A stretch of DNA of 64,000 nt from a virus: the IMG/VR virus record IMGVR_UViG_3300031703_000599, positions 34,609 to 98,608 of that record; one strand, given 5' to 3'. Within the stretch, counting starts at the first letter, position 1; each line of letters starts with the position of its first letter. The notes below the pieces were generated by a model that searched no databases, had not been told where the DNA came from, and was given only the letters and a program-made list of their open reading frames with translations. Positions 1 through 64,000 of this stretch are shown one piece after another. The translations under genes were made by a program, and so were the position numbers.

Positions 1-716
1 TTTATTAGTCTCCAAAATAAGTTGCTGATATTACTGTGTCCTTCTGGACCAGGATGATCGTTATCGAGTGCAAAAGGAAAAGCTCCATAAAATTTGGACT
101 GAGCAACGTCTACTATATTAATGTCATCTGTGTTAAGAAAAGCAGGAGTCCAATCATTGGGACGAGCGCCTGCAACTTCTCTGTACGATGGACTTAATGA
201 AAACCCAGATAACATATGGTAGCTGTTAACTCCGGCTGCCTTGCAAGCTAAATGTGCATAATGTATTCTAGTCCAGTTAGATACGTACATGTCATGTGGT
301 TCTGCAATGGAATCATTATATATTTTTTCTAATTTAAGATTCTTGCCGTTGCTATTTTTAGTTCTGCCCTTTGATACATCATATGTTTTTTCAAACTCTT
401 CACGTATCACACAATGGCGATCAAAGAACGACCATAAAAAAACTACAGTATCATTTGGTTTTATGTCAGGAAGTACATGCTGGAAACGCCATAATATTTC
501 TTTATTACTTGCGCCCGCTGTGCCGAAATTATAACAAGATTGATTAAGTTTATCAGCTAGAAGCGAAGGCCATGCTAGCTTGCTTGCTCCGCTTGTGTAT
601 GGATTGTAAGTAGGCACTACATAATGCGCTTCGTTAGTTGGGTCCCATACATCAGCTAGGCCGTACCCATATGTTTGACTGTCGCCAAATGCATATAGAT
701 TACCTAAAATGATAAT
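1..716 (-). CDS. SGNH/GDSL-family hydrolase-like protein (3' end outside window)
   Basis: The reading frame holds both ends of an SGNH hydrolase. Near its N-terminus is GDSQTYGYG, the block I GDS nucleophile motif. Close to the window edge is LDNDHPGPEGH, the block V D-x-x-H motif with catalytic Asp and His. The C-terminus runs off the window. No ATG is available at the 5' end: an in-frame TAA is followed at once by ATT (714-716), then ATC ATT TTA GGT. An ATT start about 10 nt after a GGAG is the simplest reading, overlapping the preceding small gene by 13 nt. The family cleaves or transfers acyl esters. Marine phages often carry such proteins, perhaps for decorating surface glycans, but the substrate is unknown. 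Three related sequences occur elsewhere in the window. Confidence 0.75.
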   Translation of the reverse strand, partial: MIILGNLYAFGDSQTYGYGLADVWDPTNEAHYVVPTYNPYTSGASKLAWPSLLADKLNQSCYNFGTAGASNKEILWRFQHVLPDIKPNDTVVFLWSFFDRHCVIREEFEKTYDVSKGRTKNSNGKNLKLEKIYNDSIAEPHDMYVSNWTRIHYAHLACKAAGVNSYHMLSGFSLSPSYREVAGARPNDWTPAFLNTDDINIVDVAQSKFYGAFPFALDNDHPGPEGHSNISNLFWRLI

Positions 717-853
717 TTATCCAATTCTCCACGGCGACTTAATTCATCTTCAATTGCTAATTCGTCACCTGGGTATGCGTTTGCGAGAATTGCATTCCAC
801 ATATCAACTAATACTGATGTTTTTATTTCCACTAAAGGCTTTAATTCTGTCAT
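704..853 (-). CDS. Small acidic protein, 49 aa, unknown function
   Basis: An intact ATG-TAG frame begins MTELKPLVEIK and ends LDKLSF. It is the first gene downstream of the sigma70-like promoter at 887-915 and overlaps the SGNH gene start by 13 nt, suggesting translational coupling. It has no membrane segment or metal motif and is rich in Glu and Leu, probably helical. I do not recognise the family. Confidence 0.6.
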   Translation of the reverse strand: MTELKPLVEIKTSVLVDMWNAILANAYPGDELAIEDELSRRGELDKLSF

Positions 854-886
854 TTTGCACTCCGATTGTTTAACGTACTAGTATTA

Positions 887-915
887 ATAATACAGTGAAA
901 CACGCAATCTGTCAA
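887..915 (-). promoter_or_regulatory. Sigma70-like promoter TTGACA-17-TATTAT
   Basis: Reading the minus strand, TTGACA (910-915) is followed after 17 nt by TATTAT (887-892). It lies in the gap 854-923 and would start transcription about 25 nt before the ATG of the 49-aa gene. Confidence 0.8.
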
Positions 916-923
916 GTTATAAA

Positions 924-1085
924 TTAAAAAAGATCTAGTGCAGATTTTGCGTTAACACGATCCTCAAACGCTTGGCTAGTAGACCCATTTTTTTGACAAG
1001 AGTCACATAGTTCTAGCGCATAGCCAGGTTCTTCGTCACTTGCAAACAGTTTATTGCATTGTTCACATTCATATACATAACTCAT
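924..1085 (-). CDS. Small zinc-ribbon-like protein, 53 aa
   Basis: This 53-residue product starts MSYVYECEQC and has two C-x-x-C pairs (CEQC and CDSC) about 20 residues apart, the spacing of a small zinc ribbon. Its ATG overlaps the stop codon of the preceding gene (ATGA), so it is the last member of a five-gene run of small proteins (1767 down to 924). The first half resembles the 59-aa protein at 21636-21815. Binding to nucleic acid or protein is plausible; function is unknown. Confidence 0.65.
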   Translation of the reverse strand: MSYVYECEQCNKLFASDEEPGYALELCDSCQKNGSTSQAFEDRVNAKSALDLF

Positions 1086-1285
1086 TTTGCTTTACTCTTA
1101 TTAGTTGCGGCTTTGCCATTTGCATCATTGATTAATATCTGTTCCTTAGAAACAAACTCACGGTCGCATCTTGCGCACACCGAATATTCCATTGGTACGT
1201 GTAATATAGTACCTTTATAATCTATATCAGTTACTTCGCTAAATTGTACGATGTTGTGAGACTTACAATATTTACATATAGCCAT
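1082..1285 (-). CDS. YgiT/MqsA-type zinc-finger-like small protein, 67 aa
   Basis: The N-terminal CKYC and central CARC pairs flank a beta-rich stretch ending in VPMEYSVC, matching the layout of the MqsA/YgiT-type zinc finger (C-x-x-C ... V-P-x-x-Y-x-x-C-x-x-C). In bacteria that domain is fused to an HTH antitoxin. Here only the zinc part is present, followed by a Lys-rich tail, so an antitoxin role should not be assumed. It is coupled by ATGA overlap to the next gene and has no toxin-like neighbour. Confidence 0.65.
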   Translation of the reverse strand: MAICKYCKSHNIVQFSEVTDIDYKGTILHVPMEYSVCARCDREFVSKEQILINDANGKAATNKSKAK

Positions 1286-1286
1286 A

Positions 1287-1532
1287 TTAAATATCCTGTA
1301 CTAATGTATTGTAACATTCAACACATACAGTTATCTCAACTATATTACCATACATATCTTCATTGTAAGGACAATTAACTGTCTCAACTGTAGCATCAAT
1401 GGCGCTGCAATCTTCACAAGTTAAATGTGTTGCAGGTTTACTAAATGCAAGATCCCAATTGCTACTCACTTTTTCAGTGCTCACTAGCGCCTTGCGGCGT
1501 TGATCACCTTTACCACCATGCCATTGACTCAT
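1287..1532 (-). CDS. Small Cys-containing protein, 81 aa
   Basis: The N-terminus MSQWHGGKGDQRR resembles the W-H-G-G-K-G start I associate with small proteins of T4-like cyanophages. Two C-x-x-C pairs (CEDC and CVEC) suggest one zinc site. The start overlaps the previous stop as TAATG. Probably a phage accessory protein; function unknown. Confidence 0.65.
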   Translation of the reverse strand: MSQWHGGKGDQRRKALVSTEKVSSNWDLAFSKPATHLTCEDCSAIDATVETVNCPYNEDMYGNIVEITVCVECYNTLVQDI

Positions 1533-1681
1533 TAAATTTCCTTACTTGGTTTTACTATCTTAACACAATCATATGCGTGTGCTACTGCATCCATTGTTTC
1601 TGTTGCTCCAATAGCATATCCAACAGCGAATGTAATCGCTATTAGTGCTGACACTGTTACTACTATACTAAATCCACTCAT
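1532..1681 (-). CDS. Small single-span membrane protein, 49 aa
   Basis: The first 27 residues form one hydrophobic segment (MSGFSIVVTVSALIAITFAV) containing G-x-x-x-G-like spacing, followed by a short polar tail ending PSKEI. ATG and stop overlap both neighbours (TAATG downstream, ATGA upstream), so the frame is held in place by the operon. A small inner-membrane protein of unknown role. Confidence 0.6.
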   Translation of the reverse strand: MSGFSIVVTVSALIAITFAVGYAIGATETMDAVAHAYDCVKIVKPSKEI

Positions 1682-1767
1682 AATGTGCTACTCTCGTATA
1701 CGCATATTGCAACCATTGCAAGTGTGGCGTAAATTACTAATATTGCCCAAAGGTACCTATCAAACAT
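1678..1767 (-). CDS. Very small membrane protein, 29 aa
   Basis: The product starts MFDRYLWAILVIYATLAMVA and is almost entirely one transmembrane helix. A good ribosome site (GGGAGAA) lies just before the ATG, and the stop overlaps the next start (ATGA). A late-type promoter motif lies about 55 nt upstream. Together these favour a real microprotein heading the five-gene run. Confidence 0.5.
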   Translation of the reverse strand: MFDRYLWAILVIYATLAMVAICVYESSTL

Positions 1768-1811
1768 TATATTCTCCCAACATAGTCACTACTTCAGTTG
1801 TGCCTTGTTTC

Positions 1812-2585
1812 TTATTTAGTGCTATTTATAATATTTGGTTCTACTTCAAAATATTTGTTCACTTCAAATTCATCGTTTAAATCATCTGGCGCATAACCTC
1901 TTGGATTACACAACACTCGTGTTTGATCAACAACATAATCGCTACTGTTATGCATGTGACCATGAACCCAGAATGATGGCTTAAATGTCATCATAAACGC
2001 GGTTCTATCGCTGTAATATGACGCATTCAATAGTTGCCCTTTGAAACATTCATGACTTGAATTCTCATGTGGCGCATGGTGAGTAATAACTACATCACCT
2101 TCTTTCACATTGTTATTCATATATGCCATTGTTCTCATATGCTCGTATGCGGCATCAGTAGGTCTAAATTTACGAAAATCTGGACCCATACGGATATACT
2201 TGTGGTCACTCATCTTCTGGCTAGCATCCCACATTGCTAATGGTTGATTACCAGATGATTGATAATCAGTCCACAATGTAGCGCCGTGAAACACAACACC
2301 TTTGATCTTGCGCCACTCGTTCTGTAACACATGGACATTCTCATACACATCTTCTTTAATATGTTTTAATGTGTTTTCAATATGCCCACGATAGAATTCA
2401 TGGTTGCCTTGAATCAATATAACATCTTCATACCGCAATGCCATTTCGTTGACCCAATCAATTCGGTGCTTCACGTTAATGTCGCCAGCAAGAATCAATA
2501 CATCTGCTTCAACAGTTGGTTCTTCAGTCATACGACCAAACTCCAAGTGTAGGTCAGACATGTATAGACACTTTACTTTGCTCAT
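1812..2585 (-). CDS. Calcineurin-like metallophosphoesterase, 257 aa
   Basis: All metal-binding motifs of the family appear in order: D-x-H (DLH, residues 11-13), GD (34-35), GNHE (60-63), a His in VITHHAPH and the final GHMH. The two-metal centre hydrolyses phosphoesters. Members act on nucleic acids, cyclic nucleotides, nucleotides or proteins, and the sequence does not show which. Length and lack of a signal peptide fit a cytoplasmic single-domain enzyme. It follows the promoter at 2619-2647 directly and is probably expressed early. Phage relatives are common. Confidence is high for the fold and low for the substrate. Confidence 0.9.
   Translation of the reverse strand: MSKVKCLYMSDLHLEFGRMTEEPTVEADVLILAGDINVKHRIDWVNEMALRYEDVILIQGNHEFYRGHIENTLKHIKEDVYENVHVLQNEWRKIKGVVFHGATLWTDYQSSGNQPLAMWDASQKMSDHKYIRMGPDFRKFRPTDAAYEHMRTMAYMNNNVKEGDVVITHHAPHENSSHECFKGQLLNASYYSDRTAFMMTFKPSFWVHGHMHNSSDYVVDQTRVLCNPRGYAPDDLNDEFEVNKYFEVEPNIINSTK
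1823..1830 (-). promoter_or_regulatory. T4-late-like promoter motif TATAAATA
   Basis: A perfect TATAAATA on the minus strand, the T4 late-promoter consensus, lies inside the 3' end of the phosphoesterase gene and 55 nt before the 29-aa microprotein. No sigma70-type -35 box accompanies it. It could give late expression of the small-protein run. Confidence 0.4.
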
Positions 2586-2618
2586 TTAATTCTCTTCTAT
2601 ATATTAATCTATACCTAT

Positions 2619-2647
2619 ATTATATCACAAATATAGACATTTGTACA
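2619..2647 (-). promoter_or_regulatory. Sigma70-like promoter TGTACA-17-TATAAT
   Basis: On the minus strand a perfect TATAAT (2619-2624) is preceded 17 nt upstream by TGTACA (4 of 6 matches to the -35 consensus). It sits in the gap before the phosphoesterase gene. Confidence 0.65.
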
Positions 2648-2653
2648 CCTTTA

Positions 2654-3049
2654 TTAATCTTTTATTACAATTAATTGAGGGCACATCTTATCTTTCATAG
2701 AACTTAATTTAACACTAAGAATAGACGGACTCTTTGATTCTTTCTCAACTTTAATCATCTTAGCAGACTCTTTGCGACCTGGCATACCATTACGCAACAC
2801 ATCATTAACGATCAGTGCGAATGGTATTAATAATATCATCTGTGGTTCATTTGCCATAACGACTACAACTGAGAGCGGCAATACAATTACTGCGGACAAT
2901 ACACACGCGGTGAAAATTGTTATAATCATCGCAGATAGTGTGAAATAACGCCAGTAGGTACAAAAGTCTCTCTCAAACTGACTGTGACTGAACCATTGAT
3001 TTATAAAACGATAATGCCATGCTGATTCACTTACTTCATATGTGTTCAT
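2654..3049 (-). CDS. Two-span membrane protein, 131 aa
   Basis: An aromatic N-terminal stretch (WHYRFINQWF) is followed by two adjacent hydrophobic helices (about residues 35-85) and a Lys-rich cytoplasmic-looking tail. There is no signal peptidase site. It ends the run of genes from 4552 down to 2654 and overlaps its upstream neighbour by ATGA. Function unknown; I recall similar short membrane proteins in marine myoviruses. Confidence 0.65.
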   Translation of the reverse strand: MNTYEVSESAWHYRFINQWFSHSQFERDFCTYWRYFTLSAMIITIFTACVLSAVIVLPLSVVVVMANEPQMILLIPFALIVNDVLRNGMPGRKESAKMIKVEKESKSPSILSVKLSSMKDKMCPQLIVIKD

Positions 3050-3288
3050 TTGTCTGCTCCCAGTGTAGTATATGTACTAGTGACAACAAATTGTTTTGCA
3101 TTGTATTCATCTAGTGCTTCTTGGTATGTATCATACACCCCTGTGAGATCAGCATCAACGTTATCTGGATTATACCACCATAATACACCAAACAGGCGCT
3201 TCTGTAGTACGTGCTTAGATTGTTTAACACCATATGAATTCACACCATATGTAACACTTTTAATACGCCAGTTAGTCAAACAGATCAC
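3046..3288 (-). CDS. Hypothetical protein, 80 aa
   Basis: A soluble-looking product rich in Tyr and Val, with FGVLWWYNPDN in the centre and a DTYQEALDEYNAK helix like that of small WD/T4-type hypothetical proteins. It overlaps both neighbours (17 nt upstream, ATGA downstream). An 80-codon frame on the opposite strand over the same bases is taken as its shadow. Function unknown. Confidence 0.6.
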   Translation of the reverse strand: MICLTNWRIKSVTYGVNSYGVKQSKHVLQKRLFGVLWWYNPDNVDADLTGVYDTYQEALDEYNAKQFVVTSTYTTLGADK

Positions 3289-3499
3289 CTAAATCCTTGC
3301 TGTCTTTGCTAAGTGCAATAGATGCGCCTGTAATCATTCCGTCTAATAGAGTTGTTGTTACAATAACAGCGAGTGCAACTAATAACCCTGTTGCCTGTAA
3401 TATTGTATAACCACCTGTAGCAGAAACAACGACTACAATTGCCATTGTCCCAACGCTTGTTATTGCAGTCAATATACGTGTTATAGTTTTGTTTTGCAT
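3272..3499 (-). CDS. Two-span membrane protein, 75 aa
   Basis: Two hydrophobic helices (about residues 9-28 and 31-60, Gly- and Thr-rich) precede a polar tail ending KDLGDLFD. It resembles a small holin in size and topology, but hairpin membrane proteins are common in phages and no lysis gene is adjacent. Function unknown. Confidence 0.6.
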   Translation of the reverse strand: MQNKTITRILTAITSVGTMAIVVVVSATGGYTILQATGLLVALAVIVTTTLLDGMITGASIALSKDSKDLGDLFD

Positions 3500-3517
3500 A
3501 TCAGTTCCTCTTGTTAA

Positions 3518-3733
3518 TTACTTGTTGTACTGCAATTTAGCAAATTGCAGCAAGGCCGTTAGCTCATCTATTTTTTCTTGTTGTTCATTAACGTCAAATT
3601 TTAGTTCTTCAATTAATGCAAAGTGATCATCAAATTTGACCCATTCGCCATTACGGCGAGATTCCAAGCTCGCGCCGCTTCCGCTTTTACTGCGATATAC
3701 AACCATGTCCCATCGTTCTATGTCATTGCTCAT
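3518..3733 (-). CDS. Hypothetical protein with C-terminal coiled coil, 71 aa
   Basis: A short beta-like N-terminal part (WDMVVYRSKSGSG ... GEWVKF) is followed by an acidic heptad-like helix with EELKFDVNEQQEKIDELTALL. Small phage proteins with this plan are common, and the function is unknown. It starts within the stop region of the preceding gene (ATGA). Confidence 0.6.
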   Translation of the reverse strand: MSNDIERWDMVVYRSKSGSGASLESRRNGEWVKFDDHFALIEELKFDVNEQQEKIDELTALLQFAKLQYNK

Positions 3734-3957
3734 AATATATTTTCTCGTCTTAATACCTTAGATGCGTTCTCCATGAATACCGGAGTTAGCGTTGTGCCAT
3801 CGAAGTTAATGCAATCATTTAATAAATCATTTAATGCATCACGGAATATAACGACTTCATCTTGTAAGTCATAAACTCTTTGGTCAGTCCAATCTGCACC
3901 GCATCCGCATTCGCATTCCCCATACGCAGCACAAGTACAATCCATTCCATTACTCAT
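3730..3957 (-). CDS. Cys-rich N-terminus protein, 75 aa
   Basis: I chose the ATG at 3957 (MSNGMDCTCAAYGECECGCG) because it overlaps the preceding stop by 8 nt, as elsewhere here; an in-frame ATG further upstream (4047) would lie deep within that gene. The first 25 residues carry six Cys, enough for a metal site. The remainder is helical with DLQDEVVIFRDALNDLL. Function unknown. Confidence 0.6.
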   Translation of the reverse strand: MSNGMDCTCAAYGECECGCGADWTDQRVYDLQDEVVIFRDALNDLLNDCINFDGTTLTPVFMENASKVLRRENIL

Positions 3958-4267
3958 CTGTCTTACCTTTGTGCTTAGGTTTAGTAACCTTCTTTTTGTT
4001 AGGCACAACTTGCGATTTGAACTGAGGCGATCGCAATGCGTGTGCAACTGGGTCTCTACTCTTAGGCACTTTAATATTCTTAGGCATTTTCTTTGCTTCT
4101 TTCTTTAATGGATAAAAGTTTAAACTACCAAATAATAACGTATATCTGCCTTGGTCAGTGACTAATTCGTGTCCGTTAAATGTCTTAACTTTTTCAGACC
4201 CTGTGCGTACTAAATGGTCTCGTAAGTCCACTAAGTTATTCCAGTTTTTAGTTCTATGCTTTGTCAT
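3950..4267 (-). CDS. Basic hypothetical protein, 105 aa
   Basis: The N-terminal half is a small mixed domain (LVDLRDHLVRTGSEKVKTF). The C-terminal third is strongly basic (KKKVTKPKHKGKT), suggesting binding to nucleic acid or an acidic surface. It lies in the co-directional run downstream of the promoter at 4590-4618. I do not recognise it. Confidence 0.6.
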   Translation of the reverse strand: MTKHRTKNWNNLVDLRDHLVRTGSEKVKTFNGHELVTDQGRYTLLFGSLNFYPLKKEAKKMPKNIKVPKSRDPVAHALRSPQFKSQVVPNKKKVTKPKHKGKTDE

Positions 4268-4268
4268 G

Positions 4269-4412
4269 TTATGCAGCTTTAACCAGTGTTAGTGTTGGTG
4301 CGCATACTATACGAGCACCATATAATCGTACTTGCATTTCAGCGTATCCACGTATGTAGAAGCTTTGTTGCGTACCATCTAGGTAAACAACTGTGTACTT
4401 TGTATCAGTCAT
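4269..4412 (-). CDS. Hypothetical protein, 47 aa
   Basis: A compact frame with product starting MTDTKYTVVYLDGTQQSFY. The start overlaps the previous stop (TAATGA) and its stop nearly abuts the next start. The sequence is predicted beta-rich, without Cys or membrane segment. The fixed overlaps support it; function unknown. Confidence 0.55.
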   Translation of the reverse strand: MTDTKYTVVYLDGTQQSFYIRGYAEMQVRLYGARIVCAPTLTLVKAA

Positions 4413-4552
4413 TACATTTGGCCTTTGCGCATGTAGATTACGCCTTTAACTACACATGGGATTAATAGTGCAACCAATAACATATCAAACGCATGAGTAG
4501 CTTCTACTAAACGTGTAACTGGTAAAACGGTAAACTCTAAAAAGTCTTTCAT
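4412..4552 (-). CDS. Small membrane protein, 46 aa
   Basis: The product MKDFLEFTVLPVTRLVEATH continues into one hydrophobic helix (FDMLLVALLIPCVVKGVIY) and a short basic end. It is the first gene after the promoter at 4590-4618. Function unknown. Confidence 0.55.
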   Translation of the reverse strand: MKDFLEFTVLPVTRLVEATHAFDMLLVALLIPCVVKGVIYMRKGQM

Positions 4553-4589
4553 ATGCTTCGCCTTGTGTACTTAATTAACTTATACTACT

Positions 4590-4618
4590 ATTATAACAAA
4601 TACTTCAGGTGATGTCTA
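4590..4618 (-). promoter_or_regulatory. Sigma70-like promoter TAGACA-17-TATAAT
   Basis: Minus-strand TAGACA (4613-4618) and TATAAT (4590-4595) are 17 nt apart. It reads into the small-gene run 4552-2654 and is divergent from the plus-strand gene at 4671. Confidence 0.75.
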
Positions 4619-4641
4619 CCTTTATTGCAAAATAAATTTAA

Positions 4642-4649
4642 ATAAATAC
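4642..4649 (+). promoter_or_regulatory. Late-like motif ATAAATAC before a plus-strand gene
   Basis: ATAAATAC lies 21 nt before the ATG of the papain-like gene. No TTGACA/TATAAT pair is present on the plus strand here, so this motif is the best promoter candidate. Confidence 0.35.
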
Positions 4650-4670
4650 AATTAACATACGGAGGAAATC

Positions 4671-5288
4671 ATGAAGTTTTTAAAATCAATCAAATCAAAA
4701 TTTGTGCTGTGGCTAATGTCAACTACATTGTACAAGTATCTATTATTTCACGTTATACCTTATATAAGATTCACAACATATTACACATCCATGCGAGGCA
4801 GAACGTATCACAAATTATACAAGGCAGTTAAGCCAGGACATATCCTATTAACAAACGATAGTAAAAAACTAACAACTCTTTTAATAGGCGGCGAGTTTTC
4901 ACACGCTGCATATGTAGTATCAAAGGATGGAGATTGGGAAGTATCAGAAATGACCCACAACAATTACACTAAAAGTACTGTTGCAGATTTGTGCTTTGAG
5001 GCTGATCGCGTTGTTGTGCTTGAATGTACTACATTTGATGCAGCATACACTAAGAAGACTATTGCTAAGTGCAAGTCGTTTGAAGGTGTTGCATATGATG
5101 TTCAATTTGAATTGGGATTGGAAGCATTGTCATGTGCAGAAATGGTATACGAAGCAGATTTTGAAAGGCGCTTAGATGTAAACCTAGAAGACGTTATAGG
5201 AATAGGCCAATTGTATATTTCACCAACTGGCCTATATAATTCCAAGAATGTCAAAGTGATATTTGACACAGCTAATGTTAGCAACTAA
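4671..5288 (+). CDS. YiiX/YebB-like permuted papain-fold protein, 205 aa
   Basis: The pattern PGHILLTND ... IGGEFSHAAYVV followed by LSCAEMVY matches permuted papain-like (NlpC/P60-related, YiiX) enzymes: His78 in FSH and Cys155 in LSC are the likely catalytic pair. These enzymes cleave amide bonds; proposed substrates include peptidoglycan peptides and lipidated molecules. The N-terminal 30 residues are basic and hydrophobic (LYKYLLFHVIPYIRF), perhaps a membrane anchor. The ribosome site GGAGG is excellent. It is one of the few plus-strand genes, standing alone beside the RNA array, and is preceded by a late-like motif. A role in envelope breakdown or lysis is an inference. Confidence 0.75.
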   Translation: MKFLKSIKSKFVLWLMSTTLYKYLLFHVIPYIRFTTYYTSMRGRTYHKLYKAVKPGHILLTNDSKKLTTLLIGGEFSHAAYVVSKDGDWEVSEMTHNNYTKSTVADLCFEADRVVVLECTTFDAAYTKKTIAKCKSFEGVAYDVQFELGLEALSCAEMVYEADFERRLDVNLEDVIGIGQLYISPTGLYNSKNVKVIFDTANVSN

Positions 5289-5299
5289 CATAGTGAATT

Positions 5300-5370
5300 T
5301 ATCTCGATAGGAGTTGAACCTATGTACACAAGCCATACCCTGTGATCTAGCACTATATTGCTACGAGATA
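5300..5370 (-). tRNA. Aberrant tRNA-like element (paralogue of 5645-5747)
   Basis: On the minus strand the ends form a perfect 7-bp acceptor (TATCTCG with CGAGATA), and next to it is a canonical T-arm (ATAGG TTCAACT CCTAT). The anticodon arm is irregular: CACAGG and CTTGTG pair with one G-U and leave a 6-nt loop with no normal U33-anticodon layout. The D-loop lacks GG. No CCA is encoded. Its acceptor stem is identical to that of the element at 5645-5747. It may be a decayed tRNA or a tRNA-like RNA with another role; I assign no anticodon. Confidence 0.45.
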
Positions 5371-5374
5371 AAAC

Positions 5375-5449
5375 TGGAGCGGGTGGACGGAATCGAACCG
5401 ACATCTAAAGGTTGGAAACCTCCAGTAATAACCATTATACTACACCCGC
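5375..5449 (-). tRNA. tRNA-Gly (TCC), CCA encoded
   Basis: A full cloverleaf on the minus strand: acceptor GCGGGTG/CACCCGC, D-arm with TAATGGTTA, anticodon loop TTTCCAA giving anticodon TCC, T-loop TTCGATT, and TCCA at the 3' end. One T-stem pair is a mismatch. It reads GGA/GGG codons. Confidence 0.92.
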
Positions 5450-5458
5450 AAAACTAAT

Positions 5459-5557
5459 TTGACCCTTAACAGTTGCTCCATCTGAGAAGATGTTTTATCG
5501 GTTCTACCAGCAACTTAATATTAAGTGAGTTGTCTCGGTTACTCTCACAAGGGTCAA
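5459..5557. ncRNA. Candidate structured RNA R1, closed by a 9-bp stem
   Basis: TTGACCCTT (5459-5467) pairs perfectly with AAGGGTCAA (5549-5557). Inside are AGTTGCT/AGCAACT (5471-5477 with 5509-5515), itself enclosing CATCT-GAGA-AGATG with a GNRA tetraloop on the plus strand. The self-complementary ACTTAATATTAAGT follows, then GTGAG/CTCAC (5525-5529 with 5544-5548). It fills the gap between two tRNAs with A-rich linkers. No T-loop or anticodon arm exists, so it is not a tRNA. Strand and function are undetermined; neighbouring tRNAs are on the minus strand. Confidence 0.4.
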
Positions 5558-5562
5558 AACTT

Positions 5563-5635
5563 TGGTGTTCGATGAAGATTTAATTCTCCGTTTCTGACTT
5601 ATCAGTGTCAGCGTTCTCTCTTGAACTATTCGAAC
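5563..5635 (-). tRNA. Divergent tRNA-like gene with encoded CCA (possible GAT anticodon)
   Basis: The minus strand gives acceptor GTTCGAA/ATCGAAC (six pairs plus an A-A mismatch) followed by ACCA, a D-arm GTTC/GAAC, an anticodon arm CTGAC/GTCAG and a T-arm GGAGA/TCTTC. The D-loop AAGAGA lacks GG. The T-loop is ATTAAA, lacking TTC. The anticodon loop has 8 nt, ACTGATAA, in which U33 would be followed by GAT (Ile). All four arms and CCA argue for a tRNA; the loss of D/T-loop contact bases argues for decay or an unusual fold. Confidence 0.5.
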
Positions 5636-5644
5636 AAAACTAAT

Positions 5645-5747
5645 TATCTCGGTAGGATTCTAACCTACATGCATGAAAACATCATCAGCGTAGCCCGGTC
5701 AATGGGGTGGCTGGATTTCACTGCTTTAACCTTTAAGCAACGAGATA
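5645..5747 (-). tRNA. tRNA-like element with enlarged central domain, 103 nt
   Basis: Acceptor TATCTCG/CGAGATA is identical to that at 5300-5370. The D-arm is canonical (GCTT AAAGGTTA AAGC) and the T-arm is GTAGG TTAGAAT CCTAC. Between them are 54 nt instead of the usual 22-40. Part forms a variable-arm-like hairpin (ATGATG TTTT CATGCAT with a bulged G). I find no regular 17-nt anticodon arm. No CCA is encoded. It could be a class II tRNA with an insertion, or a tRNA-derived RNA. Confidence 0.4.
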
Positions 5748-5750
5748 AAC

Positions 5751-5836
5751 TGGCGGAAAACTAAGGAATCGAACCTTAACCCTTTCGAGTCCACGCGGTT
5801 AGCAACCGGCCCTAGATCCAATCTAGATAATCTTCC
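5751..5836 (-). tRNA. tRNA-Ser (GCT), CCA encoded
   Basis: An 86-nt class II tRNA: acceptor GGAAGAT/GTTTTCC (two G-T pairs), anticodon loop TTGCTAA giving GCT, long variable arm ACTC-GAAA-GGGT, T-arm TAAGG TTCGATT CCTTA, and GCCA at the 3' end. The outer anticodon-stem pairs are weak. It reads AGC/AGU. Confidence 0.88.
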
Positions 5837-5841
5837 AAACG

Positions 5842-5969
5842 TGGTCCCGCACCGCCCTTTCAAAGCGACTTAACTATGACAGGTTTACTAGGTTTATACT
5901 AACGATCAACTGGTTAGGAATACGCTTCATATCATTGGGCGATTCTGATCTGTGTTCATTGAGCGACCA
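5842..5969. ncRNA. Candidate structured RNA R2, nested co-linear helices
   Basis: Successive pairings nest inside one another: TGGTC/GACCA (5842-5846 with 5965-5969), CGCCC/GGGCG (5853-5857 with 5937-5941), AAGCG/CGCTT (5863-5867 with 5923-5927) and CTTAAC/GTTAGG with one G-U (around 5869-5874 with 5913-5918). This predicts a rod of about 128 nt. No T-loop is present. It lies between tRNA-Ser and tRNA-Asn. Identity and strand are unknown. Confidence 0.38.
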
Positions 5970-5980
5970 AGCACAACTAC

Positions 5981-6047
5981 TAACTTCACTATCTACCCAT
6001 CCCTAGCATTTACCAGAGAGATCATACTCAAGTGGTCATGCGAGTTA
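5981..6047. ncRNA. Weak candidate structured RNA R3
   Basis: TAACT (5981-5985) pairs with AGTTA (6043-6047), extended by a T-G pair, and CACT (5987-5990) with AGTG (6031-6034). The interior has no clear strong stem. It occupies the spacer directly before tRNA-Asn and may be only linker sequence. Confidence 0.22.
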
Positions 6048-6051
6048 AAAA

Positions 6052-6127
6052 TGGCTCCTGAAGTTGGGCTCGAACCAACGACAAATAGATTAACAGTCTA
6101 CTACTCTACCAACTGAGCTATTCAGGA
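6052..6127 (-). tRNA. tRNA-Asn (GTT), CCA encoded
   Basis: A near-perfect tRNA: acceptor TCCTGAA/TTCAGGA, D-arm GCTCAGTTGGTAGAGT, anticodon arm GTAGA CTGTTAA TCTAT (anticodon GTT), T-arm GTTGG TTCGAGC CCAAC, then GCCA. It reads AAC/AAU. Confidence 0.96.
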
Positions 6128-6146
6128 ATTAAACTTCACTTTCAAC

Positions 6147-6276
6147 TATGCTGGGTAGTATAGTCTACTTACAAACGTGACTAACCATTTGCATTGGTAG
6201 ACTAGGGACTATGTAATGTCCTAAAGCATTCAACGAGTGTCACTCGCTTACTGGCTTAAGGAATCGTCCCAGCATA
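6147..6276. ncRNA. Candidate structured RNA R4, multibranched, 130 nt
   Basis: TATGCTGGG (6147-6155) pairs perfectly with CCCAGCATA (6268-6276). Inside, TAGTCTAC/GTAGACTA form 8 bp (6161-6168 with 6197-6204), GGGAC/GTCCT form 5 with one G-T, and CGAGT/ACTCG form a tight hairpin near 6240. Such long perfect helices are unlikely by chance in AT-rich DNA. There is no T-loop or anticodon. It is the outermost member of the RNA array. I do not recognise it as tmRNA, SRP RNA or RNase P RNA. Confidence 0.42.
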
Positions 6277-6305
6277 TGTGAAAATAAAGTTTTACGATAA
6301 GGGTG

Positions 6306-6494
6306 TTAAGCCTTAAAGTTGTACTCTGTATAAAGGATATCTAAGATATCGTCTATAGTATCTCTATCTGTTGCTAAAATGTTTTGAGGAGTTGCGTTGA
6401 TAACTTCCTTAATAGCAGCAATTTGTGTATAACGATCTGCGTCTTGTGATGTAGTTTGCGAAACAGTTTTAGCGAATTGCGATAGAGTATACAT
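6306..6494 (-). CDS. Hypothetical protein, 62 aa
   Basis: A helical soluble protein (MYTLSQFAKTVSQTTSQDAD ... TIDDILDILYTEYNF) that is the first gene after the promoter at 6530-6558. It lies directly upstream of the RNA array, so both could be on one transcript. No family recognised. Confidence 0.6.
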   Translation of the reverse strand: MYTLSQFAKTVSQTTSQDADRYTQIAAIKEVINATPQNILATDRDTIDDILDILYTEYNFKA

Positions 6495-6529
6495 TTTGTA
6501 CTTCTTTCTCTTAATTAATTTATATAACT

Positions 6530-6558
6530 AGTATAACATCTTGCTATTCGAAAGTACA
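6530..6558 (-). promoter_or_regulatory. Sigma70-like promoter TGTACT-17-TATACT
   Basis: Both hexamers (6553-6558 and 6530-6535, minus strand) are imperfect but keep the 17-nt spacing and the downstream AT-rich context of the other promoters here. It could drive the 62-aa gene and the RNA array. Confidence 0.5.
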
Positions 6559-6571
6559 CCTTTATTTTATT

Positions 6572-6757
6572 TTATTTTAAAACTTCTTGGTCAATTTCTA
6601 GTGGCCAATCAAACCACAATCCACAATCCGTACAGTACTTAATAAACTGTGAACGGATAAGTCCTAAATGAACTCCTCCGCATTGTGGGCAGTGCTTAGT
6701 GCTTACTGGGTCTTTACGACGAACAGGCAAGCTTTGTAAGAAAGTAGGATTAAGCAT
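6572..6757 (-). CDS. Zinc-ribbon protein, 61 aa
   Basis: The ATG at 6757 is chosen because it overlaps the previous stop by 8 nt; an in-frame ATG at 6793 is farther inside that gene. The product has CPQCGGVH and CTDCGLWF, a classic zinc ribbon with C-P-x-C-G and C-x-x-C-G knuckles 18 residues apart. Such proteins often bind nucleic acid or polymerase. It is a likely regulator or accessory factor, but no partner is evident. Confidence 0.7.
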   Translation of the reverse strand: MLNPTFLQSLPVRRKDPVSTKHCPQCGGVHLGLIRSQFIKYCTDCGLWFDWPLEIDQEVLK

Positions 6758-7022
6758 TGTATTCACGCAGCTTTTTGATGTTCCACTTCTCAATTATAGC
6801 AGTTCCATCATCTGCTTCGTCTACTGCAATATAGGCAACAGTCTTCTTAACATTTGCATAACGATAGCCTTGTTCATTTACAATGCCGCCTACCCATACC
6901 TTGTGGGAATAATCTTTGCAGAAGTCCTGTGTATCATTGTTAAGTGAGAATTCAAACGTATTACCGTAATCTTTTTCAACAAATTCGCCAATTGGATTAA
7001 CAGTGTGTGTCCAGTATGCCAT
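6750..7022 (-). CDS. Hypothetical protein, 90 aa
   Basis: A soluble protein with alternating beta-like segments (NTFEFSLNND, KVWVGGIVNEQGYRY) and a C-terminal basic helix. It is first after the promoter at 7055-7084 and coupled to the zinc-ribbon gene. Not recognised. Confidence 0.6.
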   Translation of the reverse strand: MAYWTHTVNPIGEFVEKDYGNTFEFSLNNDTQDFCKDYSHKVWVGGIVNEQGYRYANVKKTVAYIAVDEADDGTAIIEKWNIKKLREYNA

Positions 7023-7054
7023 ATGCTTCTCTCCTTACCCTAATTTGTAATACT

Positions 7055-7084
7055 ATTATAGCATTTCTAGTTAGGATATGTCAA
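7055..7084 (-). promoter_or_regulatory. Sigma70-like promoter TTGACA-18-TATAAT
   Basis: Perfect TTGACA (7079-7084) and perfect TATAAT (7055-7060) on the minus strand. The spacer is 18 nt, unlike the 17 nt of the others. Confidence 0.82.
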
Positions 7085-7091
7085 CCTTTTA

Positions 7092-7370
7092 TTATGAATA
7101 ACGTAACTTTAATATCATCTTTTCTTTGTCAGGCAAAGGTAAAATATTTAACCATTTGTTGAAACTATATTCTTGTCCGTATATGTACCAATGCTCGGTA
7201 TTATATGGATATTCTACTATAGCAGGTCCGTCTTCTCTGTGTACCTGGCCAGCGGAATTGTAATAATAGATATCGCCATCTGCATGAAGCCAACTACCAT
7301 TAGTTTGTTCCATAGCGCCGTGGAATGCTTGATCTTCTGCAAGAGCACGTGTTGTATAATCTTCATCCAT
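7092..7370 (-). CDS. HR-x-x-GPA repeat-motif protein, copy 3, 92 aa
   Basis: The core GQVHREDGPAIVEY followed by a Trp/Tyr-rich stretch and the tail PDKEKMILKLRYS is shared with the next two genes. The G-x-x-HR-x-x-GPA motif occurs as a short repeat in MORN-like/YwqK-like proteins of phages and bacteria. This copy is the most divergent: it keeps the motif but has an inserted N-terminal acidic region. It overlaps copy 2 by 8 nt. Binding or structural role unknown. Confidence 0.7.
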   Translation of the reverse strand: MDEDYTTRALAEDQAFHGAMEQTNGSWLHADGDIYYYNSAGQVHREDGPAIVEYPYNTEHWYIYGQEYSFNKWLNILPLPDKEKMILKLRYS

Positions 7371-7593
7371 ACCGTAACCTCAGCAACATCTTTTGTTCGT
7401 CACTAACACCTACACGAGTACACCATTTGTCAAACGATAACATATTCCCTTCATATATCCAACACACTCGGCCATCTGGATGTATTATCGCAGGACCATC
7501 GTCACGATGTGAAACTCCCGTGCCGTTTATACCATCAGTACAATGCCGCCATACTTTGGCACCCGTTGGTGTTGTATGCGATTCACTACCCAT
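7363..7593 (-). CDS. HR-x-x-GPA repeat-motif protein, copy 2, 76 aa
   Basis: Contains GVSHRDDGPAIIHPDG, then WIYEGNMLSFDKW, then DEQKMLLRLRYG, matching the flanking genes in order and spacing. The close similarity, especially the C-terminal DEQKMLL-x-L motif, shows tandem duplication. Overlaps of 8 nt on both sides suggest coupled translation of all three. Function unknown. Confidence 0.7.
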   Translation of the reverse strand: MGSESHTTPTGAKVWRHCTDGINGTGVSHRDDGPAIIHPDGRVCWIYEGNMLSFDKWCTRVGVSDEQKMLLRLRYG

Positions 7594-7885
7594 GCTGTAA
7601 CTTTAACAGCATCTTCTGTTCATCACTTATGTCTATTTGTTGTAACCATTCTTTAAACGGACGCTCACAACTCCTATCAAACCACCTAATATTACCATCA
7701 GGATTAATCACTGCTGGACCATTGTCTCTATGAACATACCCAGCATCATTGTACCAAACCTTTAATCCATTATCGTATACCCAACTGCCATCTTCTTGTT
7801 CTGTTGCGGCACGATAGTCTATAGCATAATCTCTATGCTTGGGCTCTAAGTTTTTAGGCAATTGCATCCATTTGTTAAAATTCAT
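7586..7885 (-). CDS. HR-x-x-GPA repeat-motif protein, copy 1, 99 aa
   Basis: I chose the ATG at 7885 (MNFNKWMQLPKNLEP), 10 nt inside the previous gene, over 7903. The product has GYVHRDNGPAVINPDG and ends DISDEQKMLLKLQHG. It is the longest and upstream-most of three tandem paralogues. Its N-terminal WMQLPKNLEPKH extension resembles the linker after the motif in the other copies, so each gene may hold one and a half repeat units. Confidence 0.7.
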   Translation of the reverse strand: MNFNKWMQLPKNLEPKHRDYAIDYRAATEQEDGSWVYDNGLKVWYNDAGYVHRDNGPAVINPDGNIRWFDRSCERPFKEWLQQIDISDEQKMLLKLQHG

Positions 7886-8066
7886 TAGAAGCAACTTTTT
7901 CAAACTTACGATGACTCTTACTCCAACTCTTCATTGGCTTAGAGAACATAACTTCTTCAGTAGTACCTTGTTTAATATATCCAACTAACCAGTCCACATC
8001 GTTAATGATGTAAGTATGATTCTGTACTGGACTATCCCACACTGTAACTTCTTTTAGATATTTCAT
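7875..8066 (-). CDS. Conserved phage small protein, 63 aa
   Basis: The ATG at 8066 overlaps the previous stop as ATGA and gives MKYLKEVTVWDSPVQNHTYI, with a second part FSKPMKSWSKSHRKFEKV. From memory this N-H-T-Y-I ... F-x-K-P ... R-K-F plan is a widespread small protein of marine T4-like phages with no known function. An upstream in-frame ATG (8126) is rejected because of the overlap. Confidence 0.75.
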   Translation of the reverse strand: MKYLKEVTVWDSPVQNHTYIINDVDWLVGYIKQGTTEEVMFSKPMKSWSKSHRKFEKVASNEF

Positions 8067-8278
8067 GCTTTGTACTCCGCTAACATAAATTCGCACCATT
8101 GTTTTGTTACAAGTGCCTTGTTCCACGCCTGGTAATTAGCATCTGTAAGATCCAAATCACGCTTTTCCATATCTTGTTTGTATTTGACCCAAGCACGGTG
8201 CTCAATCCCAACAGCAACACTTGTTTCATATACAGCACTTTCTAAGCTGAAAATTGCAACGCCATGCTTGATAGTCAT
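8063..8278 (-). CDS. Hypothetical protein, 71 aa
   Basis: A helical soluble protein with HRAWVKYKQDMEKRDLDL and a Trp/Cys-containing C-terminus (TKQWCEFMLAEYKA). It overlaps its neighbours at both ends by one to four nt. Not recognised. Confidence 0.6.
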   Translation of the reverse strand: MTIKHGVAIFSLESAVYETSVAVGIEHRAWVKYKQDMEKRDLDLTDANYQAWNKALVTKQWCEFMLAEYKA

Positions 8279-8514
8279 TATACCTTTTCCTTTCGGTTAG
8301 TTTCTAGCCATTCATCACACGCACGATTGAACTCTTTGTAGTACAGTTCTTCGCTTGCGTAATTGTCACGTATAACTGCATAACAGTCTGCTTCGACAAA
8401 GTCCCAGTTAACCCGATTCCATTTTTCATATGTGTCTTCAGGTAGGTCATAGTAATTTTCTGGTAGTTGCAATGCCTTACGAACTGCGGCTAACATCTCA
8501 TTGACAATTTTCAT
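8278..8514 (-). CDS. Hypothetical acidic protein, 78 aa
   Basis: An acidic, aromatic, helical product (ENYYDLPEDTYEKWNRVNWD, then ACDEWLETNRKEKV). It overlaps the upstream stop by TAATG. Function unknown. Confidence 0.6.
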   Translation of the reverse strand: MKIVNEMLAAVRKALQLPENYYDLPEDTYEKWNRVNWDFVEADCYAVIRDNYASEELYYKEFNRACDEWLETNRKEKV

Positions 8515-8633
8515 TACTTCTTCTCTTTCTTTTGCGGTGTCTTGCTACCCATTGTAGTTTCCTCTATTTTATTAATTGGCAGTACTTGTGGGTACCATAC
8601 TTTCTTTGGTACAAATGCTGTGTTAATGTACAT
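8514..8633 (-). CDS. Small basic protein, 39 aa
   Basis: The frame starts MYINTAFVPKKVWYPQ and ends TPQKKEKK. It is directly downstream of the promoter at 8661-8689 and overlaps the next start by one base (TAATG). An internal ATG would leave only 12 residues. The basic tail hints at nucleic-acid contact; otherwise nothing is recognised. Confidence 0.5.
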   Translation of the reverse strand: MYINTAFVPKKVWYPQVLPINKIEETTMGSKTPQKKEKK

Positions 8634-8660
8634 ATACTTCCCTAATTAATTTATACTACT

Positions 8661-8689
8661 ATTATAACAAAATTTGCCGTGAAGGTCTA
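8661..8689 (-). promoter_or_regulatory. Sigma70-like promoter TAGACC-17-TATAAT
   Basis: Perfect TATAAT (8661-8666) with TAGACC 17 nt upstream on the minus strand. The downstream sequence AGTAGTATAAATTAATTA is nearly the same as after the promoter at 4590-4618, suggesting a duplicated promoter cassette. Confidence 0.7.
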
Positions 8690-8718
8690 CCTTATTTTAA
8701 AAATAAAGTGAAATAAAT

Positions 8719-9042
8719 TTATAGTTTAAATTCTAATCCAAAAACAACGCCAATATTATTACGTTCCAGTGCTGGTGCAACGAAGTAATTCTTGTATGTT
8801 ATTCGTGTGTATGGGATAACGTCTGCAACTGTATAGCCGCCTGCTAATGCAAGTTCAAACCCCCAGTCGCCGTATTCGTGCCGATAGCCAGTGTATGGGC
8901 TTATACGTTCTTCACTGTTGTAGTATAGGCCAGTGATGTAATTATCCTGTGTGTAGCGAATGTGTGGATGAAGTTCATTGTATTCGCTTGCAAGTCCAAG
9001 GTGTAGACTTACTCCTAATGTTAGTACAAGTGCTCCGTTCAA
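8719..9042 (-). CDS. Probable outer-membrane beta-barrel fragment-like protein, 107 aa
   Basis: The product starts at TTG with a short hydrophobic segment (ALVLTLGVSLHLGLAS) like a secretion signal. It continues with alternating aromatic/polar strands (YNSEERISPYTGYRHEYG, WGFELALAGGY) and ends in EFKL. This resembles short lipid A-modifying/outer-membrane barrels seen in marine phages. The TTG overlaps the preceding stop (TTGA), which supports this start. Only about four to six strands fit in 107 residues, so it may form an oligomer. Function unknown. Confidence 0.6.
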   Translation of the reverse strand: MNGALVLTLGVSLHLGLASEYNELHPHIRYTQDNYITGLYYNSEERISPYTGYRHEYGDWGFELALAGGYTVADVIPYTRITYKNYFVAPALERNNIGVVFGLEFKL

Positions 9043-9737
9043 CTGTTAGGCGTGCCAGTCTTGTTATCTTGCAGCCATTTAATAGCAAATCTATTAGTAG
9101 GTGGACTAGTTATAAATGCACGTATTAATTTTTCCACGTTATCAAAGTTTTGCTTGCGAGCAGGGTCTTCTAAGCCGCCGCTGTTGTCCACGATATGGAA
9201 GTTGCTGGCGCCAAATACTTGTTGAAATTTCATGATATTGCTCTGCACCGCGTTCCACATTTTAGAAACCATTTCAGTTGGGAGCTTTCTAGGACGTTGT
9301 AAGTTACGTGCTTGTGCAACTTCAAGGTCAGTATTAACAAATAACATCATTGTACTGTAGCCTAGTTTTCTTAGATCATCAGATGCTTTTTTTACTTTGT
9401 CTGTATTCTTGCCTGTGCCATCAATTATAATACCTAGTCGGCCACTAAGGTATGCGTTCTCACGATGAGATGTAAGTTTTTTTGCACGGTCTCTAATTTC
9501 TTGGCCTTCTGGACTTGCAACAGCATCAGGGTCGCCTAAATCCAATTCTTGTTTATGCGCCATGTATTCATATATGTCATCACTGTTAATGGCTTTCAAT
9601 CCATACCCAGATAATAGTCCTTTTGATACATAGCTTTTGCCGCTGCCTGGGCCGCCAGCTAGGAAGACTGCTTTAAATATGTGCTTATCATGTGGTCCTT
9701 CTGCTAAATTCTGTTCTGTGATTTGATGTATTTTCAT
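9039..9737 (-). CDS. P-loop kinase / zeta-toxin-like ATPase, 232 aa
   Basis: Walker A GGPGSGKS (residues 28-35) is followed by INSDDIYEYM, a run IIIDGTGKN (Walker B-like) and basic LQRPRKLP. This is the plan of zeta-toxin/polynucleotide-kinase-like P-loop kinases. The enzyme likely phosphorylates a small molecule, nucleic acid end or nucleotide sugar. The zeta toxin target cannot be assumed. I recall close relatives in T4-like cyanophages annotated only as AAA or kinase. A late-like GATAAATAC motif lies 4 nt before the ATG. Confidence 0.8.
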   Translation of the reverse strand: MKIHQITEQNLAEGPHDKHIFKAVFLAGGPGSGKSYVSKGLLSGYGLKAINSDDIYEYMAHKQELDLGDPDAVASPEGQEIRDRAKKLTSHRENAYLSGRLGIIIDGTGKNTDKVKKASDDLRKLGYSTMMLFVNTDLEVAQARNLQRPRKLPTEMVSKMWNAVQSNIMKFQQVFGASNFHIVDNSGGLEDPARKQNFDNVEKLIRAFITSPPTNRFAIKWLQDNKTGTPNS

Positions 9738-9741
9738 ACTA

Positions 9742-9750
9742 GTATTTATC
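9742..9750 (-). promoter_or_regulatory. Late-like motif GATAAATAC
   Basis: The minus-strand GATAAATAC ends 4 nt before the kinase ATG. If it works as a T4-type late promoter the mRNA would be nearly leaderless. Confidence 0.3.
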
Positions 9751-10090
9751 TAAATCGCAATACATCGCGTGGATTTGATGACAGGCGTTCTAACATGCGT
9801 TCCTTCTCTACTTTTGTTCTATAGTTAGTACGTCTGTTGTCTTTGTCGTTTAACCAATCGTTGTATTTTTCTCTGCTGCCAACTGATTCCTTGGGCATGC
9901 GTCTAAACAGAACACTATAAATATTCTTTATATTCTTTGAATTCCACACATCTGCTCTAGTACGAGCATCTTGTAGGTCATCGACTATTAATGCAGTAAG
10001 AAACCCGCCTGGTTGCAACCCGTGAAATAGATAGTTCTCTAATCCACTATCTAAATAGTTGTTGCCTGTTGTAAACCCTAGTAATATCAT
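9746..10090 (-). CDS. Conserved phage hypothetical protein, 114 aa
   Basis: The segment GLQPGGFLTALIVDDLQDA is a pattern (L-P/Q-P-G-G-F-L-T-A ... N/D-D-L) I recall from small proteins in diverse phages. The C-terminal half is highly charged (DNRRTNYRTKVEKERMLERL). Function unknown. Confidence 0.65.
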   Translation of the reverse strand: MILLGFTTGNNYLDSGLENYLFHGLQPGGFLTALIVDDLQDARTRADVWNSKNIKNIYSVLFRRMPKESVGSREKYNDWLNDKDNRRTNYRTKVEKERMLERLSSNPRDVLRFR

Positions 10091-10101
10091 TGTTAATCCT
10101 G

Positions 10102-10341
10102 TTACTTACATACGTGTGCTATTTTAAACATCATTGCGTCTTCGTCTTTCTCAAACCAGAAGTAATCGTGTATATACGAATACTCGCCTTTGCAGTTATC
10201 AGCACACCATTTATATGGATCTTTAGTGCCGTCACGTCCTGCATGACTTAGTTGTAATCGCAGAGCAAACTTACCAAACTTTTCATATGCATGTGCTTCT
10301 GCTTCTGCTACTTTCTTAGATTTAAGCTTATCAAGCCACAT
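10102..10341 (-). CDS. Hypothetical protein, 79 aa
   Basis: A mixed helical protein with WCADNCKGEYSYIHDYFWFE in its second half; three Cys and several aromatics could form a small metal or ligand site. It overlaps the preceding 53-aa gene by 11 nt. Not recognised. Confidence 0.55.
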   Translation of the reverse strand: MWLDKLKSKKVAEAEAHAYEKFGKFALRLQLSHAGRDGTKDPYKWCADNCKGEYSYIHDYFWFEKDEDAMMFKIAHVCK

Positions 10342-10492
10342 TGATTGCTGCGTTTGGTAGTTGTTGCTTAATGATGTAGCATGGCTTTGTTGGATCTAAC
10401 CGCAGGCTTTTATGTGCTTCGGGTACGCCCATTAATACTGCAAGAGTGTTAACTGGAATGCCGCCTTTAATTAACTTGCTTAAATTATTCAT
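10331..10492 (-). CDS. Hypothetical protein, 53 aa
   Basis: An intact frame starting MNNLSKLIKGGIPVNTLAVL, directly after a perfect sigma70-like promoter. It is soluble and predicted helical. The promoter and overlap support it; function unknown. Confidence 0.55.
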   Translation of the reverse strand: MNNLSKLIKGGIPVNTLAVLMGVPEAHKSLRLDPTKPCYIIKQQLPNAAINVA

Positions 10493-10531
10493 ACTAGTTG
10501 TCCTTTGAGTTTTGTTATTAACTTATACACT

Positions 10532-10560
10532 ATTATAACAAGATGTCTTGCTAATGTCAA
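10532..10560 (-). promoter_or_regulatory. Consensus sigma70 promoter TTGACA-17-TATAAT
   Basis: Both hexamers are perfect (10555-10560 and 10532-10537, minus strand). The palindrome AACCGGTT overlaps the upstream edge of the -35 box. It is divergent from the radical-SAM cluster that begins at about 10.6 kb on the plus strand. Confidence 0.9.
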
Positions 10561-10593
10561 CCGGTTAGTCTAAAATAGTTGAATTTTATATAT

Positions 10594-10602
10594 GATAAAT
10601 AA
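10594..10602 (+). promoter_or_regulatory. Late-like motif GATAAATAA before the radical-SAM cluster
   Basis: GATAAATAA on the plus strand lies 4 nt before the ATG at 10607. The same relation is seen at 9742-9750. No plus-strand TTGACA/TATAAT pair is present. Confidence 0.3.
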
Positions 10603-10606
10603 ATGT

Positions 10607-11236
10607 ATGGATAATAGATATGATTTTGAATTTAGTGTGACAAGTTTTTGTCAGGCTAAATGCAGGAGCTGTAGCCGGTTTGATGATGATGGCGAATTAA
10701 TAAAAGGGTTAGTGCCTGCTCACGTGCCAATAGAACGATTCAAACAATCAGTTAATAACTTAGAGGGTGTGCATGTTGGGCAAATTATATTATGCGGCGA
10801 GCATGGTGATCCTATGATGCATCCAAAAATTGGTGAAATCATTGAGTACGCAAGCAAGAACCATATTGTGAATATAATGACAAATGGTGGATTGCGTAAT
10901 CCTGCATTTTATGAGAAATTAGCAAAGAACAAGAGGGTGGCAATAAGTTGGGGAATTGATGGATTAGATCATGATACTAATTGGAAATACAGGGAAGGTG
11001 TTGATTTTAATCGTGCATGGGATAATATGACTACTTGGTTTAAGCATACAACAATGGGGCGATGGGAGTTCTTAATATTTGAATGGAATTATCACCAGAT
11101 ACAAGATGTATATAATACAGCCAAGAAATTAGGTATACAAATAGAATTTAAACTAAACACTAGACAGTGGGGCTATCTCCAATCACCCAAGCGCGAAGAA
11201 GTAATCGAACAGCTTAAACATCTACACAAGGGTTAA
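10607..11236 (+). CDS. Radical SAM domain protein without SPASM domain, 209 aa
   Basis: The N-terminal C-x-x-x-C-x-x-C (CQAKCRSC) binds the 4Fe-4S cluster that cleaves SAM. GEHGDPMMHP resembles the G-G-E-P-type motif, and MTNGG and WGIDGLDHDTNWKYREG match the next gene. At about 210 aa it is a bare partial TIM barrel: the C-terminal auxiliary-cluster domain of its 364-aa relative at 36623-37717 is missing. The ATG at 10592 is also in frame; I prefer 10607 because a late-like motif overlaps the first. It starts a four-gene plus-strand unit. Substrate unknown; peptide or sugar modification is possible. Confidence 0.82.
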   Translation: MDNRYDFEFSVTSFCQAKCRSCSRFDDDGELIKGLVPAHVPIERFKQSVNNLEGVHVGQIILCGEHGDPMMHPKIGEIIEYASKNHIVNIMTNGGLRNPAFYEKLAKNKRVAISWGIDGLDHDTNWKYREGVDFNRAWDNMTTWFKHTTMGRWEFLIFEWNYHQIQDVYNTAKKLGIQIEFKLNTRQWGYLQSPKREEVIEQLKHLHKG

Positions 11237-11240
11237 TAAA

Positions 11241-11933
11241 ATGATATACACACACAGTGACATTGACTCAATTAAGACTGAGATTGAAATAACTACATAT
11301 TGCAATGCACGGTGCAAGAGGTGTCCTCGAACTAATCCAGAAACTGGTGCGGCAATTGACTGGTTAGTACAAGAGCACATGTCGCTTGATACATTTAAAA
11401 TGATTTTTAATAACCAAAATGCTGCATCTAATAAATTACGACATGTTAAACTATGTGGTCAATACGGCGATCCTATGATGCATCCGCATATTAATGAGAT
11501 TATTGAATATACATTAGAAGATAAAAATGTATCAATGCTTATAAACACAAACGGTGGTCTCAGAAATGCAAGTTGGTATAAATCCATTGCTGAAAAATAC
11601 GGCAGAAGAATTTATATAATATTTGGCATTGATGGACTGGACCATGAGACTAACTGGAAGTACAGAGAAGGTGTGATGTTCGATAAAGCGTATGCTAATA
11701 TGGTGAGTTATCAGCAAAGCGGAGGTGAAACCTCTTGGCAATTTATAGTGTTTAGCTGGAATGTACATCAAATAGAAGATGTACATAAGCAAGCAACCGA
11801 ACTCGGCGTAGAGTTGACATATATTGTTGATCTGGAGTACGGACAAGAATTACGTATACAATCTGATTATAAAATAGAAGAATTAAAGCAGAGATTTTCA
11901 AACTTGGGAGTGGATAATTATCAAGGCATCTAA
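11241..11933 (+). CDS. Radical SAM domain protein, 230 aa, possible +1 frameshift at its stop
   Basis: Paralogue of the preceding gene: cluster motif CNARCKRC, GQYGDPMMHP, INTNGGLRN and FGIDGLDHETNWKYREG. It ends after a barrel-sized domain at a TAA. The next frame (+1) continues with a Cys-rich SPASM-like segment with no proper start codon. The stop context is CAAGG-C-ATC-TAA, an SD-like AAGG just before a codon-stop pair, reminiscent of the prfB-type programmed +1 frameshift. Either a fused protein is made by shifting or the second domain is translated separately. Confidence 0.82.
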   Translation: MIYTHSDIDSIKTEIEITTYCNARCKRCPRTNPETGAAIDWLVQEHMSLDTFKMIFNNQNAASNKLRHVKLCGQYGDPMMHPHINEIIEYTLEDKNVSMLINTNGGLRNASWYKSIAEKYGRRIYIIFGIDGLDHETNWKYREGVMFDKAYANMVSYQQSGGETSWQFIVFSWNVHQIEDVHKQATELGVELTYIVDLEYGQELRIQSDYKIEELKQRFSNLGVDNYQGI

Positions 11934-11946
11934 TAAAAATGACATT

Positions 11947-12282
11947 GTGTGTTATGTGGCGGCGGAAACTCACAACGACACAGTAATGAGGCAATTTGAG
12001 ATATCCGTTACGGGAACCGTTTGGCCATGTTGTTATTACGCTACAGTTGCTAAGTATCCAGAACGTACAGAAAATGGTGTTGATCTCAGCGATCATGTGT
12101 TAGATAAACTGAAAGAAGAAGATCCCGATTGGAATAATGCAGCAGTACGTGGACTAAGTAAAGTAACAAAGCATGAAGTATTTTGGACACATCTATGGGA
12201 TGAAGGATTTGACAGTGATAATCCACCGACGCTGTGTGCATTTTACTGTACAAAGAAAAATAACACAGAAGGGGGAAAGTAA
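11947..12282 (+). CDS. SPASM-like auxiliary-cluster domain, 111 aa, no ATG start
   Basis: Contains ISVTGTVWPCCYYA, the G-x-V-x-P-C-C core typical of SPASM/Twitch C-terminal domains, plus Cys near both ends (CYV and CAFYC), which would bind auxiliary Fe-S clusters. The only starts are GTG at 11947 or ATT at 11944, with poor ribosome-site spacing. The open frame extends back into the previous gene, as expected for a frameshifted second half. In the 364-aa relative at 36.6-37.7 kb the same module is fused directly behind the barrel. Confidence 0.65.
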   Translation: MCYVAAETHNDTVMRQFEISVTGTVWPCCYYATVAKYPERTENGVDLSDHVLDKLKEEDPDWNNAAVRGLSKVTKHEVFWTHLWDEGFDSDNPPTLCAFYCTKKNNTEGGK

Positions 12283-12678
12283 TTGAGCGAATCTAAAGTC
12301 TGTATCACTTGTAAATTTCACGACGGTCGCGGTAGAGAATTTTTTATTGACGAGGAACAACGAGTATGGCCGTGTTGTTATTACTACACTGATTACATGA
12401 CAGGTGCAATAGAAGACCGTGACCCCAAATTTCATCAGAAACTAGTTGATGATCCTAAGTGGAATAGCCTAAGCGATCACCCAATTAAAGATATATTAGC
12501 AACTGATACGTACAGTCACGATATATGGGTACCTGGGTGGGAAACTAATCCAACAAAGGCGTGTGTGCTAGAATGTGGGTTAAAGCCTAAAAAGATAGCA
12601 ATGGATTATGATTTCCGTGCAGACGGCGTACATTTAGATGAAAAAGAATATGGCCATAAGCCTAAGAATTCCACTTAG
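12283..12678 (+). CDS. Second stand-alone SPASM-like domain protein, 131 aa
   Basis: Starts with TTG right after the previous TAA, preceded by a strong purine-rich ribosome site (GGGGGAAAG). It has CITCKFHDGRG, then EQRVWPCCYYY and a late CVLECG, the same order of Cys as the preceding domain. It may pair with the first radical SAM protein of the cluster, which lacks such a domain, or act as a substrate-presenting partner. Its 3' end overlaps the convergent Smr gene by 17 nt. Confidence 0.7.
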   Translation: MSESKVCITCKFHDGRGREFFIDEEQRVWPCCYYYTDYMTGAIEDRDPKFHQKLVDDPKWNSLSDHPIKDILATDTYSHDIWVPGWETNPTKACVLECGLKPKKIAMDYDFRADGVHLDEKEYGHKPKNST

Positions 12679-12982
12679 CAATTAGTTTTAACATGTCTTC
12701 TTTTGTTGCAGGGCGGGCAGGTAATGGCGTAATTGTGTTATTATATTTGTGCTTATTCTTTCTAAGCTTAACGATATATGCGCCTGTGTTAGGATCTTGT
12801 CTATCACAATGCTCGGTCTTCTTGTGTGCGTTAACCCAGTGTCCTATTTCCTTTGACATCTTGCCATGTCCTACAATTACTGTTATTTGTTTAGTGCCTT
12901 CTAAAAACTGTGCATCAACATAACTGTTAAATTGTTTCCATGCGTCATGCACTTTGTATCCATGTAAGTCTAGTGTACTCAT
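12662..12982 (-). CDS. Smr-domain protein, 106 aa
   Basis: LDLHGYKVHDAW near the N-terminus and VIVGHGK (the G-x-G-x-H/K loop) in the middle are the two signatures of the Smr (small MutS-related) domain. Stand-alone Smr proteins nick DNA or cleave RNA. The second motif here reads GHGKMSKEIGHW. A nuclease role in nucleic-acid metabolism or host mRNA cleavage is an inference. Confidence 0.8.
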   Translation of the reverse strand: MSTLDLHGYKVHDAWKQFNSYVDAQFLEGTKQITVIVGHGKMSKEIGHWVNAHKKTEHCDRQDPNTGAYIVKLRKNKHKYNNTITPLPARPATKEDMLKLIAKWNS

Positions 12983-12983
12983 A

Positions 12984-13181
12984 TTATATGTTTGTTTTAA
13001 TTGTAAATTCTAATCCGCTGTATGATGATACATACACGCCTTGTTTAGTTTTGTTGAACCAAAGCACAACTCCACCTTCTATCATTACTCTTACTGCATC
13101 TTTGCCAATGGTGACAATTGCAGCTGGAACTACTTTCTCGTTGTTAGTGCAGTGTACGTCTACTATGTCATCTAATTCCAT
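12984..13181 (-). CDS. Small beta-rich protein, 65 aa
   Basis: The product (MELDDIVDVHCTNNEKVVPA ... GGVVLWFNKTKQGVYVSS) looks like a small SH3-type beta barrel. It is packed 1 nt from the Smr gene. No function can be assigned. Confidence 0.6.
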   Translation of the reverse strand: MELDDIVDVHCTNNEKVVPAAIVTIGKDAVRVMIEGGVVLWFNKTKQGVYVSSYSGLEFTIKTNI

Positions 13182-13190
13182 GTTTATGTC

Positions 13191-13526
13191 CTATTCTTTA
13201 CTCTGTAGCCAACCTGCTGATCCGCCAAGTTTGGCCATAAATGCATCACGTTCGTCAAACAACACCATTATGGTTTTATCTAAGTAATAAGGTTGTATCA
13301 TCTTGTCTTGTAATTCCATGAGAGCGCCTGCTGTTGCGCCCGGTGACTCAACTGTCCATGATTTGCATGTGTTGGTTAATAGCTTACAACCCGTGCTTGT
13401 TAGTCTTAGCGAACTAGGCGACACAAACAACACACGTGGATTGTTTATTCCATTATGTCCAGTATTTAATATACTGTCTAATACACTATTTTGTATTTGA
13501 GCCATCTCTAGTAATTGTTTCGCCAT
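13191..13526 (-). CDS. Hypothetical protein, 111 aa
   Basis: A soluble mixed alpha/beta product with PRVLFVSPSSLRLTSTG and a C-terminal DERDAFMAKLGGSAGWL. Its start at 13526 overlaps the previous gene by 41 nt; the internal ATG at 13505 is an alternative with a smaller overlap. Not recognised. Confidence 0.6.
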   Translation of the reverse strand: MAKQLLEMAQIQNSVLDSILNTGHNGINNPRVLFVSPSSLRLTSTGCKLLTNTCKSWTVESPGATAGALMELQDKMIQPYYLDKTIMVLFDERDAFMAKLGGSAGWLQSKE

Positions 13527-13788
13527 GTAATAACTTAACCACTGTAAATTCTGTTGTGTTAAACTTCTTGTTTAATCTATCTGATAGATTAAAAGCATGG
13601 CCGCTGTTGCTAAAGCTAACTTTTTTGTACTTTGGGCCTGGGTAATTTACTAACATATTCATTGTGCGTAAGTTTATAGGCTTGTTTTCAAAGTACACAG
13701 CATAGATAGCGCCTGCTTCTAGTATCTGTTCTGTGTTATAATTACTGTCAACAATTTCTGTTAATATATTTGGTTTTGGTCTTGCCAT
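13486..13788 (-). CDS. Conserved T4-like/cyanophage protein, 100 aa
   Basis: The plan MARPKPNIL ... AIYAVYFENKPINLRT ... PGPKYKKVSFSNSGHAFNL matches, from memory, a widely conserved small protein of marine T4-like phages of unknown function. It supports the phage assignment. A late-like CATAAATA motif lies 44 nt upstream. Confidence 0.8.
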   Translation of the reverse strand: MARPKPNILTEIVDSNYNTEQILEAGAIYAVYFENKPINLRTMNMLVNYPGPKYKKVSFSNSGHAFNLSDRLNKKFNTTEFTVVKLLHGETITRDGSNTK

Positions 13789-13831
13789 TAGTTGTAGCTC
13801 CAGTAGAAATGAATATGCATTCCCTTATACA

Positions 13832-13839
13832 TATTTATG
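13832..13839 (-). promoter_or_regulatory. Late-like motif CATAAATA
   Basis: Minus-strand TGCATAAATAT in the gap 13789-13878. The same 11 bases recur before the secreted-protein gene at 46551. Confidence 0.4.
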
Positions 13840-13878
13840 CAAGATGGCGTATTATATGGTGTTTTATCGATTTAAATC

Positions 13879-14331
13879 CTATTCATTATCTTGTTTTGCT
13901 TTTTTTAATTGTAGATTCATATCCCATTCTGTAAAATATGGACCTGCGTATCTATACTTGTCAATTGTTTCTTGCTTGGGACAAAATGCATGTTGCCAGC
14001 CCATGCCGTGGTACTTTAATATATAGTAGCCAGCTGCATACACAGTTTTACCTTTTGCTGCTTTACGAAACAATGGCAATACTTCGTGTTCTACTTGCAC
14101 CACCACAGGGCTGTTAGTTGGGAATCCATTAAGTGATTTACACTCGCTTGGTTGTGCTACATTGCGCTTAACTTCTTTAAATCCATTTAACGTCTTAAGT
14201 GTTGTGGTTGTCTGTGTACGCTGATCAAAGAATTCATATACATCGCCATGTTTACGGATAGTGCCAACTTTGCTTGCATTTGCTTCAACTATCCAAAACT
14301 TGTCTTTGACTAACTCTTTTGTATTATACAT
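13879..14331 (-). CDS. Conserved phage hypothetical protein, 150 aa
   Basis: The N-terminal half is beta-rich (FWIVEANASKVGTIRKHGDV) and the C-terminal half has AAGYYILKYHGMGWQHAFCP and KYRYAGPYFTEWDM. I associate this tail with a protein common in marine myoviruses, function unknown. It follows an apparent SGNH gene remnant. Confidence 0.7.
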   Translation of the reverse strand: MYNTKELVKDKFWIVEANASKVGTIRKHGDVYEFFDQRTQTTTTLKTLNGFKEVKRNVAQPSECKSLNGFPTNSPVVVQVEHEVLPLFRKAAKGKTVYAAGYYILKYHGMGWQHAFCPKQETIDKYRYAGPYFTEWDMNLQLKKAKQDNE

Positions 14332-14332
14332 A

Positions 14333-14434
14333 TCACATTCTCAACCAGTTAGGTCCTAGACGTGCAACTATTTCTTTGCCAAGCTTCTTGTGGCCTGTTG
14401 CATTTAAGTGGAAGCATTTGCATTTGACTTGTTC
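14333..14434 (-). pseudogene. C-terminal remnant of an SGNH hydrolase-like gene
   Basis: From an in-frame TAG to the TGA at 14333 the frame encodes about 33 residues with HLNATGHKKLGKEIVARL, which resembles the block V end (D-x-x-H-x-N-x-x-G-H) of phage SGNH hydrolases. There is no start codon and no upstream continuation. I read it as the stump of a deleted gene, one of four SGNH-like sequences in the window. The Asp of the catalytic pair has been replaced (CKCFH). Confidence 0.4.
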
Positions 14435-14471
14435 CTATACAAATGAGGTACTTGTCGTTGTCTATCACTGT

Positions 14472-14870
14472 TTACACATTATCACTGATGCGCTTAAAGT
14501 TAGTTACATTTGCAACACGGAAGCTTCTCCATCCTAATGCAGTCGTGTCCCATACACTTACTACTTCTACATTAAGCTCGCGTACTTTCTTTGTCGATAA
14601 CGCATCTTCTTTGATAACAACAGGAAGTAAGTTTTTGCTAAGAGTACAAGTCATAATACGCTTGTCTCCGTTTACTTTAGTAAAGCTAACTTCATATATA
14701 CCAGTTGCCAGCTTAGTGCGATAGTCTTCGTGCTGTTCTTTTAATGCGTTGTGTAACGATTCTGCCTTAGTGCGATAGTCTTCGTGCTGTTCTTTTAATG
14801 CGTTGTGTAACGATTCTGCATCTTTGTTTGTACTTAATTTATCATCATTGTATACATTTAAATCAGTCAT
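14472..14870 (-). CDS. WYL_2/DUF2693-like SH3-fold protein with duplicated N-terminal unit, 132 aa
   Basis: The C-terminal 80 residues (TGIYEVSFTKVNGDKRIMTC ... VWDTTALGWRSFRVANV) match the small Sm/SH3-like domain common in T4-like phages (DUF2693/WYL_2). The N-terminal part carries AESLHNALKEQHEDYRTK twice in direct succession from a perfect 54-bp DNA duplication. The unit is an amphipathic helix, so the protein may have gained a longer helical arm. Function unknown. Confidence 0.75.
   Translation of the reverse strand: MTDLNVYNDDKLSTNKDAESLHNALKEQHEDYRTKAESLHNALKEQHEDYRTKLATGIYEVSFTKVNGDKRIMTCTLSKNLLPVVIKEDALSTKKVRELNVEVVSVWDTTALGWRSFRVANVTNFKRISDNV
14712..14819. repeat. Perfect 54-bp tandem duplication
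   Basis: Positions 14712-14765 and 14766-14819 are identical. The unit is 18 codons and keeps the reading frame. Identity at every base implies a recent event or ongoing correction. Confidence 0.95.
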
Positions 14871-14886
14871 TGTATCTTCCTGTGTG

Positions 14887-15876
14887 TTATGAGCCGTAGG
14901 CTCTGTTTAAGTAATCTGCATGATCCTGCGCACGTTCGCTAATTTTAGGCATATCCCACTTACCGCAGAATTTCATAAAATGTACGCCAACTTGTGACTT
15001 AGGTTCTTTTTGCACCTCTGCAACAATAGCAGTATCTAGTGCGACTTTAATATCTGCAGGTTGTGCAGTTAAATCAATAAGCTCTAAATTGCGATGATAA
15101 TCTTCTAGTACACGATGCTCGTCGCCATTGTGATCAGTCCAGCGTTGTAGCATAAAGTTATTCCAATTATATCCTTTTGTATTCTTATCAGCAAATGCTT
15201 CAAGCATACCAACCTTGTTTTTAGTGCCCTTCTTGCGAGCGCCTGGGCATGCACTAAAGATATTATCGCTTGTGTCGCCGCGGATGCATTTTTCAAATAA
15301 CAACCATTCTGGGTCACCAAGCATCTTATCTTCTTTAGTTTTCTTATCCTTTACTGGCTTACCGTAGTCATCAAATATTCCATTGATAGTAAACAACTGG
15401 CCGCTGATGCCATTATACTGTTGTACGTTTGGTGCCATTAGTTGATAAAAGTCGCTGTCGCTGCTTACAATACAATGCTTATCGTTTGGATGATTTTGAA
15501 TCCAACGTGCAATGAAATCATCTGCTTCGCATTGCTTATCTTGTAATACTGTACAGTTTGTACGTCGTTCAAAGAAGTCCTTTAGTTCATCAAATGCTTC
15601 CCAAAACATTTTATCTTCTTCTTGTTCTTGTACAGTTGATGCAGCTCTTGCAGCTGCTCTGTTAGCTTTGTAAGGAGTGTAGGTATCTTTGCGCCAGCTT
15701 CGGCCTTCTAAGCATAATACTATGTGAGATCCTTGCTGATTGCGCCAGACCTTATTGATGCTATTAAACATAATATGGAATGCCATGCCTACTTTTGTGT
15801 GTGCGTCCGCACCTTTTTGAATTACATGTCTTGCACGGAAGAACATGTTTGCTGCGTCAACTAAAATATAAGTCAT
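14887..15876 (-). CDS. FEN/T4 RNase H-type 5'-3' exonuclease, 329 aa
   Basis: Acidic metal-site motifs of the PIN/FEN family appear in order: ILVDAANMFFR near the start, CEADDFIARW, SSDSDFYQL, and FEKCIRGDTSDNIF (helix-hairpin-helix entry). T4 RNase H removes RNA primers and flaps on the lagging strand, and this protein is probably its counterpart. Length matches (T4: about 305 aa). It is the first gene after the promoter at 15908-15936, consistent with early replication expression. Confidence 0.88.
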   Translation of the reverse strand: MTYILVDAANMFFRARHVIQKGADAHTKVGMAFHIMFNSINKVWRNQQGSHIVLCLEGRSWRKDTYTPYKANRAAARAASTVQEQEEDKMFWEAFDELKDFFERRTNCTVLQDKQCEADDFIARWIQNHPNDKHCIVSSDSDFYQLMAPNVQQYNGISGQLFTINGIFDDYGKPVKDKKTKEDKMLGDPEWLLFEKCIRGDTSDNIFSACPGARKKGTKNKVGMLEAFADKNTKGYNWNNFMLQRWTDHNGDEHRVLEDYHRNLELIDLTAQPADIKVALDTAIVAEVQKEPKSQVGVHFMKFCGKWDMPKISERAQDHADYLNRAYGS

Positions 15877-15907
15877 ACATTTACTCTTTTGCTATTAATA
15901 TAAAACT

Positions 15908-15936
15908 AGTATAACATAAAATGCTATACTAGTCAA
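15908..15936 (-). promoter_or_regulatory. Sigma70-like promoter TTGACT-17-TATACT
   Basis: Minus-strand hexamers at 15931-15936 and 15908-15913 each miss the consensus by one base, with 17-nt spacing. Reads into the exonuclease gene. Confidence 0.75.
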
Positions 15937-15943
15937 GTTATAA

Positions 15944-16213
15944 TTACTCTACTAGATCTTGTGAAATCTGGCCGCATAGTGTAGTAAACCACAAGTCAAC
16001 AATTTCTTCTTCATTGTCGCCCGTGTATCCTGCTTCTAGTAATTGACGTACAAACAATTGGTTCCACTCGAGTTCAAAGTATCCATCGCTTGGATTCTCT
16101 TGGTCGAAGTTAAAATTTAATACATTAACAAATGGTTCGCCACGTGCTGTAGCTTTGTCCTTTTCACTTACCTTTTCTTTTCGTGTAAATAACTTCTTTA
16201 TTCTACTAAACAT
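15944..16213 (-). CDS. Conserved marine-phage protein, 89 aa
   Basis: The ATG at 16213 overlaps the metK stop (TAATG). The product includes KDKATARGEPFVNVLNF, DGYFELEWNQLFVRQLLEAG and DLWFTTLCGQIS. I recall this as one of the most widely conserved small proteins of marine T4-like phages. Function unknown. In-frame ATGs upstream inside metK are not used. Confidence 0.8.
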   Translation of the reverse strand: MFSRIKKLFTRKEKVSEKDKATARGEPFVNVLNFNFDQENPSDGYFELEWNQLFVRQLLEAGYTGDNEEEIVDLWFTTLCGQISQDLVE

Positions 16214-17301
16214 TAAATTCCCCATCCAATCTTTTCCCATGGAACATCTTTGTTGCCAAAGTGTCCATACGTACAATGTGTACTGTATTCATGGAAGTTA
16301 AATAAGTCAAATCTATCAATTATGCCTTTAGGTGTTAGGTCAATGTTTTTACGGATAAACGCCTCTATGCTTTTACTGTATCCATTTGATTCAACATAGA
16401 TACTAGTAGGCTCTTTAATGCCGATTGCATAGCTTAACTGTATGTTACACCAATCTGCCATGTTGTCTGCTACTATGTTCTTTGCTAACCAACGTGCCAT
16501 ATACGCTGCACTACGATCTACTTTCGTAGGGTCTTTTCCAGAAAAAGCGCCACCGCCGTGAGGGGCATAACCACCGTAAGTATCAACGATGATCTTGCGG
16601 CCAGTAAGTCCAGAGTCGCCATCAGGCCCACCAATAACAAAGTTACCAGTAGGATTAAGATGCCATATTGTTTTATCATCTACTAAATCTCCTAATACTT
16701 CCATTGCTGCTTCGCGACATAATTGCTGTGCAGCTTCCATGTTGCCTTCTGTGTGTTGTGTACTAACAACAACTTGATCTATACGCTTAACCACTCCACC
16801 TGCGTACTCTACACTAATTTGCGACTTAGCGTCTGGTCCAAGTACTGTACCACGCTTTGTTTTTAAGTGCTTTAATACTTCGTGTGCATAGTAAATAGGT
16901 GCTGGTAAATAAGCATCATTGTCGTTACATGCGTAACCAAACATAATACCTTGATCGCCTGCTCCAAAATCATCTGTGCCTAATGCAATATCAGCGCTCT
17001 GTGAATGAATCTCATTGTAGATTTTTAATTTATCCCAATGGAATCCATCTTGCTCGTATCCAATTTCTTTAACTTTAGCGCGGATAATTGCTTCAACTTC
17101 ATCTCTTGACACGTTGAAGTTTTTTACTTCGCCTGCTACCGTTACGTGGTTAGTAGTTACAAGAGTTTCAACAGCAACACGAGTAGTTTCATCGCCTGCT
17201 TTAAATCCAGCATCCACTAGTGCGTCACTAATTTGATCAGCAATTTTATCTGGATGTCCGTCTGAAACACTCTCGCTTGTAAAAATGTAATTCTGGTTCA
17301 T
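16213..17301 (-). CDS. metK: S-adenosylmethionine synthetase, 362 aa
   Basis: Signature motifs are intact: GHPDKIADQISDA (ATP/Met site), GAGDQGIMFGYA, and GGGAFSGKDPTKVDRSAAY (Gly-rich loop with phosphate-binding Lys and Asp). The enzyme makes SAM from ATP and methionine. The length is slightly below the bacterial 380-390 aa, with a shorter C-terminus, but all catalytic blocks are present. It sits directly behind a DNA methyltransferase gene. The window also encodes several radical-SAM enzymes and at least four methyltransferases, all SAM users, so boosting SAM supply during infection is a natural inference. Confidence 0.95.
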   Translation of the reverse strand: MNQNYIFTSESVSDGHPDKIADQISDALVDAGFKAGDETTRVAVETLVTTNHVTVAGEVKNFNVSRDEVEAIIRAKVKEIGYEQDGFHWDKLKIYNEIHSQSADIALGTDDFGAGDQGIMFGYACNDNDAYLPAPIYYAHEVLKHLKTKRGTVLGPDAKSQISVEYAGGVVKRIDQVVVSTQHTEGNMEAAQQLCREAAMEVLGDLVDDKTIWHLNPTGNFVIGGPDGDSGLTGRKIIVDTYGGYAPHGGGAFSGKDPTKVDRSAAYMARWLAKNIVADNMADWCNIQLSYAIGIKEPTSIYVESNGYSKSIEAFIRKNIDLTPKGIIDRFDLFNFHEYSTHCTYGHFGNKDVPWEKIGWGI

Positions 17302-17325
17302 ATTATGTTTCCTTTAATTTATTAT

Positions 17326-18432
17326 CTATTTAGAAAAGACGTATACGCCTTCCCATTTTTCTCTTCCTGCAAGCTTGTCGTTGCCTGCGCCTGGTCTTGT
17401 GTTAAGCATCATTTTAATTGTATCTACATGCTTGAACCCAAGTTGTTCTGCTGTTGCTATCCATTTGTCAACTACTTTAAACTCTTCCTTTGTAGTTTTG
17501 TAGTCTGCAATATTAGTAGCAAATATTCCATCTTTGTTAAGACCATTGTAAATCTTTTTCATGGTTGGAACAGTGTATCCTTCGTACCATTCATCTAATG
17601 TATTAAATTGTACCATACACTGTGTAGGTTCATCACTGTACTTTTCTAAGTTAAAGTAAGGTGGGCTACTAAATGCACAATCTATGTCTTCTGGTTGAAA
17701 GTCTTGACTTGTTTCACAGTACAATTCTGCCTTTTTGCCTAGCAGTTCGTTCATGTATTCTAAATACTTAAAAGTTTCGGTGTTTGGATCTGTGCCTATG
17801 TATTTATACCCCATGTTGCTGCTACTTATACCTAATAGCCTGCCGCCATATCCACAACTGTAATCGTACACGCGGCCCCACATTACTGGACACAATCGTT
17901 CTACTATAGCACGTGCATTTTGTGCTTTAAAGTTAGTAACATTTTCTCCTGTTACTAGTTCTAAACTCCTACGCATTGCTGTTGGGTAGACTAATCCATT
18001 GCCTTTGCGGAATTCAAAACAAATACGTATTGCTCGTTTCAGTTTAGCATCATCATAAAACCTATCCTTTAAACTGTTTGATCCTCTACCCTTTGGTTCT
18101 GCTGTTTGCATATTGGTAAAGATAAAACGATTTATTGTTTGTCCTGCATTGTTGCCCAGGCCTACTTTGTTGTTGTCGACATTGTTATAATTGGTTTTAC
18201 GAAACTTGCGAATAGCATCATGCAGTCCTTGTTCAGTATAGTATATAATAGGTACGATGCCGCGGGTCCTGTACAGATTAAACACTGCATCAATTGTGCC
18301 TGCTGGATCCTTGTCGTATGTGTCATTTGTATGCTTGTCAAACTCTGCATACAAATCTTCATATCCAGTAAATTCATCTGCAAAGATATATTCAGGTTGT
18401 ATATTCCAGAACTTATGTATTGTATCTATCAT
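17326..18432 (-). CDS. DNA methyltransferase (SPPY-type, N6-adenine/N4-cytosine), 368 aa
   Basis: SSPPYFNLE is the catalytic S/D-P-P-Y motif IV of amino-methyltransferases. VYDYSCGYGGRLLGI is a SAM-binding motif I variant with D-x-S-C-G-x-G-G. Motif order (I before IV) suggests a beta/gamma-type arrangement. The N-terminal 150 residues may recognise DNA. The recognition sequence is unknown. It lies immediately upstream of metK in the same direction. No restriction endonuclease is adjacent, so this is an orphan methylase, likely for self-protection or regulation. Confidence 0.82.
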   Translation of the reverse strand: MIDTIHKFWNIQPEYIFADEFTGYEDLYAEFDKHTNDTYDKDPAGTIDAVFNLYRTRGIVPIIYYTEQGLHDAIRKFRKTNYNNVDNNKVGLGNNAGQTINRFIFTNMQTAEPKGRGSNSLKDRFYDDAKLKRAIRICFEFRKGNGLVYPTAMRRSLELVTGENVTNFKAQNARAIVERLCPVMWGRVYDYSCGYGGRLLGISSSNMGYKYIGTDPNTETFKYLEYMNELLGKKAELYCETSQDFQPEDIDCAFSSPPYFNLEKYSDEPTQCMVQFNTLDEWYEGYTVPTMKKIYNGLNKDGIFATNIADYKTTKEEFKVVDKWIATAEQLGFKHVDTIKMMLNTRPGAGNDKLAGREKWEGVYVFSK

Positions 18433-18442
18433 GTATTTCTAG

Positions 18443-18547
18443 CTACAGTCCTTTTCTTCTCAATTGATCATCTAAATCTAAAATAGGAGAATTCATTGCT
18501 CGTTTATGTGCTGGATTCTCATACTCATCTTTATGTACCCCAGGCAT
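18443..18547 (-). CDS. Putative 34-aa protein overlapping the queE 3' end
   Basis: ATG at 18547 lies within the last codons of queE (16-nt overlap) and gives MPGVHKDEYENPAHKRAMNS, then an acidic/basic tail ending RRKGL. It fills the otherwise empty space between queE and the methyltransferase. A longer frame through queE in the same phase looks membrane-like but is a shadow. Ribosome site is weak. Confidence 0.35.
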   Translation of the reverse strand: MPGVHKDEYENPAHKRAMNSPILDLDDQLRRKGL

Positions 18548-19427
18548 TTCCGAATAAGCTGATGTGTAGTCTAGGGGTGAATCTCCATCCTTTTTCCATG
18601 CAGATGTTAGCGACTTCTTGAACATTGAGATTATACTCTTCCGAACGTCCTCCCATTGGCATAAGATATACTGGACACTCGATTCCGGCATCACGATACG
18701 CTTGAACAGCCCTGCCAGCTTCATCAATATCTGCACGATCAGCAACAACAAATTTAAAATACAAGTTACTACCGTTAACGTCGGAATACCCACGAGCAAC
18801 ACTAGGCTTAATAGCATCCTCCCAAGATTCTCCGCTAGAGGAGAGCTTAGGCGAACAACTCCATGTGACTGTAATGCTGTTATTGTTACTGAGATAATTA
18901 ACGAAGTCACTATGAAGAGACTGAGTAGTGTTTGTTTCAAATGTGACATTTTTTAAATCCTGCATCCGTGGGTGATCAAACAGCTCTACGTATAGTCGTT
19001 GCCAAGCAAGCAAAGGTTCGCCACCGGTTAAAATTAAATGGACATCTTGTCCATTTTCCATTGTCCACTTACCTTCTGGTGTAAGCGATAATAAGTGTTC
19101 TACTACTTCATCGACTTCTGCTTGTCTATTAAATTCTTTAAACTCAGGATATATGCTTGCGTAGGTATCACATCCAGTATGAATAATAGGCAAGTCTTCA
19201 AACACCTTTGTAGTCTCATGTACTTTTGCATCAATTAATGCTAATACTTCTTCGTTGTAGCGTTGACCATTTGCATGCTTCTCTGCACGGCTAGGTTCGT
19301 TCTTGCCTAGTCCAAAGTTCATGCATCGAAAATTACAACCGAATGTACGCAAGAATACACTAGGTACTCCTACATATTTGCCTTCGCCTTGTACGCTATA
19401 AAATGCTTCGCTATATCGTAGTTTCAT
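18531..19427 (-). CDS. queE: 7-carboxy-7-deazaguanine synthase-like radical SAM enzyme, 298 aa
   Basis: Starts with YSEAFYSVQGEGKYVGVPSV, the QueE signature, followed by FGCNFRCMNFGLG, HTGCDTYAS and LTGGEPLLAWQ. QueE converts CPH4 to CDG on the way to preQ0. The usual third cluster Cys of C-x-x-x-C-x-x-C is Phe here; as I recall for phage QueE, another Cys (GCDTY) probably completes the cluster site. Together with FolE, the QueD-like protein and QueC in this window it forms most of a preQ0 pathway. It is the first gene after a near-consensus promoter. Confidence 0.88.
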   Translation of the reverse strand: MKLRYSEAFYSVQGEGKYVGVPSVFLRTFGCNFRCMNFGLGKNEPSRAEKHANGQRYNEEVLALIDAKVHETTKVFEDLPIIHTGCDTYASIYPEFKEFNRQAEVDEVVEHLLSLTPEGKWTMENGQDVHLILTGGEPLLAWQRLYVELFDHPRMQDLKNVTFETNTTQSLHSDFVNYLSNNNSITVTWSCSPKLSSSGESWEDAIKPSVARGYSDVNGSNLYFKFVVADRADIDEAGRAVQAYRDAGIECPVYLMPMGGRSEEYNLNVQEVANICMEKGWRFTPRLHISLFGNAWGT

Positions 19428-19464
19428 TTACTATACCCTTTTAATACATTACATATTAGTTAAT

Positions 19465-19493
19465 TATACTTTAAAACTTTGTGTTTGTCAACT
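19465..19493 (-). promoter_or_regulatory. Consensus sigma70 promoter TTGACA-17-TATAAT
   Basis: Perfect hexamers on the minus strand (19488-19493, 19465-19470) in the gap before queE. Confidence 0.9.
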
Positions 19494-19504
19494 AAAAAAA
19501 CAAC

Positions 19505-19864
19505 TTATGTGATTAAATTGCTCCATTTCTTTAGCTTATTCTTTTTTACATATACACGTTCGTGTAATTCTTCGCTTGTTACTAGCCCATGTTCTGTCAT
19601 TAGATCAATCATGCATAGCACATCGCCTGCTTCTTCTACTAATTTTGTATGCCAGTTGCTATCAATTTGATCAGCTGAATCATACTTTCGCATCACCTTC
19701 ATTGCTACTTGTGTAAGCTCACCGCATTCTTCTGCTGTAATGACCATAAGTTGTTGTAGCGCATTAATAGGACTTTCTAATTTATTATTTTCGTTTAATG
19801 TTTTTGCTAATTCGGCGGCCGATTTAATGCATGCAGAAAAAGCGTCATCTTTTAGTTTAGTCAT
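19505..19864 (-). CDS. MazG-like nucleotide pyrophosphohydrolase, 119 aa
   Basis: TAEECGELTQVAMKV and LVEEAGDVLCMIDLM give the E-x-x-E and E-x-x-D metal-binding helices of the all-alpha NTP pyrophosphatase (MazG) family. The enzyme removes diphosphate from (d)NTPs or related alarmone-like nucleotides. Marine phage MazG proteins have been proposed to alter host nucleotide pools. ATG at 19864 is chosen because it overlaps the previous stop (ATGA). Confidence 0.85.
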   Translation of the reverse strand: MTKLKDDAFSACIKSAAELAKTLNENNKLESPINALQQLMVITAEECGELTQVAMKVMRKYDSADQIDSNWHTKLVEEAGDVLCMIDLMTEHGLVTSEELHERVYVKKNKLKKWSNLIT

Positions 19865-19953
19865 TTGATAATCCAATCCATTGTTAGCCAGTCAGTATCT
19901 TCTGGCATCATTTCAACTTTGTCGCCGTGAAGTTCTTGTACGTCCACTACCAT
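19861..19953 (-). CDS. Very small acidic protein, 30 aa
   Basis: ATG at 19953 gives MVVDVQELHGDKVEMMPEDT and ends TMDWIIK, with its TGA overlapping the mazG ATG. It fills the gap exactly and may be a coupled leader or real microprotein. Confidence 0.4.
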   Translation of the reverse strand: MVVDVQELHGDKVEMMPEDTDWLTMDWIIK

Positions 19954-19962
19954 GTCATTCTC

Positions 19963-20172
19963 CTAGTGTAATATTCTATTTGCTGTTAGTGTAGCAGATG
20001 CTTTGTCACCATATAGTGTGGCTAACATCATTAAAATAGCGTCTGGTAATTGGTCCCAATCTTCAATATCATATGGTGCATAGATACCTTGAAACGTTCC
20101 TTCTGTGTCGACTACTATTGCAAACTCATTATCTTCTAGTGTTTCTTTGTCCCAAGATTCATTGTCTGTCAT
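19963..20172 (-). CDS. Acidic hypothetical protein, 69 aa
   Basis: ATG at 20172 has a good ribosome site (AAGGA). Longer in-frame starts (20196, 20214) lie at or before the expected transcription start of the promoter at 20203-20231, so they are excluded. Product: MTDNESWDKETLEDNEFAIV with a Trp/Asp-rich centre (DIEDWDQLPDAI). Not recognised. Confidence 0.6.
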   Translation of the reverse strand: MTDNESWDKETLEDNEFAIVVDTEGTFQGIYAPYDIEDWDQLPDAILMMLATLYGDKASATLTANRILH

Positions 20173-20202
20173 TGTATTTCCTTGTCTGTCATTCATATCT
20201 AT

Positions 20203-20231
20203 ATTATAGTACATATACTGATAAATGTCAA
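20203..20231 (-). promoter_or_regulatory. Consensus sigma70 promoter TTGACA-17-TATAAT
   Basis: Perfect hexamers (20226-20231, 20203-20208, minus strand) right after the prs stop codon. It starts the 69-aa/30-aa/mazG run. Confidence 0.9.
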
Positions 20232-20238
20232 GCTATTA

Positions 20239-21183
20239 CTACAACTGCTTCTGTTCAAACAAACTGCTAACGCTTTCTTCGTTGCTAACGCGACGAATAG
20301 CTTCGCCAAACATTGTTGCTACACTTACAACACGTGTCTTTACGTGATTTGCTGGACATTTAAACATGATACTATCTGTTATCACTAGTTCAGTTAAGCA
20401 ACTGTCTTCCACTCGTTGACACGCTTTACCCGTCAGTACGCCGTGTGTTATGTACGCCCTTACACTAAGTGCGCCCGCGTCCATAATAGCTTGTGCCGCG
20501 TTACAGAGCGTCCCACCGCTGTCGATAATGTCATCTACTAAGATGGCATGTTGTCCTTTAACTTCGCCAATTAGTCCCATTACTTCGCTTTCACCTGCAC
20601 GTGGTCGCCTCTTGTCAACAATAGCAATGTCACCGCCGAACATGTCTGCGAACTTACGTGCGCGTACTGTGCCGCCTGCGTCTGGGCTTACAAACACTGT
20701 GCCTGCTGTAGTGTCTACGTTATACTTAATGTCTTTAGCAAAGGCAATGCGCGATGTTAAATCATCAACTGGAATGTCAAAGAAACCTTGTATTTGTCCT
20801 GCGTGTAAGTCCATTGTAAGCACTCGATGTGCGCCTGCTGTTGTTAGTAAGTCTGCAACTAACTTCGCTGTAATAGGTGTACGTGATGCGCTCTTACGGT
20901 CTTGTCGTGCATACCCAAAGTACGGAATAACTGCTGTGATACGGCTTGCACTGCTGCGTTTAGCTGCATCAATCATAATTAGAAGTTCCATTAGATTATC
21001 ATTTACAGGAGTACTAGTGCTTTGAACAATAAACACATCTTCGCCTCGGATGTTCTCGTTAAATTCTACACTCGATTCGCCATCTGCGAATGTTTTAATT
21101 GTAGCTGGTACCAGTGTTGCAAAACATCTATCTGCAATTAAATTGGCCATTTCTATATTGCTGTTACCTGTGATAATCTTCAT
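20239..21183 (-). CDS. prs: Ribose-phosphate pyrophosphokinase (PRPP synthetase), 314 aa
   Basis: Contains [21 protein letters not shown] (ATP-binding flexible loop), [15 protein letters not shown] and the PRPP-binding [12 protein letters not shown]. It makes PRPP from ribose 5-phosphate and ATP, feeding nucleotide synthesis. The ATG at 21183 ([13 protein letters not shown]) follows a purine-rich site and gives the usual family length; the upstream ATG at 21219 adds a non-conserved extension overlapping the previous gene. A phosphoribosyltransferase at 26238-26813 could use the product. Confidence 0.93.
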
Positions 21184-21199
21184 GCTTATTTCCTTTTTA

Positions 21200-21505
21200 T
21201 TATGTTGCAAGTTTTTCAAGAAACTGTCGTTGTTCCCATGTTTTATGCTGTTCTATATTCATTGATGCTACTACAACATACCGTGTGCGCATCGTAGCGG
21301 CTTCCTTGTGACTGTGTATACTTAATGCCATTCCGTTATCTATAAAGAACTCACTGTCTGGGTTTTTGAGAAACTCTATCATAATAGCACGATTGGAATA
21401 AAACTTATCAGCGTAGCCTTTGTATTGGCGATCTCTGAATTCGTCTGCTTGTACCTCAAACGTCCATATTTTGTACTGTTTTACAATCTGGGTCTGGTGA
21501 TTCAT
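21200..21505 (-). CDS. Hypothetical protein, 101 aa
   Basis: A soluble protein with mixed strands and helices ([40 protein letters not shown]). It ends 17 nt before the prs start, so the two are probably co-transcribed. Not recognised. Confidence 0.6.
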
Positions 21506-21635
21506 ATCATTTTCTCTTACATATTAGTTGTAGGAAGTGCTAGTTAACCAAGGTACAACACACTTCCACTAGCAGGTGTGTGAGGGGTTGTAATCCAAGC
21601 GACAGCGGAAAAGAGCCACCTCCTAGATTATTAAA
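21506..21635 (-). other. 130-nt gap with inverted repeat, possible structured leader
   Basis: GGAAGTG (near 21534) pairs perfectly with CACTTCC (near 21562), and an AGTGCTAGT/ACTAGCA pair overlaps it. A second purine-rich segment carries GGAGGTGGCTC on the minus strand. There is no clear promoter and no U-tract after a hairpin. It may be a 5' leader for the 101-aa gene and prs. I could not match it to a known riboswitch class. Confidence 0.3.
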
Positions 21636-21815
21636 TTATAAAGATTCGTTGTCGGTTTCTTGTGTAGCTAACCATTCAAGAAACGCTGGAATCTTTTCAC
21701 ATTTGTCTTCGTGTTCAGCTAACATGTCTTCTGTGTATAGCTTATTACATGCTACACATTCGTATATATCATTTTCTTTGTATACACGATGGCGTGGTGT
21801 TAGCTCTAACGACAT
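21636..21815 (-). CDS. Small zinc-finger-like protein, 59 aa
   Basis: The product begins MSLELTPRHRVYKENDIY and has CVACNKLYTEDMLAEHEDKC, a C-x-x-C ... H-x-x-x-C set typical of a C2HC zinc finger. It starts in TAATG overlap with the thymidine kinase stop. It resembles the 53-aa protein at 924-1085 in its Y-E-C-x-x-C-N-K-L core. Confidence 0.65.
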   Translation of the reverse strand: MSLELTPRHRVYKENDIYECVACNKLYTEDMLAEHEDKCEKIPAFLEWLATQETDNESL

Positions 21816-22372
21816 TATTTTCTATCCCAGTGTGCGTGACATCTAGGTTCGTATGTATCAGCGCCGCCAACATTAACTCGTCCACCTGCCTTTCTCAATC
21901 GTTGTGTCTTTCCTGCTGTATTTCCGCAAACGCTGCAAAATGATGTAATTTTATAAACACTATCTGCTAACGCGAGCATACGTGCTGTGGTATCAAATGG
22001 TACACCGCGACTGTCTTGATCAAGCCCTGCGCATACAAAGTTAACACCTTGTCTTAATCCCTCTTCTACAAACCATAATGTTTCTTTTGAATCAAAGAAC
22101 TGAACTTCGTCAATGAATACAGTATGAAAATTGTATGGCTTAATTGTGTAGTTGTCTTTAACTAATTCTAAATCAATTACTGCTACTGCATCATGCCTTA
22201 ATTGATTGTGTGTTACTATACTGTTTGCATCATATCGGTCGTCCACTATTGGTTTAAGTACCAATGCTTTACTTCCTCCATGTTCTAAAAAAAGCAGTCG
22301 CTTTAATAGCTCACTGCTTTTTCCTGCAAACATTGGGCCAGCAATGACCTCAAGTTTACCTCTTGTGTACAT
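21815..22372 (-). CDS. tdk: Thymidine kinase (type II), 185 aa
   Basis: P-loop GPMFAGKS (residues 12-19), FIDEVQFF (Walker B-like with catalytic Glu), AGLDQDSRGVPF and the structural zinc lasso CSVCG ... C-x-x-H near the C-terminus are all present at the family's length. The enzyme phosphorylates thymidine for dTTP salvage. Common in T4-like phages. Confidence 0.95.
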   Translation of the reverse strand: MYTRGKLEVIAGPMFAGKSSELLKRLLFLEHGGSKALVLKPIVDDRYDANSIVTHNQLRHDAVAVIDLELVKDNYTIKPYNFHTVFIDEVQFFDSKETLWFVEEGLRQGVNFVCAGLDQDSRGVPFDTTARMLALADSVYKITSFCSVCGNTAGKTQRLRKAGGRVNVGGADTYEPRCHAHWDRK

Positions 22373-22375
22373 TAA

Positions 22376-25123
22376 TTAAAATCTCCATTTTAAGTTAACA
22401 CCAGCCGTTGTAACTGTGTTGTCTGTTCCTGCATAGTTAAGACGTGCTTCTACGTGTGTCTTAACTGTTACGTTCTCTGCAATGCTAAAGTTACGAAACA
22501 ATCCAATGTCAACTTCACGCTTTGTAGCTGATAAGCTACTATCACTGCTCATGTATTCTACATCGCCTGTTGCACTAACTGTGCTAGGTGTAGTAAACGT
22601 TGCGTTTCCGTTTGTAATAGCTACTGGAACACTTGCGACAAATCCATAGTCTCCGTTTTCTGCTTGTTGTTTAATACCCAATGTTGCACTGTTGCTAATT
22701 AGGTTACTAGCTGACTCCATTAAACTGTTGCCTACATTTAACTTAGTGATACCCATTGTTGCATTTCCAAACAGTTGTGTATTTTTACCTAAGTCGTAAT
22801 TAACATTGTATCCGGCATACACAGTTGTAGCGCCAGTAACATCCATTAATGGATTACTTGCAACATTGCCCAGGAATGATCCATCTTCTGCTACCATTCC
22901 AAACATGAAGTTATCCACTGTTGTTGCAAGGCTAATGCTAGCATCGTCAACGTTAACTGCAACTGCTTCTGTATTTATAATGTGTCCGCCGCCTAGTCCA
23001 AAGTAATAGTCTGGAGCAAAGCCTGCAACTGCTGCTTGTGTTGGATCTGCTGTACGTGTGTCTGCTGTTGTTAGCATACTATTCCCATCCATAAAGAAGT
23101 TACGATCATAATCATCAACTACCATCAAGCTTGAGATGCTTGCAATATGGGCTCCTCCGCTCATAGCAAACGCGCCACTTCCTACATTACTACGAGCTCC
23201 TTCAATGCGTCCGCTAGTTGGAATACCAATAGCGCCTTGTGGAGTGGTTGCATTGTCTAAGTCGAGCAATCCCTGTCCGTGTACATTCACATCATAGTTT
23301 GTAAGATTCTTGTCTGCTGTGTTCAATAGCAATTTAACAATGTTCTCACCTTTCATGTATGGCCACATCTGATGAATAATACCAACTGCGCCAGTGACTG
23401 CTGGCGCTGCCATTGATGTGCCGCTGTTTGTGCGGTACTCGCCATTTTTATCTGTGCTAGCAACATACTGACCTGGTGCCATAATGTACCAATCACTAAT
23501 ACGTCGATTGCTGTTACATGCGCCTGCTTCATTGAATGAGAAGCACATAGTACCTGCTTTGTTACTAGCTGTAGCAATTGCGTCTAATCGTGTATCCCAA
23601 CTTCCTACTACAATTACCTTACCGCCAAGCAACAACTCGCCCGCTTCGTTTTCAGCAATTGCATAGTGTGCTGGAAACGTTGGAGTTGCTAATCGTTGAT
23701 TGCCTGCAGCCATAACTACTACTGCTTCGTTGCCGCTCATTGAGTTAACAATAGACGGAAGCATATAGCTTGTATCAGTCATTAAGTTTGAGTAGCCTTG
23801 TGTAGCATACTGACTACGTGTATCTGTGCTACGAAACACACCTGCTTCGTTTGTTGACACGATGCTCTTCTTGTATGTACGATCTACGTTATAGTTACCA
23901 CTGACGTTAATTGCATCAGCTCCGTTGTTTACTGCCCATTCAATTCCTTTGCCCAGTACGCTCATGTCGTAATAGCCGCTGTTGGTTGCAACCTTACCAA
24001 TTAATAAGTTTGCATCATACGCGACACCTGTTGTGCCGACTCCGTCAAGTGCTGCAGCTGCAATGCCTGCTACGTGTGTTCCGTGTGAATACTTATTCTC
24101 ATCTTGTATAGTTTCCTGCCAAGCTTCGCCGTCGTATTCAGCGTTACATGCTCTCAAGAAACACTTTGATGCTAATATGCGGCCTTCAAACTCTGCATGG
24201 TCAATATCAATGCCTGTGTCAAGAATAGCTAGCGTACTACCTTTGCCTGTCCATCCGCGGGCCCATGCTGTGGGCGCATTAATAGCAGATAAGTTATTAG
24301 CACTAAGGCTTAATGATCTATTGATGTAGTCTTGGTTAATTCGACTGTTCATGTTGTGGACAGCATCACTGTATGCTTGTGTGCCAGCATAGTTAACATC
24401 GTCACGTGCTAAGTATTCGTCTACTGTTAGCACATTAGCTGTTTTAATTCCCATTCCGTCTAGTTGAGTCTCTACTACTACTTCTTCAACTACTATAACA
24501 GGACGCTCTAATTCATACGTGCGTACAAATTCACGTTCTTCTACTTTACGTGTTGTATTTTCTGTGCGAGTAGCTTGTAATTCTGTGCTTACAGATGTTA
24601 CTGTGCTGTCATCACTAAAGTGTGTCGTAGTAAAGATTCCCTTTTGGTCTTTGTACGTAACAACAGATGTGTAAACAATTGTTACATCAAGGTATACATT
24701 TACAGTGTAATCAATTGTTTCTTCTACTACAGTTTCTGTACGTTGCGCTGTTTCTGGTGCAGCTTTTTGTTGAGTAAAGTAATTATATGTGTAAGATTTG
24801 TGTGTCTCAACTGGCTTAACAGTATCTGCGGTGATACCTGCTAATAATTGGAAACGTGCTACTTCTGCTTTGTACCACTCAAATTGTTTAACAATAGCTT
24901 TTGCCCATGGGTAATGCCCATACTTCTCAACAAGAGGAGCAAAGTTTTTTACTGCACGTTCGTAGTTATGAACCATGCTCTTAGCAAAACTTACTTGGCT
25001 GCTGCCAGTGAGGCCTTGTGCATATGAATAGTATGAGTAATTAGCAACAGCTGGTGTTGCTGTGCCTAGTACAACAGCTAGTGCAAACACGCGAGCTACA
25101 GTTGTAAGTAGTGATTTCTTCAT
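22376..25123 (-). CDS. Secreted subtilisin-like (S8) protease with probable autotransporter barrel, 915 aa
   Basis: A signal peptide with A-x-A site (MKKSLLTTVARVFALAVVLG ... PAVA) precedes about 240 residues of Glu/Val/Thr-rich prodomain. The S8 catalytic triad follows: Asp302 (LAILDTGIDID), His347 (SHGTHVAG) and Ser570 (SGTSMAAPAVTG), with oxyanion Asn in MAAGNQR. From about residue 640 the sequence turns into alternating strands and ends VNLKWRF, with the terminal Phe of outer-membrane barrels. This is the plan of a serine protease autotransporter (type Va). Such a protein is unusual in a phage; it could be displayed by the infected host. It has its own consensus promoter. Confidence 0.88.
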   Translation of the reverse strand: MKKSLLTTVARVFALAVVLGTATPAVANYSYYSYAQGLTGSSQVSFAKSMVHNYERAVKNFAPLVEKYGHYPWAKAIVKQFEWYKAEVARFQLLAGITADTVKPVETHKSYTYNYFTQQKAAPETAQRTETVVEETIDYTVNVYLDVTIVYTSVVTYKDQKGIFTTTHFSDDSTVTSVSTELQATRTENTTRKVEEREFVRTYELERPVIVVEEVVVETQLDGMGIKTANVLTVDEYLARDDVNYAGTQAYSDAVHNMNSRINQDYINRSLSLSANNLSAINAPTAWARGWTGKGSTLAILDTGIDIDHAEFEGRILASKCFLRACNAEYDGEAWQETIQDENKYSHGTHVAGIAAAALDGVGTTGVAYDANLLIGKVATNSGYYDMSVLGKGIEWAVNNGADAINVSGNYNVDRTYKKSIVSTNEAGVFRSTDTRSQYATQGYSNLMTDTSYMLPSIVNSMSGNEAVVVMAAGNQRLATPTFPAHYAIAENEAGELLLGGKVIVVGSWDTRLDAIATASNKAGTMCFSFNEAGACNSNRRISDWYIMAPGQYVASTDKNGEYRTNSGTSMAAPAVTGAVGIIHQMWPYMKGENIVKLLLNTADKNLTNYDVNVHGQGLLDLDNATTPQGAIGIPTSGRIEGARSNVGSGAFAMSGGAHIASISSLMVVDDYDRNFFMDGNSMLTTADTRTADPTQAAVAGFAPDYYFGLGGGHIINTEAVAVNVDDASISLATTVDNFMFGMVAEDGSFLGNVASNPLMDVTGATTVYAGYNVNYDLGKNTQLFGNATMGITKLNVGNSLMESASNLISNSATLGIKQQAENGDYGFVASVPVAITNGNATFTTPSTVSATGDVEYMSSDSSLSATKREVDIGLFRNFSIAENVTVKTHVEARLNYAGTDNTVTTAGVNLKWRF

Positions 25124-25160
25124 AATATGTACCTTCTTCGTTTATTAACAATATACATAT

Positions 25161-25189
25161 ATTATAGCAATAAATTGTGATGTTGTCAA
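25161..25189 (-). promoter_or_regulatory. Consensus sigma70 promoter TTGACA-17-TATAAT
   Basis: Perfect hexamers (25184-25189, 25161-25166, minus strand) about 38 nt before the protease start codon. Confidence 0.92.
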
Positions 25190-25203
25190 CCGAAATGTCT
25201 TGG

Positions 25204-25776
25204 TTATTTTGAATTATCGTGGAAAGAAAATGTCTGGCGTGTTATGCCAACATCTGTGTATTCGCTTTTTAATGTTTTCATTTCATATTCAACACGAACT
25301 AGTAATAGGTCCTCGTTGTCAATGTTTACAAATGGTAGTTGTAGTTTATTAATGTCAAACTTATCAGCGTCTACATAACATGTAAAGAATGTGCCTTTTT
25401 GTTCCCGCATACCTTTTACATAGTATCCCAGTGGCAAATCTTTAATATGCATTGCAAATCTAGGTTCGTCTGGAACTGTGCTACTTGCATAAACAGTGTT
25501 GTCGTTTTCATCAAATACATGCACATGTATGTGACACGGCCGAGGACCATTTGCATTTAGCAGTTGGCCTCTTTTTGATTTTATCATTCCTAAGAACAAC
25601 GGATCATCATCATCATTTGCTGGATTCTTTCCATCATCTGCATATGCATTTTCAAACAAATGATCTCTTACAACTTCTCTGTCCTCGAATGTACTCCAGA
25701 AGTTATACTGTGGTTCGTTGATACGTCTAATCCAGCAATTAGCACCGTATCCATTTATAATAATTTTGTAGCGCAT
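25204..25776 (-). CDS. Hypothetical protein, 190 aa
   Basis: A soluble beta-rich protein with an acidic central patch (PANDDDDPLFLG), CHIHVHVFDENDNTVYASS and a C-terminal region VRVEYEMKTLKSEYTD. The paired His/Val strand could be a metal or jelly-roll strand, but no family is recognised. A late-like AATAAATAC motif lies just before its ATG, suggesting a virion or late protein. Confidence 0.6.
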   Translation of the reverse strand: MRYKIIINGYGANCWIRRINEPQYNFWSTFEDREVVRDHLFENAYADDGKNPANDDDDPLFLGMIKSKRGQLLNANGPRPCHIHVHVFDENDNTVYASSTVPDEPRFAMHIKDLPLGYYVKGMREQKGTFFTCYVDADKFDINKLQLPFVNIDNEDLLLVRVEYEMKTLKSEYTDVGITRQTFSFHDNSK

Positions 25777-25780
25777 AATT

Positions 25781-25787
25781 GTATTTA
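25781..25787 (-). promoter_or_regulatory. Late-like motif TAAATAC
   Basis: Minus-strand GAATAAATAC ends 4 nt before the ATG of the 190-aa gene, the same arrangement as at 9742-9750. Confidence 0.3.
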
Positions 25788-25794
25788 TTCACTA

Positions 25795-26238
25795 TTAAAT
25801 GTGTGGTGATGGGTCTTCTGATAGTTTGTCTAGGAACTTCTGTTGCTCAACTCGTTTGTTTACATCTATGCCTAATTCTTCCAGTGCAGTTGCAAATACA
25901 GTTTTATACAATTCTAGCTCGTCAATCATTGCTCCAACTTTTATACTTTTACCTTTTATTGTAATTGTTAAGTCGGTTTCGTCAAGGCCATCTTGTAGAC
26001 TACTTGATGTTAATTGACCAATTGAAACATTACTAGCGGTATTTACGTTGCTGTTGCCACTAGTTATAGTAGAGGTTGCCCACGTAGCCGAAGGCGTGCC
26101 AAGGCTAACATTACTTGTCATGTTAGCACCGTTGCGTTTTTTTGATGCATCAAGATCTATTTCGTAATCACTTACGTCTGGTTTGCTGGCTGTAGTGATG
26201 CCGTCAGTTGGTGATGCCCAAGGCCAGGTGTCATCCAT
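25795..26238 (-). CDS. Hypothetical Ser/Thr-rich protein, 147 aa
   Basis: The middle (SNVSLGTPSATWATSTITSG) is low-complexity Ser/Thr/Asn. The C-terminal third is a helical domain (MIDELELYKTVFATALEELG) resembling small phage structural or baseplate-associated proteins. Start overlaps the preceding stop (TAATG). Function unknown. Confidence 0.6.
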   Translation of the reverse strand: MDDTWPWASPTDGITTASKPDVSDYEIDLDASKKRNGANMTSNVSLGTPSATWATSTITSGNSNVNTASNVSIGQLTSSSLQDGLDETDLTITIKGKSIKVGAMIDELELYKTVFATALEELGIDVNKRVEQQKFLDKLSEDPSPHI

Positions 26239-26813
26239 TAGAAGTTACCGTAGTCGCGTTCACATTCCCATGGAAACACAATCCATGCATCGCGTTCTGA
26301 TTTATCAATATCCATTGCAGTGTAATCAACTTCACCAAAATTGCTACTTGTATTATCAAGTAATGTAGCAAATCTAACATTATTGCCCCATACTGTATCC
26401 CAATTAGAATCATTAGGAAGGCATGTACTTTGCCAATCATCTTTGATCCATTGCATTGTTTTACCGCTGTCGTTGATGTCATCAAGGATAAGAATATTTT
26501 TACGAGCGTCGATGTCTGACCGAGTAGCATCTGGATCAAATCCATCAGTGTCTTTGTCTACATAGCCAAACGCTTCCTCTGACATCCAGCAATTACTTTC
26601 TGGGCCTTCTTCTCTTGAGATGTCTCTAAAGCGAACATCTAGTGTATGCATCGGAATGCCTGTCATGTTTGACATAATCACTGATGGAACAAGTCCGCCA
26701 CGTGTAATGCCTACAATGTAATCAGGGCGCCAGTTGTCAGCGTACATTAGATTGTTTAACGTTACAATCATATGTTCCACATCTTTCCAATTATAGTGTA
26801 CTTTGTTGATCAT
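26238..26813 (-). CDS. Phosphoribosyltransferase (Gpt/xanthine-type), 191 aa
   Basis: ILILDDINDSGKT is the PRPP-binding loop of type I phosphoribosyltransferases, and PDYIVGITRGGLVPSVIMSN with an R-G-G pyrophosphate loop fits the Gpt (xanthine-guanine) subgroup. The enzyme joins PRPP to a base. An insertion of about 40 acidic residues separates the two motifs. With the phage PRPP synthetase this could salvage purines or a modified base. It lies in an operon with folE. Confidence 0.8.
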   Translation of the reverse strand: MINKVHYNWKDVEHMIVTLNNLMYADNWRPDYIVGITRGGLVPSVIMSNMTGIPMHTLDVRFRDISREEGPESNCWMSEEAFGYVDKDTDGFDPDATRSDIDARKNILILDDINDSGKTMQWIKDDWQSTCLPNDSNWDTVWGNNVRFATLLDNTSSNFGEVDYTAMDIDKSERDAWIVFPWECERDYGNF

Positions 26814-27016
26814 TGTGTATTCTCCAAGGGTTGTGTGTATGTTACGTTCTGTGAAATTGTGCGTACTTCTAGTTGCTTTACAGTAGCTAAGTACAGATTT
26901 GTAAAACTCATATCAATATGCACTTCGTTTTCTTGTAGTAGTTTATACGTGTTGTTAAGTGCTTGCACCTGAGTGTACAAGTTGTCTACTAATTCTTCTA
27001 CAATAGGATCTATCAT
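26810..27016 (-). CDS. Small helical protein, 68 aa
   Basis: A helical product (MIDPIVEELVDNLYTQVQAL) linked to folE and the phosphoribosyltransferase by ATGA overlaps on both sides. The tight coupling supports it. Not recognised. Confidence 0.6.
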   Translation of the reverse strand: MIDPIVEELVDNLYTQVQALNNTYKLLQENEVHIDMSFTNLYLATVKQLEVRTISQNVTYTQPLENTQ

Positions 27017-27699
27017 CGAGGTGCAAACTCCTGTTGTAATTTAATGTTGTTAAAGAATTCAGTCTTGGTGCCTGAGTCATCTTTAAATGCACCTTTAAGT
27101 ACTGTTGTCTGTGTTAAGCTACTGTGTGCCATAATGCCGCGGTTCTCACAACACCCATGTGTTGCTTGAATGTACACACCTAAGTGTTCAGCGCCTGTGG
27201 CATTGCCTATTTCACGTGCAATATCATTTGCAAGTTCTTCTTGTAGCGTTCCACGCCTAGCGCACCATTGTGCAATACGTGTATACTTGGACAATCCAAT
27301 AAGTTTGTCTGATGCAATAATACCAATGTATGCTATGCCGCTTACTGGCTGGTGGTGATGTGAACACATACTTTTAAGTTCGCTACGTACTACTAACATG
27401 CCATCGTATCGATCTTCGCTGTCATTTGGAAATGCAGTTGCAGTGGGCATAACGTCATAGCGTCCTGCCATTATCTCATTAAAATACATTTTAGCTAAAC
27501 GCTTTGCTGTACCTTTTGAGTTGGGATCATTTTCACGATCAATCAGTAGTGCATCTAATACGCCCTCAAACGCAACAGTTGCGTCAAGTATGAGGTGTTC
27601 TTTGTCACCTGGTTCTAGTACTGCTGAAATGTTATCGCCGGCCCAGTAACGAATATTTTCTTTCTGAAGTAGGGCCTTAATATGTTCTGCTTTGCTCAA
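27013..27699 (-). CDS. folE: GTP cyclohydrolase I, 228 aa
   Basis: Zinc ligands and active-site motifs are intact: LKSMCSHHHQPVSG, GLSKYTRIAQWCARR and THGCCENRG. It turns GTP into dihydroneopterin triphosphate, the first step of the preQ0/queuosine and folate routes. Given QueE, a QueD-like protein and QueC nearby, the deazaguanine route is the likely purpose here. Confidence 0.94.
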   Translation of the reverse strand: MSKAEHIKALLQKENIRYWAGDNISAVLEPGDKEHLILDATVAFEGVLDALLIDRENDPNSKGTAKRLAKMYFNEIMAGRYDVMPTATAFPNDSEDRYDGMLVVRSELKSMCSHHHQPVSGIAYIGIIASDKLIGLSKYTRIAQWCARRGTLQEELANDIAREIGNATGAEHLGVYIQATHGCCENRGIMAHSSLTQTTVLKGAFKDDSGTKTEFFNNIKLQQEFAPR

Positions 27700-27714
27700 T
27701 TTAATTCTCCGAGT

Positions 27715-28674
27715 TTAAGACGTGGATGTCTTAGTTGTTTTGCTATAATAATTATACGCTGATTTTATAATTTCGTCAAGTCCAAATTTAGGTGTCCAGT
27801 GTAACTTCTCTGTGGAAGTTACATCAGCAACTAATTTAGCAGGATCGCCTTCTCTGCGTTCTGCGTATATTGCTTGTGGCTTCAATGGAGTGTGTTCTGT
27901 TATTGCGTTAAACACCTCTTGATTACTGTAACCAGATCCGCTTCCTAGATTAAATATCTTAGCGACTGGCATTTTATACTTCTGTAAGTATGCAAACGCA
28001 CAACTGATGCCATGCGCGATATCTTTAACATGTACATAATCTCTAATACATGTTCCATCTGGTGTATTGTAATCGTTGCCGTAAAATGTAAACGGCTTGT
28101 CTTTCATTGCTGATTCCATAATACGTGCAATAATATGTGTGGCTTGTTTTTCTTGTCCTAGATTTAAATCGGCATCAGCGCCTGCAACATTAAAGAAACG
28201 AAGACTAACACTGCTTATATCATGTGCTCTCGCATAATCAGTAAGCATTATTTCAGTCATTCGCTTGCTCCACCCATATGGATTTAGAGGAGTAGAACCA
28301 TCTTCAATGCGACAGACGCCGCTGTCAACTTCACCGTAACAGGCTGCTGAACTTGCAAACACAAACTGGTTAACGTTTGCTTCCTTACACGCGTCCAGCA
28401 ATGCTAGAGTACCTTGTACGTTGTTTTTATAATATGTACTTGGGTCTAACATGCTTGGGCCAACTAGACTAGTTGCTGCGATATGAGCAACTCCATCAAC
28501 ACCTTGAAGAAGATCTTGAATGTCACTGAAGTCACGACCACTATGGAATTCATCAAAGAATGTGTGCCGTACTTCGTTTCGGTCAATGCCAATCACATAA
28601 TGTCCTCTTTCCTTGAGATAATTACATGTCTGGCTACCAATGTAGCCTGCTGCTCCTGTTACTAGTATTCTCAT
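27715..28674 (-). CDS. galE: UDP-glucose 4-epimerase-like NAD-dependent epimerase, 319 aa
   Basis: MRILVTGAAGYIGSQTCNYL carries the G-x-x-G-x-x-G NAD motif. The catalytic set is SSAACYG (Ser) and YGWSKRM (Tyr-x-x-x-Lys). RIEDGSTPLNPYG and RDYVHVKDIAHG are GalE-like. It interconverts UDP-sugars, probably to feed the adjacent glycosyltransferase. I chose the ATG at 28674 (ATGA overlap). Confidence 0.88.
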   Translation of the reverse strand: MRILVTGAAGYIGSQTCNYLKERGHYVIGIDRNEVRHTFFDEFHSGRDFSDIQDLLQGVDGVAHIAATSLVGPSMLDPSTYYKNNVQGTLALLDACKEANVNQFVFASSAACYGEVDSGVCRIEDGSTPLNPYGWSKRMTEIMLTDYARAHDISSVSLRFFNVAGADADLNLGQEKQATHIIARIMESAMKDKPFTFYGNDYNTPDGTCIRDYVHVKDIAHGISCAFAYLQKYKMPVAKIFNLGSGSGYSNQEVFNAITEHTPLKPQAIYAERREGDPAKLVADVTSTEKLHWTPKFGLDEIIKSAYNYYSKTTKTSTS

Positions 28675-29852
28675 GTATACTTTGCCTCCGAAACATGATC
28701 TCTGTAGCGGTTGCCACTTCGCAACCATTGTTTGCCATTTCCTTGCATAATATCAATCATACGATCAATTGTGCCATTGTTCCAATCACTTATTTTACCC
28801 ATGTTCTCGCTTGGTTTGTCTAGTCCTGCAAGGATTTTCTCCACTGCATGTTCTTTACTCCAAGGTGAATATAGGCGTGTGTGATCGTTAGCAAAGGTTT
28901 CAGGAAAACTACGATATGCAGGATAAACTACATTGCAACCTAGTGCATCTGCTTCACTGACGGTATTGGATACCCAGTCTTGCAATGCGCAATTGAACAT
29001 AACTTTCGAATCATTAACGATTTGATAGTATTGGTCCTTTTGTAGGTTTTCGTAAATTTTCAGCTTACCTTGTTTTTGCATACTTCTAGCACGGTCAAGA
29101 TACTTCTGGTTATTGCTACGTAGCGGTCCGCCGCTTAGTACTGAGAACTCAACGTCTGGGCGTTCAGCTAGTACCATTTCGATAACATCCATATAAAAAT
29201 CTGGTTGCTTCTCTTGATCAAATCGAGCTGCAAAAGTTACACGATTACTTCTTTGATCAAATGGCTTAACGTTATTAACTCCACCAATTCTGTTTAGTAC
29301 CTCATCCTTGCCGAAGCTAAGACCTGAGATATTATACAGTGGTGCAGTCCAATTTGCAATACGCATGTTAGCAACCATCTCTTCATTTGTTGCTAGCACT
29401 GTTGCAAATTCACCTACCATTTGCTCATACAAGCTCATCCATTTGCTCATACCCCATACGTGTACAAAGTCATCTGGATCTATTGCTTGTGCTAAACACC
29501 TTACATAAACTGTAGGGCGCTGGTCTTCTGGAATTTGATTCATAATGTATGGCAAGCTTTCAATGCCAGGTTGGAACATGTCTTCAAAGAAAACAACATC
29601 TTCACCTGAGCATTGTCCATTGCGCATCATCTGAACTAAGTTCATCAGTTGACTCATTCCAAAGTAACTACGTCCGTGAGCATCAAGTACTTGCCCTACA
29701 CTAATACTCTTAGTGTCGTCTATAGTTTCTCCTGGAACAACTACATAGTCTAACCCTCGCTTACGAAACACTGCTTCGGCCCAGTCTTGCAACTGGAGAG
29801 TATAACGGCCTTCGTATGGCTCAAGTCCCATGTAGAATAGTTTACGAAACAT
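28671..29852 (-). CDS. GT-B type glycosyltransferase, 393 aa
   Basis: The C-terminal half shows a GT4-like pattern: VTFAARFDQEKQPDFYMDVI, EFSVLSGGPL, LKIYENLQKDQYYQIVNDS, then VSNTVSEADALGCNVVYP with the E-x-x-x-x-G sugar-nucleotide motif. The N-terminal domain is diverged. Coupled to galE by ATGA. It may decorate phage or host surface glycans or phage DNA; the substrate cannot be read. Confidence 0.75.
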   Translation of the reverse strand: MFRKLFYMGLEPYEGRYTLQLQDWAEAVFRKRGLDYVVVPGETIDDTKSISVGQVLDAHGRSYFGMSQLMNLVQMMRNGQCSGEDVVFFEDMFQPGIESLPYIMNQIPEDQRPTVYVRCLAQAIDPDDFVHVWGMSKWMSLYEQMVGEFATVLATNEEMVANMRIANWTAPLYNISGLSFGKDEVLNRIGGVNNVKPFDQRSNRVTFAARFDQEKQPDFYMDVIEMVLAERPDVEFSVLSGGPLRSNNQKYLDRARSMQKQGKLKIYENLQKDQYYQIVNDSKVMFNCALQDWVSNTVSEADALGCNVVYPAYRSFPETFANDHTRLYSPWSKEHAVEKILAGLDKPSENMGKISDWNNGTIDRMIDIMQGNGKQWLRSGNRYRDHVSEAKYT

Positions 29853-30213
29853 CTTCTGTTCCGTTGGATTTGTAAGCTAATTTCCCAACGTGGATTTTTA
29901 GCTTCTTTGATGAACGTTCGCGTTGCATCTGCACCTGAATATCAAATGTAAATGCGTTTTGCTTCTCAGTTGAAGCAACATCAAATCCAAATACTTTGTA
30001 TGATCCGCGTAGATCATTTAAGTAAGCGATAAACAACGATCGAATTGCCGACACATCCTTGTGGTTAAACATGTATCCATCAAATGGTTGAATGATTTTT
30101 AGTAGGTCGTACTTCACGTCATTAATGTTGTAATGACCGGAGATACGGTACTTGTCTGTACTCGCTGCCCGTTTGGGTGCTGTACTTTGCCTAGTTGGTG
30201 TAGTGCTTGACAT
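29842..30213 (-). CDS. Hypothetical protein, 123 aa
   Basis: A basic Ser/Thr/Pro-rich start (SSTTPTRQSTAPKRAASTDK) precedes a compact alpha/beta domain (VKYDLLKIIQPFDGYMFNHK ... FDIQVQMQRERSSKKLKIHV). The size and the repeat-rich beta segment hint at a virion assembly protein, but I do not recognise it. Confidence 0.6.
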   Translation of the reverse strand: MSSTTPTRQSTAPKRAASTDKYRISGHYNINDVKYDLLKIIQPFDGYMFNHKDVSAIRSLFIAYLNDLRGSYKVFGFDVASTEKQNAFTFDIQVQMQRERSSKKLKIHVGKLAYKSNGTEDVS

Positions 30214-30239
30214 TTCATATATTCCTTCGTCAATTATTA

Positions 30240-30644
30240 TTAAATAGGTTCAAAAGTTAGTGTTGCGCCGTTTTCATTATCTTCTGCTACTGTAATAGTA
30301 ATAGAACGGCCTTTGTATTTGTTGTGAATTTCCTCTGCTAGCTCTTCTGCAATCATCTCACAACTTCTATGATTAAGCTTTAATACTGAGGTAGAACTAT
30401 CTACTTCTGCATACAGCGATTCCAGCCAACGTTTGAATTGAATAAATTCAATATCTCTGTCGTCATGGAATACTTCAATTGCTACTTTAAAGTGAAAGAT
30501 GTGCCTATGTGCCACTCCTAAAAATGAAACATCATCCCATCCACCTGTGGCAAGTAATGGATCATCTTTCGCAGCAGGATACAAGTGTACTCCTTCTCGT
30601 TGAAATGTAACCCATACTTGTCGTGTTGCAATAGCTAATGCCAT
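30240..30644 (-). CDS. Divergent 6-pyruvoyltetrahydropterin synthase (QueD-like) phage protein, 134 aa
   Basis: VAHRHIFHFKVAIEVFHDDR with its His cluster, LNHRSCEMIAEELAEE and VAEDNENGATLTF resemble the T-fold phage protein I recall as a QueD/PTPS relative. QueD turns dihydroneopterin triphosphate into CPH4, the QueE substrate. The usual catalytic Cys and zinc His triad are rearranged compared with classical QueD, so activity is uncertain. Its place between folE and the transglycosylase fits the pathway. Confidence 0.6.
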   Translation of the reverse strand: MALAIATRQVWVTFQREGVHLYPAAKDDPLLATGGWDDVSFLGVAHRHIFHFKVAIEVFHDDRDIEFIQFKRWLESLYAEVDSSTSVLKLNHRSCEMIAEELAEEIHNKYKGRSITITVAEDNENGATLTFEPI

Positions 30645-30645
30645 G

Positions 30646-30825
30646 TTACTTCCTTGCTTCTTCGTCTTGCTTACGGAATAGCTTTAGCATTTCCCATAAC
30701 TTCCAATCAATTGCTTCAAGGTATTTCATTAGTGCATCAGCATCAATGTTAGATGACTGTGCAGTTTCTGTAGTTTCTGTAGTTTCTGTTTCTTCTTCGT
30801 TAAGAAGTCTTACTTTTTTAACCAT
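30646..30825 (-). CDS. Small conserved phage protein, 59 aa
   Basis: Begins MVKKVRLLNEEETETT with an E-T-T repeat (a 9-bp DNA repeat) and continues DALMKYLEAIDWKLWEMLKLF, a helix I recall from marine phages. Good GGAG-like ribosome site. Function unknown. Confidence 0.6.
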   Translation of the reverse strand: MVKKVRLLNEEETETTETTETAQSSNIDADALMKYLEAIDWKLWEMLKLFRKQDEEARK

Positions 30826-30836
30826 GGTGATCTCCT

Positions 30837-31385
30837 TTATTTGATTATATGGTCTGACGTGTATTGATCCCAGTTTGTAAATACACTGCGATCCATTAAA
30901 GTGCGTAGGCTATGAACCCATACACCATCGTTAGTAGAATCAAAATCAACATCGTCGATCTTAATGCTAGCGTTGTACCCCATCTGATCTACATACGGAA
31001 TTCGTACACTTATCATTGGAATAAATCTGCGATGCTCAGTGAGCCCTTCTTCAAGAACCCATTCAGCTTGCGCAGGTTGAAAGTCTAAAGTAACCCAAAA
31101 ATCAGCATCGAGCAATGCACGAATTAGTGTTGCCCAATGCTGATGTATATCTGCGTCTACTTCTGCAATAGATGTGTACTCTGAAACATCGAAGCTCATG
31201 TTTGCGCCCGTGTAAATGTGATTACATCCGTGTGCGTTTGCTTCGTCAATAATATCATCAACTGTATGGTCATTGCCTACAACAAATAGTGTAGTCATTC
31301 CATGTGCTGGTGTGCGTTCTATTTCGCTGCCAACAAACATAGTGACGCCAGTTTTATTATTTTCAGTTTCGTAATTACGTTTCAT
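30837..31385 (-). CDS. Conserved marine-phage protein, 182 aa
   Basis: The plan FVGSEIERTPAHGMTTLFVV, HIYTGANMSFD, FWVTLDFQPAQAEW and FIPMISVRIPYVD is known to me from T4-like marine phages as a conserved protein of unknown function. The regular strand pattern suggests an alpha/beta sandwich. Located in the replication block beside the clamp and transglycosylase. Confidence 0.7.
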   Translation of the reverse strand: MKRNYETENNKTGVTMFVGSEIERTPAHGMTTLFVVGNDHTVDDIIDEANAHGCNHIYTGANMSFDVSEYTSIAEVDADIHQHWATLIRALLDADFWVTLDFQPAQAEWVLEEGLTEHRRFIPMISVRIPYVDQMGYNASIKIDDVDFDSTNDGVWVHSLRTLMDRSVFTNWDQYTSDHIIK

Positions 31386-31580
31386 TTATCTACCTTGCAA
31401 TTCAATTTCTAATTTACGTAGTTTTTCTTTTAAGGATAACTTCAGCTTTTTCATTTCTGTTAACACTTCATCCTTTATATGTTTATTGTACGCTTCTTTT
31501 ATGCTGCTGTCAAGCTCTTTGTGCTTTTCTTTCAGACTTTTCTTGTAACGCATTAAACTATTTTTAGTACCTGTACCCAT
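31386..31580 (-). CDS. Coiled-coil protein, 64 aa
   Basis: Almost entirely a Lys/Glu/Leu-rich helix (LKEKHKELDSSIKEAYNKHI, LSLKEKLRKLEIEL) with heptad spacing, resembling YdcH/SlyX-size helical proteins. No enzymatic motif. Confidence 0.55.
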   Translation of the reverse strand: MGTGTKNSLMRYKKSLKEKHKELDSSIKEAYNKHIKDEVLTEMKKLKLSLKEKLRKLEIELQGR

Positions 31581-31603
31581 GTTAGTCTCCTTTAATATTG
31601 TTA

Positions 31604-33097
31604 TTATAGACGCTGTAGGAACTCTTCTGCTCTCGCAGCATCTTCATCAGTAAAGTCGCTATGTAGTGTGTCGCCCCAACTTGCATCAAACAAGTTATCA
31701 AATGCAGATGATGATGTTGCAATGCTTCGTTGACCACTGAAGTCTGCTAACATTGGACGTGCATCTTCTAACATCTGCATTGGCGTTTCGCTTTTAAACA
31801 ATTCATCAATGAAGTTAACAACATAAATTACATTACGTGGTACCCATGTATCAAACTCATCAATCTTCTTACCAGGCTTGACTTTCTGCCAGTGCCTGTA
31901 ACTTGGCTTAAAGCGTTGTGTAGCGACATCAGCTAATTGGTTAGCACGTTGTACACTATCAATATGTGTGTAAACATTGTGTGCCATCATTAGGAAGTAG
32001 CTAAAGCTATCCCAACTTGTCTTGCCTTCTTTACCTATTTTATTAAGCATGCCTGGTTTGTACCAACAAATATCACCCATGTTAAGACGTTCAGCAATTG
32101 GACCTGCAAACGGGAATGGTGTTTCACTTCCTGCAAACATCTTGTCATCAATTGCTCCTTCCATTACATAACCAAACTTGTCATTGCGCAAGTTGTTTTG
32201 CGTATACATCTGGCCTTTAGCTGTAGTAATGAATGGACTTGCTGCATCATATGTAACCATCATGTTTTCATTTACAGTTTCGCGTAGATTACGCTGAATT
32301 GCTGTAAACACACAACCCCAGTCAAGTTTTGCTGTACCGAGATAGTGAACTAAGTCACGTCCAGGGTCTAGCATATGCTCATCTCGCATAACAATAAGTC
32401 TGCGTAGCATTAGATGCAACTGCTTCATGTTATAACCAGCCATTGCCCAACCCTCAAACGGGTAGTGCTTAACAGCATCGTACCAGATGTCAGCAGTGTG
32501 TTCATCGTTGCCTTGCAAGACGTTCATGAACTTTGTTTTACCTTGCCTGTTACGTACAAAGTAATCATTGTTAAACTTAGTATAGTCTAAACAATCACCA
32601 AAGCTTTTTAGTCCTGTCTTTTCATTAAGTGGTGGTAACGCTGCCAGTGTAGGAATATCCAACACCATGCTATAATCACTAGTATGTTCCAACCAGTTAA
32701 GGATACCTGACCGTAGTTTGTCGTCTGTTTTAAAGTTAGCCCAGTCGCATTTAATAACACCCTTTGCAATCTGGAATCCACCAGAGTCACCTAAGATGAA
32801 ACTTTTACTACGGTCACGCTTTTGGATCATGCACTCTTGTTCGTCACTTTTATCTGTGTCCAAGAGTGCATGTCCTGCACTATAAAGACCCCACTTATAA
32901 TTGTAGTATGTGTCTGCTTCTTTTAAGAAGTCGCATCCATCAATGCCAAACTCAAACCCATTAGGCATGCGTTCGTCACTTAGATACCCAGGCTTGCGCC
33001 GTTGGTTACTAATCATTTTAGAATAAAAGCTACTGATACTAGGCAGAAATACTGCATAGTCCTTGTTAGACTCTGTGAGGTTTCGTTGTGCTACCAT
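31604..33097 (-). CDS. dpdA: TGT-family 7-deazaguanine transglycosylase (DpdA-like), 497 aa
   Basis: The order of motifs follows tRNA-guanine transglycosylases: FILGDSGGFQIAKG (Asp104, SGGFQ), VLDIPT (Asp147), NVLQGNDEH, FEGWAMAGYN (G-x-A-I-G-G equivalent), VHYLGTAK and VTYDAASPF, where Asp284 lies where the TGT nucleophile (F-D-x-x-x-P-T) is expected. No zinc-binding C-x-C-x-x-C tail of tRNA TGT is present. TGT paralogues of this kind (DpdA) exchange guanine for preQ0 in phage DNA. With FolE, QueE, QueC and a QueD-like protein in the window, DNA modification is the likely role. It is directly downstream of the clamp gene. Confidence 0.72.
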   Translation of the reverse strand: MVAQRNLTESNKDYAVFLPSISSFYSKMISNQRRKPGYLSDERMPNGFEFGIDGCDFLKEADTYYNYKWGLYSAGHALLDTDKSDEQECMIQKRDRSKSFILGDSGGFQIAKGVIKCDWANFKTDDKLRSGILNWLEHTSDYSMVLDIPTLAALPPLNEKTGLKSFGDCLDYTKFNNDYFVRNRQGKTKFMNVLQGNDEHTADIWYDAVKHYPFEGWAMAGYNMKQLHLMLRRLIVMRDEHMLDPGRDLVHYLGTAKLDWGCVFTAIQRNLRETVNENMMVTYDAASPFITTAKGQMYTQNNLRNDKFGYVMEGAIDDKMFAGSETPFPFAGPIAERLNMGDICWYKPGMLNKIGKEGKTSWDSFSYFLMMAHNVYTHIDSVQRANQLADVATQRFKPSYRHWQKVKPGKKIDEFDTWVPRNVIYVVNFIDELFKSETPMQMLEDARPMLADFSGQRSIATSSSAFDNLFDASWGDTLHSDFTDEDAARAEEFLQRL

Positions 33098-33101
33098 TGT
33101 A

Positions 33102-33851
33102 TTATACCGTTAATGCTGGCAAGATATAGTCGTACTTGCCAATTCCACTATCCACACTAATTTGTAGTGCGCCGCGTTTTGAGATTTGCATTACACATGC
33201 ACCGCTCATTCCTAATTTTAAGATTGCAAGCACTTGTGCAAGTGGCCATGCATAACCTTCATTGAGCTCTCCGTTTACATTCTTAGCAAATGTACGCTTG
33301 CCTGTAAACGATCCGTCTGGCGCTCCAACTGTAATAATCAAATCACTGCCTTCAGTTTTAACTGTAAAGTTAGGCTCAATGCCTCCATAAATGCCTGCAA
33401 TTGCTTGTAGCTCACTTACCTTAGCTTTAGTTGGTTCAAATGTAACGTCCCAATCAGCACCTTTAAACTTAACAGTTTGCAGTGTTTGTTCGATAATCTC
33501 TTTAGACATAAATCGATATTGGTCTGTGTTGCCATCAACATCTTTGAACAACAAATGATCTGGTGTTTGTACACCATTGCGTTCGCGCGATACAACTTCT
33601 AATGTTGCGTCTTCTGTTTGATAGTTAGACAAAGATGATACGCCTGCTAGGAAACCTAAGTTACCTAAGCCAAACTCGCCTTTGAATTCTGGTGTTACAT
33701 CATGTAACTCTGCATGCAAAATTACTGTACGGTCTGCATCCATTGCATCAAGCTCTGTTGATTCATCTGTGCCAGTTACCTTTACATTGGTAATAAAGCC
33801 TAACCCTGCGGTGTGCTTTACGATATCCTGTACTACGTCACGTGTACTCAT
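33102..33851 (-). CDS. DNA polymerase sliding clamp, gp45-like, 249 aa
   Basis: The architecture (two repeated beta-alpha-beta halves with LGNLGFLAGVSSLSNYQ in the first, then VSELQAIAGIYGGIEPN, AWPLAQVLAILKL and YDYILPAL) resembles T4 gp45 clamps of marine phages. The trimeric ring tethers the replicative polymerase and, in T4, activates late transcription. It heads the run containing the transglycosylase, behind a consensus promoter. Confidence 0.8.
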   Translation of the reverse strand: MSTRDVVQDIVKHTAGLGFITNVKVTGTDESTELDAMDADRTVILHAELHDVTPEFKGEFGLGNLGFLAGVSSLSNYQTEDATLEVVSRERNGVQTPDHLLFKDVDGNTDQYRFMSKEIIEQTLQTVKFKGADWDVTFEPTKAKVSELQAIAGIYGGIEPNFTVKTEGSDLIITVGAPDGSFTGKRTFAKNVNGELNEGYAWPLAQVLAILKLGMSGACVMQISKRGALQISVDSGIGKYDYILPALTV

Positions 33852-33882
33852 TTATTGCTCCTATGGTTTTATGTATGTACTA

Positions 33883-33911
33883 ATTATATACTGGTATTTA
33901 GGTTTTGTCAA
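33883..33911 (-). promoter_or_regulatory. Consensus sigma70 promoter TTGACA-17-TATAAT
   Basis: Perfect hexamers on the minus strand (33906-33911, 33883-33888), 32 nt before the clamp ATG. Confidence 0.92.
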
Positions 33912-33953
33912 GCAAAACTTTGATATACGAGTTAAAAACTTTGATTTTATATA

Positions 33954-34268
33954 TCATTGCTCTGTTACTAACTTATTATAAGTATTTTCAATTTCCCATC
34001 GTATCCATCCTAGAACAGTATCAGTGTCAATATTCTCATTAATCCATTCGTACTTGCCAATGCCTGTACTAAATAAATGATCTCTGAATTCTTTCTTGAT
34101 ATTATCTTCTAAGTCTTCAATGTGGTTTGAAGGGCCTTGGAATACATTTGTAAACTTTATTTCAATTCCGCAATGCCCTTCATATTTACGTTTGCGATTC
34201 TCTATGTTGCTAGTAATGCCAAAGCATGTCTTGCCTGTAGCATTACTCCATATGTATAAGTAGCGCAT
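33954..34268 (-). CDS. GIY-YIG-like endonuclease domain protein, 104 aa
   Basis: MRYLYIWSNATGKTCFGITS with NIENRKRKYEGH follows the GIY-YIG plan (Y-x-I ... G-K-x-x-x-G-x-T, R in the helix). The two Tyr of the name motif are replaced (YIW and CFG). A C-terminal acidic helix (IEDLEDNIKKEF) supplies a Glu. It may be a free-standing homing-type nuclease or a domesticated one. It is co-directional with its neighbours, so a mobile origin is only a possibility. Confidence 0.6.
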   Translation of the reverse strand: MRYLYIWSNATGKTCFGITSNIENRKRKYEGHCGIEIKFTNVFQGPSNHIEDLEDNIKKEFRDHLFSTGIGKYEWINENIDTDTVLGWIRWEIENTYNKLVTEQ

Positions 34269-34270
34269 AC

Positions 34271-35464
34271 TTAAATTCCGTTGTACTTATTAATATGCTT
34301 ATCATTTAATGGTGGATAGTTTTCATCATTTTCATCACACCAGTTGTAGAAGTCAAGTATTAAGATGCTCAGTAAACAGTTCTCACTCCAGCCGCCTGGG
34401 AGATTATGTTGGCGGTTAAACGCTTCTAGGCGTGTCTTACATGTTTTATGAAACTTACTTGGACTTGCATATGTTTCTTTAAAGAACGACATTAATGCAT
34501 CTTGCCATTCGCGTGTGATTGTAACTTTGCTCTTACGTGCTAATTTAGCGTAACGACCTAGGGCAAGTATAAAACCGCCATCAACACCTTTTTCATTTGC
34601 AAAATAACGATCATGTAATGTTAATGCAAACTCTAGATCAGTCTTAGCACTATCAAAGTCTTCTGTTTCAGTTTCAGCAATCTTATTAAGTCCTGTAATG
34701 TAAGTAACCATTCCTGGCTTTGCGCCTTGTCCACGTGCTTCCACTGCTGGGCGCGTGTACATGTTATTGTTCTCAACAATTGATTGTACTACTTCTGCGT
34801 GTACATCTTCATCTAGTGTGCTTCCATAGTTACGTACACCACTTACACGTGATTTGTGCATAAAGTAAGGCTCAACTGCTTTGCGGCCTTTGTAATTGAT
34901 TAACCGGAATAGGAAGTTACCAAACGCTTCGCCTTTAATATCACTGCCTGGAACTGTTGCTAGCTCATCTATTACTTTGCATGGGACAACGAAGTCTTTC
35001 TCAATTACACCTGCTTCGTGTAAGATATACAATGCTATGCTTGTGTGTTGACCTTCTGGAATGCTGTAGCGGCCATTCTTTAGTTTAATTGTGTTTACTA
35101 CTTGTACTGCACGTGGGTCAAATGTGCGGATAATGTGTGCAATATGGTCCCAGTCTGGATCACGTTGGTTGTCGATGTTGACGTCCAGCTTATCAAATTC
35201 TACTAGTTCAATACGACCAAAATGTTCTGTTGTATAACTTTTGCCATTAGTGCGATTTCGCAAGTCATTGATTGCGTCTTTGATTGTTTGTCGATGTGAG
35301 GATGTTTTTGTTGGAGCTGTGCGCACTTCTAGGTCTTCGTATAGATCGTTACCGCGTTGTGCTTCTAATGCGTTCTCGATTTTGCTTAATGAGAATGGAT
35401 TCTGTGCTCGTTTGATTGGAGTACGTTCTTTGAATAATGCAGACTGTGTTGTTTCAGTTGTCAT
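34271..35464 (-). CDS. ParB/Srx-like (DGQHR-type) domain protein, 397 aa
   Basis: ELVEFDKLDVNIDNQRDPDW, then VVNTIKLKNGRYSIPEGQHT, resembles the ParB N-terminal fold (D-G-Q-H-R box, here E-G-Q-H-T). The rest is helical. ParB-type folds in phages hydrolyse nucleotides or bind/cleave DNA. Here the R of the box is Thr. It has its own promoter and is the first gene of a run ending in the GIY-YIG gene. Exact function unknown. Confidence 0.6.
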   Translation of the reverse strand: MTTETTQSALFKERTPIKRAQNPFSLSKIENALEAQRGNDLYEDLEVRTAPTKTSSHRQTIKDAINDLRNRTNGKSYTTEHFGRIELVEFDKLDVNIDNQRDPDWDHIAHIIRTFDPRAVQVVNTIKLKNGRYSIPEGQHTSIALYILHEAGVIEKDFVVPCKVIDELATVPGSDIKGEAFGNFLFRLINYKGRKAVEPYFMHKSRVSGVRNYGSTLDEDVHAEVVQSIVENNNMYTRPAVEARGQGAKPGMVTYITGLNKIAETETEDFDSAKTDLEFALTLHDRYFANEKGVDGGFILALGRYAKLARKSKVTITREWQDALMSFFKETYASPSKFHKTCKTRLEAFNRQHNLPGGWSENCLLSILILDFYNWCDENDENYPPLNDKHINKYNGI

Positions 35465-35531
35465 TTGACTTGCCTCTGTTTGTGCTATCAGTTAAGATTG
35501 AGTAGTACAGTTAATTTATACTACAATTACT

Positions 35532-35560
35532 AATATAACATTGGTTCATGTTTCTGTCAA
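35532..35560 (-). promoter_or_regulatory. Sigma70 promoter TTGACA-17-TATATT
   Basis: Perfect TTGACA (35555-35560) and TATATT (35532-35537) on the minus strand, in the 111-nt gap before the ParB-like gene. Confidence 0.85.
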
Positions 35561-35575
35561 CCTATAAGTATTTTA

Positions 35576-36304
35576 TTACTTCTTAAATCTTGGTAAAATA
35601 CATTCGTCTGCAAACTTATAATGCGAATCAGCTGATGGGTGCCAGTCATCCACAAACGTTAGATTATTTTTCATACACCAGTCCACTAGGCATTCGTTTA
35701 TGTATTCAACTCCTGTTCGATCAAACACCTGTTTACATTTTTCCCAGCGGTCTTCTGATTTGTTATCTGTAGCGTCGTTCCATGTTTGTCCTGCTAATGC
35801 ACCAGACCATCCTCTAAACGCAAACACAGTGGCGCCAGCTAACGAAAGTAAAGAAAGTGTACTAACTAATCTAGTCAATTTTATTTCAGGATTATCAAAT
35901 TTACGGTGATCTTCGACTATGTCATATTGCGGACCAGCCCAAATTGTATATTGCTCGTCTCCAAAATAGCTATCAAACGTATCCCAATTGCCCATCTCGC
36001 AATGTGTTGGTCTCTTGTGAGCGGGGTCTAACGTTATATTATTACTTTCTAATAATTCTTTATTATAAATGTTGCCGCCTCTATTTATTCCTGTGATCTG
36101 ATATACTATTATGTGATCTTTTAAACTATGAGTTAAAACATAATTACTAAGATAATCAATTAACTGCTGATTGCCTCCGCCGCCAAATGCATTATGTATG
36201 TGATGAACAGGTTGTAAATGGTCTGCTAATGTGCCAGCCCAGGAACAAACACGGATTGTATTACTTGGAGAGAGACTACATCCCAACGTAATTAATGTTT
36301 TCAT
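35576..36304 (-). CDS. SGNH hydrolase-like protein, 242 aa
   Basis: Begins MKTLITLGCSLSPSNTIRVC: the G-C-S variant of the GDS block. It has FGGGGNQQLIDYLSNYVL (block II Gly) and ends DDWHPSADSHYKFADE, block V with D-x-H. Same family as the genes at 1-716 and 59841-60587 but with low similarity. Probably acts on surface carbohydrate; substrate unknown. Confidence 0.75.
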   Translation of the reverse strand: MKTLITLGCSLSPSNTIRVCSWAGTLADHLQPVHHIHNAFGGGGNQQLIDYLSNYVLTHSLKDHIIVYQITGINRGGNIYNKELLESNNITLDPAHKRPTHCEMGNWDTFDSYFGDEQYTIWAGPQYDIVEDHRKFDNPEIKLTRLVSTLSLLSLAGATVFAFRGWSGALAGQTWNDATDNKSEDRWEKCKQVFDRTGVEYINECLVDWCMKNNLTFVDDWHPSADSHYKFADECILPRFKK

Positions 36305-36322
36305 GCAAATTTCCTATGTGCG

Positions 36323-36613
36323 CTATTTGGTTTTGTCGAATTCTTCTAGTTGTTTTATACGTTCTTCTAACTGATCAATCTTTGCAGAAAGGTTAGGGTT
36401 TATTTTGCGCCACGCATCAGCATCTTGATTTAACCATGTTAAATTAAACTTGTCTCTGATGTAATCGACTGCCTTGTCAAAAAGCCCATAACTCCACAGG
36501 CCTATTCGTGTATCGTGTATGTAAAATACAAACGCTGTTCCAAAAATACTACCCGCTAATGCTGTCCAAATCCAAAGACGGTCATTGGCCATATCTGTTA
36601 TCAATTCCCACAT
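36323..36613 (-). CDS. Small membrane protein with coiled coil, 96 aa
   Basis: One N-terminal hydrophobic helix (WTALAGSIFGTAFVFYI) is followed by an amphipathic region and a Leu/Glu helix (KIDQLEERIKQLEEFDKTK). I recall it in marine phages, function unknown. Confidence 0.6.
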   Translation of the reverse strand: MWELITDMANDRLWIWTALAGSIFGTAFVFYIHDTRIGLWSYGLFDKAVDYIRDKFNLTWLNQDADAWRKINPNLSAKIDQLEERIKQLEEFDKTK

Positions 36614-36622
36614 TATACTTTC

Positions 36623-37717
36623 CTATGTAAATTGCTCTGCGTATGGGTCAAACTCTGTGCCGCATTTCTGTGCGCAGACGCCTAGTTTACCTTCTTTGAT
36701 ACTAGCTAACTTCCAACTGTCTTGTATGTTCTGCATAATACCATTTGCAAACACACCTTTAATTCCATGCACTTTAGCACTAATGCCATCTTTGCCTCCA
36801 GCTGCATCAATGAAGTCCCAGATTTGCTCAACTTTAGGATCAGCTTGCCACCACTTGTACATACGTCCTGCTGTCCAGCAACACGGCATAATAAGTCCTT
36901 CAGCAGTTACAAATATGCTCTTAACATTTGGCTTAGATACTTTACAACTCACAGTTGCTTGGTTGTAATAGTCAAGCATTGTGCCGTAAGTCTTCTCGAT
37001 CTCTTTTAGCTTTAGCACTGCTAGGTTTTGGTGCTCTGCCTTTTTAGGTTTAGCAAGAGTAGTTGTTTCTGCACCTTTGTGATTCTTAGCCTGATGTGAT
37101 TCTTTCTTCTTACTGTCTTGTGTAATGAAGCGCCCAGTTTTCTTCTTCATGAACTTCTCAACACCCCACTCTTTAGCAAGTTGTTCAGCACGTTCCACAT
37201 CGCATTCACTGTGTTCAAATATTAAATAGTCCCAACGAGCTCTACCGCCTGCTGCAATAAATGCTTTCATGTTACGCTCTACTAGTTTCCACTTTACATT
37301 TTGTCTATACAAATGATTTGTTTCTTCCAGTCCGTCTACACTAAAGATAACACACCCATTGCGACCAATGATTCTAGCAAGTGATTCCCACCAACTAGCA
37401 CTTTGCATGCCTGCGTTAGTGTTCATGCTTAACCACATGTCTTCGTTGCAGTCGCGGAACCATTGCATAATCTCTAGTGTATCACGTGCAGCAATTGGAT
37501 CGCCTAGGTTGCCGCACATATACATTACCTTGAGTTGACTAATAAAGTCTGCTGGAAATATATCTATGCAATCATCTAGTGTTAATTCTTTTTCGTCATT
37601 GCGTATGTGTTGGTTAACTGCTCCACCATTTTCATTTCTGTCACACATTGGACACGCAGCGTTGCAGCTTTGTGTTACTTCTAAGTGAACTTCGTTAATC
37701 TGTTCGTAGTTGTACAT
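36623..37717 (-). CDS. Radical SAM/SPASM protein, 364 aa
   Basis: CNAACPMC binds the SAM cluster; MCGNLGDPIA and FSVDGLEETNHLYRQNVKW follow the same plan as the two split proteins at 10.6-11.9 kb. The C-terminus has SCKVSKPNVKSIFVTAEGLI-type strands and MPCCW, then CAQKCG for auxiliary clusters. The linker in the middle is Lys/Ala-rich. Intact example of the architecture split in the other cluster. Substrate unknown; RiPP maturation is the classic role of SPASM enzymes, but no precursor is visible. Confidence 0.85.
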   Translation of the reverse strand: MYNYEQINEVHLEVTQSCNAACPMCDRNENGGAVNQHIRNDEKELTLDDCIDIFPADFISQLKVMYMCGNLGDPIAARDTLEIMQWFRDCNEDMWLSMNTNAGMQSASWWESLARIIGRNGCVIFSVDGLEETNHLYRQNVKWKLVERNMKAFIAAGGRARWDYLIFEHSECDVERAEQLAKEWGVEKFMKKKTGRFITQDSKKKESHQAKNHKGAETTTLAKPKKAEHQNLAVLKLKEIEKTYGTMLDYYNQATVSCKVSKPNVKSIFVTAEGLIMPCCWTAGRMYKWWQADPKVEQIWDFIDAAGGKDGISAKVHGIKGVFANGIMQNIQDSWKLASIKEGKLGVCAQKCGTEFDPYAEQFT

Positions 37718-38070
37718 TAATAAATCCCGTCAAATATAAAGCAATCAACTGCAAAGGTTAGCTGTGCTCCAATGAACACTGCTAGCAGCCAACTGTCTAG
37801 CCAGTCCCATAGCTTTTTAATAATAAACCAGGCAGCTATTACCCGTAACGTGTATGTTATGTCTGTTAATAGCAAGTCCACAAACTCTGGCATCTGTGTT
37901 GCACCATAATAATAATAAAATATGATGTTGTCATATGCAAAACTTATTTGGGCCATCACAAGTACAGCCAAGTAGTAACTCATTCGTAAAGTTAACAACC
38001 TAACAATAGTAGCTGATACAAACAATCTATACGCTACATATGTTACGTTAGCTATTAATAATTCTAACAT
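37717..38070 (-). CDS. Multi-span membrane protein, 117 aa
   Basis: Four hydrophobic helices are visible (YVAYRLFVSATIVRLLTL, YLAVLVMAQISFAYDNIIFY, YTLRVIAAWFII, WLLAVFIGAQLTFAVDCFIF). ATG at 38070 is chosen by its 7-nt overlap with the previous stop. Not recognised. Confidence 0.6.
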   Translation of the reverse strand: MLELLIANVTYVAYRLFVSATIVRLLTLRMSYYLAVLVMAQISFAYDNIIFYYYYGATQMPEFVDLLLTDITYTLRVIAAWFIIKKLWDWLDSWLLAVFIGAQLTFAVDCFIFDGIY

Positions 38071-38471
38071 GGCGTTTGTTCCTTTGTCCAAAACACATGC
38101 ACTTGCTTGTTCTTCTTTTTAGCATAATCATGTGTGTACCATGTGCCTCCTTTATGCTGGCGTGTTAGCGCAATGGGTGCTACTATCAAACAATCAGTTG
38201 CGTTCACAATAGCCCTATTGCGTTCTAAGTAAGGAGCTGGCTCTCTTACTTCATTACCGCCAAATTTAGCATATAATTTAGTGTCAGTTGGTGGATAGGA
38301 AATAACATGCCAACTTAACGCCATTGCAACAGCAGCAACTTCAATATCTGCACCTACACAATCACCATGATGTAATTCAGCAGGCAATGGAATAGATTGC
38401 ATGAATTCAATTATTGCTTTAAGCTGATAGTCGTTAGTGCCGTGTCTAGATCCAGTTATTCCTACTTTCAT
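38064..38471 (-). CDS. SLOG-superfamily protein (YspA/DUF2493-like), 135 aa
   Basis: MKVGITGSRHGTNDYQL, ELHHGDCVGADIEVAAVAMA and GGTWYTHDYAKKKNKQ match the SLOG/Rossmann nucleotide-binding family seen in phages. These bind nucleotide derivatives; some sense signals. Catalysis is not evident. Linked to QueC through a cupin gene. Confidence 0.75.
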   Translation of the reverse strand: MKVGITGSRHGTNDYQLKAIIEFMQSIPLPAELHHGDCVGADIEVAAVAMALSWHVISYPPTDTKLYAKFGGNEVREPAPYLERNRAIVNATDCLIVAPIALTRQHKGGTWYTHDYAKKKNKQVHVFWTKEQTPC

Positions 38472-38801
38472 TTAATGATTTCGCCTTCCATCAAACACAC
38501 AAACAAAATACAATATGCTGTCTGTGTTGTTTACGACTTGATGATGAACTCCATCTTCGATTAATACAACATCACCTGGTTCTACGTTACGTGGAACATT
38601 ATTCAAACACATTACACCTGTGCCTGAGATAAAGTGATACACTTCTTCTTGTCCGGGATGTGAATGTCCATTTGTACGCATAAATGGTTTAAGCGTAGTT
38701 GAACTAACAACTAAATTATTCAGTGTTGTATTGTCTTGTAATGTGTATGTGTCGTTGTCTTTAACAACTGTGCCACCAACATCCATTATATTAACTTTCA
38801 T
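38472..38801 (-). CDS. Cupin-domain protein, 109 aa
   Basis: GHSHPGQEEVYHFISGTG and VEPGDVVLIEDGVHHQVVN are both cupin motifs with the His/Glu metal set. A small beta-barrel that may bind metal and act on a sugar or other small ligand. The 11-nt overlap with queC suggests a link to that gene but proves none. Confidence 0.8.
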   Translation of the reverse strand: MKVNIMDVGGTVVKDNDTYTLQDNTTLNNLVVSSTTLKPFMRTNGHSHPGQEEVYHFISGTGVMCLNNVPRNVEPGDVVLIEDGVHHQVVNNTDSILYFVCVFDGRRNH

Positions 38802-39501
38802 TTGTATCTCCTAACGATTCAAATCCCCATTTGCGCTCTAAACAAAACCAGCATGTTCCGCAATGATATGTGAAGTTAGTAGTTGGATCTTCGCAACTTC
38901 GAGTAAGTGAAAATAAGGATTCCATTACACCTAAATTGGTATAAAATTCTGCCGTTGCTTTTTTATGATGATTAGCAAATGGCCTGTTGCTTTTGTAGTA
39001 TCCCATATATCCTGGTTTTGCCAACGGCCACTCATAAATGGAATATTTATCTGGGGCGTCGTGGTCACGTATTGCAACACGCTCATCTGTTAACATTCCG
39101 TGCTCTGCCATTGCAGATGTTGGTGGATTTGATGTTATGCCGCTGTACATCATTGTATATTTGTCTTGTACAGAGTCAATGAGTGCCTCTTGCTTAGGTG
39201 TGTAATCCTGTTCGTTGTTTGCTGTATTTGTTACGTGTAAATAGTCTCCCATTGGATAAACACTGTTAACATAATTTATTACTTGTTCAGCAAATATTAA
39301 TTGAAATGGTTTTGGCTGTGCAACTGTAGTCGCTATAACAAATCTCATTGTAGGATTTAATTCATGCCTGTACTTAGCTAACATGTACAATAGTATAGCA
39401 CTGTCAGCGCCGCCCGACAGCTTCACAAGTACATTAGTTCCTTGTGGTATATCAATTGTAACGTCACCGAAGCTATTAGTGAATGTCATATTATTTGTCA
39501 T
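38791..39501 (-). CDS. queC: QueC-like PP-loop ATPase (7-cyano-7-deazaguanine synthase), 236 aa
   Basis: LVKLSGGADSAILLY is the ATP-pyrophosphatase P-loop (S-G-G-x-D-S). The C-terminal CGTCWFCLERKWGFES with the upstream RSCED gives the four-Cys zinc site of QueC. QueC converts CDG to preQ0. The middle region is diverged, so an amidation- or other substrate-using relative remains possible. It supplies the final step before the transglycosylase. Confidence 0.8.
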   Translation of the reverse strand: MTNNMTFTNSFGDVTIDIPQGTNVLVKLSGGADSAILLYMLAKYRHELNPTMRFVIATTVAQPKPFQLIFAEQVINYVNSVYPMGDYLHVTNTANNEQDYTPKQEALIDSVQDKYTMMYSGITSNPPTSAMAEHGMLTDERVAIRDHDAPDKYSIYEWPLAKPGYMGYYKSNRPFANHHKKATAEFYTNLGVMESLFSLTRSCEDPTTNFTYHCGTCWFCLERKWGFESLGDTNES

Positions 39502-39747
39502 TTAGTTATCCATTATAAGTTTAATATCAACACCTGGTCCAACTTCACTTGGGAAGTCGCCGTGTTCTTCAATGTAGTGTCGTATTACTGCCTTGTACCA
39601 CAATCGGCTATCGTGTCTGGCAACAGCATTAAATTTGTGTATACTGTTATTGTCAGCTGGCATTGTGTTTATAGCACGTGCAGCTTCTTTTTGCAACTGC
39701 CGTGGCGTAAAGCCATCCATGATTGCATCCCATAGTTCATCATCCAT
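39502..39747 (-). CDS. Hypothetical protein, 81 aa
   Basis: Helical, acidic/aromatic (MDDELWDAIMDGFTPRQLQK ... SRLWYKAVIRHYIEEHGDFP). Abuts queC without a gap. Not recognised. Confidence 0.6.
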   Translation of the reverse strand: MDDELWDAIMDGFTPRQLQKEAARAINTMPADNNSIHKFNAVARHDSRLWYKAVIRHYIEEHGDFPSEVGPGVDIKLIMDN

Positions 39748-39982
39748 TCGCCTTTACAACTCCTCTTAGTTTTACTAACATTGCTGTTTCTTCAGACATA
39801 AAATTTAATACAATAACCTGGCGTCCATCTGGTTGAATATAAACATTGCTAATTTCATAATCATGTCTATATGTTAAGTCTAGCTTTGTTAACTGTGTAA
39901 CAATGTTAGCCAATGCATCCCATGCTGAATTTACTTTAAAATCAGTGTAGTCTGCTACTAAATATTTAATCTGTGTGTTCAT
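39740..39982 (-). CDS. Hypothetical protein, 80 aa
   Basis: A small alpha/beta product (MNTQIKYLVADYTDFKVNSA ... VYIQPDGRQVIVLNFMSEE) overlapping the next gene by 8 nt. Not recognised. Confidence 0.55.
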   Translation of the reverse strand: MNTQIKYLVADYTDFKVNSAWDALANIVTQLTKLDLTYRHDYEISNVYIQPDGRQVIVLNFMSEETAMLVKLRGVVKANG

Positions 39983-41158
39983 TTACTTAATACCAATTAA
40001 CATGAATCTGTTATACAGTTGCGTGTCTAGTTCTCCGCTGTAATACGTATCGCTCATAGGGTATTTAGCAACTGCGTCTGCTAGGTCTTTGCAACAATTA
40101 CTGTGTTGTTCGTTGTCAAAGTAATCGTTTGTTTGTAATACAACAAACGTACCTTTTGGTAAATCGTCATACCATGTGTTGTCCATATGTTCACAACTTG
40201 TATTTACTACAACATTAATTGCGCGGTCATGTAATGCTTTTATTTCTTTTTCTTTAACTGGATCTTCTATGTCTTTCCTATTGATCCAAGAAATCTGTTG
40301 CGAATCTGCAGCAATGTTTTGATAACCAAATTGTTCAAACACTTCTTGCTTTGCTTGGCTACCTTCTGTTAATCCAAACTCTTCTTTAATTCGCGTTACA
40401 TCTGCTGCCACGTTACGGTTTTTGTTTAGCCAGTCTTGGTAATGTTCTGTTTGCTTTGCAACCCATTCATCTATTTGTTCTTGTCTACGATCTGGGTAAA
40501 CCATATTAAGTGTTCGTCCATCCCATTTCATTTTATTAGCGTCTGCTGTAATGCAATGAAACCGCCTATTCGCAACTTCATCTACGTATAGTCGTTCACT
40601 TGGTCCAACTAGATCAGCATCAATGTCTATACTGTATATATTGCTTACTTGGAATTGTTCAAACATAAAGTGCGCAAGGAAGTTGTACCATCCACCATAA
40701 AACACTACGTTGCCTAGTGGGCCGTCCACGATGTTGGATAGTTCTTCCACTAACCATAACTTACTCTTAACCTGACCTCTGCTAAAGAAGTCAAGCATGT
40801 TAGGAATTTCACGTTCGTTGTTTGCAAAGTATGTTAAGAATTTATATATACGTGCTGTTAGTTCATCTTCAACAAACCAATCAACAAGTCCAATTAATGT
40901 TCTTGGATTAACATCGTAGTCCGGTAACTCGCTGTACATCGCTGTGTTGTAGTAACTCTTTAATGCAACATCACCACCAGACAACTGCTTACTATCAATG
41001 CGCTTATGCATATCAAATATTAAGTCTCGTTTACGATACTTGTTGTCGTGATACAACGCTTTAAACACAACATCAAACTTATCATTCTGCTTGTGTTTAA
41101 AGTATTCATCTAGTCCGCAGAGCCATGCGTGTTTTTCTGCAAAATCAGAGTGATTCAT
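39983..41158 (-). CDS. SAM-dependent methyltransferase-like phage protein, 391 aa
   Basis: The middle carries NVVFYGGWYNFLAHFMFEQF and IYSIDIDADLVGPSERLY, a motif I/II pair of class I methyltransferases. The end has NTSCEHMDNTWYDDLPKGTF and YYSGELDTQLYNRFMLIG. I recall the same combination in T4-like cyanophages. No catalytic N/D-P-P-Y motif, so the acceptor is unlikely to be DNA adenine; an RNA or small-molecule target is possible. Confidence 0.7.
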   Translation of the reverse strand: MNHSDFAEKHAWLCGLDEYFKHKQNDKFDVVFKALYHDNKYRKRDLIFDMHKRIDSKQLSGGDVALKSYYNTAMYSELPDYDVNPRTLIGLVDWFVEDELTARIYKFLTYFANNEREIPNMLDFFSRGQVKSKLWLVEELSNIVDGPLGNVVFYGGWYNFLAHFMFEQFQVSNIYSIDIDADLVGPSERLYVDEVANRRFHCITADANKMKWDGRTLNMVYPDRRQEQIDEWVAKQTEHYQDWLNKNRNVAADVTRIKEEFGLTEGSQAKQEVFEQFGYQNIAADSQQISWINRKDIEDPVKEKEIKALHDRAINVVVNTSCEHMDNTWYDDLPKGTFVVLQTNDYFDNEQHSNCCKDLADAVAKYPMSDTYYSGELDTQLYNRFMLIGIK

Positions 41159-41849
41159 TAAATGTTTTCCTCAACCATTCCCAGTCGTTGATTTTCTTTA
41201 ATGCTTCTTTGTTGTCCTTGTAGTGTAATCCAAACTCTTTGCCTTGGTTAGCGCCAAGAATTGCGTATTCGCCATATCGCCTGTTTGCTCCACGTGTACA
41301 CCATATTTCAAGTCTGTACGCATCATCTATCTGTTTGTTGTGATCAATTATGCTACTTGCTAGCTTAGTTCCTTCACGGAATGCACTGCGCCAGGTGTTA
41401 AATGGATCTGTATTAAACGCTGTAGTGTTACTAATCTCAAACAACGGCTTGAACTTAGCGCCAATACTTGTAGTCATATCTACTTTAAATTCAGTAGTTG
41501 CTAACAAGTTCTTCTTTGGAAATAGCTTTAACGCTCCGTTGCCGTATATCAAATCATTGATAGGATTATGACTGCGGTATGTGAATACACACTCAGTCTC
41601 CGGTACGCCTGGGTACGCCTCGCGTCTGTCGCTTGGTTCAAACTTAAACGCAAAGTTCTCGCTAATTATTGCATCCGCATCACAGACATAAAAGTAGTTT
41701 GTCTTAGACAGTTCTGCTGCGGCTTGGTGTGCATTGAGTAATCCTTCTACGTTGTCAATGCGTTGTGCATGTGGTGCTTTTTGTTGTAGTATTTTAAAGT
41801 TTTCGTCTGCTTCTGGTTCACCAAAAGTTAACATAAAGACATCTAGCAT
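41145..41849 (-). CDS. Glycosyltransferase-like phage protein, 234 aa
   Basis: YFYVCDADAIISENFAF has the D-x-D motif of GT-A enzymes. Later NPINDLIYGNGALKLFPKK and LEIWCTRGANRRYGEYAILG follow the plan of a family conserved in marine phages. It is first after the promoter at 41906-41934. Probably transfers a sugar to phage or host glycans, or to DNA; substrate unknown. Confidence 0.65.
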   Translation of the reverse strand: MLDVFMLTFGEPEADENFKILQQKAPHAQRIDNVEGLLNAHQAAAELSKTNYFYVCDADAIISENFAFKFEPSDRREAYPGVPETECVFTYRSHNPINDLIYGNGALKLFPKKNLLATTEFKVDMTTSIGAKFKPLFEISNTTAFNTDPFNTWRSAFREGTKLASSIIDHNKQIDDAYRLEIWCTRGANRRYGEYAILGANQGKEFGLHYKDNKEALKKINDWEWLRKTFNESL

Positions 41850-41890
41850 GTATTGCTCCGTGTTAGTTGCGAGTGGGTATTAGTTGTATA

Positions 41891-41929
41891 ATTACGCATA
41901 CCACTATTATACTACATGGTATGCGTAAT
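41891..41929. promoter_or_regulatory. 12-bp inverted repeat (candidate operator) around a promoter -10 box
   Basis: ATTACGCATACC (41891-41902) and GGTATGCGTAAT (41918-41929) are perfectly complementary with a 15-nt centre that contains the -10 box (41906-41911) and part of the spacer. It looks like a site for a dimeric repressor. No other copy was seen. Confidence 0.55.
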
Positions 41930-41934
41930 GTCAA
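41906..41934 (-). promoter_or_regulatory. Consensus sigma70 promoter TTGACA-17-TATAAT
   Basis: Perfect hexamers (41929-41934, 41906-41911, minus strand) before the glycosyltransferase-like gene, within the 12-bp inverted repeat. Confidence 0.92.
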
Positions 41935-41943
41935 GTCTATTTA

Positions 41944-42537
41944 TTACTGTGCTAGAGGATTATCTAACGCACGTTGTAGACGCTTATTAAGTCTGCTTTC
42001 TAATTCAGTTAACTTACGCTCTGTGTCTTTACGTATACTGTCAGCCTTTTGTTCGTAGTCTGTTTGTAGTTGATTTCGTTTGTTCTCAAAACGACCATCT
42101 GCTATTTGAATTAACTCGCGTACATCTGCTTCGACATCTTGTACTTCATCTTCGACTTTTTCAATAATTTTTTCTTGTCTATTGATATCATCGCGCATAG
42201 ACTTCTTTAAATCCTTTAGCGACTGATAATGTTCATCGTTAATTTCCTTAATCATTTCAATCTCTTCTTTGAATAAATCAATCTCTTTACTAACGAACTC
42301 CATGTGTGCATCTACTATGGAAAACTTGCCATCCATTACTGCAATACGCTTATCAAACTCAGACAGATCAGGAGCCTTATAACTTTGTATCTTAGCCTTC
42401 ATAGTTCTATAGTCATTGTAGAATTCAAATCCACCCCATGCAGCTCCGCCCATGGTACTTAGTACGGTTACTAACAGAAATATTTTGCCGCCTGTAAACT
42501 TAACTCCTCCTACTTCGACTGTTGTTTTTTCACTCAT
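41944..42537 (-). CDS. Single-span membrane protein with long coiled coil, 197 aa
   Basis: One transmembrane helix (GGKIFLLVTVLSTMGGAAWG, residues about 15-37) precedes a long charged helix (KEINDEHYQSLKDLKKSMRD, EKVEDEVQDVEADVRELIQI). Similar to phage-encoded membrane coiled-coil proteins such as i-spanin-like or tape-associated factors; none can be assigned. Confidence 0.65.
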   Translation of the reverse strand: MSEKTTVEVGGVKFTGGKIFLLVTVLSTMGGAAWGGFEFYNDYRTMKAKIQSYKAPDLSEFDKRIAVMDGKFSIVDAHMEFVSKEIDLFKEEIEMIKEINDEHYQSLKDLKKSMRDDINRQEKIIEKVEDEVQDVEADVRELIQIADGRFENKRNQLQTDYEQKADSIRKDTERKLTELESRLNKRLQRALDNPLAQ

Positions 42538-42542
42538 TATTC

Positions 42543-45500
42543 TTATTCCTTGTATTGTTGGTCTACCATCTTCTCATGAAGTATTTGGCTTGCGAGACCG
42601 TTTAATAATCCTCTGCCAGGTGGCGGAGTTTTTTGGTTTCTGTATATGTCCTCTGATATATACATGTCTGCACCAGGTAATACAAGTTTGCCGTATTGTG
42701 AAAATCCAGGAACATAATTTATCAACGCACTTATTTGTGCTTGTAATGCTTGCTGGTCTTTAAGGGATTGTGCTTCGCCCATTACCTTAGCTAATTTAGC
42801 TAATTTGTTTGCGACTATCTCTTTCATCTTTTTCATCTTGGCTTTCTGTTTTTGTGCTTTGGTCATTTTCTTAACTATAGGTTTCTTAACTATAGGCTTA
42901 GGTTCTACTACTTCTTCTTTTTCTGTAGTGTCTTCACTTGTCTCTTCCTCTTCAACAAGTTCTTCGTCTATTACTTCCTTTTCAGTAGGTTCATCCTCTA
43001 CTTCTTTTTCGGTTGTTTCTTCCTCAACCTTTTCGTCTGTTGTTTCTTTTTCTACTGTTTCTTCTTCTACTGTTTCTTCTTCAACGGCCTCTTCTTCAGC
43101 GGTTTCTTCTTCCACAGTTTCTTCTACTACTTCTACTACTTCTACTTCTACTACTTCTACTACTTCTACATCTGGCTCAACTATTTCAACCTCAAGTTCA
43201 ACCTCAAACTCTGCTGCAATTTCTTGTTCAATAGCTGCTTCAAGCTGTTCAGTTGTCTCTGCTGGTGCGCCAGTTGCTATTTGTATCTGTACTTGTATAG
43301 GCTGTACTACCGGTGCAGGTGCAGCTACAACAGGCACTACCTCAACAGGCGGTGGTATCACAATTGGAACAGGTATCACAATTGGTGCTGCGATTATACT
43401 ATCAATTACTGCGTCGCCTGTTCCTGTTCCTTCTATGACAACTGGCGAGGTTGCTGGTGTTTCTATGACTGGAGCGACATACCCGCTGCACTGTGTATCT
43501 GACTGTGGATTCTGTAAACATTGCTGGTTAAAGTAAGCAGATGTGTAGCCTGCACATCGCATGTCGTACAATGTATTCAACTCACATTGCTGAAGTAAGT
43601 AAGCGCCTTCGTATCCTGTACATGAACTGTCATACGTTGCATCTAATCCGCATTGGTAATCCATGTATGCTGCTGCATAACCTGTGCATGAACTATCGTA
43701 AAGTGGACTTGCTGTACATTGCTGTAACAAATATGCAGTGTCGTATCCTGCACATGAACTATTGTATAGTGGACTTGCTGTACATTGCTGTAGTAGGTAT
43801 GCATCAGCATAACCTGTACATGAACTGTCATACGTTGCATCTAATCCGCATTGGTAATCCATATATGCTGCTGTGTAGCCTGGGCACTCTGAACTGTACA
43901 ATGCACTTACTGTACATTGCTGTCCAAGATATGCTGCGTTATACCCACTACATGAACTATCGTAAAGTGGACTTGCTGTACATTGCTGGTTAAAATAAGC
44001 ATCTGCATAACCTGTACATGAACTATCGTAAAGTGGACTTGCTGTACATTGCTGGTTAAAATAAGCATCTGCATAACCTGGACATTCGATGTTGTATAAT
44101 GTGTTTGCTGTACATTGCTGATCCATGTATGCTGTGTCGTAGCCTGTGCATGAACTGTCGTATAGTGGACTTGCTGTACATTGCTGGTTAAAATAAGCAT
44201 CTGCATACCCTGTACATGAACTATCGTAAAGTGGACTTGCTGTACATTGCTGATCATAGTACGCCAATTCGTACCCGCTACATCCGCTATCGTATAAAGG
44301 ACTTGCTGTACATTGCTGATCGTAATATGCTTCGGTGTACCCGGTACATGAACTATCGTATAGAGGACTTGCTGTACATTGCTGATCGTAATATGCTGTG
44401 TCGTATCCCGTACATGAACTATCATATAATGCGTTAGCACTACATTGCTGTAACAAGTATGCAGTGTCGTATCCTGTGCATGAACTGTCGTATAGTGGAC
44501 TTGCTGTACATTGATAATCGTAATATGCTGCATCGTATCCACTGCAACTACTGCTATACAACGCATTCTGTTCGCATTGATAACTTTCATATGCGGTTGC
44601 ATAACCAGTGCAACCGCTATCGTACATAGGGTCTGCTGTACAGTTCTGTGTGTATTGCAGTTGTTCCAACGCTGTGGCATAGTCTGTGCAACTAACATCC
44701 CATAGTGCATCAGCAGTACAATTAGTTGTCCAATACTCAATTTCTATAAAGTCATACCAGCGACCGCTATCAGGGAATACAGTATTGTTATCGCTGTCAG
44801 CAGTGTACAAGAATAAGTAGTCGCCGCCATCCCAGTTGGTGCCGCTAATATATCCTGTCTTGGTACCTGGACATTCTTCGTTGTTGGATAATTGACATTC
44901 CCATGCCCATGCTGTTAGGTTATCTAAGTTAGCAAGTAATGTATCAAACTGTACTGGATTGTTTGGTCGATAGATGAATATGTAATCGCTGCCTTCGCCA
45001 CTAACATTCATTGCAGAATCAGTTTTTTTAACCCCACTGTAGTCTATCCAATTTGGACAGCCTGCGTCATATTGTGCATCTGAACTACATTGTTGATCAT
45101 AATATGCAGTGGCATAACCTGTGCATCCACTATCATACAATGCATCCGCGGCACATGAATTATTATATTGCTGTTGTTCATATGCTGCTGTGTATCCAGG
45201 ACAACCAGGGTCATACAATTCATTTGCGCTACAATTAGCAGTGTACTCGTGTTCAGCATATGCTTCGCTATACCCACTGCAACTAGGATCGTACAATGCA
45301 GTTAGTGCGCAAGGGTTTGCTCTGTATGTAAACCATACTGCATTATCTTTGACTAATGGACCGTATGTTCCGTCCCACATTCCATTGTCTTTGCCGGTAA
45401 CTCTAAACGTTGCACTTCCTAGACTGTCAGGAGCATATATTGTGCCAGTCTTATTAGTATGATCGTACAGTTGAATAAAGTCTTCTTCTATTTGCCAGAT

Positions 45501-46070
45501 AAATCCAGTTTTGTCTGCAATCTCGTTGTTACTGTATGCGTTAGGATTTTCATAATCAAACCATTGGTCATAATCGTATGTGCGTGTTTCAATAACATCA
45601 CCGTTTGAATCTGTTATCTCAACAACTACAATTAATGTGTCGTATTGGTCTTTGTATGCGCTGTCTAGTAGATTGCCTGTGTTTAAGTCAACACGGTTCT
45701 CAATGTTTTCTCTACAATGTTCACGAGTTGGTGCGCCCTCTGATGTCTTTGTATTAAAGCAACCAGTTGACCACTTCCATGAATAATGGACTTTGTCAAC
45801 TGATATACCCTCTTGTTGGAGAGCAGTATTGATAGCAAACGATAATGCAAACGTATCGTAACACGCGCCGAATCCAATGATGTTATGGCCTTTTGCAATA
45901 GACATCGCATTAGTCTTTCCTGCAGGACAATCGCTTTGGTACGTATATACTGCATCGCCTACTACTCCTACAATTGGATCAGTTATTACTGGATCAGCTA
46001 CTGTACTAGAGGAAAAGTAGGAAAAGCAAAAGACTACCGCCAGCTTTAAGCAGATCATTATTGTTTTCAT
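42543..46070 (-). CDS. Secreted Cys-repeat protein, 1175 aa
   Basis: Signal peptide MKTIMICLKLAVVFCFSYFS with an A-D site leads to two non-repeat domains. About 23 repeats of about 22 residues follow, with consensus C-T-A-S-P-L-Y-D-S-S-C-T-G-Y-x-x-A-Y-x-x-Q-Q, about 19 of them in one array (roughly residues 445-865). After it come a Pro/Val/Ile stretch, a Glu/Thr repeat (EEETVEEETVE), a Lys-rich part (KKPIVKKMTKAQKQKAKMKK) and a C-terminal YVPGFSQYGKLVLPGADMYI. Two Cys per repeat suggest disulphide-linked extracellular rods. The start is supported by an AGGAG site 8 nt upstream. Function unknown; receptor or tail-fibre-like binding is possible. Confidence 0.85.
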   Translation of the reverse strand: MKTIMICLKLAVVFCFSYFSSSTVADPVITDPIVGVVGDAVYTYQSDCPAGKTNAMSIAKGHNIIGFGACYDTFALSFAINTALQQEGISVDKVHYSWKWSTGCFNTKTSEGAPTREHCRENIENRVDLNTGNLLDSAYKDQYDTLIVVVEITDSNGDVIETRTYDYDQWFDYENPNAYSNNEIADKTGFIWQIEEDFIQLYDHTNKTGTIYAPDSLGSATFRVTGKDNGMWDGTYGPLVKDNAVWFTYRANPCALTALYDPSCSGYSEAYAEHEYTANCSANELYDPGCPGYTAAYEQQQYNNSCAADALYDSGCTGYATAYYDQQCSSDAQYDAGCPNWIDYSGVKKTDSAMNVSGEGSDYIFIYRPNNPVQFDTLLANLDNLTAWAWECQLSNNEECPGTKTGYISGTNWDGGDYLFLYTADSDNNTVFPDSGRWYDFIEIEYWTTNCTADALWDVSCTDYATALEQLQYTQNCTADPMYDSGCTGYATAYESYQCEQNALYSSSCSGYDAAYYDYQCTASPLYDSSCTGYDTAYLLQQCSANALYDSSCTGYDTAYYDQQCTASPLYDSSCTGYTEAYYDQQCTASPLYDSGCSGYELAYYDQQCTASPLYDSSCTGYADAYFNQQCTASPLYDSSCTGYDTAYMDQQCTANTLYNIECPGYADAYFNQQCTASPLYDSSCTGYADAYFNQQCTASPLYDSSCSGYNAAYLGQQCTVSALYSSECPGYTAAYMDYQCGLDATYDSSCTGYADAYLLQQCTASPLYNSSCAGYDTAYLLQQCTASPLYDSSCTGYAAAYMDYQCGLDATYDSSCTGYEGAYLLQQCELNTLYDMRCAGYTSAYFNQQCLQNPQSDTQCSGYVAPVIETPATSPVVIEGTGTGDAVIDSIIAAPIVIPVPIVIPPPVEVVPVVAAPAPVVQPIQVQIQIATGAPAETTEQLEAAIEQEIAAEFEVELEVEIVEPDVEVVEVVEVEVVEVVEETVEEETAEEEAVEEETVEEETVEKETTDEKVEEETTEKEVEDEPTEKEVIDEELVEEEETSEDTTEKEEVVEPKPIVKKPIVKKMTKAQKQKAKMKKMKEIVANKLAKLAKVMGEAQSLKDQQALQAQISALINYVPGFSQYGKLVLPGADMYISEDIYRNQKTPPPGRGLLNGLASQILHEKMVDQQYKE
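43478..44738. repeat. Imperfect 66-bp tandem repeat array in the Cys-repeat gene
   Basis: Roughly 19 units of 66 bp encode the Cys repeat. Neighbouring units differ at third positions and in the x-x-A-Y-x-x segment, so the array is old and diversifying rather than newly expanded. The frame-preserving 66-bp periodicity causes long false frames on both strands. Confidence 0.9.
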
Positions 46071-46551
46071 TATTTACTTTCTCCTGGCTAATATTTTCTG
46101 GACGCGGCTTAGGTCTTGGTTCACCCCAGCCTGCTTGTGCTTCGTCACCTATCTTACCCAGGTATGGACAAGGAGTGCCTGCCATTTCCATTGCATCAAA
46201 TACTCGTTCATCTTGACACATAATACTAACAGCAGCGACCTTCATGCCCATGTCGTACATTGTCTTTGCTAGCTTTAAACGTTCACAGTTTTTATCTGTT
46301 GTAGTTGTGCCTGCACTAATGCCCAGTATTTGTGTTTGTACTGCGCCGCTGGTTCCTACTACGCATAAATCAGCATTACTTCCGTTAATGCTTGGACTAA
46401 TTGCGCTAGGTGGTGGGCTTTTTACTGTTGTTTTGTTTGTGCCGCTTGTCGTTACTGTGCTGTTGCTAGTTGAATCTGTTACAATTGGTTCTGCTAAAGC
46501 AAGAGTAGATCCCATTAGTAAGACAAGCATTATTGTTATAAATTGTTTCAT
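46006..46551 (-). CDS. Secreted/membrane-tethered phage protein, 181 aa
   Basis: Signal peptide MKQFITIMLVLLMGSTLALA, a Ser/Thr/Asn linker (TSNSTVTTSGTNKTTVKSPP), then DLCVVGTSGAVQTQILGISA, which I recall in marine phages, and a C-terminal hydrophobic end (GGSLLLFLLFL). Four Cys after the linker may pair. Overlaps the start of the large repeat protein by 65 nt and shares its transcript. A late-like motif lies upstream. Function unknown. Confidence 0.75.
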   Translation of the reverse strand: MKQFITIMLVLLMGSTLALAEPIVTDSTSNSTVTTSGTNKTTVKSPPPSAISPSINGSNADLCVVGTSGAVQTQILGISAGTTTTDKNCERLKLAKTMYDMGMKVAAVSIMCQDERVFDAMEMAGTPCPYLGKIGDEAQAGWGEPRPKPRPENISQEKVNNENNNDLLKAGGSLLLFLLFL

Positions 46552-46583
46552 GTGAGCATACTCCTAATTAAGCTGTATGTTAA

Positions 46584-46591
46584 TATTTATG
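46584..46591 (-). promoter_or_regulatory. Late-like motif CATAAATA
   Basis: Minus-strand TGCATAAATAT, 33 nt before the secreted-protein ATG, just downstream of the terminator. Identical to the motif at 13832-13839 over 11 bases. Confidence 0.45.
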
Positions 46592-46630
46592 CAAATGAAC
46601 AAAAAAAGAGGCCTTAGAATTAATAGTCAT

Positions 46631-46657
46631 AAAAAAGGAAGCATTGCTGCTCCCTTT
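46631..46657 (-). terminator. Rho-independent terminator after the amidinotransferase operon
   Basis: On the minus strand AAAGGGAGCA and TGCTTCCTTT form a 10-bp stem (one G-T) around a GCAA tetraloop, followed by a run of six T. It lies 13 nt past the amidinotransferase stop. Confidence 0.88.
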
Positions 46658-46669
46658 AATTTATTCTAA

Positions 46670-47866
46670 TTAAATGCCCATTGTTGTTTCTATAACAGTT
46701 GTTGTTTTATTGTTATCAATTGTAATGTAATCAGTATTGCTATCTTCTCTTACAATATCTACAGTGTTACAATGGTGTCCGCCATCCCAAAAGTATCTAT
46801 GTCTAAACGGAACAAAGTGTGCTGTAACATTGTGCTTGTCCTGTAATAGACTGTACAGTTCTTCGTTGTACCCGTTTAGTATAACATTCTGTTGATCAAT
46901 ACTAAATGCGTTAACGTCTATAATATTCTCACCCACAAACGGAACCCATTGCTCTATCCAGTTACGGGCGTATTCTACATGCTTGTTGTCTAATACTCCA
47001 CCTTGGTACCATGCGTTGCCAAACTCTGCTTTAGTCTGAGCATGGCCTAGCAATGCGTTTTTCTCTTTCATTGCTAAGTTGCCCTGGTTTGGTAATACAA
47101 TCACATCCCAATTAGGATATGTTGTATCATAGTTTGGTAAATCTTGTAGTGTAAGTATTAGTCCTTGCTTTAGTGTGCTGAACCTTCCATCTTTCATTCC
47201 ACCATTTGTTGTCGCATGATGTATTGTTTTGTGTGCCCATTCAGTCTCAGACCAATCCTTGATCATATGAGGCAATGACTCAATGTTTAGAATATTGCCG
47301 CACTTGTTGATACTTGCTGTAGGATATAAATGTGTTCTAATCTTTCTATCTGCGTCACTCTTTTGATATGGATGCATTATATTCTTTTTAGTTAGCTCGT
47401 CACTTGATACTTCGTTGTGACTCCACCAGTTAGCATATTCTTCTTGTGTTAAGTTTAATTGTATATCTGGATTGTTATAAGGATCAAATATGTTTGCGCC
47501 TGCGGCTTTGTATTTGTCAAACAATGCATCGTAACTTGGGTCATTTGCAAATCTATATAGTACATCGCCTAACGCTATATAATTATCACGTGGACTTAAA
47601 GGTGGACGAGGGATTTCCATATTGTGTGCTAACATACGCTTGGCATCATTGCTTGTTAATACAATATCAGGCTGTTCTATTTCAACACCAAATCCTTCAA
47701 TCTTACTCTTAAATGTTTCTAGGTCTTCATTAGTTTCTTCGCATATACGCTGAGTTAACTGACGTGCTTCCTTGTTCTTAATATAATCAAAGAACTCTGG
47801 AGGGTAACATTTGCCTACCCATGTCTTCTTTAATGGTGCAAATGCTGTGTTTGTATTAACTAACAT
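46670..47866 (-). CDS. Amidinotransferase (GATM-like), 398 aa
   Basis: Starts at ATG 47866 (MLVNTNTAFAPLKKTWVGKC) with an 11-nt overlap with the previous gene. The catalytic end is YFWDGGHHCNTVDIVRE: G-G-x-H-C-x-T carries the His and nucleophilic Cys of the arginine deiminase/amidinotransferase fold. RPPLSPRDNYIALGDVLYR corresponds to the conserved P-R-D/G-D region. The enzyme moves an amidino group from arginine to an amine. The acceptor in the phage is unknown. It ends a four-gene operon terminated at 46631. Confidence 0.75.
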   Translation of the reverse strand: MLVNTNTAFAPLKKTWVGKCYPPEFFDYIKNKEARQLTQRICEETNEDLETFKSKIEGFGVEIEQPDIVLTSNDAKRMLAHNMEIPRPPLSPRDNYIALGDVLYRFANDPSYDALFDKYKAAGANIFDPYNNPDIQLNLTQEEYANWWSHNEVSSDELTKKNIMHPYQKSDADRKIRTHLYPTASINKCGNILNIESLPHMIKDWSETEWAHKTIHHATTNGGMKDGRFSTLKQGLILTLQDLPNYDTTYPNWDVIVLPNQGNLAMKEKNALLGHAQTKAEFGNAWYQGGVLDNKHVEYARNWIEQWVPFVGENIIDVNAFSIDQQNVILNGYNEELYSLLQDKHNVTAHFVPFRHRYFWDGGHHCNTVDIVREDSNTDYITIDNNKTTTVIETTMGI

Positions 47867-48455
47867 GAGGTTGCTTCTTCCTTTGTTCTGATAGCACTGA
47901 TGCAAACAATTCGCTGTCACACACTTCAAATCCAACCAATGGCAATATAGATAACAATCTGTGTGGTGTTGCGTATAGCAATTCATTAATTGACAATTCT
48001 ATAAACTTTGTATCGTTGTATCGCAATGAATGCCTACCCAGGCTTGCACTGACTTTCATACTGTTCCATCGTTCTTCTGTTAGTTTTACAATAGCATTTT
48101 CCCATGCTACATTATATTCAGTGTCAGTGGTCCGTGTAATTAGAATAAGTCTATCTTGTGGTTGCATGTTAGCAAGTGTTTGCTGTATGCAATCATCTAC
48201 GCTGTGAGTATCATCAACTGGCCAACCTGCCCATATCTTATATCCCCATTCAGGAAACTCTCTATCTTTTAAAAATGTGTTAACACTGCTGATGCTTTCT
48301 ATTGCACATAGACTTGCATATGCATGACTACTTCCGTTGTCTGTTAATGGATTGTCAATTACATCTGCACGTACTGTATTAAAGCGTTCTAGCATCCACG
48401 ATACAAAACTACCCATTGCACCAGGTACATAGAATATTACAATATTACTATTCAT
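47856..48455 (-). CDS. Hypothetical protein, 199 aa
   Basis: ATG at 48455 overlaps the previous stop by 8 nt. The start NIVIFYVPGAMGSFVSWMLE resembles sulphotransferase-like P-loops (P-x-x-x-x-S) without the Lys/Arg of the PAPS loop; NAIVKLTEERWNSMKV follows. I do not assign it. It lies between a DUF2061 membrane protein and the amidinotransferase. Confidence 0.55.
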   Translation of the reverse strand: MNSNIVIFYVPGAMGSFVSWMLERFNTVRADVIDNPLTDNGSSHAYASLCAIESISSVNTFLKDREFPEWGYKIWAGWPVDDTHSVDDCIQQTLANMQPQDRLILITRTTDTEYNVAWENAIVKLTEERWNSMKVSASLGRHSLRYNDTKFIELSINELLYATPHRLLSILPLVGFEVCDSELFASVLSEQRKKQPHVS

Positions 48456-48651
48456 CTTGTCCCCATGTGTTGAGATTCCATAATCTCTCATGGAAGTAGA
48501 ATATAATAGTATTAAATGTTAATTGAATAAATGCTATTGCACTACTTGTAGCAATGTCGCCAAGGATGGCCCAGCTGATTAAGAATGTACAGAGTGTTCC
48601 AGTAATTCTCCAACTAATAGTCTTTAGTATACTTCTAACTTTACTATCCAT
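48448..48651 (-). CDS. DUF2061-like membrane protein, 67 aa
   Basis: KTISWRITGTLCTFLISWAI, a second helix, and FYFHERLWN match the short two-helix DUF2061 family (K-x-x-x-W-R-x-x-G-T ... Y-x-x-H-E-R-x-W). Function unknown. ATGA-like overlaps with both neighbours. Confidence 0.8.
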   Translation of the reverse strand: MDSKVRSILKTISWRITGTLCTFLISWAILGDIATSSAIAFIQLTFNTIIFYFHERLWNLNTWGQDE

Positions 48652-49168
48652 TCTTGCTCCACTCTGCGTATAGTCTGCCGTACTTGTCTTCGTCTATGAA
48701 GTCTACAGCGAATCCAAATTGTTCAGCAAATTTGTAATGCTCTTGTTCTGTCCACGGATAGTAAGGAATCATGTTTACCATTTCGTGCTGGTGATCTCTT
48801 ACGCCAGTATTAGTTCTCCAATATATCCTACATTGTGGTGTTAACAAACTTACTACTTTAGTAATTTGTCTTACCATATCTGCGTGGGTTCCGTATTGTA
48901 TACTACCCAAGCATAAAGACACATTGAACAACTCTAGAGGGTTATACGACTCTATGTCTGTTATAACGTCTGCGTTGTTGTTAATAATATCAATGCCAGT
49001 TAAGTTATTGATAATTGATTTAAATTCATTATTGCCGCATCCAACATCAATTACTCTTTCATGTGGAGTAATCTTATCAGCAATTGATTCATTTGAATAT
49101 CTATATTCGGACAGTCTACTTGTCCAATGTTTTCCAAAATATTCTTTGACTATTGCTTTAGTGTCCAT
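48644..49168 (-). CDS. Class I SAM-dependent methyltransferase, 174 aa
   Basis: VIDVGCGNNEFKSIINNLTG is motif I followed by the motif II Asp (IDIIN). It is paralogous to the protein at 59003-59680 (LDLGCGYNEFKGKINNLIGI). The small size implies a small-molecule or tailoring substrate. It heads the amidinotransferase operon. Confidence 0.75.
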   Translation of the reverse strand: MDTKAIVKEYFGKHWTSRLSEYRYSNESIADKITPHERVIDVGCGNNEFKSIINNLTGIDIINNNADVITDIESYNPLELFNVSLCLGSIQYGTHADMVRQITKVVSLLTPQCRIYWRTNTGVRDHQHEMVNMIPYYPWTEQEHYKFAEQFGFAVDFIDEDKYGRLYAEWSKNG

Positions 49169-49189
49169 GCATCAATTCTCTCTATAAAT

Positions 49190-49214
49190 GCACGTCCTAG
49201 ATTCTAGGACGTGC
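49190..49214. terminator. Perfect 11-bp hairpin between operons
   Basis: GCACGTCCTAG (49190-49200), loop ATT, CTAGGACGTGC (49204-49214). It lies between the tctC stop and the next gene. Only AT-rich DNA, not a T-run, follows, so it may be a weak terminator or an mRNA 3'-end stabiliser. Confidence 0.6.
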
Positions 49215-49226
49215 TATAGTGTTATA

Positions 49227-50276
49227 TTACTGTGCTACAATTTCTGGCTTGTATGCTGAATCATAACCTAGTGACTCATTTTGGAATTTCAACATAGTAC
49301 GTAATGCATTCTCTGTTGTGAATGACAAAATGTTGTCTCGGTTGTTATCGCCATCTGCGCCGATTGCCCATTCATAGTTGCCAACTTTCTTAGCAATTGC
49401 TGCAATGGAGTCTGGGTTTTGTGACATAGCTGTTAGTGCTGCTACTAGTTTTGCACGGTCCGGTGAACCCTTCTTAATCCAAAGTGCTTTCTGCATACCA
49501 TCACGGAATGACTTAGATAGCTTGTATCCATCATAGAAGTCTCCACTTGGTGCTACGCCCCACTTCTGTTCAAACAACATCTCAAACTGCAATCCAGGAT
49601 GATTTGGATCATCTGCGTGTGATCCATCTGCTGCTAATAGTCCGTGTGTAAACCATACTTCTGATGATTCATCTTTAGCTACGTGCTTCTTGTATGCTGC
49701 AGGGTTCTCACGTGTATGAGTAAGTTCATTACGTGTGTATGCTAGGCGCCCTGCGCCCTGTTGCATTCCCTTTACCCAAGTAACATTGTCTGAAAAACAA
49801 GATGCATAGTCGTCAGCGGCGCCATCTGGTCCACACACTAGCATCATTATTGCCATCATTTCTGGCAAACGAGCTGAGTCTGCTGCCATTCTAATGTTGT
49901 TGTCTGATGCACCAATCTTACGACCAGTTACAATAGTCAAATTCATCATGCCAATTGAATCATAATCACCGTATTTGTAATCGACTGCATCTAGTAAATA
50001 CTTTAGGGCGTTGCCGCCATTAGAAACCATTACAGTTTTTTCATTATCTTGTAGTCCATTATGGAACTTGTTAAAAGCCAACAAACTACGTCCACCTGGG
50101 ATGTGTTGAATTGTGATTTTCTCTCCATCTAAGAATTTCTCTAGTTCTGCAGCTACAATTGCTGTCCATACTGCTGTGCCGCCGCCTGGCTTCTGCGGTA
50201 CGATAAACGTATAATCCGCTACTGCTGTTGTTGCAAGCATCATGCTTGCGATAATACTAAGTAAAATCTTTTTCAT
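49227..50276 (-). CDS. tctC: TctC/Bug-type substrate-binding protein, 349 aa
   Basis: Signal peptide MKKILLSIIASMMLATTAVA, then YTFIVPQKPGGGTAVWTAIV with the P-G-G-G-T loop of TctC/Bug proteins, and IPGGRSLLAFNKFHNG. In bacteria this periplasmic protein captures tri- or dicarboxylates for the TctA/TctB permease. A long insert with two Cys (LVCGPDGAADDYASCFS) is unusual. It is behind tctA in one operon; no tctB gene follows. Confidence 0.75.
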   Translation of the reverse strand: MKKILLSIIASMMLATTAVADYTFIVPQKPGGGTAVWTAIVAAELEKFLDGEKITIQHIPGGRSLLAFNKFHNGLQDNEKTVMVSNGGNALKYLLDAVDYKYGDYDSIGMMNLTIVTGRKIGASDNNIRMAADSARLPEMMAIMMLVCGPDGAADDYASCFSDNVTWVKGMQQGAGRLAYTRNELTHTRENPAAYKKHVAKDESSEVWFTHGLLAADGSHADDPNHPGLQFEMLFEQKWGVAPSGDFYDGYKLSKSFRDGMQKALWIKKGSPDRAKLVAALTAMSQNPDSIAAIAKKVGNYEWAIGADGDNNRDNILSFTTENALRTMLKFQNESLGYDSAYKPEIVAQ

Positions 50277-50308
50277 TATATTTCTCCATAAGTTTATATA
50301 ATATTTGT

Positions 50309-51802
50309 TTACACAAAATCAATTCGTGCTTTGTTGTAAAATAGTCCCCATATCAGTGCTGCAATTGCTGCTACTGCAAAGAACAATGGTAGTGGATTGA
50401 ATACAATGTCCTGCCATCCATAACCGAATGTATTGAACTGTATCCAACTTGATTCTATTCTTGCACTAAGAATATAACCGATTAAGAAACTAACACGTGA
50501 AAACTTTAAGTATTTCATTGTTAGACCTACTAACATACATATACCCAATACAACATAGTCTTCAATGAAGCCTGTGTACTGTACTGATGCCCACACCAAT
50601 GACGCTAAGATAGGCCAGAAGTAATAAGCAAACGGTATATTAGTAATGTATACTGCATACCTGATGAATCCATAAGCAACTGGAAGAATGATTAACAAAC
50701 TCCACATATAACTGCTTAGTAATACATCAAAGAATCTTTCATCTTGCAGGACGTCCACTGTACCTAGCTCTAAGCCAACGTACATAAACAATCCCATAAT
50801 TATAACTTCAAACGATGCACCTGGAATACCAAACAAGATTGTTGGCACATAACTGGTTGCTTTCTGAGCATTATTTGCTCCTTCGCATCCAATTACACCT
50901 CGTACATTTCCTTGTCCTACAGTGTCGCCGTCCTTGCTAGCAGCTGCAACTGTTTGACTGTAAGCAAACCAGTCTGCAATTGCTCCGCCAATACCTGGGA
51001 TTAATCCAACAAACGCTCCAATAAAGCCTCCTCGTAATCCATCCCATCTGTATATCCAACTATCTTTTATACCCTGTATTAGCTGTTCTTTGATATTGTC
51101 TGCATCTAGTTTTACTGTTTCGTATCGTGTACGGAATGCACTTAGTAGTTCTGGAAACGCTAACAATCCTGCCATAACAGGAATCATTTGCACTCCATCT
51201 GCTAGATATATCCATGGTTCCCACATAAGTGATCCATCCACTATGCTAGGCATTATGGTTGTCCATCGCAGTGTTCCATCATCTGGATCTAATCCAATAT
51301 GACCCACACATACGCCTAATACTAGTGCAATTGCACCTCTAACAAAATACTTACTACTAATGAATACCACACAGGTCATTGCAAATATCAAGAAGGTAAA
51401 CATTTCTGCTGTGCCAAAGTATAATATGATTTTAGTATAGTATGGAAGAAAGAGGAACACCAGTAAGCCCCATATAACTCCATTGACCCAGCTGGTACTA
51501 ATTGCTGCACTTAATGCTCTTGGTGCTTCGCCTCGCCTGGTCATGGGAAATCCATCTACCATTGTGGCAGCGGCACTGCCTGCGCCTGGTATATTCATTA
51601 CAATAGCAGCAAAGCTGTCGCCGATGCTACTTGTAACTACAATTGCTGTTGTAAATACAACTAACATGTATGGATCTTCGAAATAACCAACAAACCCATA
51701 TATAGCAATTAGTCCTACTGTTGCGCCTGCTACTGGAACTAAGCCTATAAAGAATCCATAGACACATCCCATTAACAAAACAATAATATATGATTCAAAC
51801 AT
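50309..51802 (-). CDS. tctA: TctA-type tripartite tricarboxylate transporter permease, 497 aa
   Basis: At least ten hydrophobic helices; SIGDSFAAIVMNIPGAGSAA in the first half and GLIPGIGGAIADWFAYSQTV in the second are the duplicated G-x-P-G-x-x motifs of TctA. FGIPGASFEVIIMG is also typical. It imports carboxylates with sodium or protons. The protein is full length. TctB is not encoded in the window. The 5' untranslated leader is long (about 170 nt). Confidence 0.88.
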   Translation of the reverse strand: MFESYIIVLLMGCVYGFFIGLVPVAGATVGLIAIYGFVGYFEDPYMLVVFTTAIVVTSSIGDSFAAIVMNIPGAGSAAATMVDGFPMTRRGEAPRALSAAISTSWVNGVIWGLLVFLFLPYYTKIILYFGTAEMFTFLIFAMTCVVFISSKYFVRGAIALVLGVCVGHIGLDPDDGTLRWTTIMPSIVDGSLMWEPWIYLADGVQMIPVMAGLLAFPELLSAFRTRYETVKLDADNIKEQLIQGIKDSWIYRWDGLRGGFIGAFVGLIPGIGGAIADWFAYSQTVAAASKDGDTVGQGNVRGVIGCEGANNAQKATSYVPTILFGIPGASFEVIIMGLFMYVGLELGTVDVLQDERFFDVLLSSYMWSLLIILPVAYGFIRYAVYITNIPFAYYFWPILASLVWASVQYTGFIEDYVVLGICMLVGLTMKYLKFSRVSFLIGYILSARIESSWIQFNTFGYGWQDIVFNPLPLFFAVAAIAALIWGLFYNKARIDFV

Positions 51803-51979
51803 TTTTACGCCTTAAAATAACTAATTGCAATGATGAATATGTGCTCGGCACTAGGTAAACATCATTGATGTCTCAACTATGAACCGCTTGCACTCGCTGT
51901 GGTTATGTTAGGAAGGAAGGAAGTTAGAAACCATATGCTCATATGGTTAACTTGCTACTTGTATTTATCTATATAGTAT
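51803..51979 (-). promoter_or_regulatory. Structured 170-nt leader of tctA
   Basis: Between the promoter and tctA the minus strand has AAGTTA ... TAACTT around AACCATATG/CATATGGTT (a combined stem near 51914-51955), a CTTCC repeat three times, ACATCA/TGATGT and GTGC-TCG-GCAC. Such a leader could be an attenuator or riboswitch. A late-like GATAAATAC (51961-51969) lies just downstream of the -10 box. I could not match a known riboswitch. Confidence 0.4.
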
Positions 51980-52008
51980 ATTATACTATGCTATATGTGG
52001 GATGTCAA
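51980..52008 (-). promoter_or_regulatory. Consensus sigma70 promoter TTGACA-17-TATAAT
   Basis: Perfect hexamers (52003-52008, 51980-51985, minus strand) upstream of the tctA leader. Confidence 0.9.
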
Positions 52009-52028
52009 GTTTTATTGTGTGTGTTTTA

Positions 52029-52907
52029 TCATTTATAGTCTCGCCATCTGTCATGCCGTTTATTATGTGCCTGTATTGTTCTATCTATTACAATTGCCAA
52101 GGCAACAATGGATAGTCCACTAATTACTCCAAGCCCAAGATATCCGTTGCCAATTGCGTTCATGACTTGCGAACCTAGTCCTCGCACTCCGATCATTGAT
52201 GCAATAACAACCATTGCTAATGCCATCATGACTGTTTGATTTATTCCACCGAGTATAACATTACGTGCAAGTGGTAATTCTATCAGTGCTAAAATATGCA
52301 TAGGTTTTAATCCCAATGCATGACCTGTTTCAACTAAGTCTTGATTAATTTCTCTAATGCCCAGGTTTGTAAATCTAATCACTGGTGGAATAGCAAATAT
52401 ACATATAGCAATTAAGCCAGGTACTTTGCCTAATCCAAATAACATTATTACTGGAATTAGATATACAAAACTAGGAATGGTTTGCATTAAATCTAGTATA
52501 GGTAGGATTATTCGTTGTGCTATTTTCTTCTTTGCCATTAGTATGCCAGTTGGTATACCAATAACTATACAAACAAATGTACTCACAACAACAATGGCAA
52601 GGGTACGCATAGTATCGTCCCACATGCCAACTAATCCAATCAATATGAAACTAGATATAAATCCTACAATCAGTTTCCAACTTCTCGCTACTTGCCAAAG
52701 CAATACACTTGATAGTATTAAAAATACATACCAAGGTGTAATAAGCAATAAGTTTTCAAACTGTATTAGTATCCATTGAAGTGGGGAGAGAAGTTCTGTT
52801 AACGACTCTCCCCAATTACTAGCAAACTCTCTAAATGTCGCATCGATTGACTTTTTTAAACTAGTTATAGTTTCCCTACCTAACGACGGAAAGTTTGCTT
52901 GTTTCAT
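52029..52907 (-). CDS. proW: ProW-type glycine betaine/proline ABC transporter permease, 292 aa
   Basis: Six or seven hydrophobic helices; GIPTGILMAKKKIAQRIILP, LDLMQTIPSFVYLIPVIMLF and the EAA loop EINQDLVETGHALGLKPMHI match ProW/OpuAB. It forms the membrane channel for quaternary amine import, normally with ATPase ProV. Coupled 1 nt after proX. No ProV ATPase is encoded nearby, so it would need the host ATPase. Confidence 0.9.
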   Translation of the reverse strand: MKQANFPSLGRETITSLKKSIDATFREFASNWGESLTELLSPLQWILIQFENLLLITPWYVFLILSSVLLWQVARSWKLIVGFISSFILIGLVGMWDDTMRTLAIVVVSTFVCIVIGIPTGILMAKKKIAQRIILPILDLMQTIPSFVYLIPVIMLFGLGKVPGLIAICIFAIPPVIRFTNLGIREINQDLVETGHALGLKPMHILALIELPLARNVILGGINQTVMMALAMVVIASMIGVRGLGSQVMNAIGNGYLGLGVISGLSIVALAIVIDRTIQAHNKRHDRWRDYK

Positions 52908-52908
52908 T

Positions 52909-53913
52909 CTAGTTCAACGTTGCTTTAATTTTAGTAGCAATATGGTCTGGGACCCATGTTGTCCAAAGTTCTGGATGTAGCGTTAAGAACTCAACTGCGG
53001 CATCTTCTGCTGTTGCTTGATTATCATCTGACCAAACTAACATTTCTGTTACTACACTGCCATCCAATGACCGTGCTGTTAGATAACTAATTACATCAGC
53101 ATCAAGTCCAGGTGTAACAATAGTTCCTGTTTCTGCTAATGGAAAACTTGAGGGCTGCGGATTGGCGCATTCTTCTGGTGCAACTGAGATACAATCAACC
53201 CAATTACTATCACCTGCGTATCCGATTTCAGAAACAATTGACTTTAGTCCTAAACGACCTACTAATACAGTTGGTGTCCAGTAATAACCAAATGCTGGTT
53301 GTCCTTTGACTACGGCGCCTTCCCAGTATGCATTAAGTCCTGCACCTGAACCTGGGTCTAATAACTTCCAGCCCTTTGCTTCCATGTCGAATGCTACAAA
53401 CAAATTGTCATTGTGCTTTTTACATGACCATCCTTCTGGACAAACTACAATTCCACCTTTAGAAGAATCTTCTGGGTGTGGAAATAAATCTGGTCGTGCT
53501 AATACATCTTCAACTGTATTAAGTCCGAATTCAGTCGAAACATAATTTGGAATATACCATCCTTCTCCTGCACCAACTACTACTTCATCCCTTACTTGAA
53601 TAAGCGTTCCGTTTGCGATGTATTCTTGTGCTGAATCACCAAGTAATGATGTCCATGCTTCGCCAAATATGTTAGGTGAACCAGTTGCCATCATTGATTG
53701 AATTGTTGCGTCAATTCCACCTGGGATTAACTCTACATCATGTCCATATCCATTGGTTAAGATATACGCATCGATGTTCGCAATCATTGACCCTGATTGC
53801 CAATTTAATTCAGCAATTTTAATTTCATCAGCATGTGCAGCGTTGCCAGTTAATGCAAGCATGATTGCTGTCGTGCTCAAGAAACGTGTTATGTGTTTAC
53901 TAGTCATTTTCAT
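52909..53913 (-). CDS. proX: ProX/OpuAC-type substrate-binding protein, 334 aa
   Basis: Signal peptide MKMTSKHITRFLSTTAIMLA ... NAAHA, then IKIAELNWQSGSMIANIDAY and ending in a typical OpuAC domain with several Trp (GWYIPNY, YWTPTVL) that would cage a quaternary amine. The GIDATIQSMMATGSPNIFGE segment fits the family. It starts the proX-proW operon behind its own promoter. Confidence 0.85.
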   Translation of the reverse strand: MKMTSKHITRFLSTTAIMLALTGNAAHADEIKIAELNWQSGSMIANIDAYILTNGYGHDVELIPGGIDATIQSMMATGSPNIFGEAWTSLLGDSAQEYIANGTLIQVRDEVVVGAGEGWYIPNYVSTEFGLNTVEDVLARPDLFPHPEDSSKGGIVVCPEGWSCKKHNDNLFVAFDMEAKGWKLLDPGSGAGLNAYWEGAVVKGQPAFGYYWTPTVLVGRLGLKSIVSEIGYAGDSNWVDCISVAPEECANPQPSSFPLAETGTIVTPGLDADVISYLTARSLDGSVVTEMLVWSDDNQATAEDAAVEFLTLHPELWTTWVPDHIATKIKATLN

Positions 53914-53972
53914 TATATCTCCATTGATATTGATATTATAGTTTATTTTACTTATATAATATAAGTGTATTC

Positions 53973-54001
53973 ATTGTAACATATATAACATATGTTGTCA
54001 A
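53973..54001 (-). promoter_or_regulatory. Sigma70 promoter TTGACA-17-TACAAT with palindrome
   Basis: TTGACA (53996-54001) and TACAAT (53973-53978) on the minus strand. The palindrome AACATATGTT (53987-53996) overlaps the -35 box and could be an operator. Confidence 0.82.
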
Positions 54002-54013
54002 TTCAAAATTAAG

Positions 54014-54595
54014 TTATTTCTTCTTAAATATAGTCATAACATGATATTTTTGGCCCTCATCTATTGTGACTAACGATTTAATAATTTCTTCAGAAACTAT
54101 TTCTAGATAGGTCTGATCTCTCCAGCCCATTAACTGTAACGGGTCTTCTTTGTCAACAATTGATACTGAGGCAATCAGTAGTCCATCATCCTCTAATGAT
54201 TCTGCAAACATCTTAGCACTACTTGAATGTATATGAGATTTATTAAAAGCACCTATGACTGTTATGCATCTGTACTTTTTGGGTAACGGATTATTGTTCA
54301 TATCATGTAATGTCGTAGAACGGTAATTGACAGATTCAAATGTGTTTAACATCTTAGGATTAATATCATATCCATCAATTACATAATCTTTGTTGTTAAA
54401 TCCTATTCCAATTTGTCCGTTGCCACACGCAACATCTGCCATTTCGGTTCCATGTTCAAAATTATCTCTTACCCAGTTGTTCGCATAAGCAATAGGACCG
54501 TCCATCCAACCTGCTTCAATACACCATTTATTATAATCCCAATCTTTATATAATTCGTCCACACTTATATCTAATACATTTTTAAGCCAACTCAT
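54014..54595 (-). CDS. Class I SAM-dependent methyltransferase, 193 aa
   Basis: EMADVACGNGQIGIGF is motif I and VIDGYDINPKML holds the motif II acid. Small size suits a small-molecule methyltransferase. It is the last gene of the biosynthetic operon, coupled to the nitroreductase by ATGA. Confidence 0.75.
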   Translation of the reverse strand: MSWLKNVLDISVDELYKDWDYNKWCIEAGWMDGPIAYANNWVRDNFEHGTEMADVACGNGQIGIGFNNKDYVIDGYDINPKMLNTFESVNYRSTTLHDMNNNPLPKKYRCITVIGAFNKSHIHSSSAKMFAESLEDDGLLIASVSIVDKEDPLQLMGWRDQTYLEIVSEEIIKSLVTIDEGQKYHVMTIFKKK

Positions 54596-55281
54596 TTGTA
54601 ATACTCCACCTTTTCATTTATATTCTGTCTTTCTGTTCTATACTGATTAATACTACTAGTAGTATCTTCATATCCCATGCTCATGCCACAAAGGACTATC
54701 TTGTCTTTATATTCTGGAAATTCTTCTCTTACAATATCAGCATACTCTCCAAGTGAACCCTGCGAACAGGTTGCAAGTCCATTTTCAACTGCTAACAACA
54801 TAATAGATTGTAGGAACATCCCATAGTCTAAATACGAACCTTTGCCCAGTTCTTTGTCAATGAAGAATAATAACATTACGGGCGCATCAAACCCTCTGTA
54901 ATTTTTAGCATATAGTTCGTCTTTACGCTCTATCATTTCTCTAGTAATGCCTAGTTGTGAATATAATGCTAATCCACATGCTTTTCTATTTTCTTTATAC
55001 TTACCAAACCATTTAGTATCCTTTTCAGACTTTTTATCCTGTGGATAATATTCATAATCCATTACAGGTTGCTTACCTGAAATAAATGCATTTTCTAATT
55101 TAGCACATAAATTATTTTTCGCACCACCAGTCAACACTGCTACTTGCCAAGGCTGATGATTATCTCCACTAGGAGATAACATTGATTGTTCTAATATGTG
55201 TTTGACAATAGATATGTCTACTTCCTTATCCAAGTACGCACGTATTGATTTACGTTTTTCTACTGCGTCGCTAACAATCAT
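54592..55281 (-). CDS. Nitroreductase-family flavoprotein, 229 aa
   Basis: VEKRKSIRAYLDKEVDISIV and SPSGDNHQPWQVAVLTG are the FMN-binding motifs, and NGLATCSQGSLGEYADIVRE the C-terminal one. The family reduces nitro groups or oxidises/dehydrogenates tailoring substrates (for example in peptide heterocycle formation). It is inside the biosynthetic operon, where a redox tailoring role is likely. Confidence 0.85.
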   Translation of the reverse strand: MIVSDAVEKRKSIRAYLDKEVDISIVKHILEQSMLSPSGDNHQPWQVAVLTGGAKNNLCAKLENAFISGKQPVMDYEYYPQDKKSEKDTKWFGKYKENRKACGLALYSQLGITREMIERKDELYAKNYRGFDAPVMLLFFIDKELGKGSYLDYGMFLQSIMLLAVENGLATCSQGSLGEYADIVREEFPEYKDKIVLCGMSMGYEDTTSSINQYRTERQNINEKVEYYK

Positions 55282-56711
55282 ACCTCAGAGTGAGATTTAA
55301 CGCTAACATGTTCTATGATGTGTTTTTTGTCACCATTTAACACAATATCTGCTAGCTGTCTTTTTTGTAATTTTTGTGGGGTCCTAGTGGCATCAGTTTG
55401 TCCGAAAAATAGTTTATCAGTAACATGATATATATCATGTGGTCTCTTTGATTGCTGTGCATTTTTATAGTTCTTGGCAACATCTGATGCAAGCGCGTTG
55501 CCCGTGTACATTACGTAATGTATTTCATCTTTAGAACAACTAGCAACATTTTCTACTCCTGGAACTTCTAATGCTAATGCTTCTACTAATCCTGTGTAAA
55601 CCTTAACACCACCTTTCATAAAGATAACATCATCAAATGCTCTGCCTTTGTAAAACCAAGCACCATTTTTGTTCTCAAACCTATCGCCGTCTGTTTGCCA
55701 GTCACGTGTGCCATACTTGTACCAAAGTACACCATTTTCATCATATTTAAGTTCACCATTATAAAACGCTGGATCGTATACAAACCCATAAAAGTTTTCT
55801 ATTGGATCACCGGGTCTATATTCTGCACGACTATGACAGTCTGCTTCTGTACTTGCCATCATATTGAACATACATACGAAGTTAAATTTCTTCTCAATAC
55901 TTCTAACAACTGATTCTGGAGTATGTCCACCTGAACATTCCCAATACTTGATACCGCTCCAATTAAAATCATCTGGGCATGCATCTACAATATTCTTAAT
56001 TGCAATAGGATATGAGATACAGCAATTAGGATTTGCTTTTTGTATCTGCTCTGGAATATCATCGCCATAATTTAAGAAGTGCAATCCACCGCCAACGTAA
56101 TACATTCGTAGTAAGTTGTAAGGATTGTATGTTGCTGTAAATCCATGCGTACATAGTATGTAAGGTCTTTCATCGTCTTCAAACTCGGGTGCTACTGCAA
56201 ATAAATGTTGAGTTGATGCGTGTGCTGTGCAACCTAATAATGTTTCTCCATTCACAATTGCGTTTTCGTGATCTTCATAATCCCAGAAGAAAGGATACAT
56301 TTCAAAGAACTCTTTAACTGTAGTTCCACTTGTCATTCCTCTGTATATCTCCAATGGATGCAAGATCGACGGACTTAGATCGTCAGTTAACATTGTTATT
56401 TCGTTGCTACGAATAGTACATATTGCGTTAGAGCCTGCAATTAATCCATTTAATTCCATCTTAGATTGTCTAGCATCTGCTTGTGTTGCTGATCCGCCGT
56501 TCTTAACACTAGCAAGAATCCATAAGTAATCATCTATTGTAACTTGATCTTCTGCTACTACGAAAACAACATGCGGACCGATTCCATGTTCTTTTAATCT
56601 TTCTATTTTAGCATCAAGGTTAGCATGTAACTCACCCCATGTAATTTGTTCTGTTGATGAACTTAGAAATATTTGATCATTACTAAGTTGTTTTTGTTTT
56701 TGTTTTAACAT
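55278..56711 (-). CDS. Adenylate-forming enzyme (ANL superfamily), 477 aa
   Basis: Core motifs appear in order: YRGMTSGTTVKEFF (A3 P-loop, T-S-G-T-T), AST-E-A-D (A5-like), TDGDRFENKNGAWFYKGRAF (A7/A8: D-G-D-R-F, G-R-x-D-D) and VKVYTGLVEAL. The C-terminal TRTPQKLQKRQL holds the A10 Lys region. The enzyme activates a carboxylic acid as adenylate, then forms a thioester or amide. No carrier-protein gene is in the window. The substrate cannot be read. Central gene of the operon. Confidence 0.88.
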   Translation of the reverse strand: MLKQKQKQLSNDQIFLSSSTEQITWGELHANLDAKIERLKEHGIGPHVVFVVAEDQVTIDDYLWILASVKNGGSATQADARQSKMELNGLIAGSNAICTIRSNEITMLTDDLSPSILHPLEIYRGMTSGTTVKEFFEMYPFFWDYEDHENAIVNGETLLGCTAHASTQHLFAVAPEFEDDERPYILCTHGFTATYNPYNLLRMYYVGGGLHFLNYGDDIPEQIQKANPNCCISYPIAIKNIVDACPDDFNWSGIKYWECSGGHTPESVVRSIEKKFNFVCMFNMMASTEADCHSRAEYRPGDPIENFYGFVYDPAFYNGELKYDENGVLWYKYGTRDWQTDGDRFENKNGAWFYKGRAFDDVIFMKGGVKVYTGLVEALALEVPGVENVASCSKDEIHYVMYTGNALASDVAKNYKNAQQSKRPHDIYHVTDKLFFGQTDATRTPQKLQKRQLADIVLNGDKKHIIEHVSVKSHSEV

Positions 56712-57583
56712 TATCTTACTACCTTTAGTTTTTCTATACTTTCATTATAAAATTTATTAGGCCCTAGTATATTAGTATAATCGAACGCTGTTCGCCAAAT
56801 CATTCTATCAACACTTTTAACCCAAGAACGTCTATGTAACGTGAGCAATTGGTCACATATTAAAAAGTCGCCTTCTCTGAGAACAAAATCAGTTATGTTT
56901 CTTCCTTTATACAAGTCTTTCCAAAACTTATCTTTTAGTTCTTCTATATCAATTGGTTCGTTTTTATACCATGCTTTGTCAAGGAATGCAGGTTGCCATA
57001 GCATAATTTCTTTATCAGTGTATGGATGTATATTAATTACATTTTGTCTTTCGTCAACGTGTTTAAAAACTTTATAATTGTTTAAACTAGGATCTCTAGC
57101 ATGTTCTTCAGGTGTTCCATATATTCCATGTGAACCTTGATTGAGTTGTGTTTTAACATTGCGCCACCATTCTTTTTCTTCTTCTGATAGATAATTAAAT
57201 GCAACTTGCGTGTTCATTAAACTTAATACAGTATCAGGACACGAACCCACACAATATAATCCTGTTAACAATTCTTTAAATTCACCAAAATGACATACTC
57301 CAAAGTCATGGTGGTATAATAAATCTGATGGACCAAACATTCCATGTGGGTCAGTACCAGTGGGCTGTGATGTAATTAGAGAAAGATCCGGGGTGTCTTC
57401 TGGATTAAACTGCATGTGTCCCATTGATGGATTTGAATCATTTGTATCGCCAATACGCTGACTGATATCAACTAACTCTTGTCTAGTAAATTCTTGGTCA
57501 TGCAACAATATATATCCATTAATTGCTAATTGATACATTGCGTCTTTTAATTCTATGTCGGTGTAGTCTGTTAAATTTTTCAT
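56711..57583 (-). CDS. TauD/TfdA-like 2OG-Fe(II) oxygenase, 290 aa
   Basis: SDLLYHHDFGVCHFGEFK holds the H-x-D pair, and LLTLHRRSWVKSVDRMIWR the distal His and the 2OG-binding Arg. DTPDLSLITSQ and LLTGLYCVGSCPDTVLSL are typical family spacing. The enzyme hydroxylates or otherwise oxidises a substrate with O2 and 2-oxoglutarate. Closely paralogous to the next gene. Starts 1 nt after its stop codon boundary. Confidence 0.85.
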   Translation of the reverse strand: MKNLTDYTDIELKDAMYQLAINGYILLHDQEFTRQELVDISQRIGDTNDSNPSMGHMQFNPEDTPDLSLITSQPTGTDPHGMFGPSDLLYHHDFGVCHFGEFKELLTGLYCVGSCPDTVLSLMNTQVAFNYLSEEEKEWWRNVKTQLNQGSHGIYGTPEEHARDPSLNNYKVFKHVDERQNVINIHPYTDKEIMLWQPAFLDKAWYKNEPIDIEELKDKFWKDLYKGRNITDFVLREGDFLICDQLLTLHRRSWVKSVDRMIWRTAFDYTNILGPNKFYNESIEKLKVVR

Positions 57584-57584
57584 T

Positions 57585-58436
57585 TCAATTTTTTCTATCT
57601 ATGGAATGTGTATAGTCTATTGCTACTCTCCATAGTTCTCTGTTTTTATCTAATATTGGCGAACGGCGGTGTAGAGTATAAAACTGGTCCATAATTAATA
57701 TGTCTCCTGGTCTAAAAACAATGTCTTTGATATATTTTGTTCTATTGATAACAGAATCAAACTTTTCTTGTAATGGTTCTATTTCTATCTGTTTGCCGTT
57801 GTGCCACGCTTTGCTTATTAATGGTGGTTGCCAATATAAGAATTCTTCGCCGCCAACTGGATGTTTGTTTACAACTGGCATTCTTTCATCGCCCGAATGC
57901 GGAGGTGCTTGTATATATTCGCCCATTCGTGCAGTTTCGGCAACCTTTCCACTATTTTTAGGTGGGTTCCAATATTTGCCCATTATACTTCCACCTTGAT
58001 TGTTTAGTTGCACTTCGACTCCACGCCACCATTCTTTTTCTTCTTCCGGCAAGTCTAAAAATGCATCACGATTATTACTCACTGATAAAACAGTATCAGG
58101 ACAATATTCCACACAATACAAACAAATTAACCATTCTTTGTGTTCCCACACATTGTCAACAACATGGTGTACTGTTCCATTTGAATGCCAATGTAAATCG
58201 CAATGTCCAAGTAACATATCCGGTTTAGGAGATACGATTGATATATCTGGATTATCACTAGGATTGAATTTCATGTACCCTAGCATATCATCGTCAGTGC
58301 TTCCTATTCGTCTGCAATAGTCAACTAATTCTTTTTGAGTGAACTGTTGGTCATAATGTAAAGTAAAGCCATCGGTTAGTATACGTTGCGCCTCATCCAA
58401 CATCTCACATTCAGTAAAGTCTTTTATCTGGTTCAT
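57585..58436 (-). CDS. TauD-like oxygenase with altered Fe ligand (H-x-N), 283 aa
   Basis: Aligned with the preceding paralogue, HCDLHWHSNGTVHH replaces the H-x-D metal pair by H-x-N, while the distal His/Arg in FYTLHRRSPILDKNRELWR are intact. LICLYCVEYCPDTVLSV is shared. Loss of the carboxylate ligand may change the reaction or inactivate the enzyme (in halogenases the acid is Gly/Ala). Could form a heterodimer with the other. ATGA overlap with the upstream gene. Confidence 0.8.
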   Translation of the reverse strand: MNQIKDFTECEMLDEAQRILTDGFTLHYDQQFTQKELVDYCRRIGSTDDDMLGYMKFNPSDNPDISIVSPKPDMLLGHCDLHWHSNGTVHHVVDNVWEHKEWLICLYCVEYCPDTVLSVSNNRDAFLDLPEEEKEWWRGVEVQLNNQGGSIMGKYWNPPKNSGKVAETARMGEYIQAPPHSGDERMPVVNKHPVGGEEFLYWQPPLISKAWHNGKQIEIEPLQEKFDSVINRTKYIKDIVFRPGDILIMDQFYTLHRRSPILDKNRELWRVAIDYTHSIDRKN

Positions 58437-58999
58437 TCGTTATCCGCCATGTATTGTCTATAATTTTGAAGTGCTTGTTTATATGATATATCTAATATCT
58501 TAAACTTTACAAACTTTCTCTCTGTAGGGAATGCCGGAACACTATGTTCTTTCATGATATTTAGCAAAGCACATTTGTAAGTGATAAGCCCATACGTTGG
58601 GAAATTTATAGGACCAGTGGGAGAAACTAATTGTATATTTACTGCACATTTAATAGGCTTTACTTTAGTAGTTGACCCAATATTTAATATATCACTGGGT
58701 AATTTATCTGAATGTACTGGAACTGATGTATTTGCTTCTTGAGTAAACGTCAATACTTCTATCTCGTTTGTTCCTAGTAATTCTCGTAATTGTTCGCATA
58801 TATTGTTTACTTCTGAATCAGGTTGAAGTGGGACACTTGCAATTAACCATGTCTCTGGGCCAGCGAACCAACTGTCAGTTTCAGTCTCTTTAAGTTCTTT
58901 AAAGTACGGCTCTAACTCTAACACATCTACTTCTTGTTGAAGTTTTTTGATGTCGTACTGTAGCGTTAGCTCTTGTACGTAATCTGATTCAAGTTGCAT
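58433..58999 (-). CDS. Putative 2OG-Fe(II)-type oxygenase, 188 aa
   Basis: TSVPVHSDKLP gives an H-x-D pair and LLNIMKEHSVPAFPTERKFV the distal His and Arg of a double-stranded beta-helix oxygenase. NIQLVSPTGPINFP lies between them, as in aspartyl/prolyl-hydroxylase-like proteins. Assignment is by pattern only. Third oxygenase in the operon. Confidence 0.6.
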   Translation of the reverse strand: MQLESDYVQELTLQYDIKKLQQEVDVLELEPYFKELKETETDSWFAGPETWLIASVPLQPDSEVNNICEQLRELLGTNEIEVLTFTQEANTSVPVHSDKLPSDILNIGSTTKVKPIKCAVNIQLVSPTGPINFPTYGLITYKCALLNIMKEHSVPAFPTERKFVKFKILDISYKQALQNYRQYMADNE

Positions 59000-59002
59000 T
59001 AA

Positions 59003-59680
59003 CTATCGTTTCTTTAATACAAAGAATATACGTCCGTTGTCTTGACGTATAGTAACGACCATACAACCAAATGCATTGGCTGCATTAATAATAAACTCTG
59101 GTGTCCATTCAAAGAAGTCAATCCATTCAGCTTCTGGTGCAGTGTGCATCTTGCCTGGGTTAACACGAAAGAATAGTAATCCTTTGTCTGATGTAAGTTC
59201 AATTGCATGTGACAGTTCCATTAAGATCTTATCACTGCTTCCAAAGTTAATACTGCCTAAGCTGATAACAACATCATATTCTTTGTCTTTATCTACAACA
59301 TAATCCATTATTGTGCTGTTAACATCAGCTCGTGTGTTGTATGGATCAATTCCTATTAGATTATTAATCTTGCCTTTGAACTCATTGTATCCGCAGCCTA
59401 AGTCTAGTACGTTAGCGGGCTCAAGTGAATTAATTTCATCAATTATACTTAACCCGCTGTACTTGTATTTCTTTGTCTGTGGCTGCCAAACTTTACTAAA
59501 GTATTGCTCTAGTACAAGGGTGTCTATTGTATTAGTTAACTCAACTATACTGTTTGCTTTTGCGTCTACTGTTACGTCAAATGTAGCTGAAATTGCTACC
59601 TTTAAGCTCTGTGGATTCATCAACAGTGCAGGTGACGCTTTAAGCATCTCTTGTAAACGATTAAATATTTTAATATTCAT
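59003..59680 (-). CDS. Class I SAM-dependent methyltransferase, 225 aa
   Basis: VLDLGCGYNEFKGKINNLIG with IDPYN is motif I and the Asp of motif II; paralogous to 48644-49168. About 60 extra N-terminal residues are helical. First gene of the biosynthetic operon, 32 nt after the -10 of a consensus promoter. Confidence 0.75.
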   Translation of the reverse strand: MNIKIFNRLQEMLKASPALLMNPQSLKVAISATFDVTVDAKANSIVELTNTIDTLVLEQYFSKVWQPQTKKYKYSGLSIIDEINSLEPANVLDLGCGYNEFKGKINNLIGIDPYNTRADVNSTIMDYVVDKDKEYDVVISLGSINFGSSDKILMELSHAIELTSDKGLLFFRVNPGKMHTAPEAEWIDFFEWTPEFIINAANAFGCMVVTIRQDNGRIFFVLKKR

Positions 59681-59711
59681 TAATTAAACTCTTTATTATA
59701 CTATCTGTACT

Positions 59712-59740
59712 ATTATACATGATCAATCATGCATTGTCAA
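59712..59740 (-). promoter_or_regulatory. Consensus sigma70 promoter TTGACA-17-TATAAT with palindromic spacer
   Basis: Perfect hexamers (59735-59740, 59712-59717, minus strand). The spacer contains CATGATCAATCATG (59718-59731), an inverted repeat that could be an operator. It drives the biosynthetic operon. Confidence 0.9.
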
Positions 59741-59743
59741 TCT

Positions 59744-59857
59744 TTAGTCGTATATAAAAGGATCTTTCTTTGCCATTTCTTCTAGCTTTTTCTTTAATTC
59801 TTTTCTATATTTGCGTTCTTCGATTATATCTTTAATCCATTTAACTGGGTTCCACAT
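59744..59857 (-). CDS. Small basic phage protein, 37 aa
   Basis: MWNPVKWIKDIIEERKYRKE and KDPFIYD; I recall the K-W-I-K-x-x-I-E-E-R-K-Y-R-K-E ... D-P-F-I-Y plan from small proteins of marine T4-like phages. It overlaps the SGNH gene by 17 nt. Confidence 0.7.
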   Translation of the reverse strand: MWNPVKWIKDIIEERKYRKELKKKLEEMAKKDPFIYD

Positions 59858-60587
59858 TGTAGTTTCTCCTATTCCATGCGTCAAGTACGTGTTCGCCTAG
59901 CAGGCGTTGGCCTGCTTTAGTAAAGTGGCCTTGGTCACCTTTGTTGTTTAGTATATTTACTAATTCTTTATGTTTGCCAACAGCGTCAAACAATGCTGAC
60001 ATGTTTAAATATTGTGCGTGTGTATGTTGGTATTTATAGTCAACATGACTGTGTGTTTTTATTACCCATGTTGGAATGTTGTTACGTTGTAGTATATTAT
60101 TAATATGACTGCATGCAGCTTTAACAAGACTTGGTAACATATCAGTGGCCGCTAGCTTGTGTAAGTAATCAACTGCATTGTCAGTTAAGTCTAAATTCCA
60201 ATTGCTATGTAATTGCTGTTGTAATGCAGGTCTATGCTGTAGTCCTCTGCTTAGTATTACACTGTCTTCTGTTAATTCATGTGTAACTATATTACCTAGC
60301 GTAGTACGAGCCCATAATGAATCTTGTGTTAATAAAAACTTAGGCTCTATGCTTTCTTGTATGATGCATGCATCGTATGTATCTAGCTCAGTACTTAACG
60401 GTCCATCTTCAATTGCTTGTAGCCAATTTAAATACCCTACTCCGTAGCCTGTGTAATGTGTAATTGTAGTTGCATCATTTTGTAATGCATCAATCCAACT
60501 ATGAGTACTAGTTAATTCCTCTTCGTCATTATTGTTAAAGCCATAGCTTCCTCTGCTGTAACTGCATCCTAGTACAAGGAGTTTCAC
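59841..60587 (-). CDS. SGNH hydrolase-like protein, 248 aa
   Basis: Begins MKLLVLGCSYSRGSYGFNNN (G-C-S-Y block I) and ends with GHFTKAGQRLLGEHVLDAW, where the catalytic His is in a D-x-G-H-F context. It overlaps the carbamoyltransferase stop (ATGA), suggesting a joint role in sugar decoration. Confidence 0.75.
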   Translation of the reverse strand: MKLLVLGCSYSRGSYGFNNNDEEELTSTHSWIDALQNDATTITHYTGYGVGYLNWLQAIEDGPLSTELDTYDACIIQESIEPKFLLTQDSLWARTTLGNIVTHELTEDSVILSRGLQHRPALQQQLHSNWNLDLTDNAVDYLHKLAATDMLPSLVKAACSHINNILQRNNIPTWVIKTHSHVDYKYQHTHAQYLNMSALFDAVGKHKELVNILNNKGDQGHFTKAGQRLLGEHVLDAWNRRNYNVEPS

Positions 60588-62086
60588 TTATCATCCGTTG
60601 TAACAACTGTTACGTTATACTGTTCTGTCCAGCGTTTTGCATCCAATTCATTGTCTACCATTGGCTCACCTTTTATGTTTAGGCTAGTGTTAAGTAACAT
60701 TGGTCCATTACCTTCTGCTTGCCACTTGTCTAACAAGTTGTACAGTCCTGGATTTTGAATCTTATTAACAGTTTGTACTCTGCTTGTTCCATCTATATGT
60801 GTAATTGCAGGGTATAAGTCAGGACGTTTTGTACGACCCACAAACTGCATAAACGGACTACTGTGTACACCCTGTGGCATGTCAAAGTATTCGTGTAAGT
60901 ATTCTTCTTTAATGACTGGAGCAAATGGTCTAAACGCTTGTCGTTGCTTAACTGTATTAACTAAATCTTGCATTGATTTGCCGCGTGGGTCAGCTAACAA
61001 ACTTCTGTTACCTAATGCACGTGGACCAAACTCGGCACGTCCACTTGCTACTCCTACCATGCCTGTGTTCTGTAATTCTTTTAATGCAGCATTAACTGGG
61101 TAGCTGCCTGGGATGTTGTAACCTAGATATGGATTATTAAACTCTACAAACTCACGTGTGTGATCTAATACACACCCAATGCTGCTGCCTGCGTCGCCTG
61201 GGTTAGGCATAATCCATACACCTTTAAAGAACTTATGTGCAATGCTATTAGCAACACAATTTAATGCACAACCGCCCATTAGTACAATGTTCTTTGAGTT
61301 AACTAACAACGATGCCTCAACACATAAATGTGTAAATATCTCTTCGTACACTGCTTGAACGCCTGCTGCAATGTCTGCGTAGTCTTGTACACTGTTTAAC
61401 TCGGGTGCCCAGTCGCGGCATCCTCTGTGTAAGTTACGTTTAAATTTAACACTCATCTCGCCTCGTTTCATGGGCACAATGAAATCATTGTATATCTTAT
61501 CTTTATATTTGTTAGGATCGCCTACTGCTGCCCATCCCATTAATATATATTCATCTTCGTTTGGCTTTAATCCAATGCGCTGTGTCATTGCACTGTACCA
61601 CAGTCCTAGACTGTTTGGGTAGCTTTGACTAAATCGTTTCTTTAATGTACGGTCTCGTCCTTCCCACAGTGTAAGTGTTTCAAACTCACCTATGCTGTCT
61701 ATTACTAGTACTGCGGCATCTCTATACGGACTTGTGTAATAGCCTGCAGCGGCATGACTAGCATGATGCCTATGATTAATTACATGATTGTCTATTCCAA
61801 GGGCTGACAGTGTCTTACTTGGGCTAGGTTTATTAAATGCTGTGCTGTATTGGCCTGCACGTAGCTGACGCATCTTCTTTAACCACGGAGTCTCGTACCA
61901 GTGTACCTCTGTTGGTTCACCAAACTCTAATGCTTGTGCAATTAAAGATTCATTTAAATAAGCATCATTCTTTTTACCACTGCTTCGTTCTGCGTGTGCA
62001 GCGAATGCAATGTCGTTACCTTTAAATACTGCAAGGGCTGCATCGTGTGCGTCTGCTGTAATTCCCCATCTAATATGATTATTCAT
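60584..62086 (-). CDS. NodU/CmcH-family carbamoyltransferase, 500 aa
   Basis: HHASHAAAGYY (metal/carbamoyl-phosphate domain), MGGCALNCVAN, EFGPRALGNRSLLADPR and RPFAPVIKEE are the signature blocks. The enzyme makes carbamoyl-adenylate and transfers the carbamoyl group to a hydroxyl, often on sugars or natural products. I recall homologues in T4-like cyanophages. The nearby nucleotidyltransferase, HAD and SGNH genes suggest a glycan acceptor. Confidence 0.92.
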   Translation of the reverse strand: MNNHIRWGITADAHDAALAVFKGNDIAFAAHAERSSGKKNDAYLNESLIAQALEFGEPTEVHWYETPWLKKMRQLRAGQYSTAFNKPSPSKTLSALGIDNHVINHRHHASHAAAGYYTSPYRDAAVLVIDSIGEFETLTLWEGRDRTLKKRFSQSYPNSLGLWYSAMTQRIGLKPNEDEYILMGWAAVGDPNKYKDKIYNDFIVPMKRGEMSVKFKRNLHRGCRDWAPELNSVQDYADIAAGVQAVYEEIFTHLCVEASLLVNSKNIVLMGGCALNCVANSIAHKFFKGVWIMPNPGDAGSSIGCVLDHTREFVEFNNPYLGYNIPGSYPVNAALKELQNTGMVGVASGRAEFGPRALGNRSLLADPRGKSMQDLVNTVKQRQAFRPFAPVIKEEYLHEYFDMPQGVHSSPFMQFVGRTKRPDLYPAITHIDGTSRVQTVNKIQNPGLYNLLDKWQAEGNGPMLLNTSLNIKGEPMVDNELDAKRWTEQYNVTVVTTDDK

Positions 62087-62531
62087 TTATATTAACTCTA
62101 TTCATTATTGCGGCATCATCGCCGCATATCGCTCTAATAGCAGGTATGTTGTCTGGTAATGGTTTGTTGTGTAAATCTAACCATACACCTTTACTGCACT
62201 GTACGTGCTTACCTGGGTAACACCATACCCATCCATTACTTGTTAGTGTGCAATCATCTTGGTCATGAAAGAAGAAGTGTGCATCAATGTGCATCAATGG
62301 TGGAATACATTCAATTGTTTTAGCGTGTACAATTACCTCACGCTTGGCTAGAAACTTCTCATCTGCCCATGCCTGTGGATTATCGTGTCCATACCACAGC
62401 ACTCCATTTAACAGTTGTACGTCTACTTCTACATGATGTCCAGCTTCAATTGCCTCATTCATATATTCCTGTGTGTTCTCACGTGTACTATCACGTCCTT
62501 GGTAATTGCCTCTGTGTGCAATAAAATCCAT
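62079..62531 (-). CDS. Minimal GDPD-like phosphodiesterase, 150 aa
   Basis: MDFIAHRGNYQGRDSTRENT with HVEVDVQL and WYGHDNPQAW contains the His-Arg, Glu-x-Asp and His of glycerophosphodiester phosphodiesterases. At 150 aa it is much shorter than the usual 240-300, so the barrel is incomplete. Activity is possible because the catalytic His, Glu/Asp and second His are present. Overlaps the carbamoyltransferase by 8 nt. Confidence 0.75.
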   Translation of the reverse strand: MDFIAHRGNYQGRDSTRENTQEYMNEAIEAGHHVEVDVQLLNGVLWYGHDNPQAWADEKFLAKREVIVHAKTIECIPPLMHIDAHFFFHDQDDCTLTSNGWVWCYPGKHVQCSKGVWLDLHNKPLPDNIPAIRAICGDDAAIMNRVNINE

Positions 62532-62543
62532 ACACCCTGTCCT

Positions 62544-63257
62544 TTATTTGTTTAAGAAATTTTCTAAGTCTTCTGGAGTGCCTATGCCTATCATTGATGT
62601 AACAGGAATAGCAGCAATATACGTATCATGTAACAGTGCTATTGTGTAATTAAACACAGGGCATGTATAAAACTCTCCATTTACTCTGTCGTTCATATCA
62701 ATCATTCGTTCAACGCTTTCAATAAACTGCTGACTATTTTTCCAATAGTACCAGCCTGTAGTAGCCCACTCACTTATAGCAATCTTTTCTGCTACAGCTA
62801 ATACTCCATTTTCTTCATTTATAGCTGCATAACTCCATTTAGAATCCTTCTCAGGGCAATGAAATACACTAATTGCGCCAACTATCTTATCATCGTTTAT
62901 CACACTATGCATTGAGCGCAAATTCCATTCAGTGTGTTGATCACAATTACTAATGAATATACTGCATCCTTCTTCTTCGAAATGTTCCCTTGCTAACATT
63001 ATAGTACATGCTGTGCCATCTGTCAAGTCATTAATTTCAACTACTGTAGCGTCTGGATACCATTCTAATATGTCTTCTCGTAAGTTATGTGCTTTTTGCA
63101 CAATAAAGATACGTTCATCAAATTCAAGTCCAATGCATCGCTCGCTGTGAACAAACATCGGAACTCCATTAACTGGTATCATGGGCTTAGGAACAGTATA
63201 GCCAAGTTCATCGAATCTACTGCCGTTGCCTGCCATAGGCATTATTAATTTTAACAT
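62544..63257 (-). CDS. Sugar nucleotidyltransferase-like protein, 237 aa
   Basis: MLKLIMPMAGNGSRFDELGY and VPKPMIPVNGVPMFVHSERC match the G-x-G-x-R ... P-K-P motif of NTP-transferase (RmlA/GalU-like) enzymes. ISNCDQHTEW carries the catalytic Asp region. Activates a sugar phosphate. 12 nt from the GDPD gene. Confidence 0.85.
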   Translation of the reverse strand: MLKLIMPMAGNGSRFDELGYTVPKPMIPVNGVPMFVHSERCIGLEFDERIFIVQKAHNLREDILEWYPDATVVEINDLTDGTACTIMLAREHFEEEGCSIFISNCDQHTEWNLRSMHSVINDDKIVGAISVFHCPEKDSKWSYAAINEENGVLAVAEKIAISEWATTGWYYWKNSQQFIESVERMIDMNDRVNGEFYTCPVFNYTIALLHDTYIAAIPVTSMIGIGTPEDLENFLNK

Positions 63258-63258
63258 T

Positions 63259-63855
63259 TTATTTCCTTATGTGTTGTAGTTTGGACAGCGTGTCTGCGCT
63301 GTTTATTACACTGATCACAACACAACCACTCGCGATTGCGCATTGTATTCCAACTGGACTGTCTTCAAATATCAGTGTAGTTTCTGGTGTGCTGTTAGTA
63401 TATTCAACTATGTCTAAGAACGTAGTTGTGTCTGGCTTTGCTGGAAAGTCTGTTGCTGTGTTAATCTTAACAAATAGATCTTTAATTTGCAACAAGTCTA
63501 AGCTAGCGTGTACAAACAATTCAGTTGCATTACTTGCAACGGCTAATTGATAGCCTGCATCTTCAAGTCTATGCATCTCTGCACATAACTCCACGTTGTA
63601 TATTATGTATTCATGTAAATGTGCTTGCGTATGTGATTGCTTAATTTGATTTAACTTATCTCCGTTAAACTCATATCCTTTGGCATGTAATATACGTATC
63701 TTTTCACGTGTTGGACGACCTTCTACTTCCTCATCTGTAAACACTGCAAGTGGGCAAACTACTGCAATTGCAGCACGAAACCCATCTTGATGTAGTTCTT
63801 TACAGTCTGCTAATGTACCATCAAAGTCAAATATTATTGTTTTTATGTTTTCCAT
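63259..63855 (-). CDS. HAD-superfamily hydrolase, 198 aa
   Basis: IIFDFDGTLADCKEL (motif I with two Asp), LAVASNATELFV (motif II), and TLIFEDSPVGIQCAIASG (motif IV) are complete. Phosphoglycolate/sugar phosphatase subgroup. Likely acts on the sugar phosphate of the adjacent nucleotidyltransferase. Confidence 0.9.
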   Translation of the reverse strand: MENIKTIIFDFDGTLADCKELHQDGFRAAIAVVCPLAVFTDEEVEGRPTREKIRILHAKGYEFNGDKLNQIKQSHTQAHLHEYIIYNVELCAEMHRLEDAGYQLAVASNATELFVHASLDLLQIKDLFVKINTATDFPAKPDTTTFLDIVEYTNSTPETTLIFEDSPVGIQCAIASGCVVISVINSADTLSKLQHIRK

Positions 63856-63876
63856 TTAATTGGTTTCTTTTAATTC

Positions 63877-64000
63877 CTAACTGCCTAACGTATACAGTTC
63901 GTAGTCTTTGGGTGTTCTCAACGGCATCATATCCCTAACTTGATAAGCAATCCACGTTGAATTAAGCTTACTAGCACTGTGTTCAACTGCTGGACACACT
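63877..64000 (-). CDS. C-terminal 40 residues of a gene running off the window
   Basis: An open frame to the right edge encodes a tail ending in MPLRTPKDYELYTLGS before a TAG. Too short to name. Confidence 0.55.
   Translation of the reverse strand, partial: VCPAVEHSASKLNSTWIAYQVRDMMPLRTPKDYELYTLGS

Follow-up and report, generated by a model that had tools for sequence, protein, structure and literature searches.

What might a marine virus gain from a tight run of seven enzyme genes, and is whatever they do tied to the pair of transporter genes that lies beside them? The question is raised by a viral record of 98.6 kb, at the end of which sits the window analysed here, a stretch of 64,000 nucleotides (positions 34,609 to 98,608 of IMG/VR record IMGVR_UViG_3300031703_000599). 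A sequence-only reading of this window had described seven tightly coupled minus-strand genes behind a single consensus promoter with a palindromic spacer, and had proposed that together they form a small-molecule pathway. Both the genes and the promoter were confirmed: all seven ORFs are present between 54014 and 59680, and the gaps between them, from the first gene to the last, are 3, -4, +1, -1, -4 and -4 nt.

59712..59740, minus strand: promoter of the enzyme operon, sigma-70-type TTGACA-17-TATAAT, 12/12 match, palindromic spacer CATGAT-TG-ATCATG
59003..59680, minus strand: MT1, methyltransferase, 225 aa, first gene of the operon (Methyltransf_23 3e-4, below cut-off)
58433..58999, minus strand: small 2OG-oxygenase-like protein, 188 aa, in the operon, outside the conserved core (H-x-D...H...R residues)
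57585..58436, minus strand: TauDa, TauD-fold protein, 283 aa, core gene (PF02668 4e-13, above cut-off)
56711..57583, minus strand: TauDb, TauD/TfdA 2OG-Fe oxygenase, 290 aa, core gene (PF02668 1e-12, above cut-off)
55278..56711, minus strand: ANL, divergent adenylate-forming enzyme, 477 aa, core gene (PF00501 6e-7)
54592..55281, minus strand: NTR, PnbA/NfnB-like nitroreductase, 229 aa, core gene (PF00881 3e-19, PF14512 8e-10)
54014..54595, minus strand: MT2, SAM-dependent methyltransferase, 193 aa, core gene (weak Methyltransf_23/25, below cut-off; DVACGNGQ motif)

Two further transcription units follow on the same strand.

53973..54001, minus strand: promoter of the SBP-permease unit, TTGACA-17-TACAAT, 11/12 match, palindromic spacer
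52909..53913, minus strand: DmpX-like SBP, OpuAC fold, 334 aa (PF04069 8e-37)
52029..52907, minus strand: ProW/DmpW-like ABC permease, 292 aa (PF00528 1e-25)
51980..52008, minus strand: promoter of the TctA unit, TTGACA-17-TATAAT, 12/12 match
50309..51802, minus strand: TctA-family membrane transporter, 497 aa (PF01970 3e-83)
49227..50276, minus strand: secreted-looking protein paired with TctA, 349 aa, N-terminal signal-like sequence

Allowing at most one mismatch, the record holds 25 promoters of this type, against 1-9 in shuffled sequence, and the promoter of the enzyme operon is therefore not special within it. A carbamoyltransferase, a nucleotidyltransferase and a HAD protein are also encoded in the region.

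Enzymes of the operon

The family assignments made from sequence alone held firmly for the nitroreductase and for both TauD-type proteins, less so for the remainder. The nitroreductase has full-length structural relatives in PDB 3gr3 (4e-53) and NfnB (2wzv, 2e-29), whereas the two methyltransferases gave only weak matches and the ANL protein fell just below the curated family cut-off of PF00501 (29.0 bits against 29.9). NCBIfam ANL matches nevertheless run collinearly across the N-terminal, middle and C-terminal parts of the ANL protein, and the residues expected of the superfamily are all present at A3 (T127-SGTT), A5 (S287-TEA), A7 (T340-DGD), A8 (G356-R..DD..K.G.K) and A10, the last located by alignment to DltA. 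Loss of the A10 lysine's function, joined to inactive oxygenases, had been named as fatal to the pathway idea; that lysine, K447, is invariant in 11/11 homologues, and as far as sequence can show the idea survives this test. The AF2 model of the ANL protein (pLDDT 48) is too poor for a test of fold or a reading of the pocket. Profile-profile comparison with the family of the mini-ANL, a second phage ANL of relatives, gave no support, at few effective sequences. Among solved structures the ANL profile found no match to the DMSP-pathway ligase DmdB, structures of which are deposited, and its C-terminal part weakly matched FadD10, which we take to be the ANL of an isonitrile-type pathway.

Of the two proposed TauD-like oxygenases, TauDb bears out the description, with a canonical HxD...H facial triad (HHD) and the distal His and Arg retained, but TauDa carries HxN (HSN...H) in place of HxD and so lacks the triad Asp. 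The HSN is kept in its orthologues, and HxN is found in 9/15 aligned family members. The fold itself is well recognised, the AF2 model of TauDa (pLDDT 72) aligning with E. coli TauD in Foldseek at probability 1.00 and TM 0.66-0.69. The 58433 protein had no family match in Pfam, NCBIfam or PHROG; judged by its residues (H96-D98-H152-R161, invariant across 4 homologues) and by a weak Asp_Arg_Hydrox match of one homologue (E 0.02), it is a plausible 2OG oxygenase.

The window phage also encodes its own S-adenosylmethionine synthetase.

16213..17301, minus strand: S-adenosylmethionine synthetase (MetK), phage-borne, 362 aa (PF02773, PF02772, PF00438)

This gene recurs in the viral records G002-G005, and it may possibly supply SAM to the methyltransferases of the cassette. 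Many radical-SAM genes are likewise present in this phage.

Recurrence and selection in marine viruses

Where the sequence-only reading erred was in the boundary of the unit. What recurs, across 11 non-redundant marine viral loci, is TauD(1-2)-ANL-nitroreductase-MT2, syntenic in 10 loci besides the window and with MT2 conserved in 10/11; MT1 and 58433 are peripheral and do not recur with this core, for which reason a conserved unit of seven genes was rejected. Relatives of MT1 (cluster c6) instead lie near TctA genes in L005, L014, L020 and L022. Beyond the seven-gene interval, the SBP-permease pair (52909 and 52029) is a frequent partner, this two-gene importer being the usual neighbour of the core and TctA a less frequent one (near the cassette in 6/11 loci).

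Genes unlinked in relatives would, on the earlier account, have been damaging to the pathway idea; linkage proved close to complete. Among IMG/VR viral contigs, ANL accompanies the nitroreductase in 15/15, TauD in 18/18 and MT2 in 20/21, the exception being L137, in which MT2 directly precedes the SBP-permease importer and no ANL lies within its 9.3 kb. The genes sit on viral records of several viruses alongside viral genes: phage PHROGs are present in the window record, gp23 in G014, G015 and G018, and terminase in G006, G014 and G018, and carriers with either of the latter are genuine tailed phages that belong to more than one lineage. Between carriers gp23 is only 36% identical as against 59% for ANL, which argues for horizontal transfer of the cassette.

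Might the genes simply be decaying passengers, ORFs carried along in a hypervariable region with no function under selection? Gene content does differ among loci, and the TauD gene between ANL and MT2 in L022 is absent from the near-identical L020. Median dN/dS values for seven genes, however, span 0.11-0.26 and put all genes under purifying selection, which makes this reading extremely improbable; conserved active-site residues, strong promoters and synteny across different phage lineages tell against it as well. Synteny in ten other loci together with low dN/dS means that the operon is not a product of chance, and we regard the enzyme set, with high confidence, as a conserved functional unit.

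Isolate phages gave no member of the ANL family, and in a bacterial sample of about 700 genomes the search returned no relatives from 297 SAR11-order genomes (with a positive control run) and only three partial, generic matches from 399 genomes of the same phylum; a GTDB pattern scan likewise gave no ANL relatives. As to the host, links to Pelagibacter and Roseobacter phages are weak. For the open-access texts and terms covered, literature searches turned up no account of the enzyme set.

The importer and its candidate substrate

DMSP, from which the climate-active gas DMS derives, is among the most abundant marine organosulfur compounds; among solved structures, the phage SBP lies closest to a DMSP-binding protein. 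The best PDB match of the SBP is DmpX (7YLE, 1.5e-56), far ahead of the next (4XZ6, 3.6e-6), and both SBP and permease belong to the same families as their counterparts in DmpXWV of marine bacteria, for which the pocket and DMSP function of DmpX have been described (PMC10030565). Six of eight pocket residues are identical to those of DmpX (W35, W84, E113, W152, Y200 and W202), so that equivalents of the aromatic cage, Glu113 and Tyr200 are kept, while A153 is changed to S and T64 to I. The phage SBP is only about 31% identical to RnDmpX, and Thr64, a carboxylate contact present in 76/76 aligned bacterial SBPs, is replaced by Ile in most phage SBPs. The pocket residues shared with DmpX are widespread among the related bacterial SBPs that were sampled. 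They therefore do not single out DMSP, and we dropped the pocket as proof of that substrate. Taken together, it is somewhat probable that the imported substrate is an onium compound of the DMSP/betaine class; that it is DMSP itself is a tentative suggestion, which we place a little on the doubtful side of even.

The phage importers also differ from DmpXWV in having no adjoining gene for the ATPase (DmpV): none was found beside the importer, and the only PF00005 matches above cut-off, those of G014 and G021, lie at a distance from it; the records are fragments. The permease is 56% identical to a proteobacterial ProW within an SBP-permease-ATPase operon, and a permease-based search of genome contigs found ordinary betaine-type SBP-permease-ATPase operons, without the enzyme core. 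Cyanophage pstS is a marine phage auxiliary metabolic gene that uses host transport; like it, the gene described here encodes a phage-borne periplasmic binding protein in large marine tailed phages, apparently leaning on host transporter parts, but binding protein and permease here accompany a multi-enzyme core. As for the second transporter, the 49227 protein had no Pfam match; genes of its type adjoin TctA in relatives, and it is probably the TctA binding protein.

Is the importer part of the same system as the enzymes? Its position is permuted: it precedes TauD in L005, L006, L014 and L018 (and in L012/L130, with one ORF between), precedes ANL in L019, and follows MT2 in the window and L010. 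The enzymes might instead build or modify a small molecule that has nothing to do with it: an altered amino acid or fatty acid, for example, a decoration of the virion or cell surface, or a metallophore of the isonitrile kind. The SBP-permease pair would then be an unconnected neighbour in a region that is plastic and rich in genes. Such independence would account for the 8 viral contigs that yielded the importer but no ANL and for the importer's absence near ANL in 3/11 loci (L016, L020 and L022), and the carbamoyltransferase, nucleotidyltransferase and HAD genes would suit such a region; yet for all the changes in order the importer remains nearby in the majority of loci, and MT2 keeps company with it even in a contig where no ANL was found.

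The isonitrile pathway (ScoA-E, Rv0096-0101), in which an ANL and a TauD-like 2OG enzyme occur together, offers one model for a product of that kind. Structural neighbours of the TauDa model in Foldseek include the isonitrile-forming SfaA, ScoE and Rv0097, the TauD of L022 weakly matches a ScoE model, and the FadD10 match of the ANL protein points the same way. These matches are of generic strength, however, and the ORFs of at least 70 aa near the cassette in the 11 loci, inspected by eye and with partial family scans, included none recognisable as a carrier protein or a thioesterase of the ScoD type. To our knowledge the isonitrile pathway has no counterpart of the phage transporter or nitroreductase. 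On balance we consider a product unrelated to the importer doubtful, though not negligible.

Uptake, processing or synthesis?

A further clue to substrate comes from L019, whose gene order is SBP-permease-ANL-DddP-like-TauD. The DddP-like protein finds its best matches in DddP models and structures (33% identity to 4RZY), and scores 278 bits (E 9e-83) against the DddP model NF043017, short of the equivalog cut-off of 600. All six metal ligands (D295, D297, D307, H371, E406 and E421) are kept, as are Tyr366 and Asp377, residues that are invariant in DddP (PMC4108388). The gene occurs in this one contig only, and is not in the window record. The open-access literature, as far as our search covered it, yielded no phage gene that serves to take up or cleave DMSP. 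A role for TauD as a DMSP-synthesis enzyme of the DsyD type was considered and dropped, DsyD being ureidoglycolate-lyase-like (PMC11306096).

The importer and the DddP-like lyase point at least as strongly to an osmolyte that is taken up from the environment and processed as to biosynthesis of a new metabolite. Of the proposed small-molecule pathway, the sequence supports a coupled, conserved enzyme operon on a viral record, whereas a closed biosynthetic route goes beyond what it shows. The simplest form of uptake would be plain scavenging for carbon and reduced sulfur, with DMSP or betaine taken in and catabolised by a short route to acrylate, acyl-CoA or methanethiol and no new metabolite made. 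The lyase of L019 and the MetK of the window phage would fit, as would the need of SAR11-type hosts for reduced sulfur. The link to such hosts is weak, however, and we know of no role for a nitroreductase or a methyltransferase in DMSP breakdown as described so far, whether by lyase or by demethylation, nor of any DMSP pathway that unites TauD, ANL and nitroreductase. Scavenging alone therefore seems unlikely.

Our preferred reading, held tentatively and at just short of an even chance, is that large marine tailed phages share a mobile cassette of auxiliary metabolic genes, through which DMSP or an onium osmolyte akin to it is brought in and processed. The phage SBP and permease would join a host ATPase of the ProV/DmpV type so that more of a zwitterionic onium osmolyte is taken up, most likely DMSP or a similar compound such as glycine betaine or a carnitine-like molecule. 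The ANL enzyme would activate a carboxylate of the osmolyte, or of its breakdown product, as an acyl-adenylate or thioester, the TauD and flavin enzymes would act on it by oxidation, cleavage or reduction, and a methyl group would be transferred by MT2. In return the phage would gain reduced sulfur, methyl groups or carbon for replication, or a modified metabolite. Bolder still, and improbable on present evidence, is the idea of a pathway that is the phage's own and not known from cells, in which ANL, the HxN TauD, nitroreductase and methyltransferase turn a DMSP-class osmolyte into a new metabolite or a sulfur or methyl currency. If that were true, ocean viruses would act directly on the DMSP cycle with chemistry of their own.

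The cassette would be a rare small-molecule pathway of phages, and it offers ANL and HxN TauD families of unassigned chemistry. A selected, mobile combination of osmolyte importer and enzymes would make viral control of the DMSP cycle directly testable.

Operon layout and promoters

The sequence-only reading had placed seven coupled minus-strand genes at 54014-59680 behind one consensus promoter with a palindromic spacer, and both points hold: the seven ORFs lie at these coordinates, with gaps of 3, -4, 1, -1, -4 and -4 nt, and a perfect promoter precedes them. This type is common here, with 25 promoters of at most one mismatch across the record against 1-9 in locally shuffled sequence. Because further promoters start the next two units, the enzyme operon probably ends after 54014, and the transporter genes, with intergenic gaps of 100 and 226 nt, look like separate transcription units.

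Promoters of the enzyme and transporter units
59740-59712, minus strand: enzyme operon, TTGACA-17-TATAAT, perfect match, spacer CATGAT-TG-ATCATG
54001, minus strand: SBP-permease unit, same type, starts the next unit
52008, minus strand: TctA unit, same type, before TctA

Near-perfect sigma-70 promoters occur, for example, at about 985, 1566 and 2235 of the record (plus strand) and at 10560, 54001 and 59740 of the window (minus strand). Several of the 25 have palindromic spacers, with CAAGACATCTTG repeated; a phage regulator might use such spacers as operators.

A conserved cassette in viral contigs

Scans of 2.9 million viral contigs recovered the ANL gene in 22 (57-87% identical), about ten of them non-redundant besides the window, these counts being samples from pattern-based scans that pick up close relatives only. 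The pathway idea had depended on the genes being linked in relatives, and linked they are: of the contigs recovered independently for each gene, 15/15 with the nitroreductase, 18/18 with TauD and 20/21 with the methyltransferase MT2 also carry ANL. All eight non-redundant loci that have the nitroreductase share the order ANL-nitroreductase-MT2, L006 with one extra gene between the first two. The parts of the cassette are thus co-inherited. The proposed seven-gene set amounts to this core with two accessory genes added: relatives of the methyltransferase MT1 lie near TctA and not with the core, and those of the small 2OG-oxygenase-like gene at 58433 were seen in no phage loci other than L014 and L142. 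The importer had been missed. In 8/11 loci the SBP-permease pair is found near the core, on either side, and TctA with its partner is near in 6/11. The pair, lacking an ATPase, was also seen between replication or structural genes on eight phage contigs with no ANL found nearby (L129, L136, L137, L138, L139, L142, L143, L144).

Median NG86 dN/dS, approximate because dS is high in many pairs, is 0.16 for ANL, 0.14 for the nitroreductase, 0.26 for MT2, 0.11 for TauDa, 0.25 for TauDb, 0.22 for SBP and 0.15 for the permease. The gp23 of one carrier (L018/G014) is 71-74% identical to that of jumbo phages such as Phosso and PA5oct, and that of another (L022/G018) 70% identical to that of Methylophilales phages Melnitz; between the two carriers gp23 is 36% identical and ANL 59%. 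Judged by these identities, the cassette has probably moved between phage lineages. By tblastn, neither ANL nor SBP had a match among 50,697 phage records. In cellular genomes, scanned as a sample and not a census, the ANL profile found nothing in 297 from the order of a SAR11 genome and only three partial generic matches (E 1.6e-5 to 9e-4) in 399 from the phylum of a Rhodobacteraceae genome; as a positive control, it recovers the phage copies at 1e-270 or better.

Enzyme families

The families named from sequence were borne out for the nitroreductase (3e-19) and the two TauD proteins (1e-12 and 4e-13). Both methyltransferases match their models only weakly, and 58433 gave no family match, but its H-x-D, distal His and Arg are kept in four homologues. 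ANL scores 6e-7 against PF00501, just under the curated cut-off, but its N-terminal, middle and C-terminal segments align with NCBIfam ANL models where expected along the profiles. Motifs A3, A5, A7, A8 and A10 are invariant in 11 homologues, including the A10 lysine on which the pathway had been staked (K447, with A10 placed by DltA alignment). The predicted ANL identity is thus based on motifs and collinearity rather than one strong score, the predicted structure being unusable. There is also a second ANL-like family of very short proteins (about 232 aa), which stop at A8 and have neither the N-terminal nor the C-terminal part; their genes adjoin two further conserved families of unknown type, c9 and c11.

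Short ANL-like family members
L010:15537-16235
L012:6107-6808
L014:4784-5530
L016:17698-18408
L020:8242-8922

TauDa carries H84-S-N86 in place of HxD, which binds iron in TauD enzymes. Among 15 aligned relatives nine have HxN and six HxD; all keep the distal His256 and the two Arg. Because HxN is the form of the sole cassette TauD at three loci, it is, on the alignments, more than a redundant duplicate. In the AF2 model (pLDDT 72) the protein adopts the TauD fold (Foldseek probability 1.00 to TauD, SfaA and ScoE); the HSN loop, at pLDDT below 50, gives no reading of metal geometry.

HxN TauD proteins
57585-58436, minus strand, window: TauDa
L014:14432-15292: HxN TauD
L016, L018, L019: single TauD of the cassette

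Substrate clues

Among solved chains, the best match of the SBP profile is RnDmpX (7YLE, 1.5e-56), followed by 4XZ6 at 3.6e-6. DmpXWV is a DMSP importer in Ruegeria, and the DmpX pocket comprises Trp35, Thr64, Trp84, Glu113, Trp152, Ala153, Tyr200 and Trp202 (PMC10030565). Phage SBPs keep six of these, most having Ile in place of Thr64 and Ser in place of Ala153; the Ile may shift specificity. Since 76 bacterial SBPs, selected via their permease, have nearly the same pocket, it supports a putative betaine/DMSP-class onium ligand, not DMSP specifically.

L019, a 27.8-kb contig that also carries gp23, has the gene order SBP-permease-ANL-X-TauD, X overlapping ANL by 4 nt. X matches the DddP model at 9e-83 (below the model cut-off) and RlDddP 4RZY at 8e-70 (33% identity). 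Its six metal ligands are all present, as are Tyr366 and Asp377 (positions from PMC4108388); X occurs in this one contig among those searched.

Genes bearing on substrate
L019:5353-6573: X, DddP-like M24 protein, candidate DMSP lyase (DddP-model match, residues kept)
16213-17301, window: S-adenosylmethionine synthetase, complete gene, also in four related contigs (G002-G005)

Given this synthetase and many radical-SAM-like ORFs, methionine and SAM demand of the window phage would be high; a tie to the cassette is our inference. By eye, these ORFs are numerous in the record upstream of the window, with an unusually dense run in L003:3664-16933 and L004:1512-10926 (record about 3.7-28.4 kb), where 2OG-like, aminotransferase-like and sulfotransferase-like ORFs lie among them.

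Viral nature and possible host

The window is the 3' end (34609-98608) of a 98,608-base record classed as viral by IMG/VR. Many of its genes have PHROG matches, among them HNH endonuclease, exonuclease, thymidine kinase, ribose-phosphate pyrophosphokinase, QueC/QueE-like proteins and GTP cyclohydrolase. Neither gp23 nor terminase was detected in the record, so direct structural evidence comes from other cassette carriers: gp23 in G014, G015 and G018, terminase in G006, G014 and G018. Many window genes recur in the same order, at roughly 40-85% identity, in a 184-kb record (G004); therefore the window phage is large and its record a fragment. The window's 7-deazaguanine-type genes (QueC, QueE-like, GTP cyclohydrolase I) suggest modified phage DNA.

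Other genes of the window
46006-46551: secreted-looking protein, 181 aa, matching Pelagibacter phages Mosig, HTVC023P and others
60584-62086: carbamoyltransferase of the NodU/TobZ type, lying upstream of the operon together with a nucleotidyltransferase and a HAD protein; a relative is also in L005

The matches of the first point weakly to an alphaproteobacterial host; the protein is common to Pelagibacter and Roseobacter phage isolates.

Proposed function

We infer a host ATPase partner, substrate, step order and product as follows. Phage importer parts, lacking an ATPase, would pair with the host's and raise osmolyte uptake; ANL would activate a carboxylate, the TauD proteins and nitroreductase would carry out redox chemistry, and MT2 would transfer a methyl group. 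We know of no pathway of this composition. The importer would work like DmpXWV/ProXWV, but it lacks an ATPase gene and has a changed carboxylate contact and a putative ligand, and membership in DmpXWV is not claimed. In isonitrile pathways, too, a TauD enzyme occurs together with an ANL; no carrier protein or partner was recognised among the ORFs inspected around the cassette. The cassette works like a phage auxiliary metabolic module, a kind already known, and its chemistry could make it more than that.
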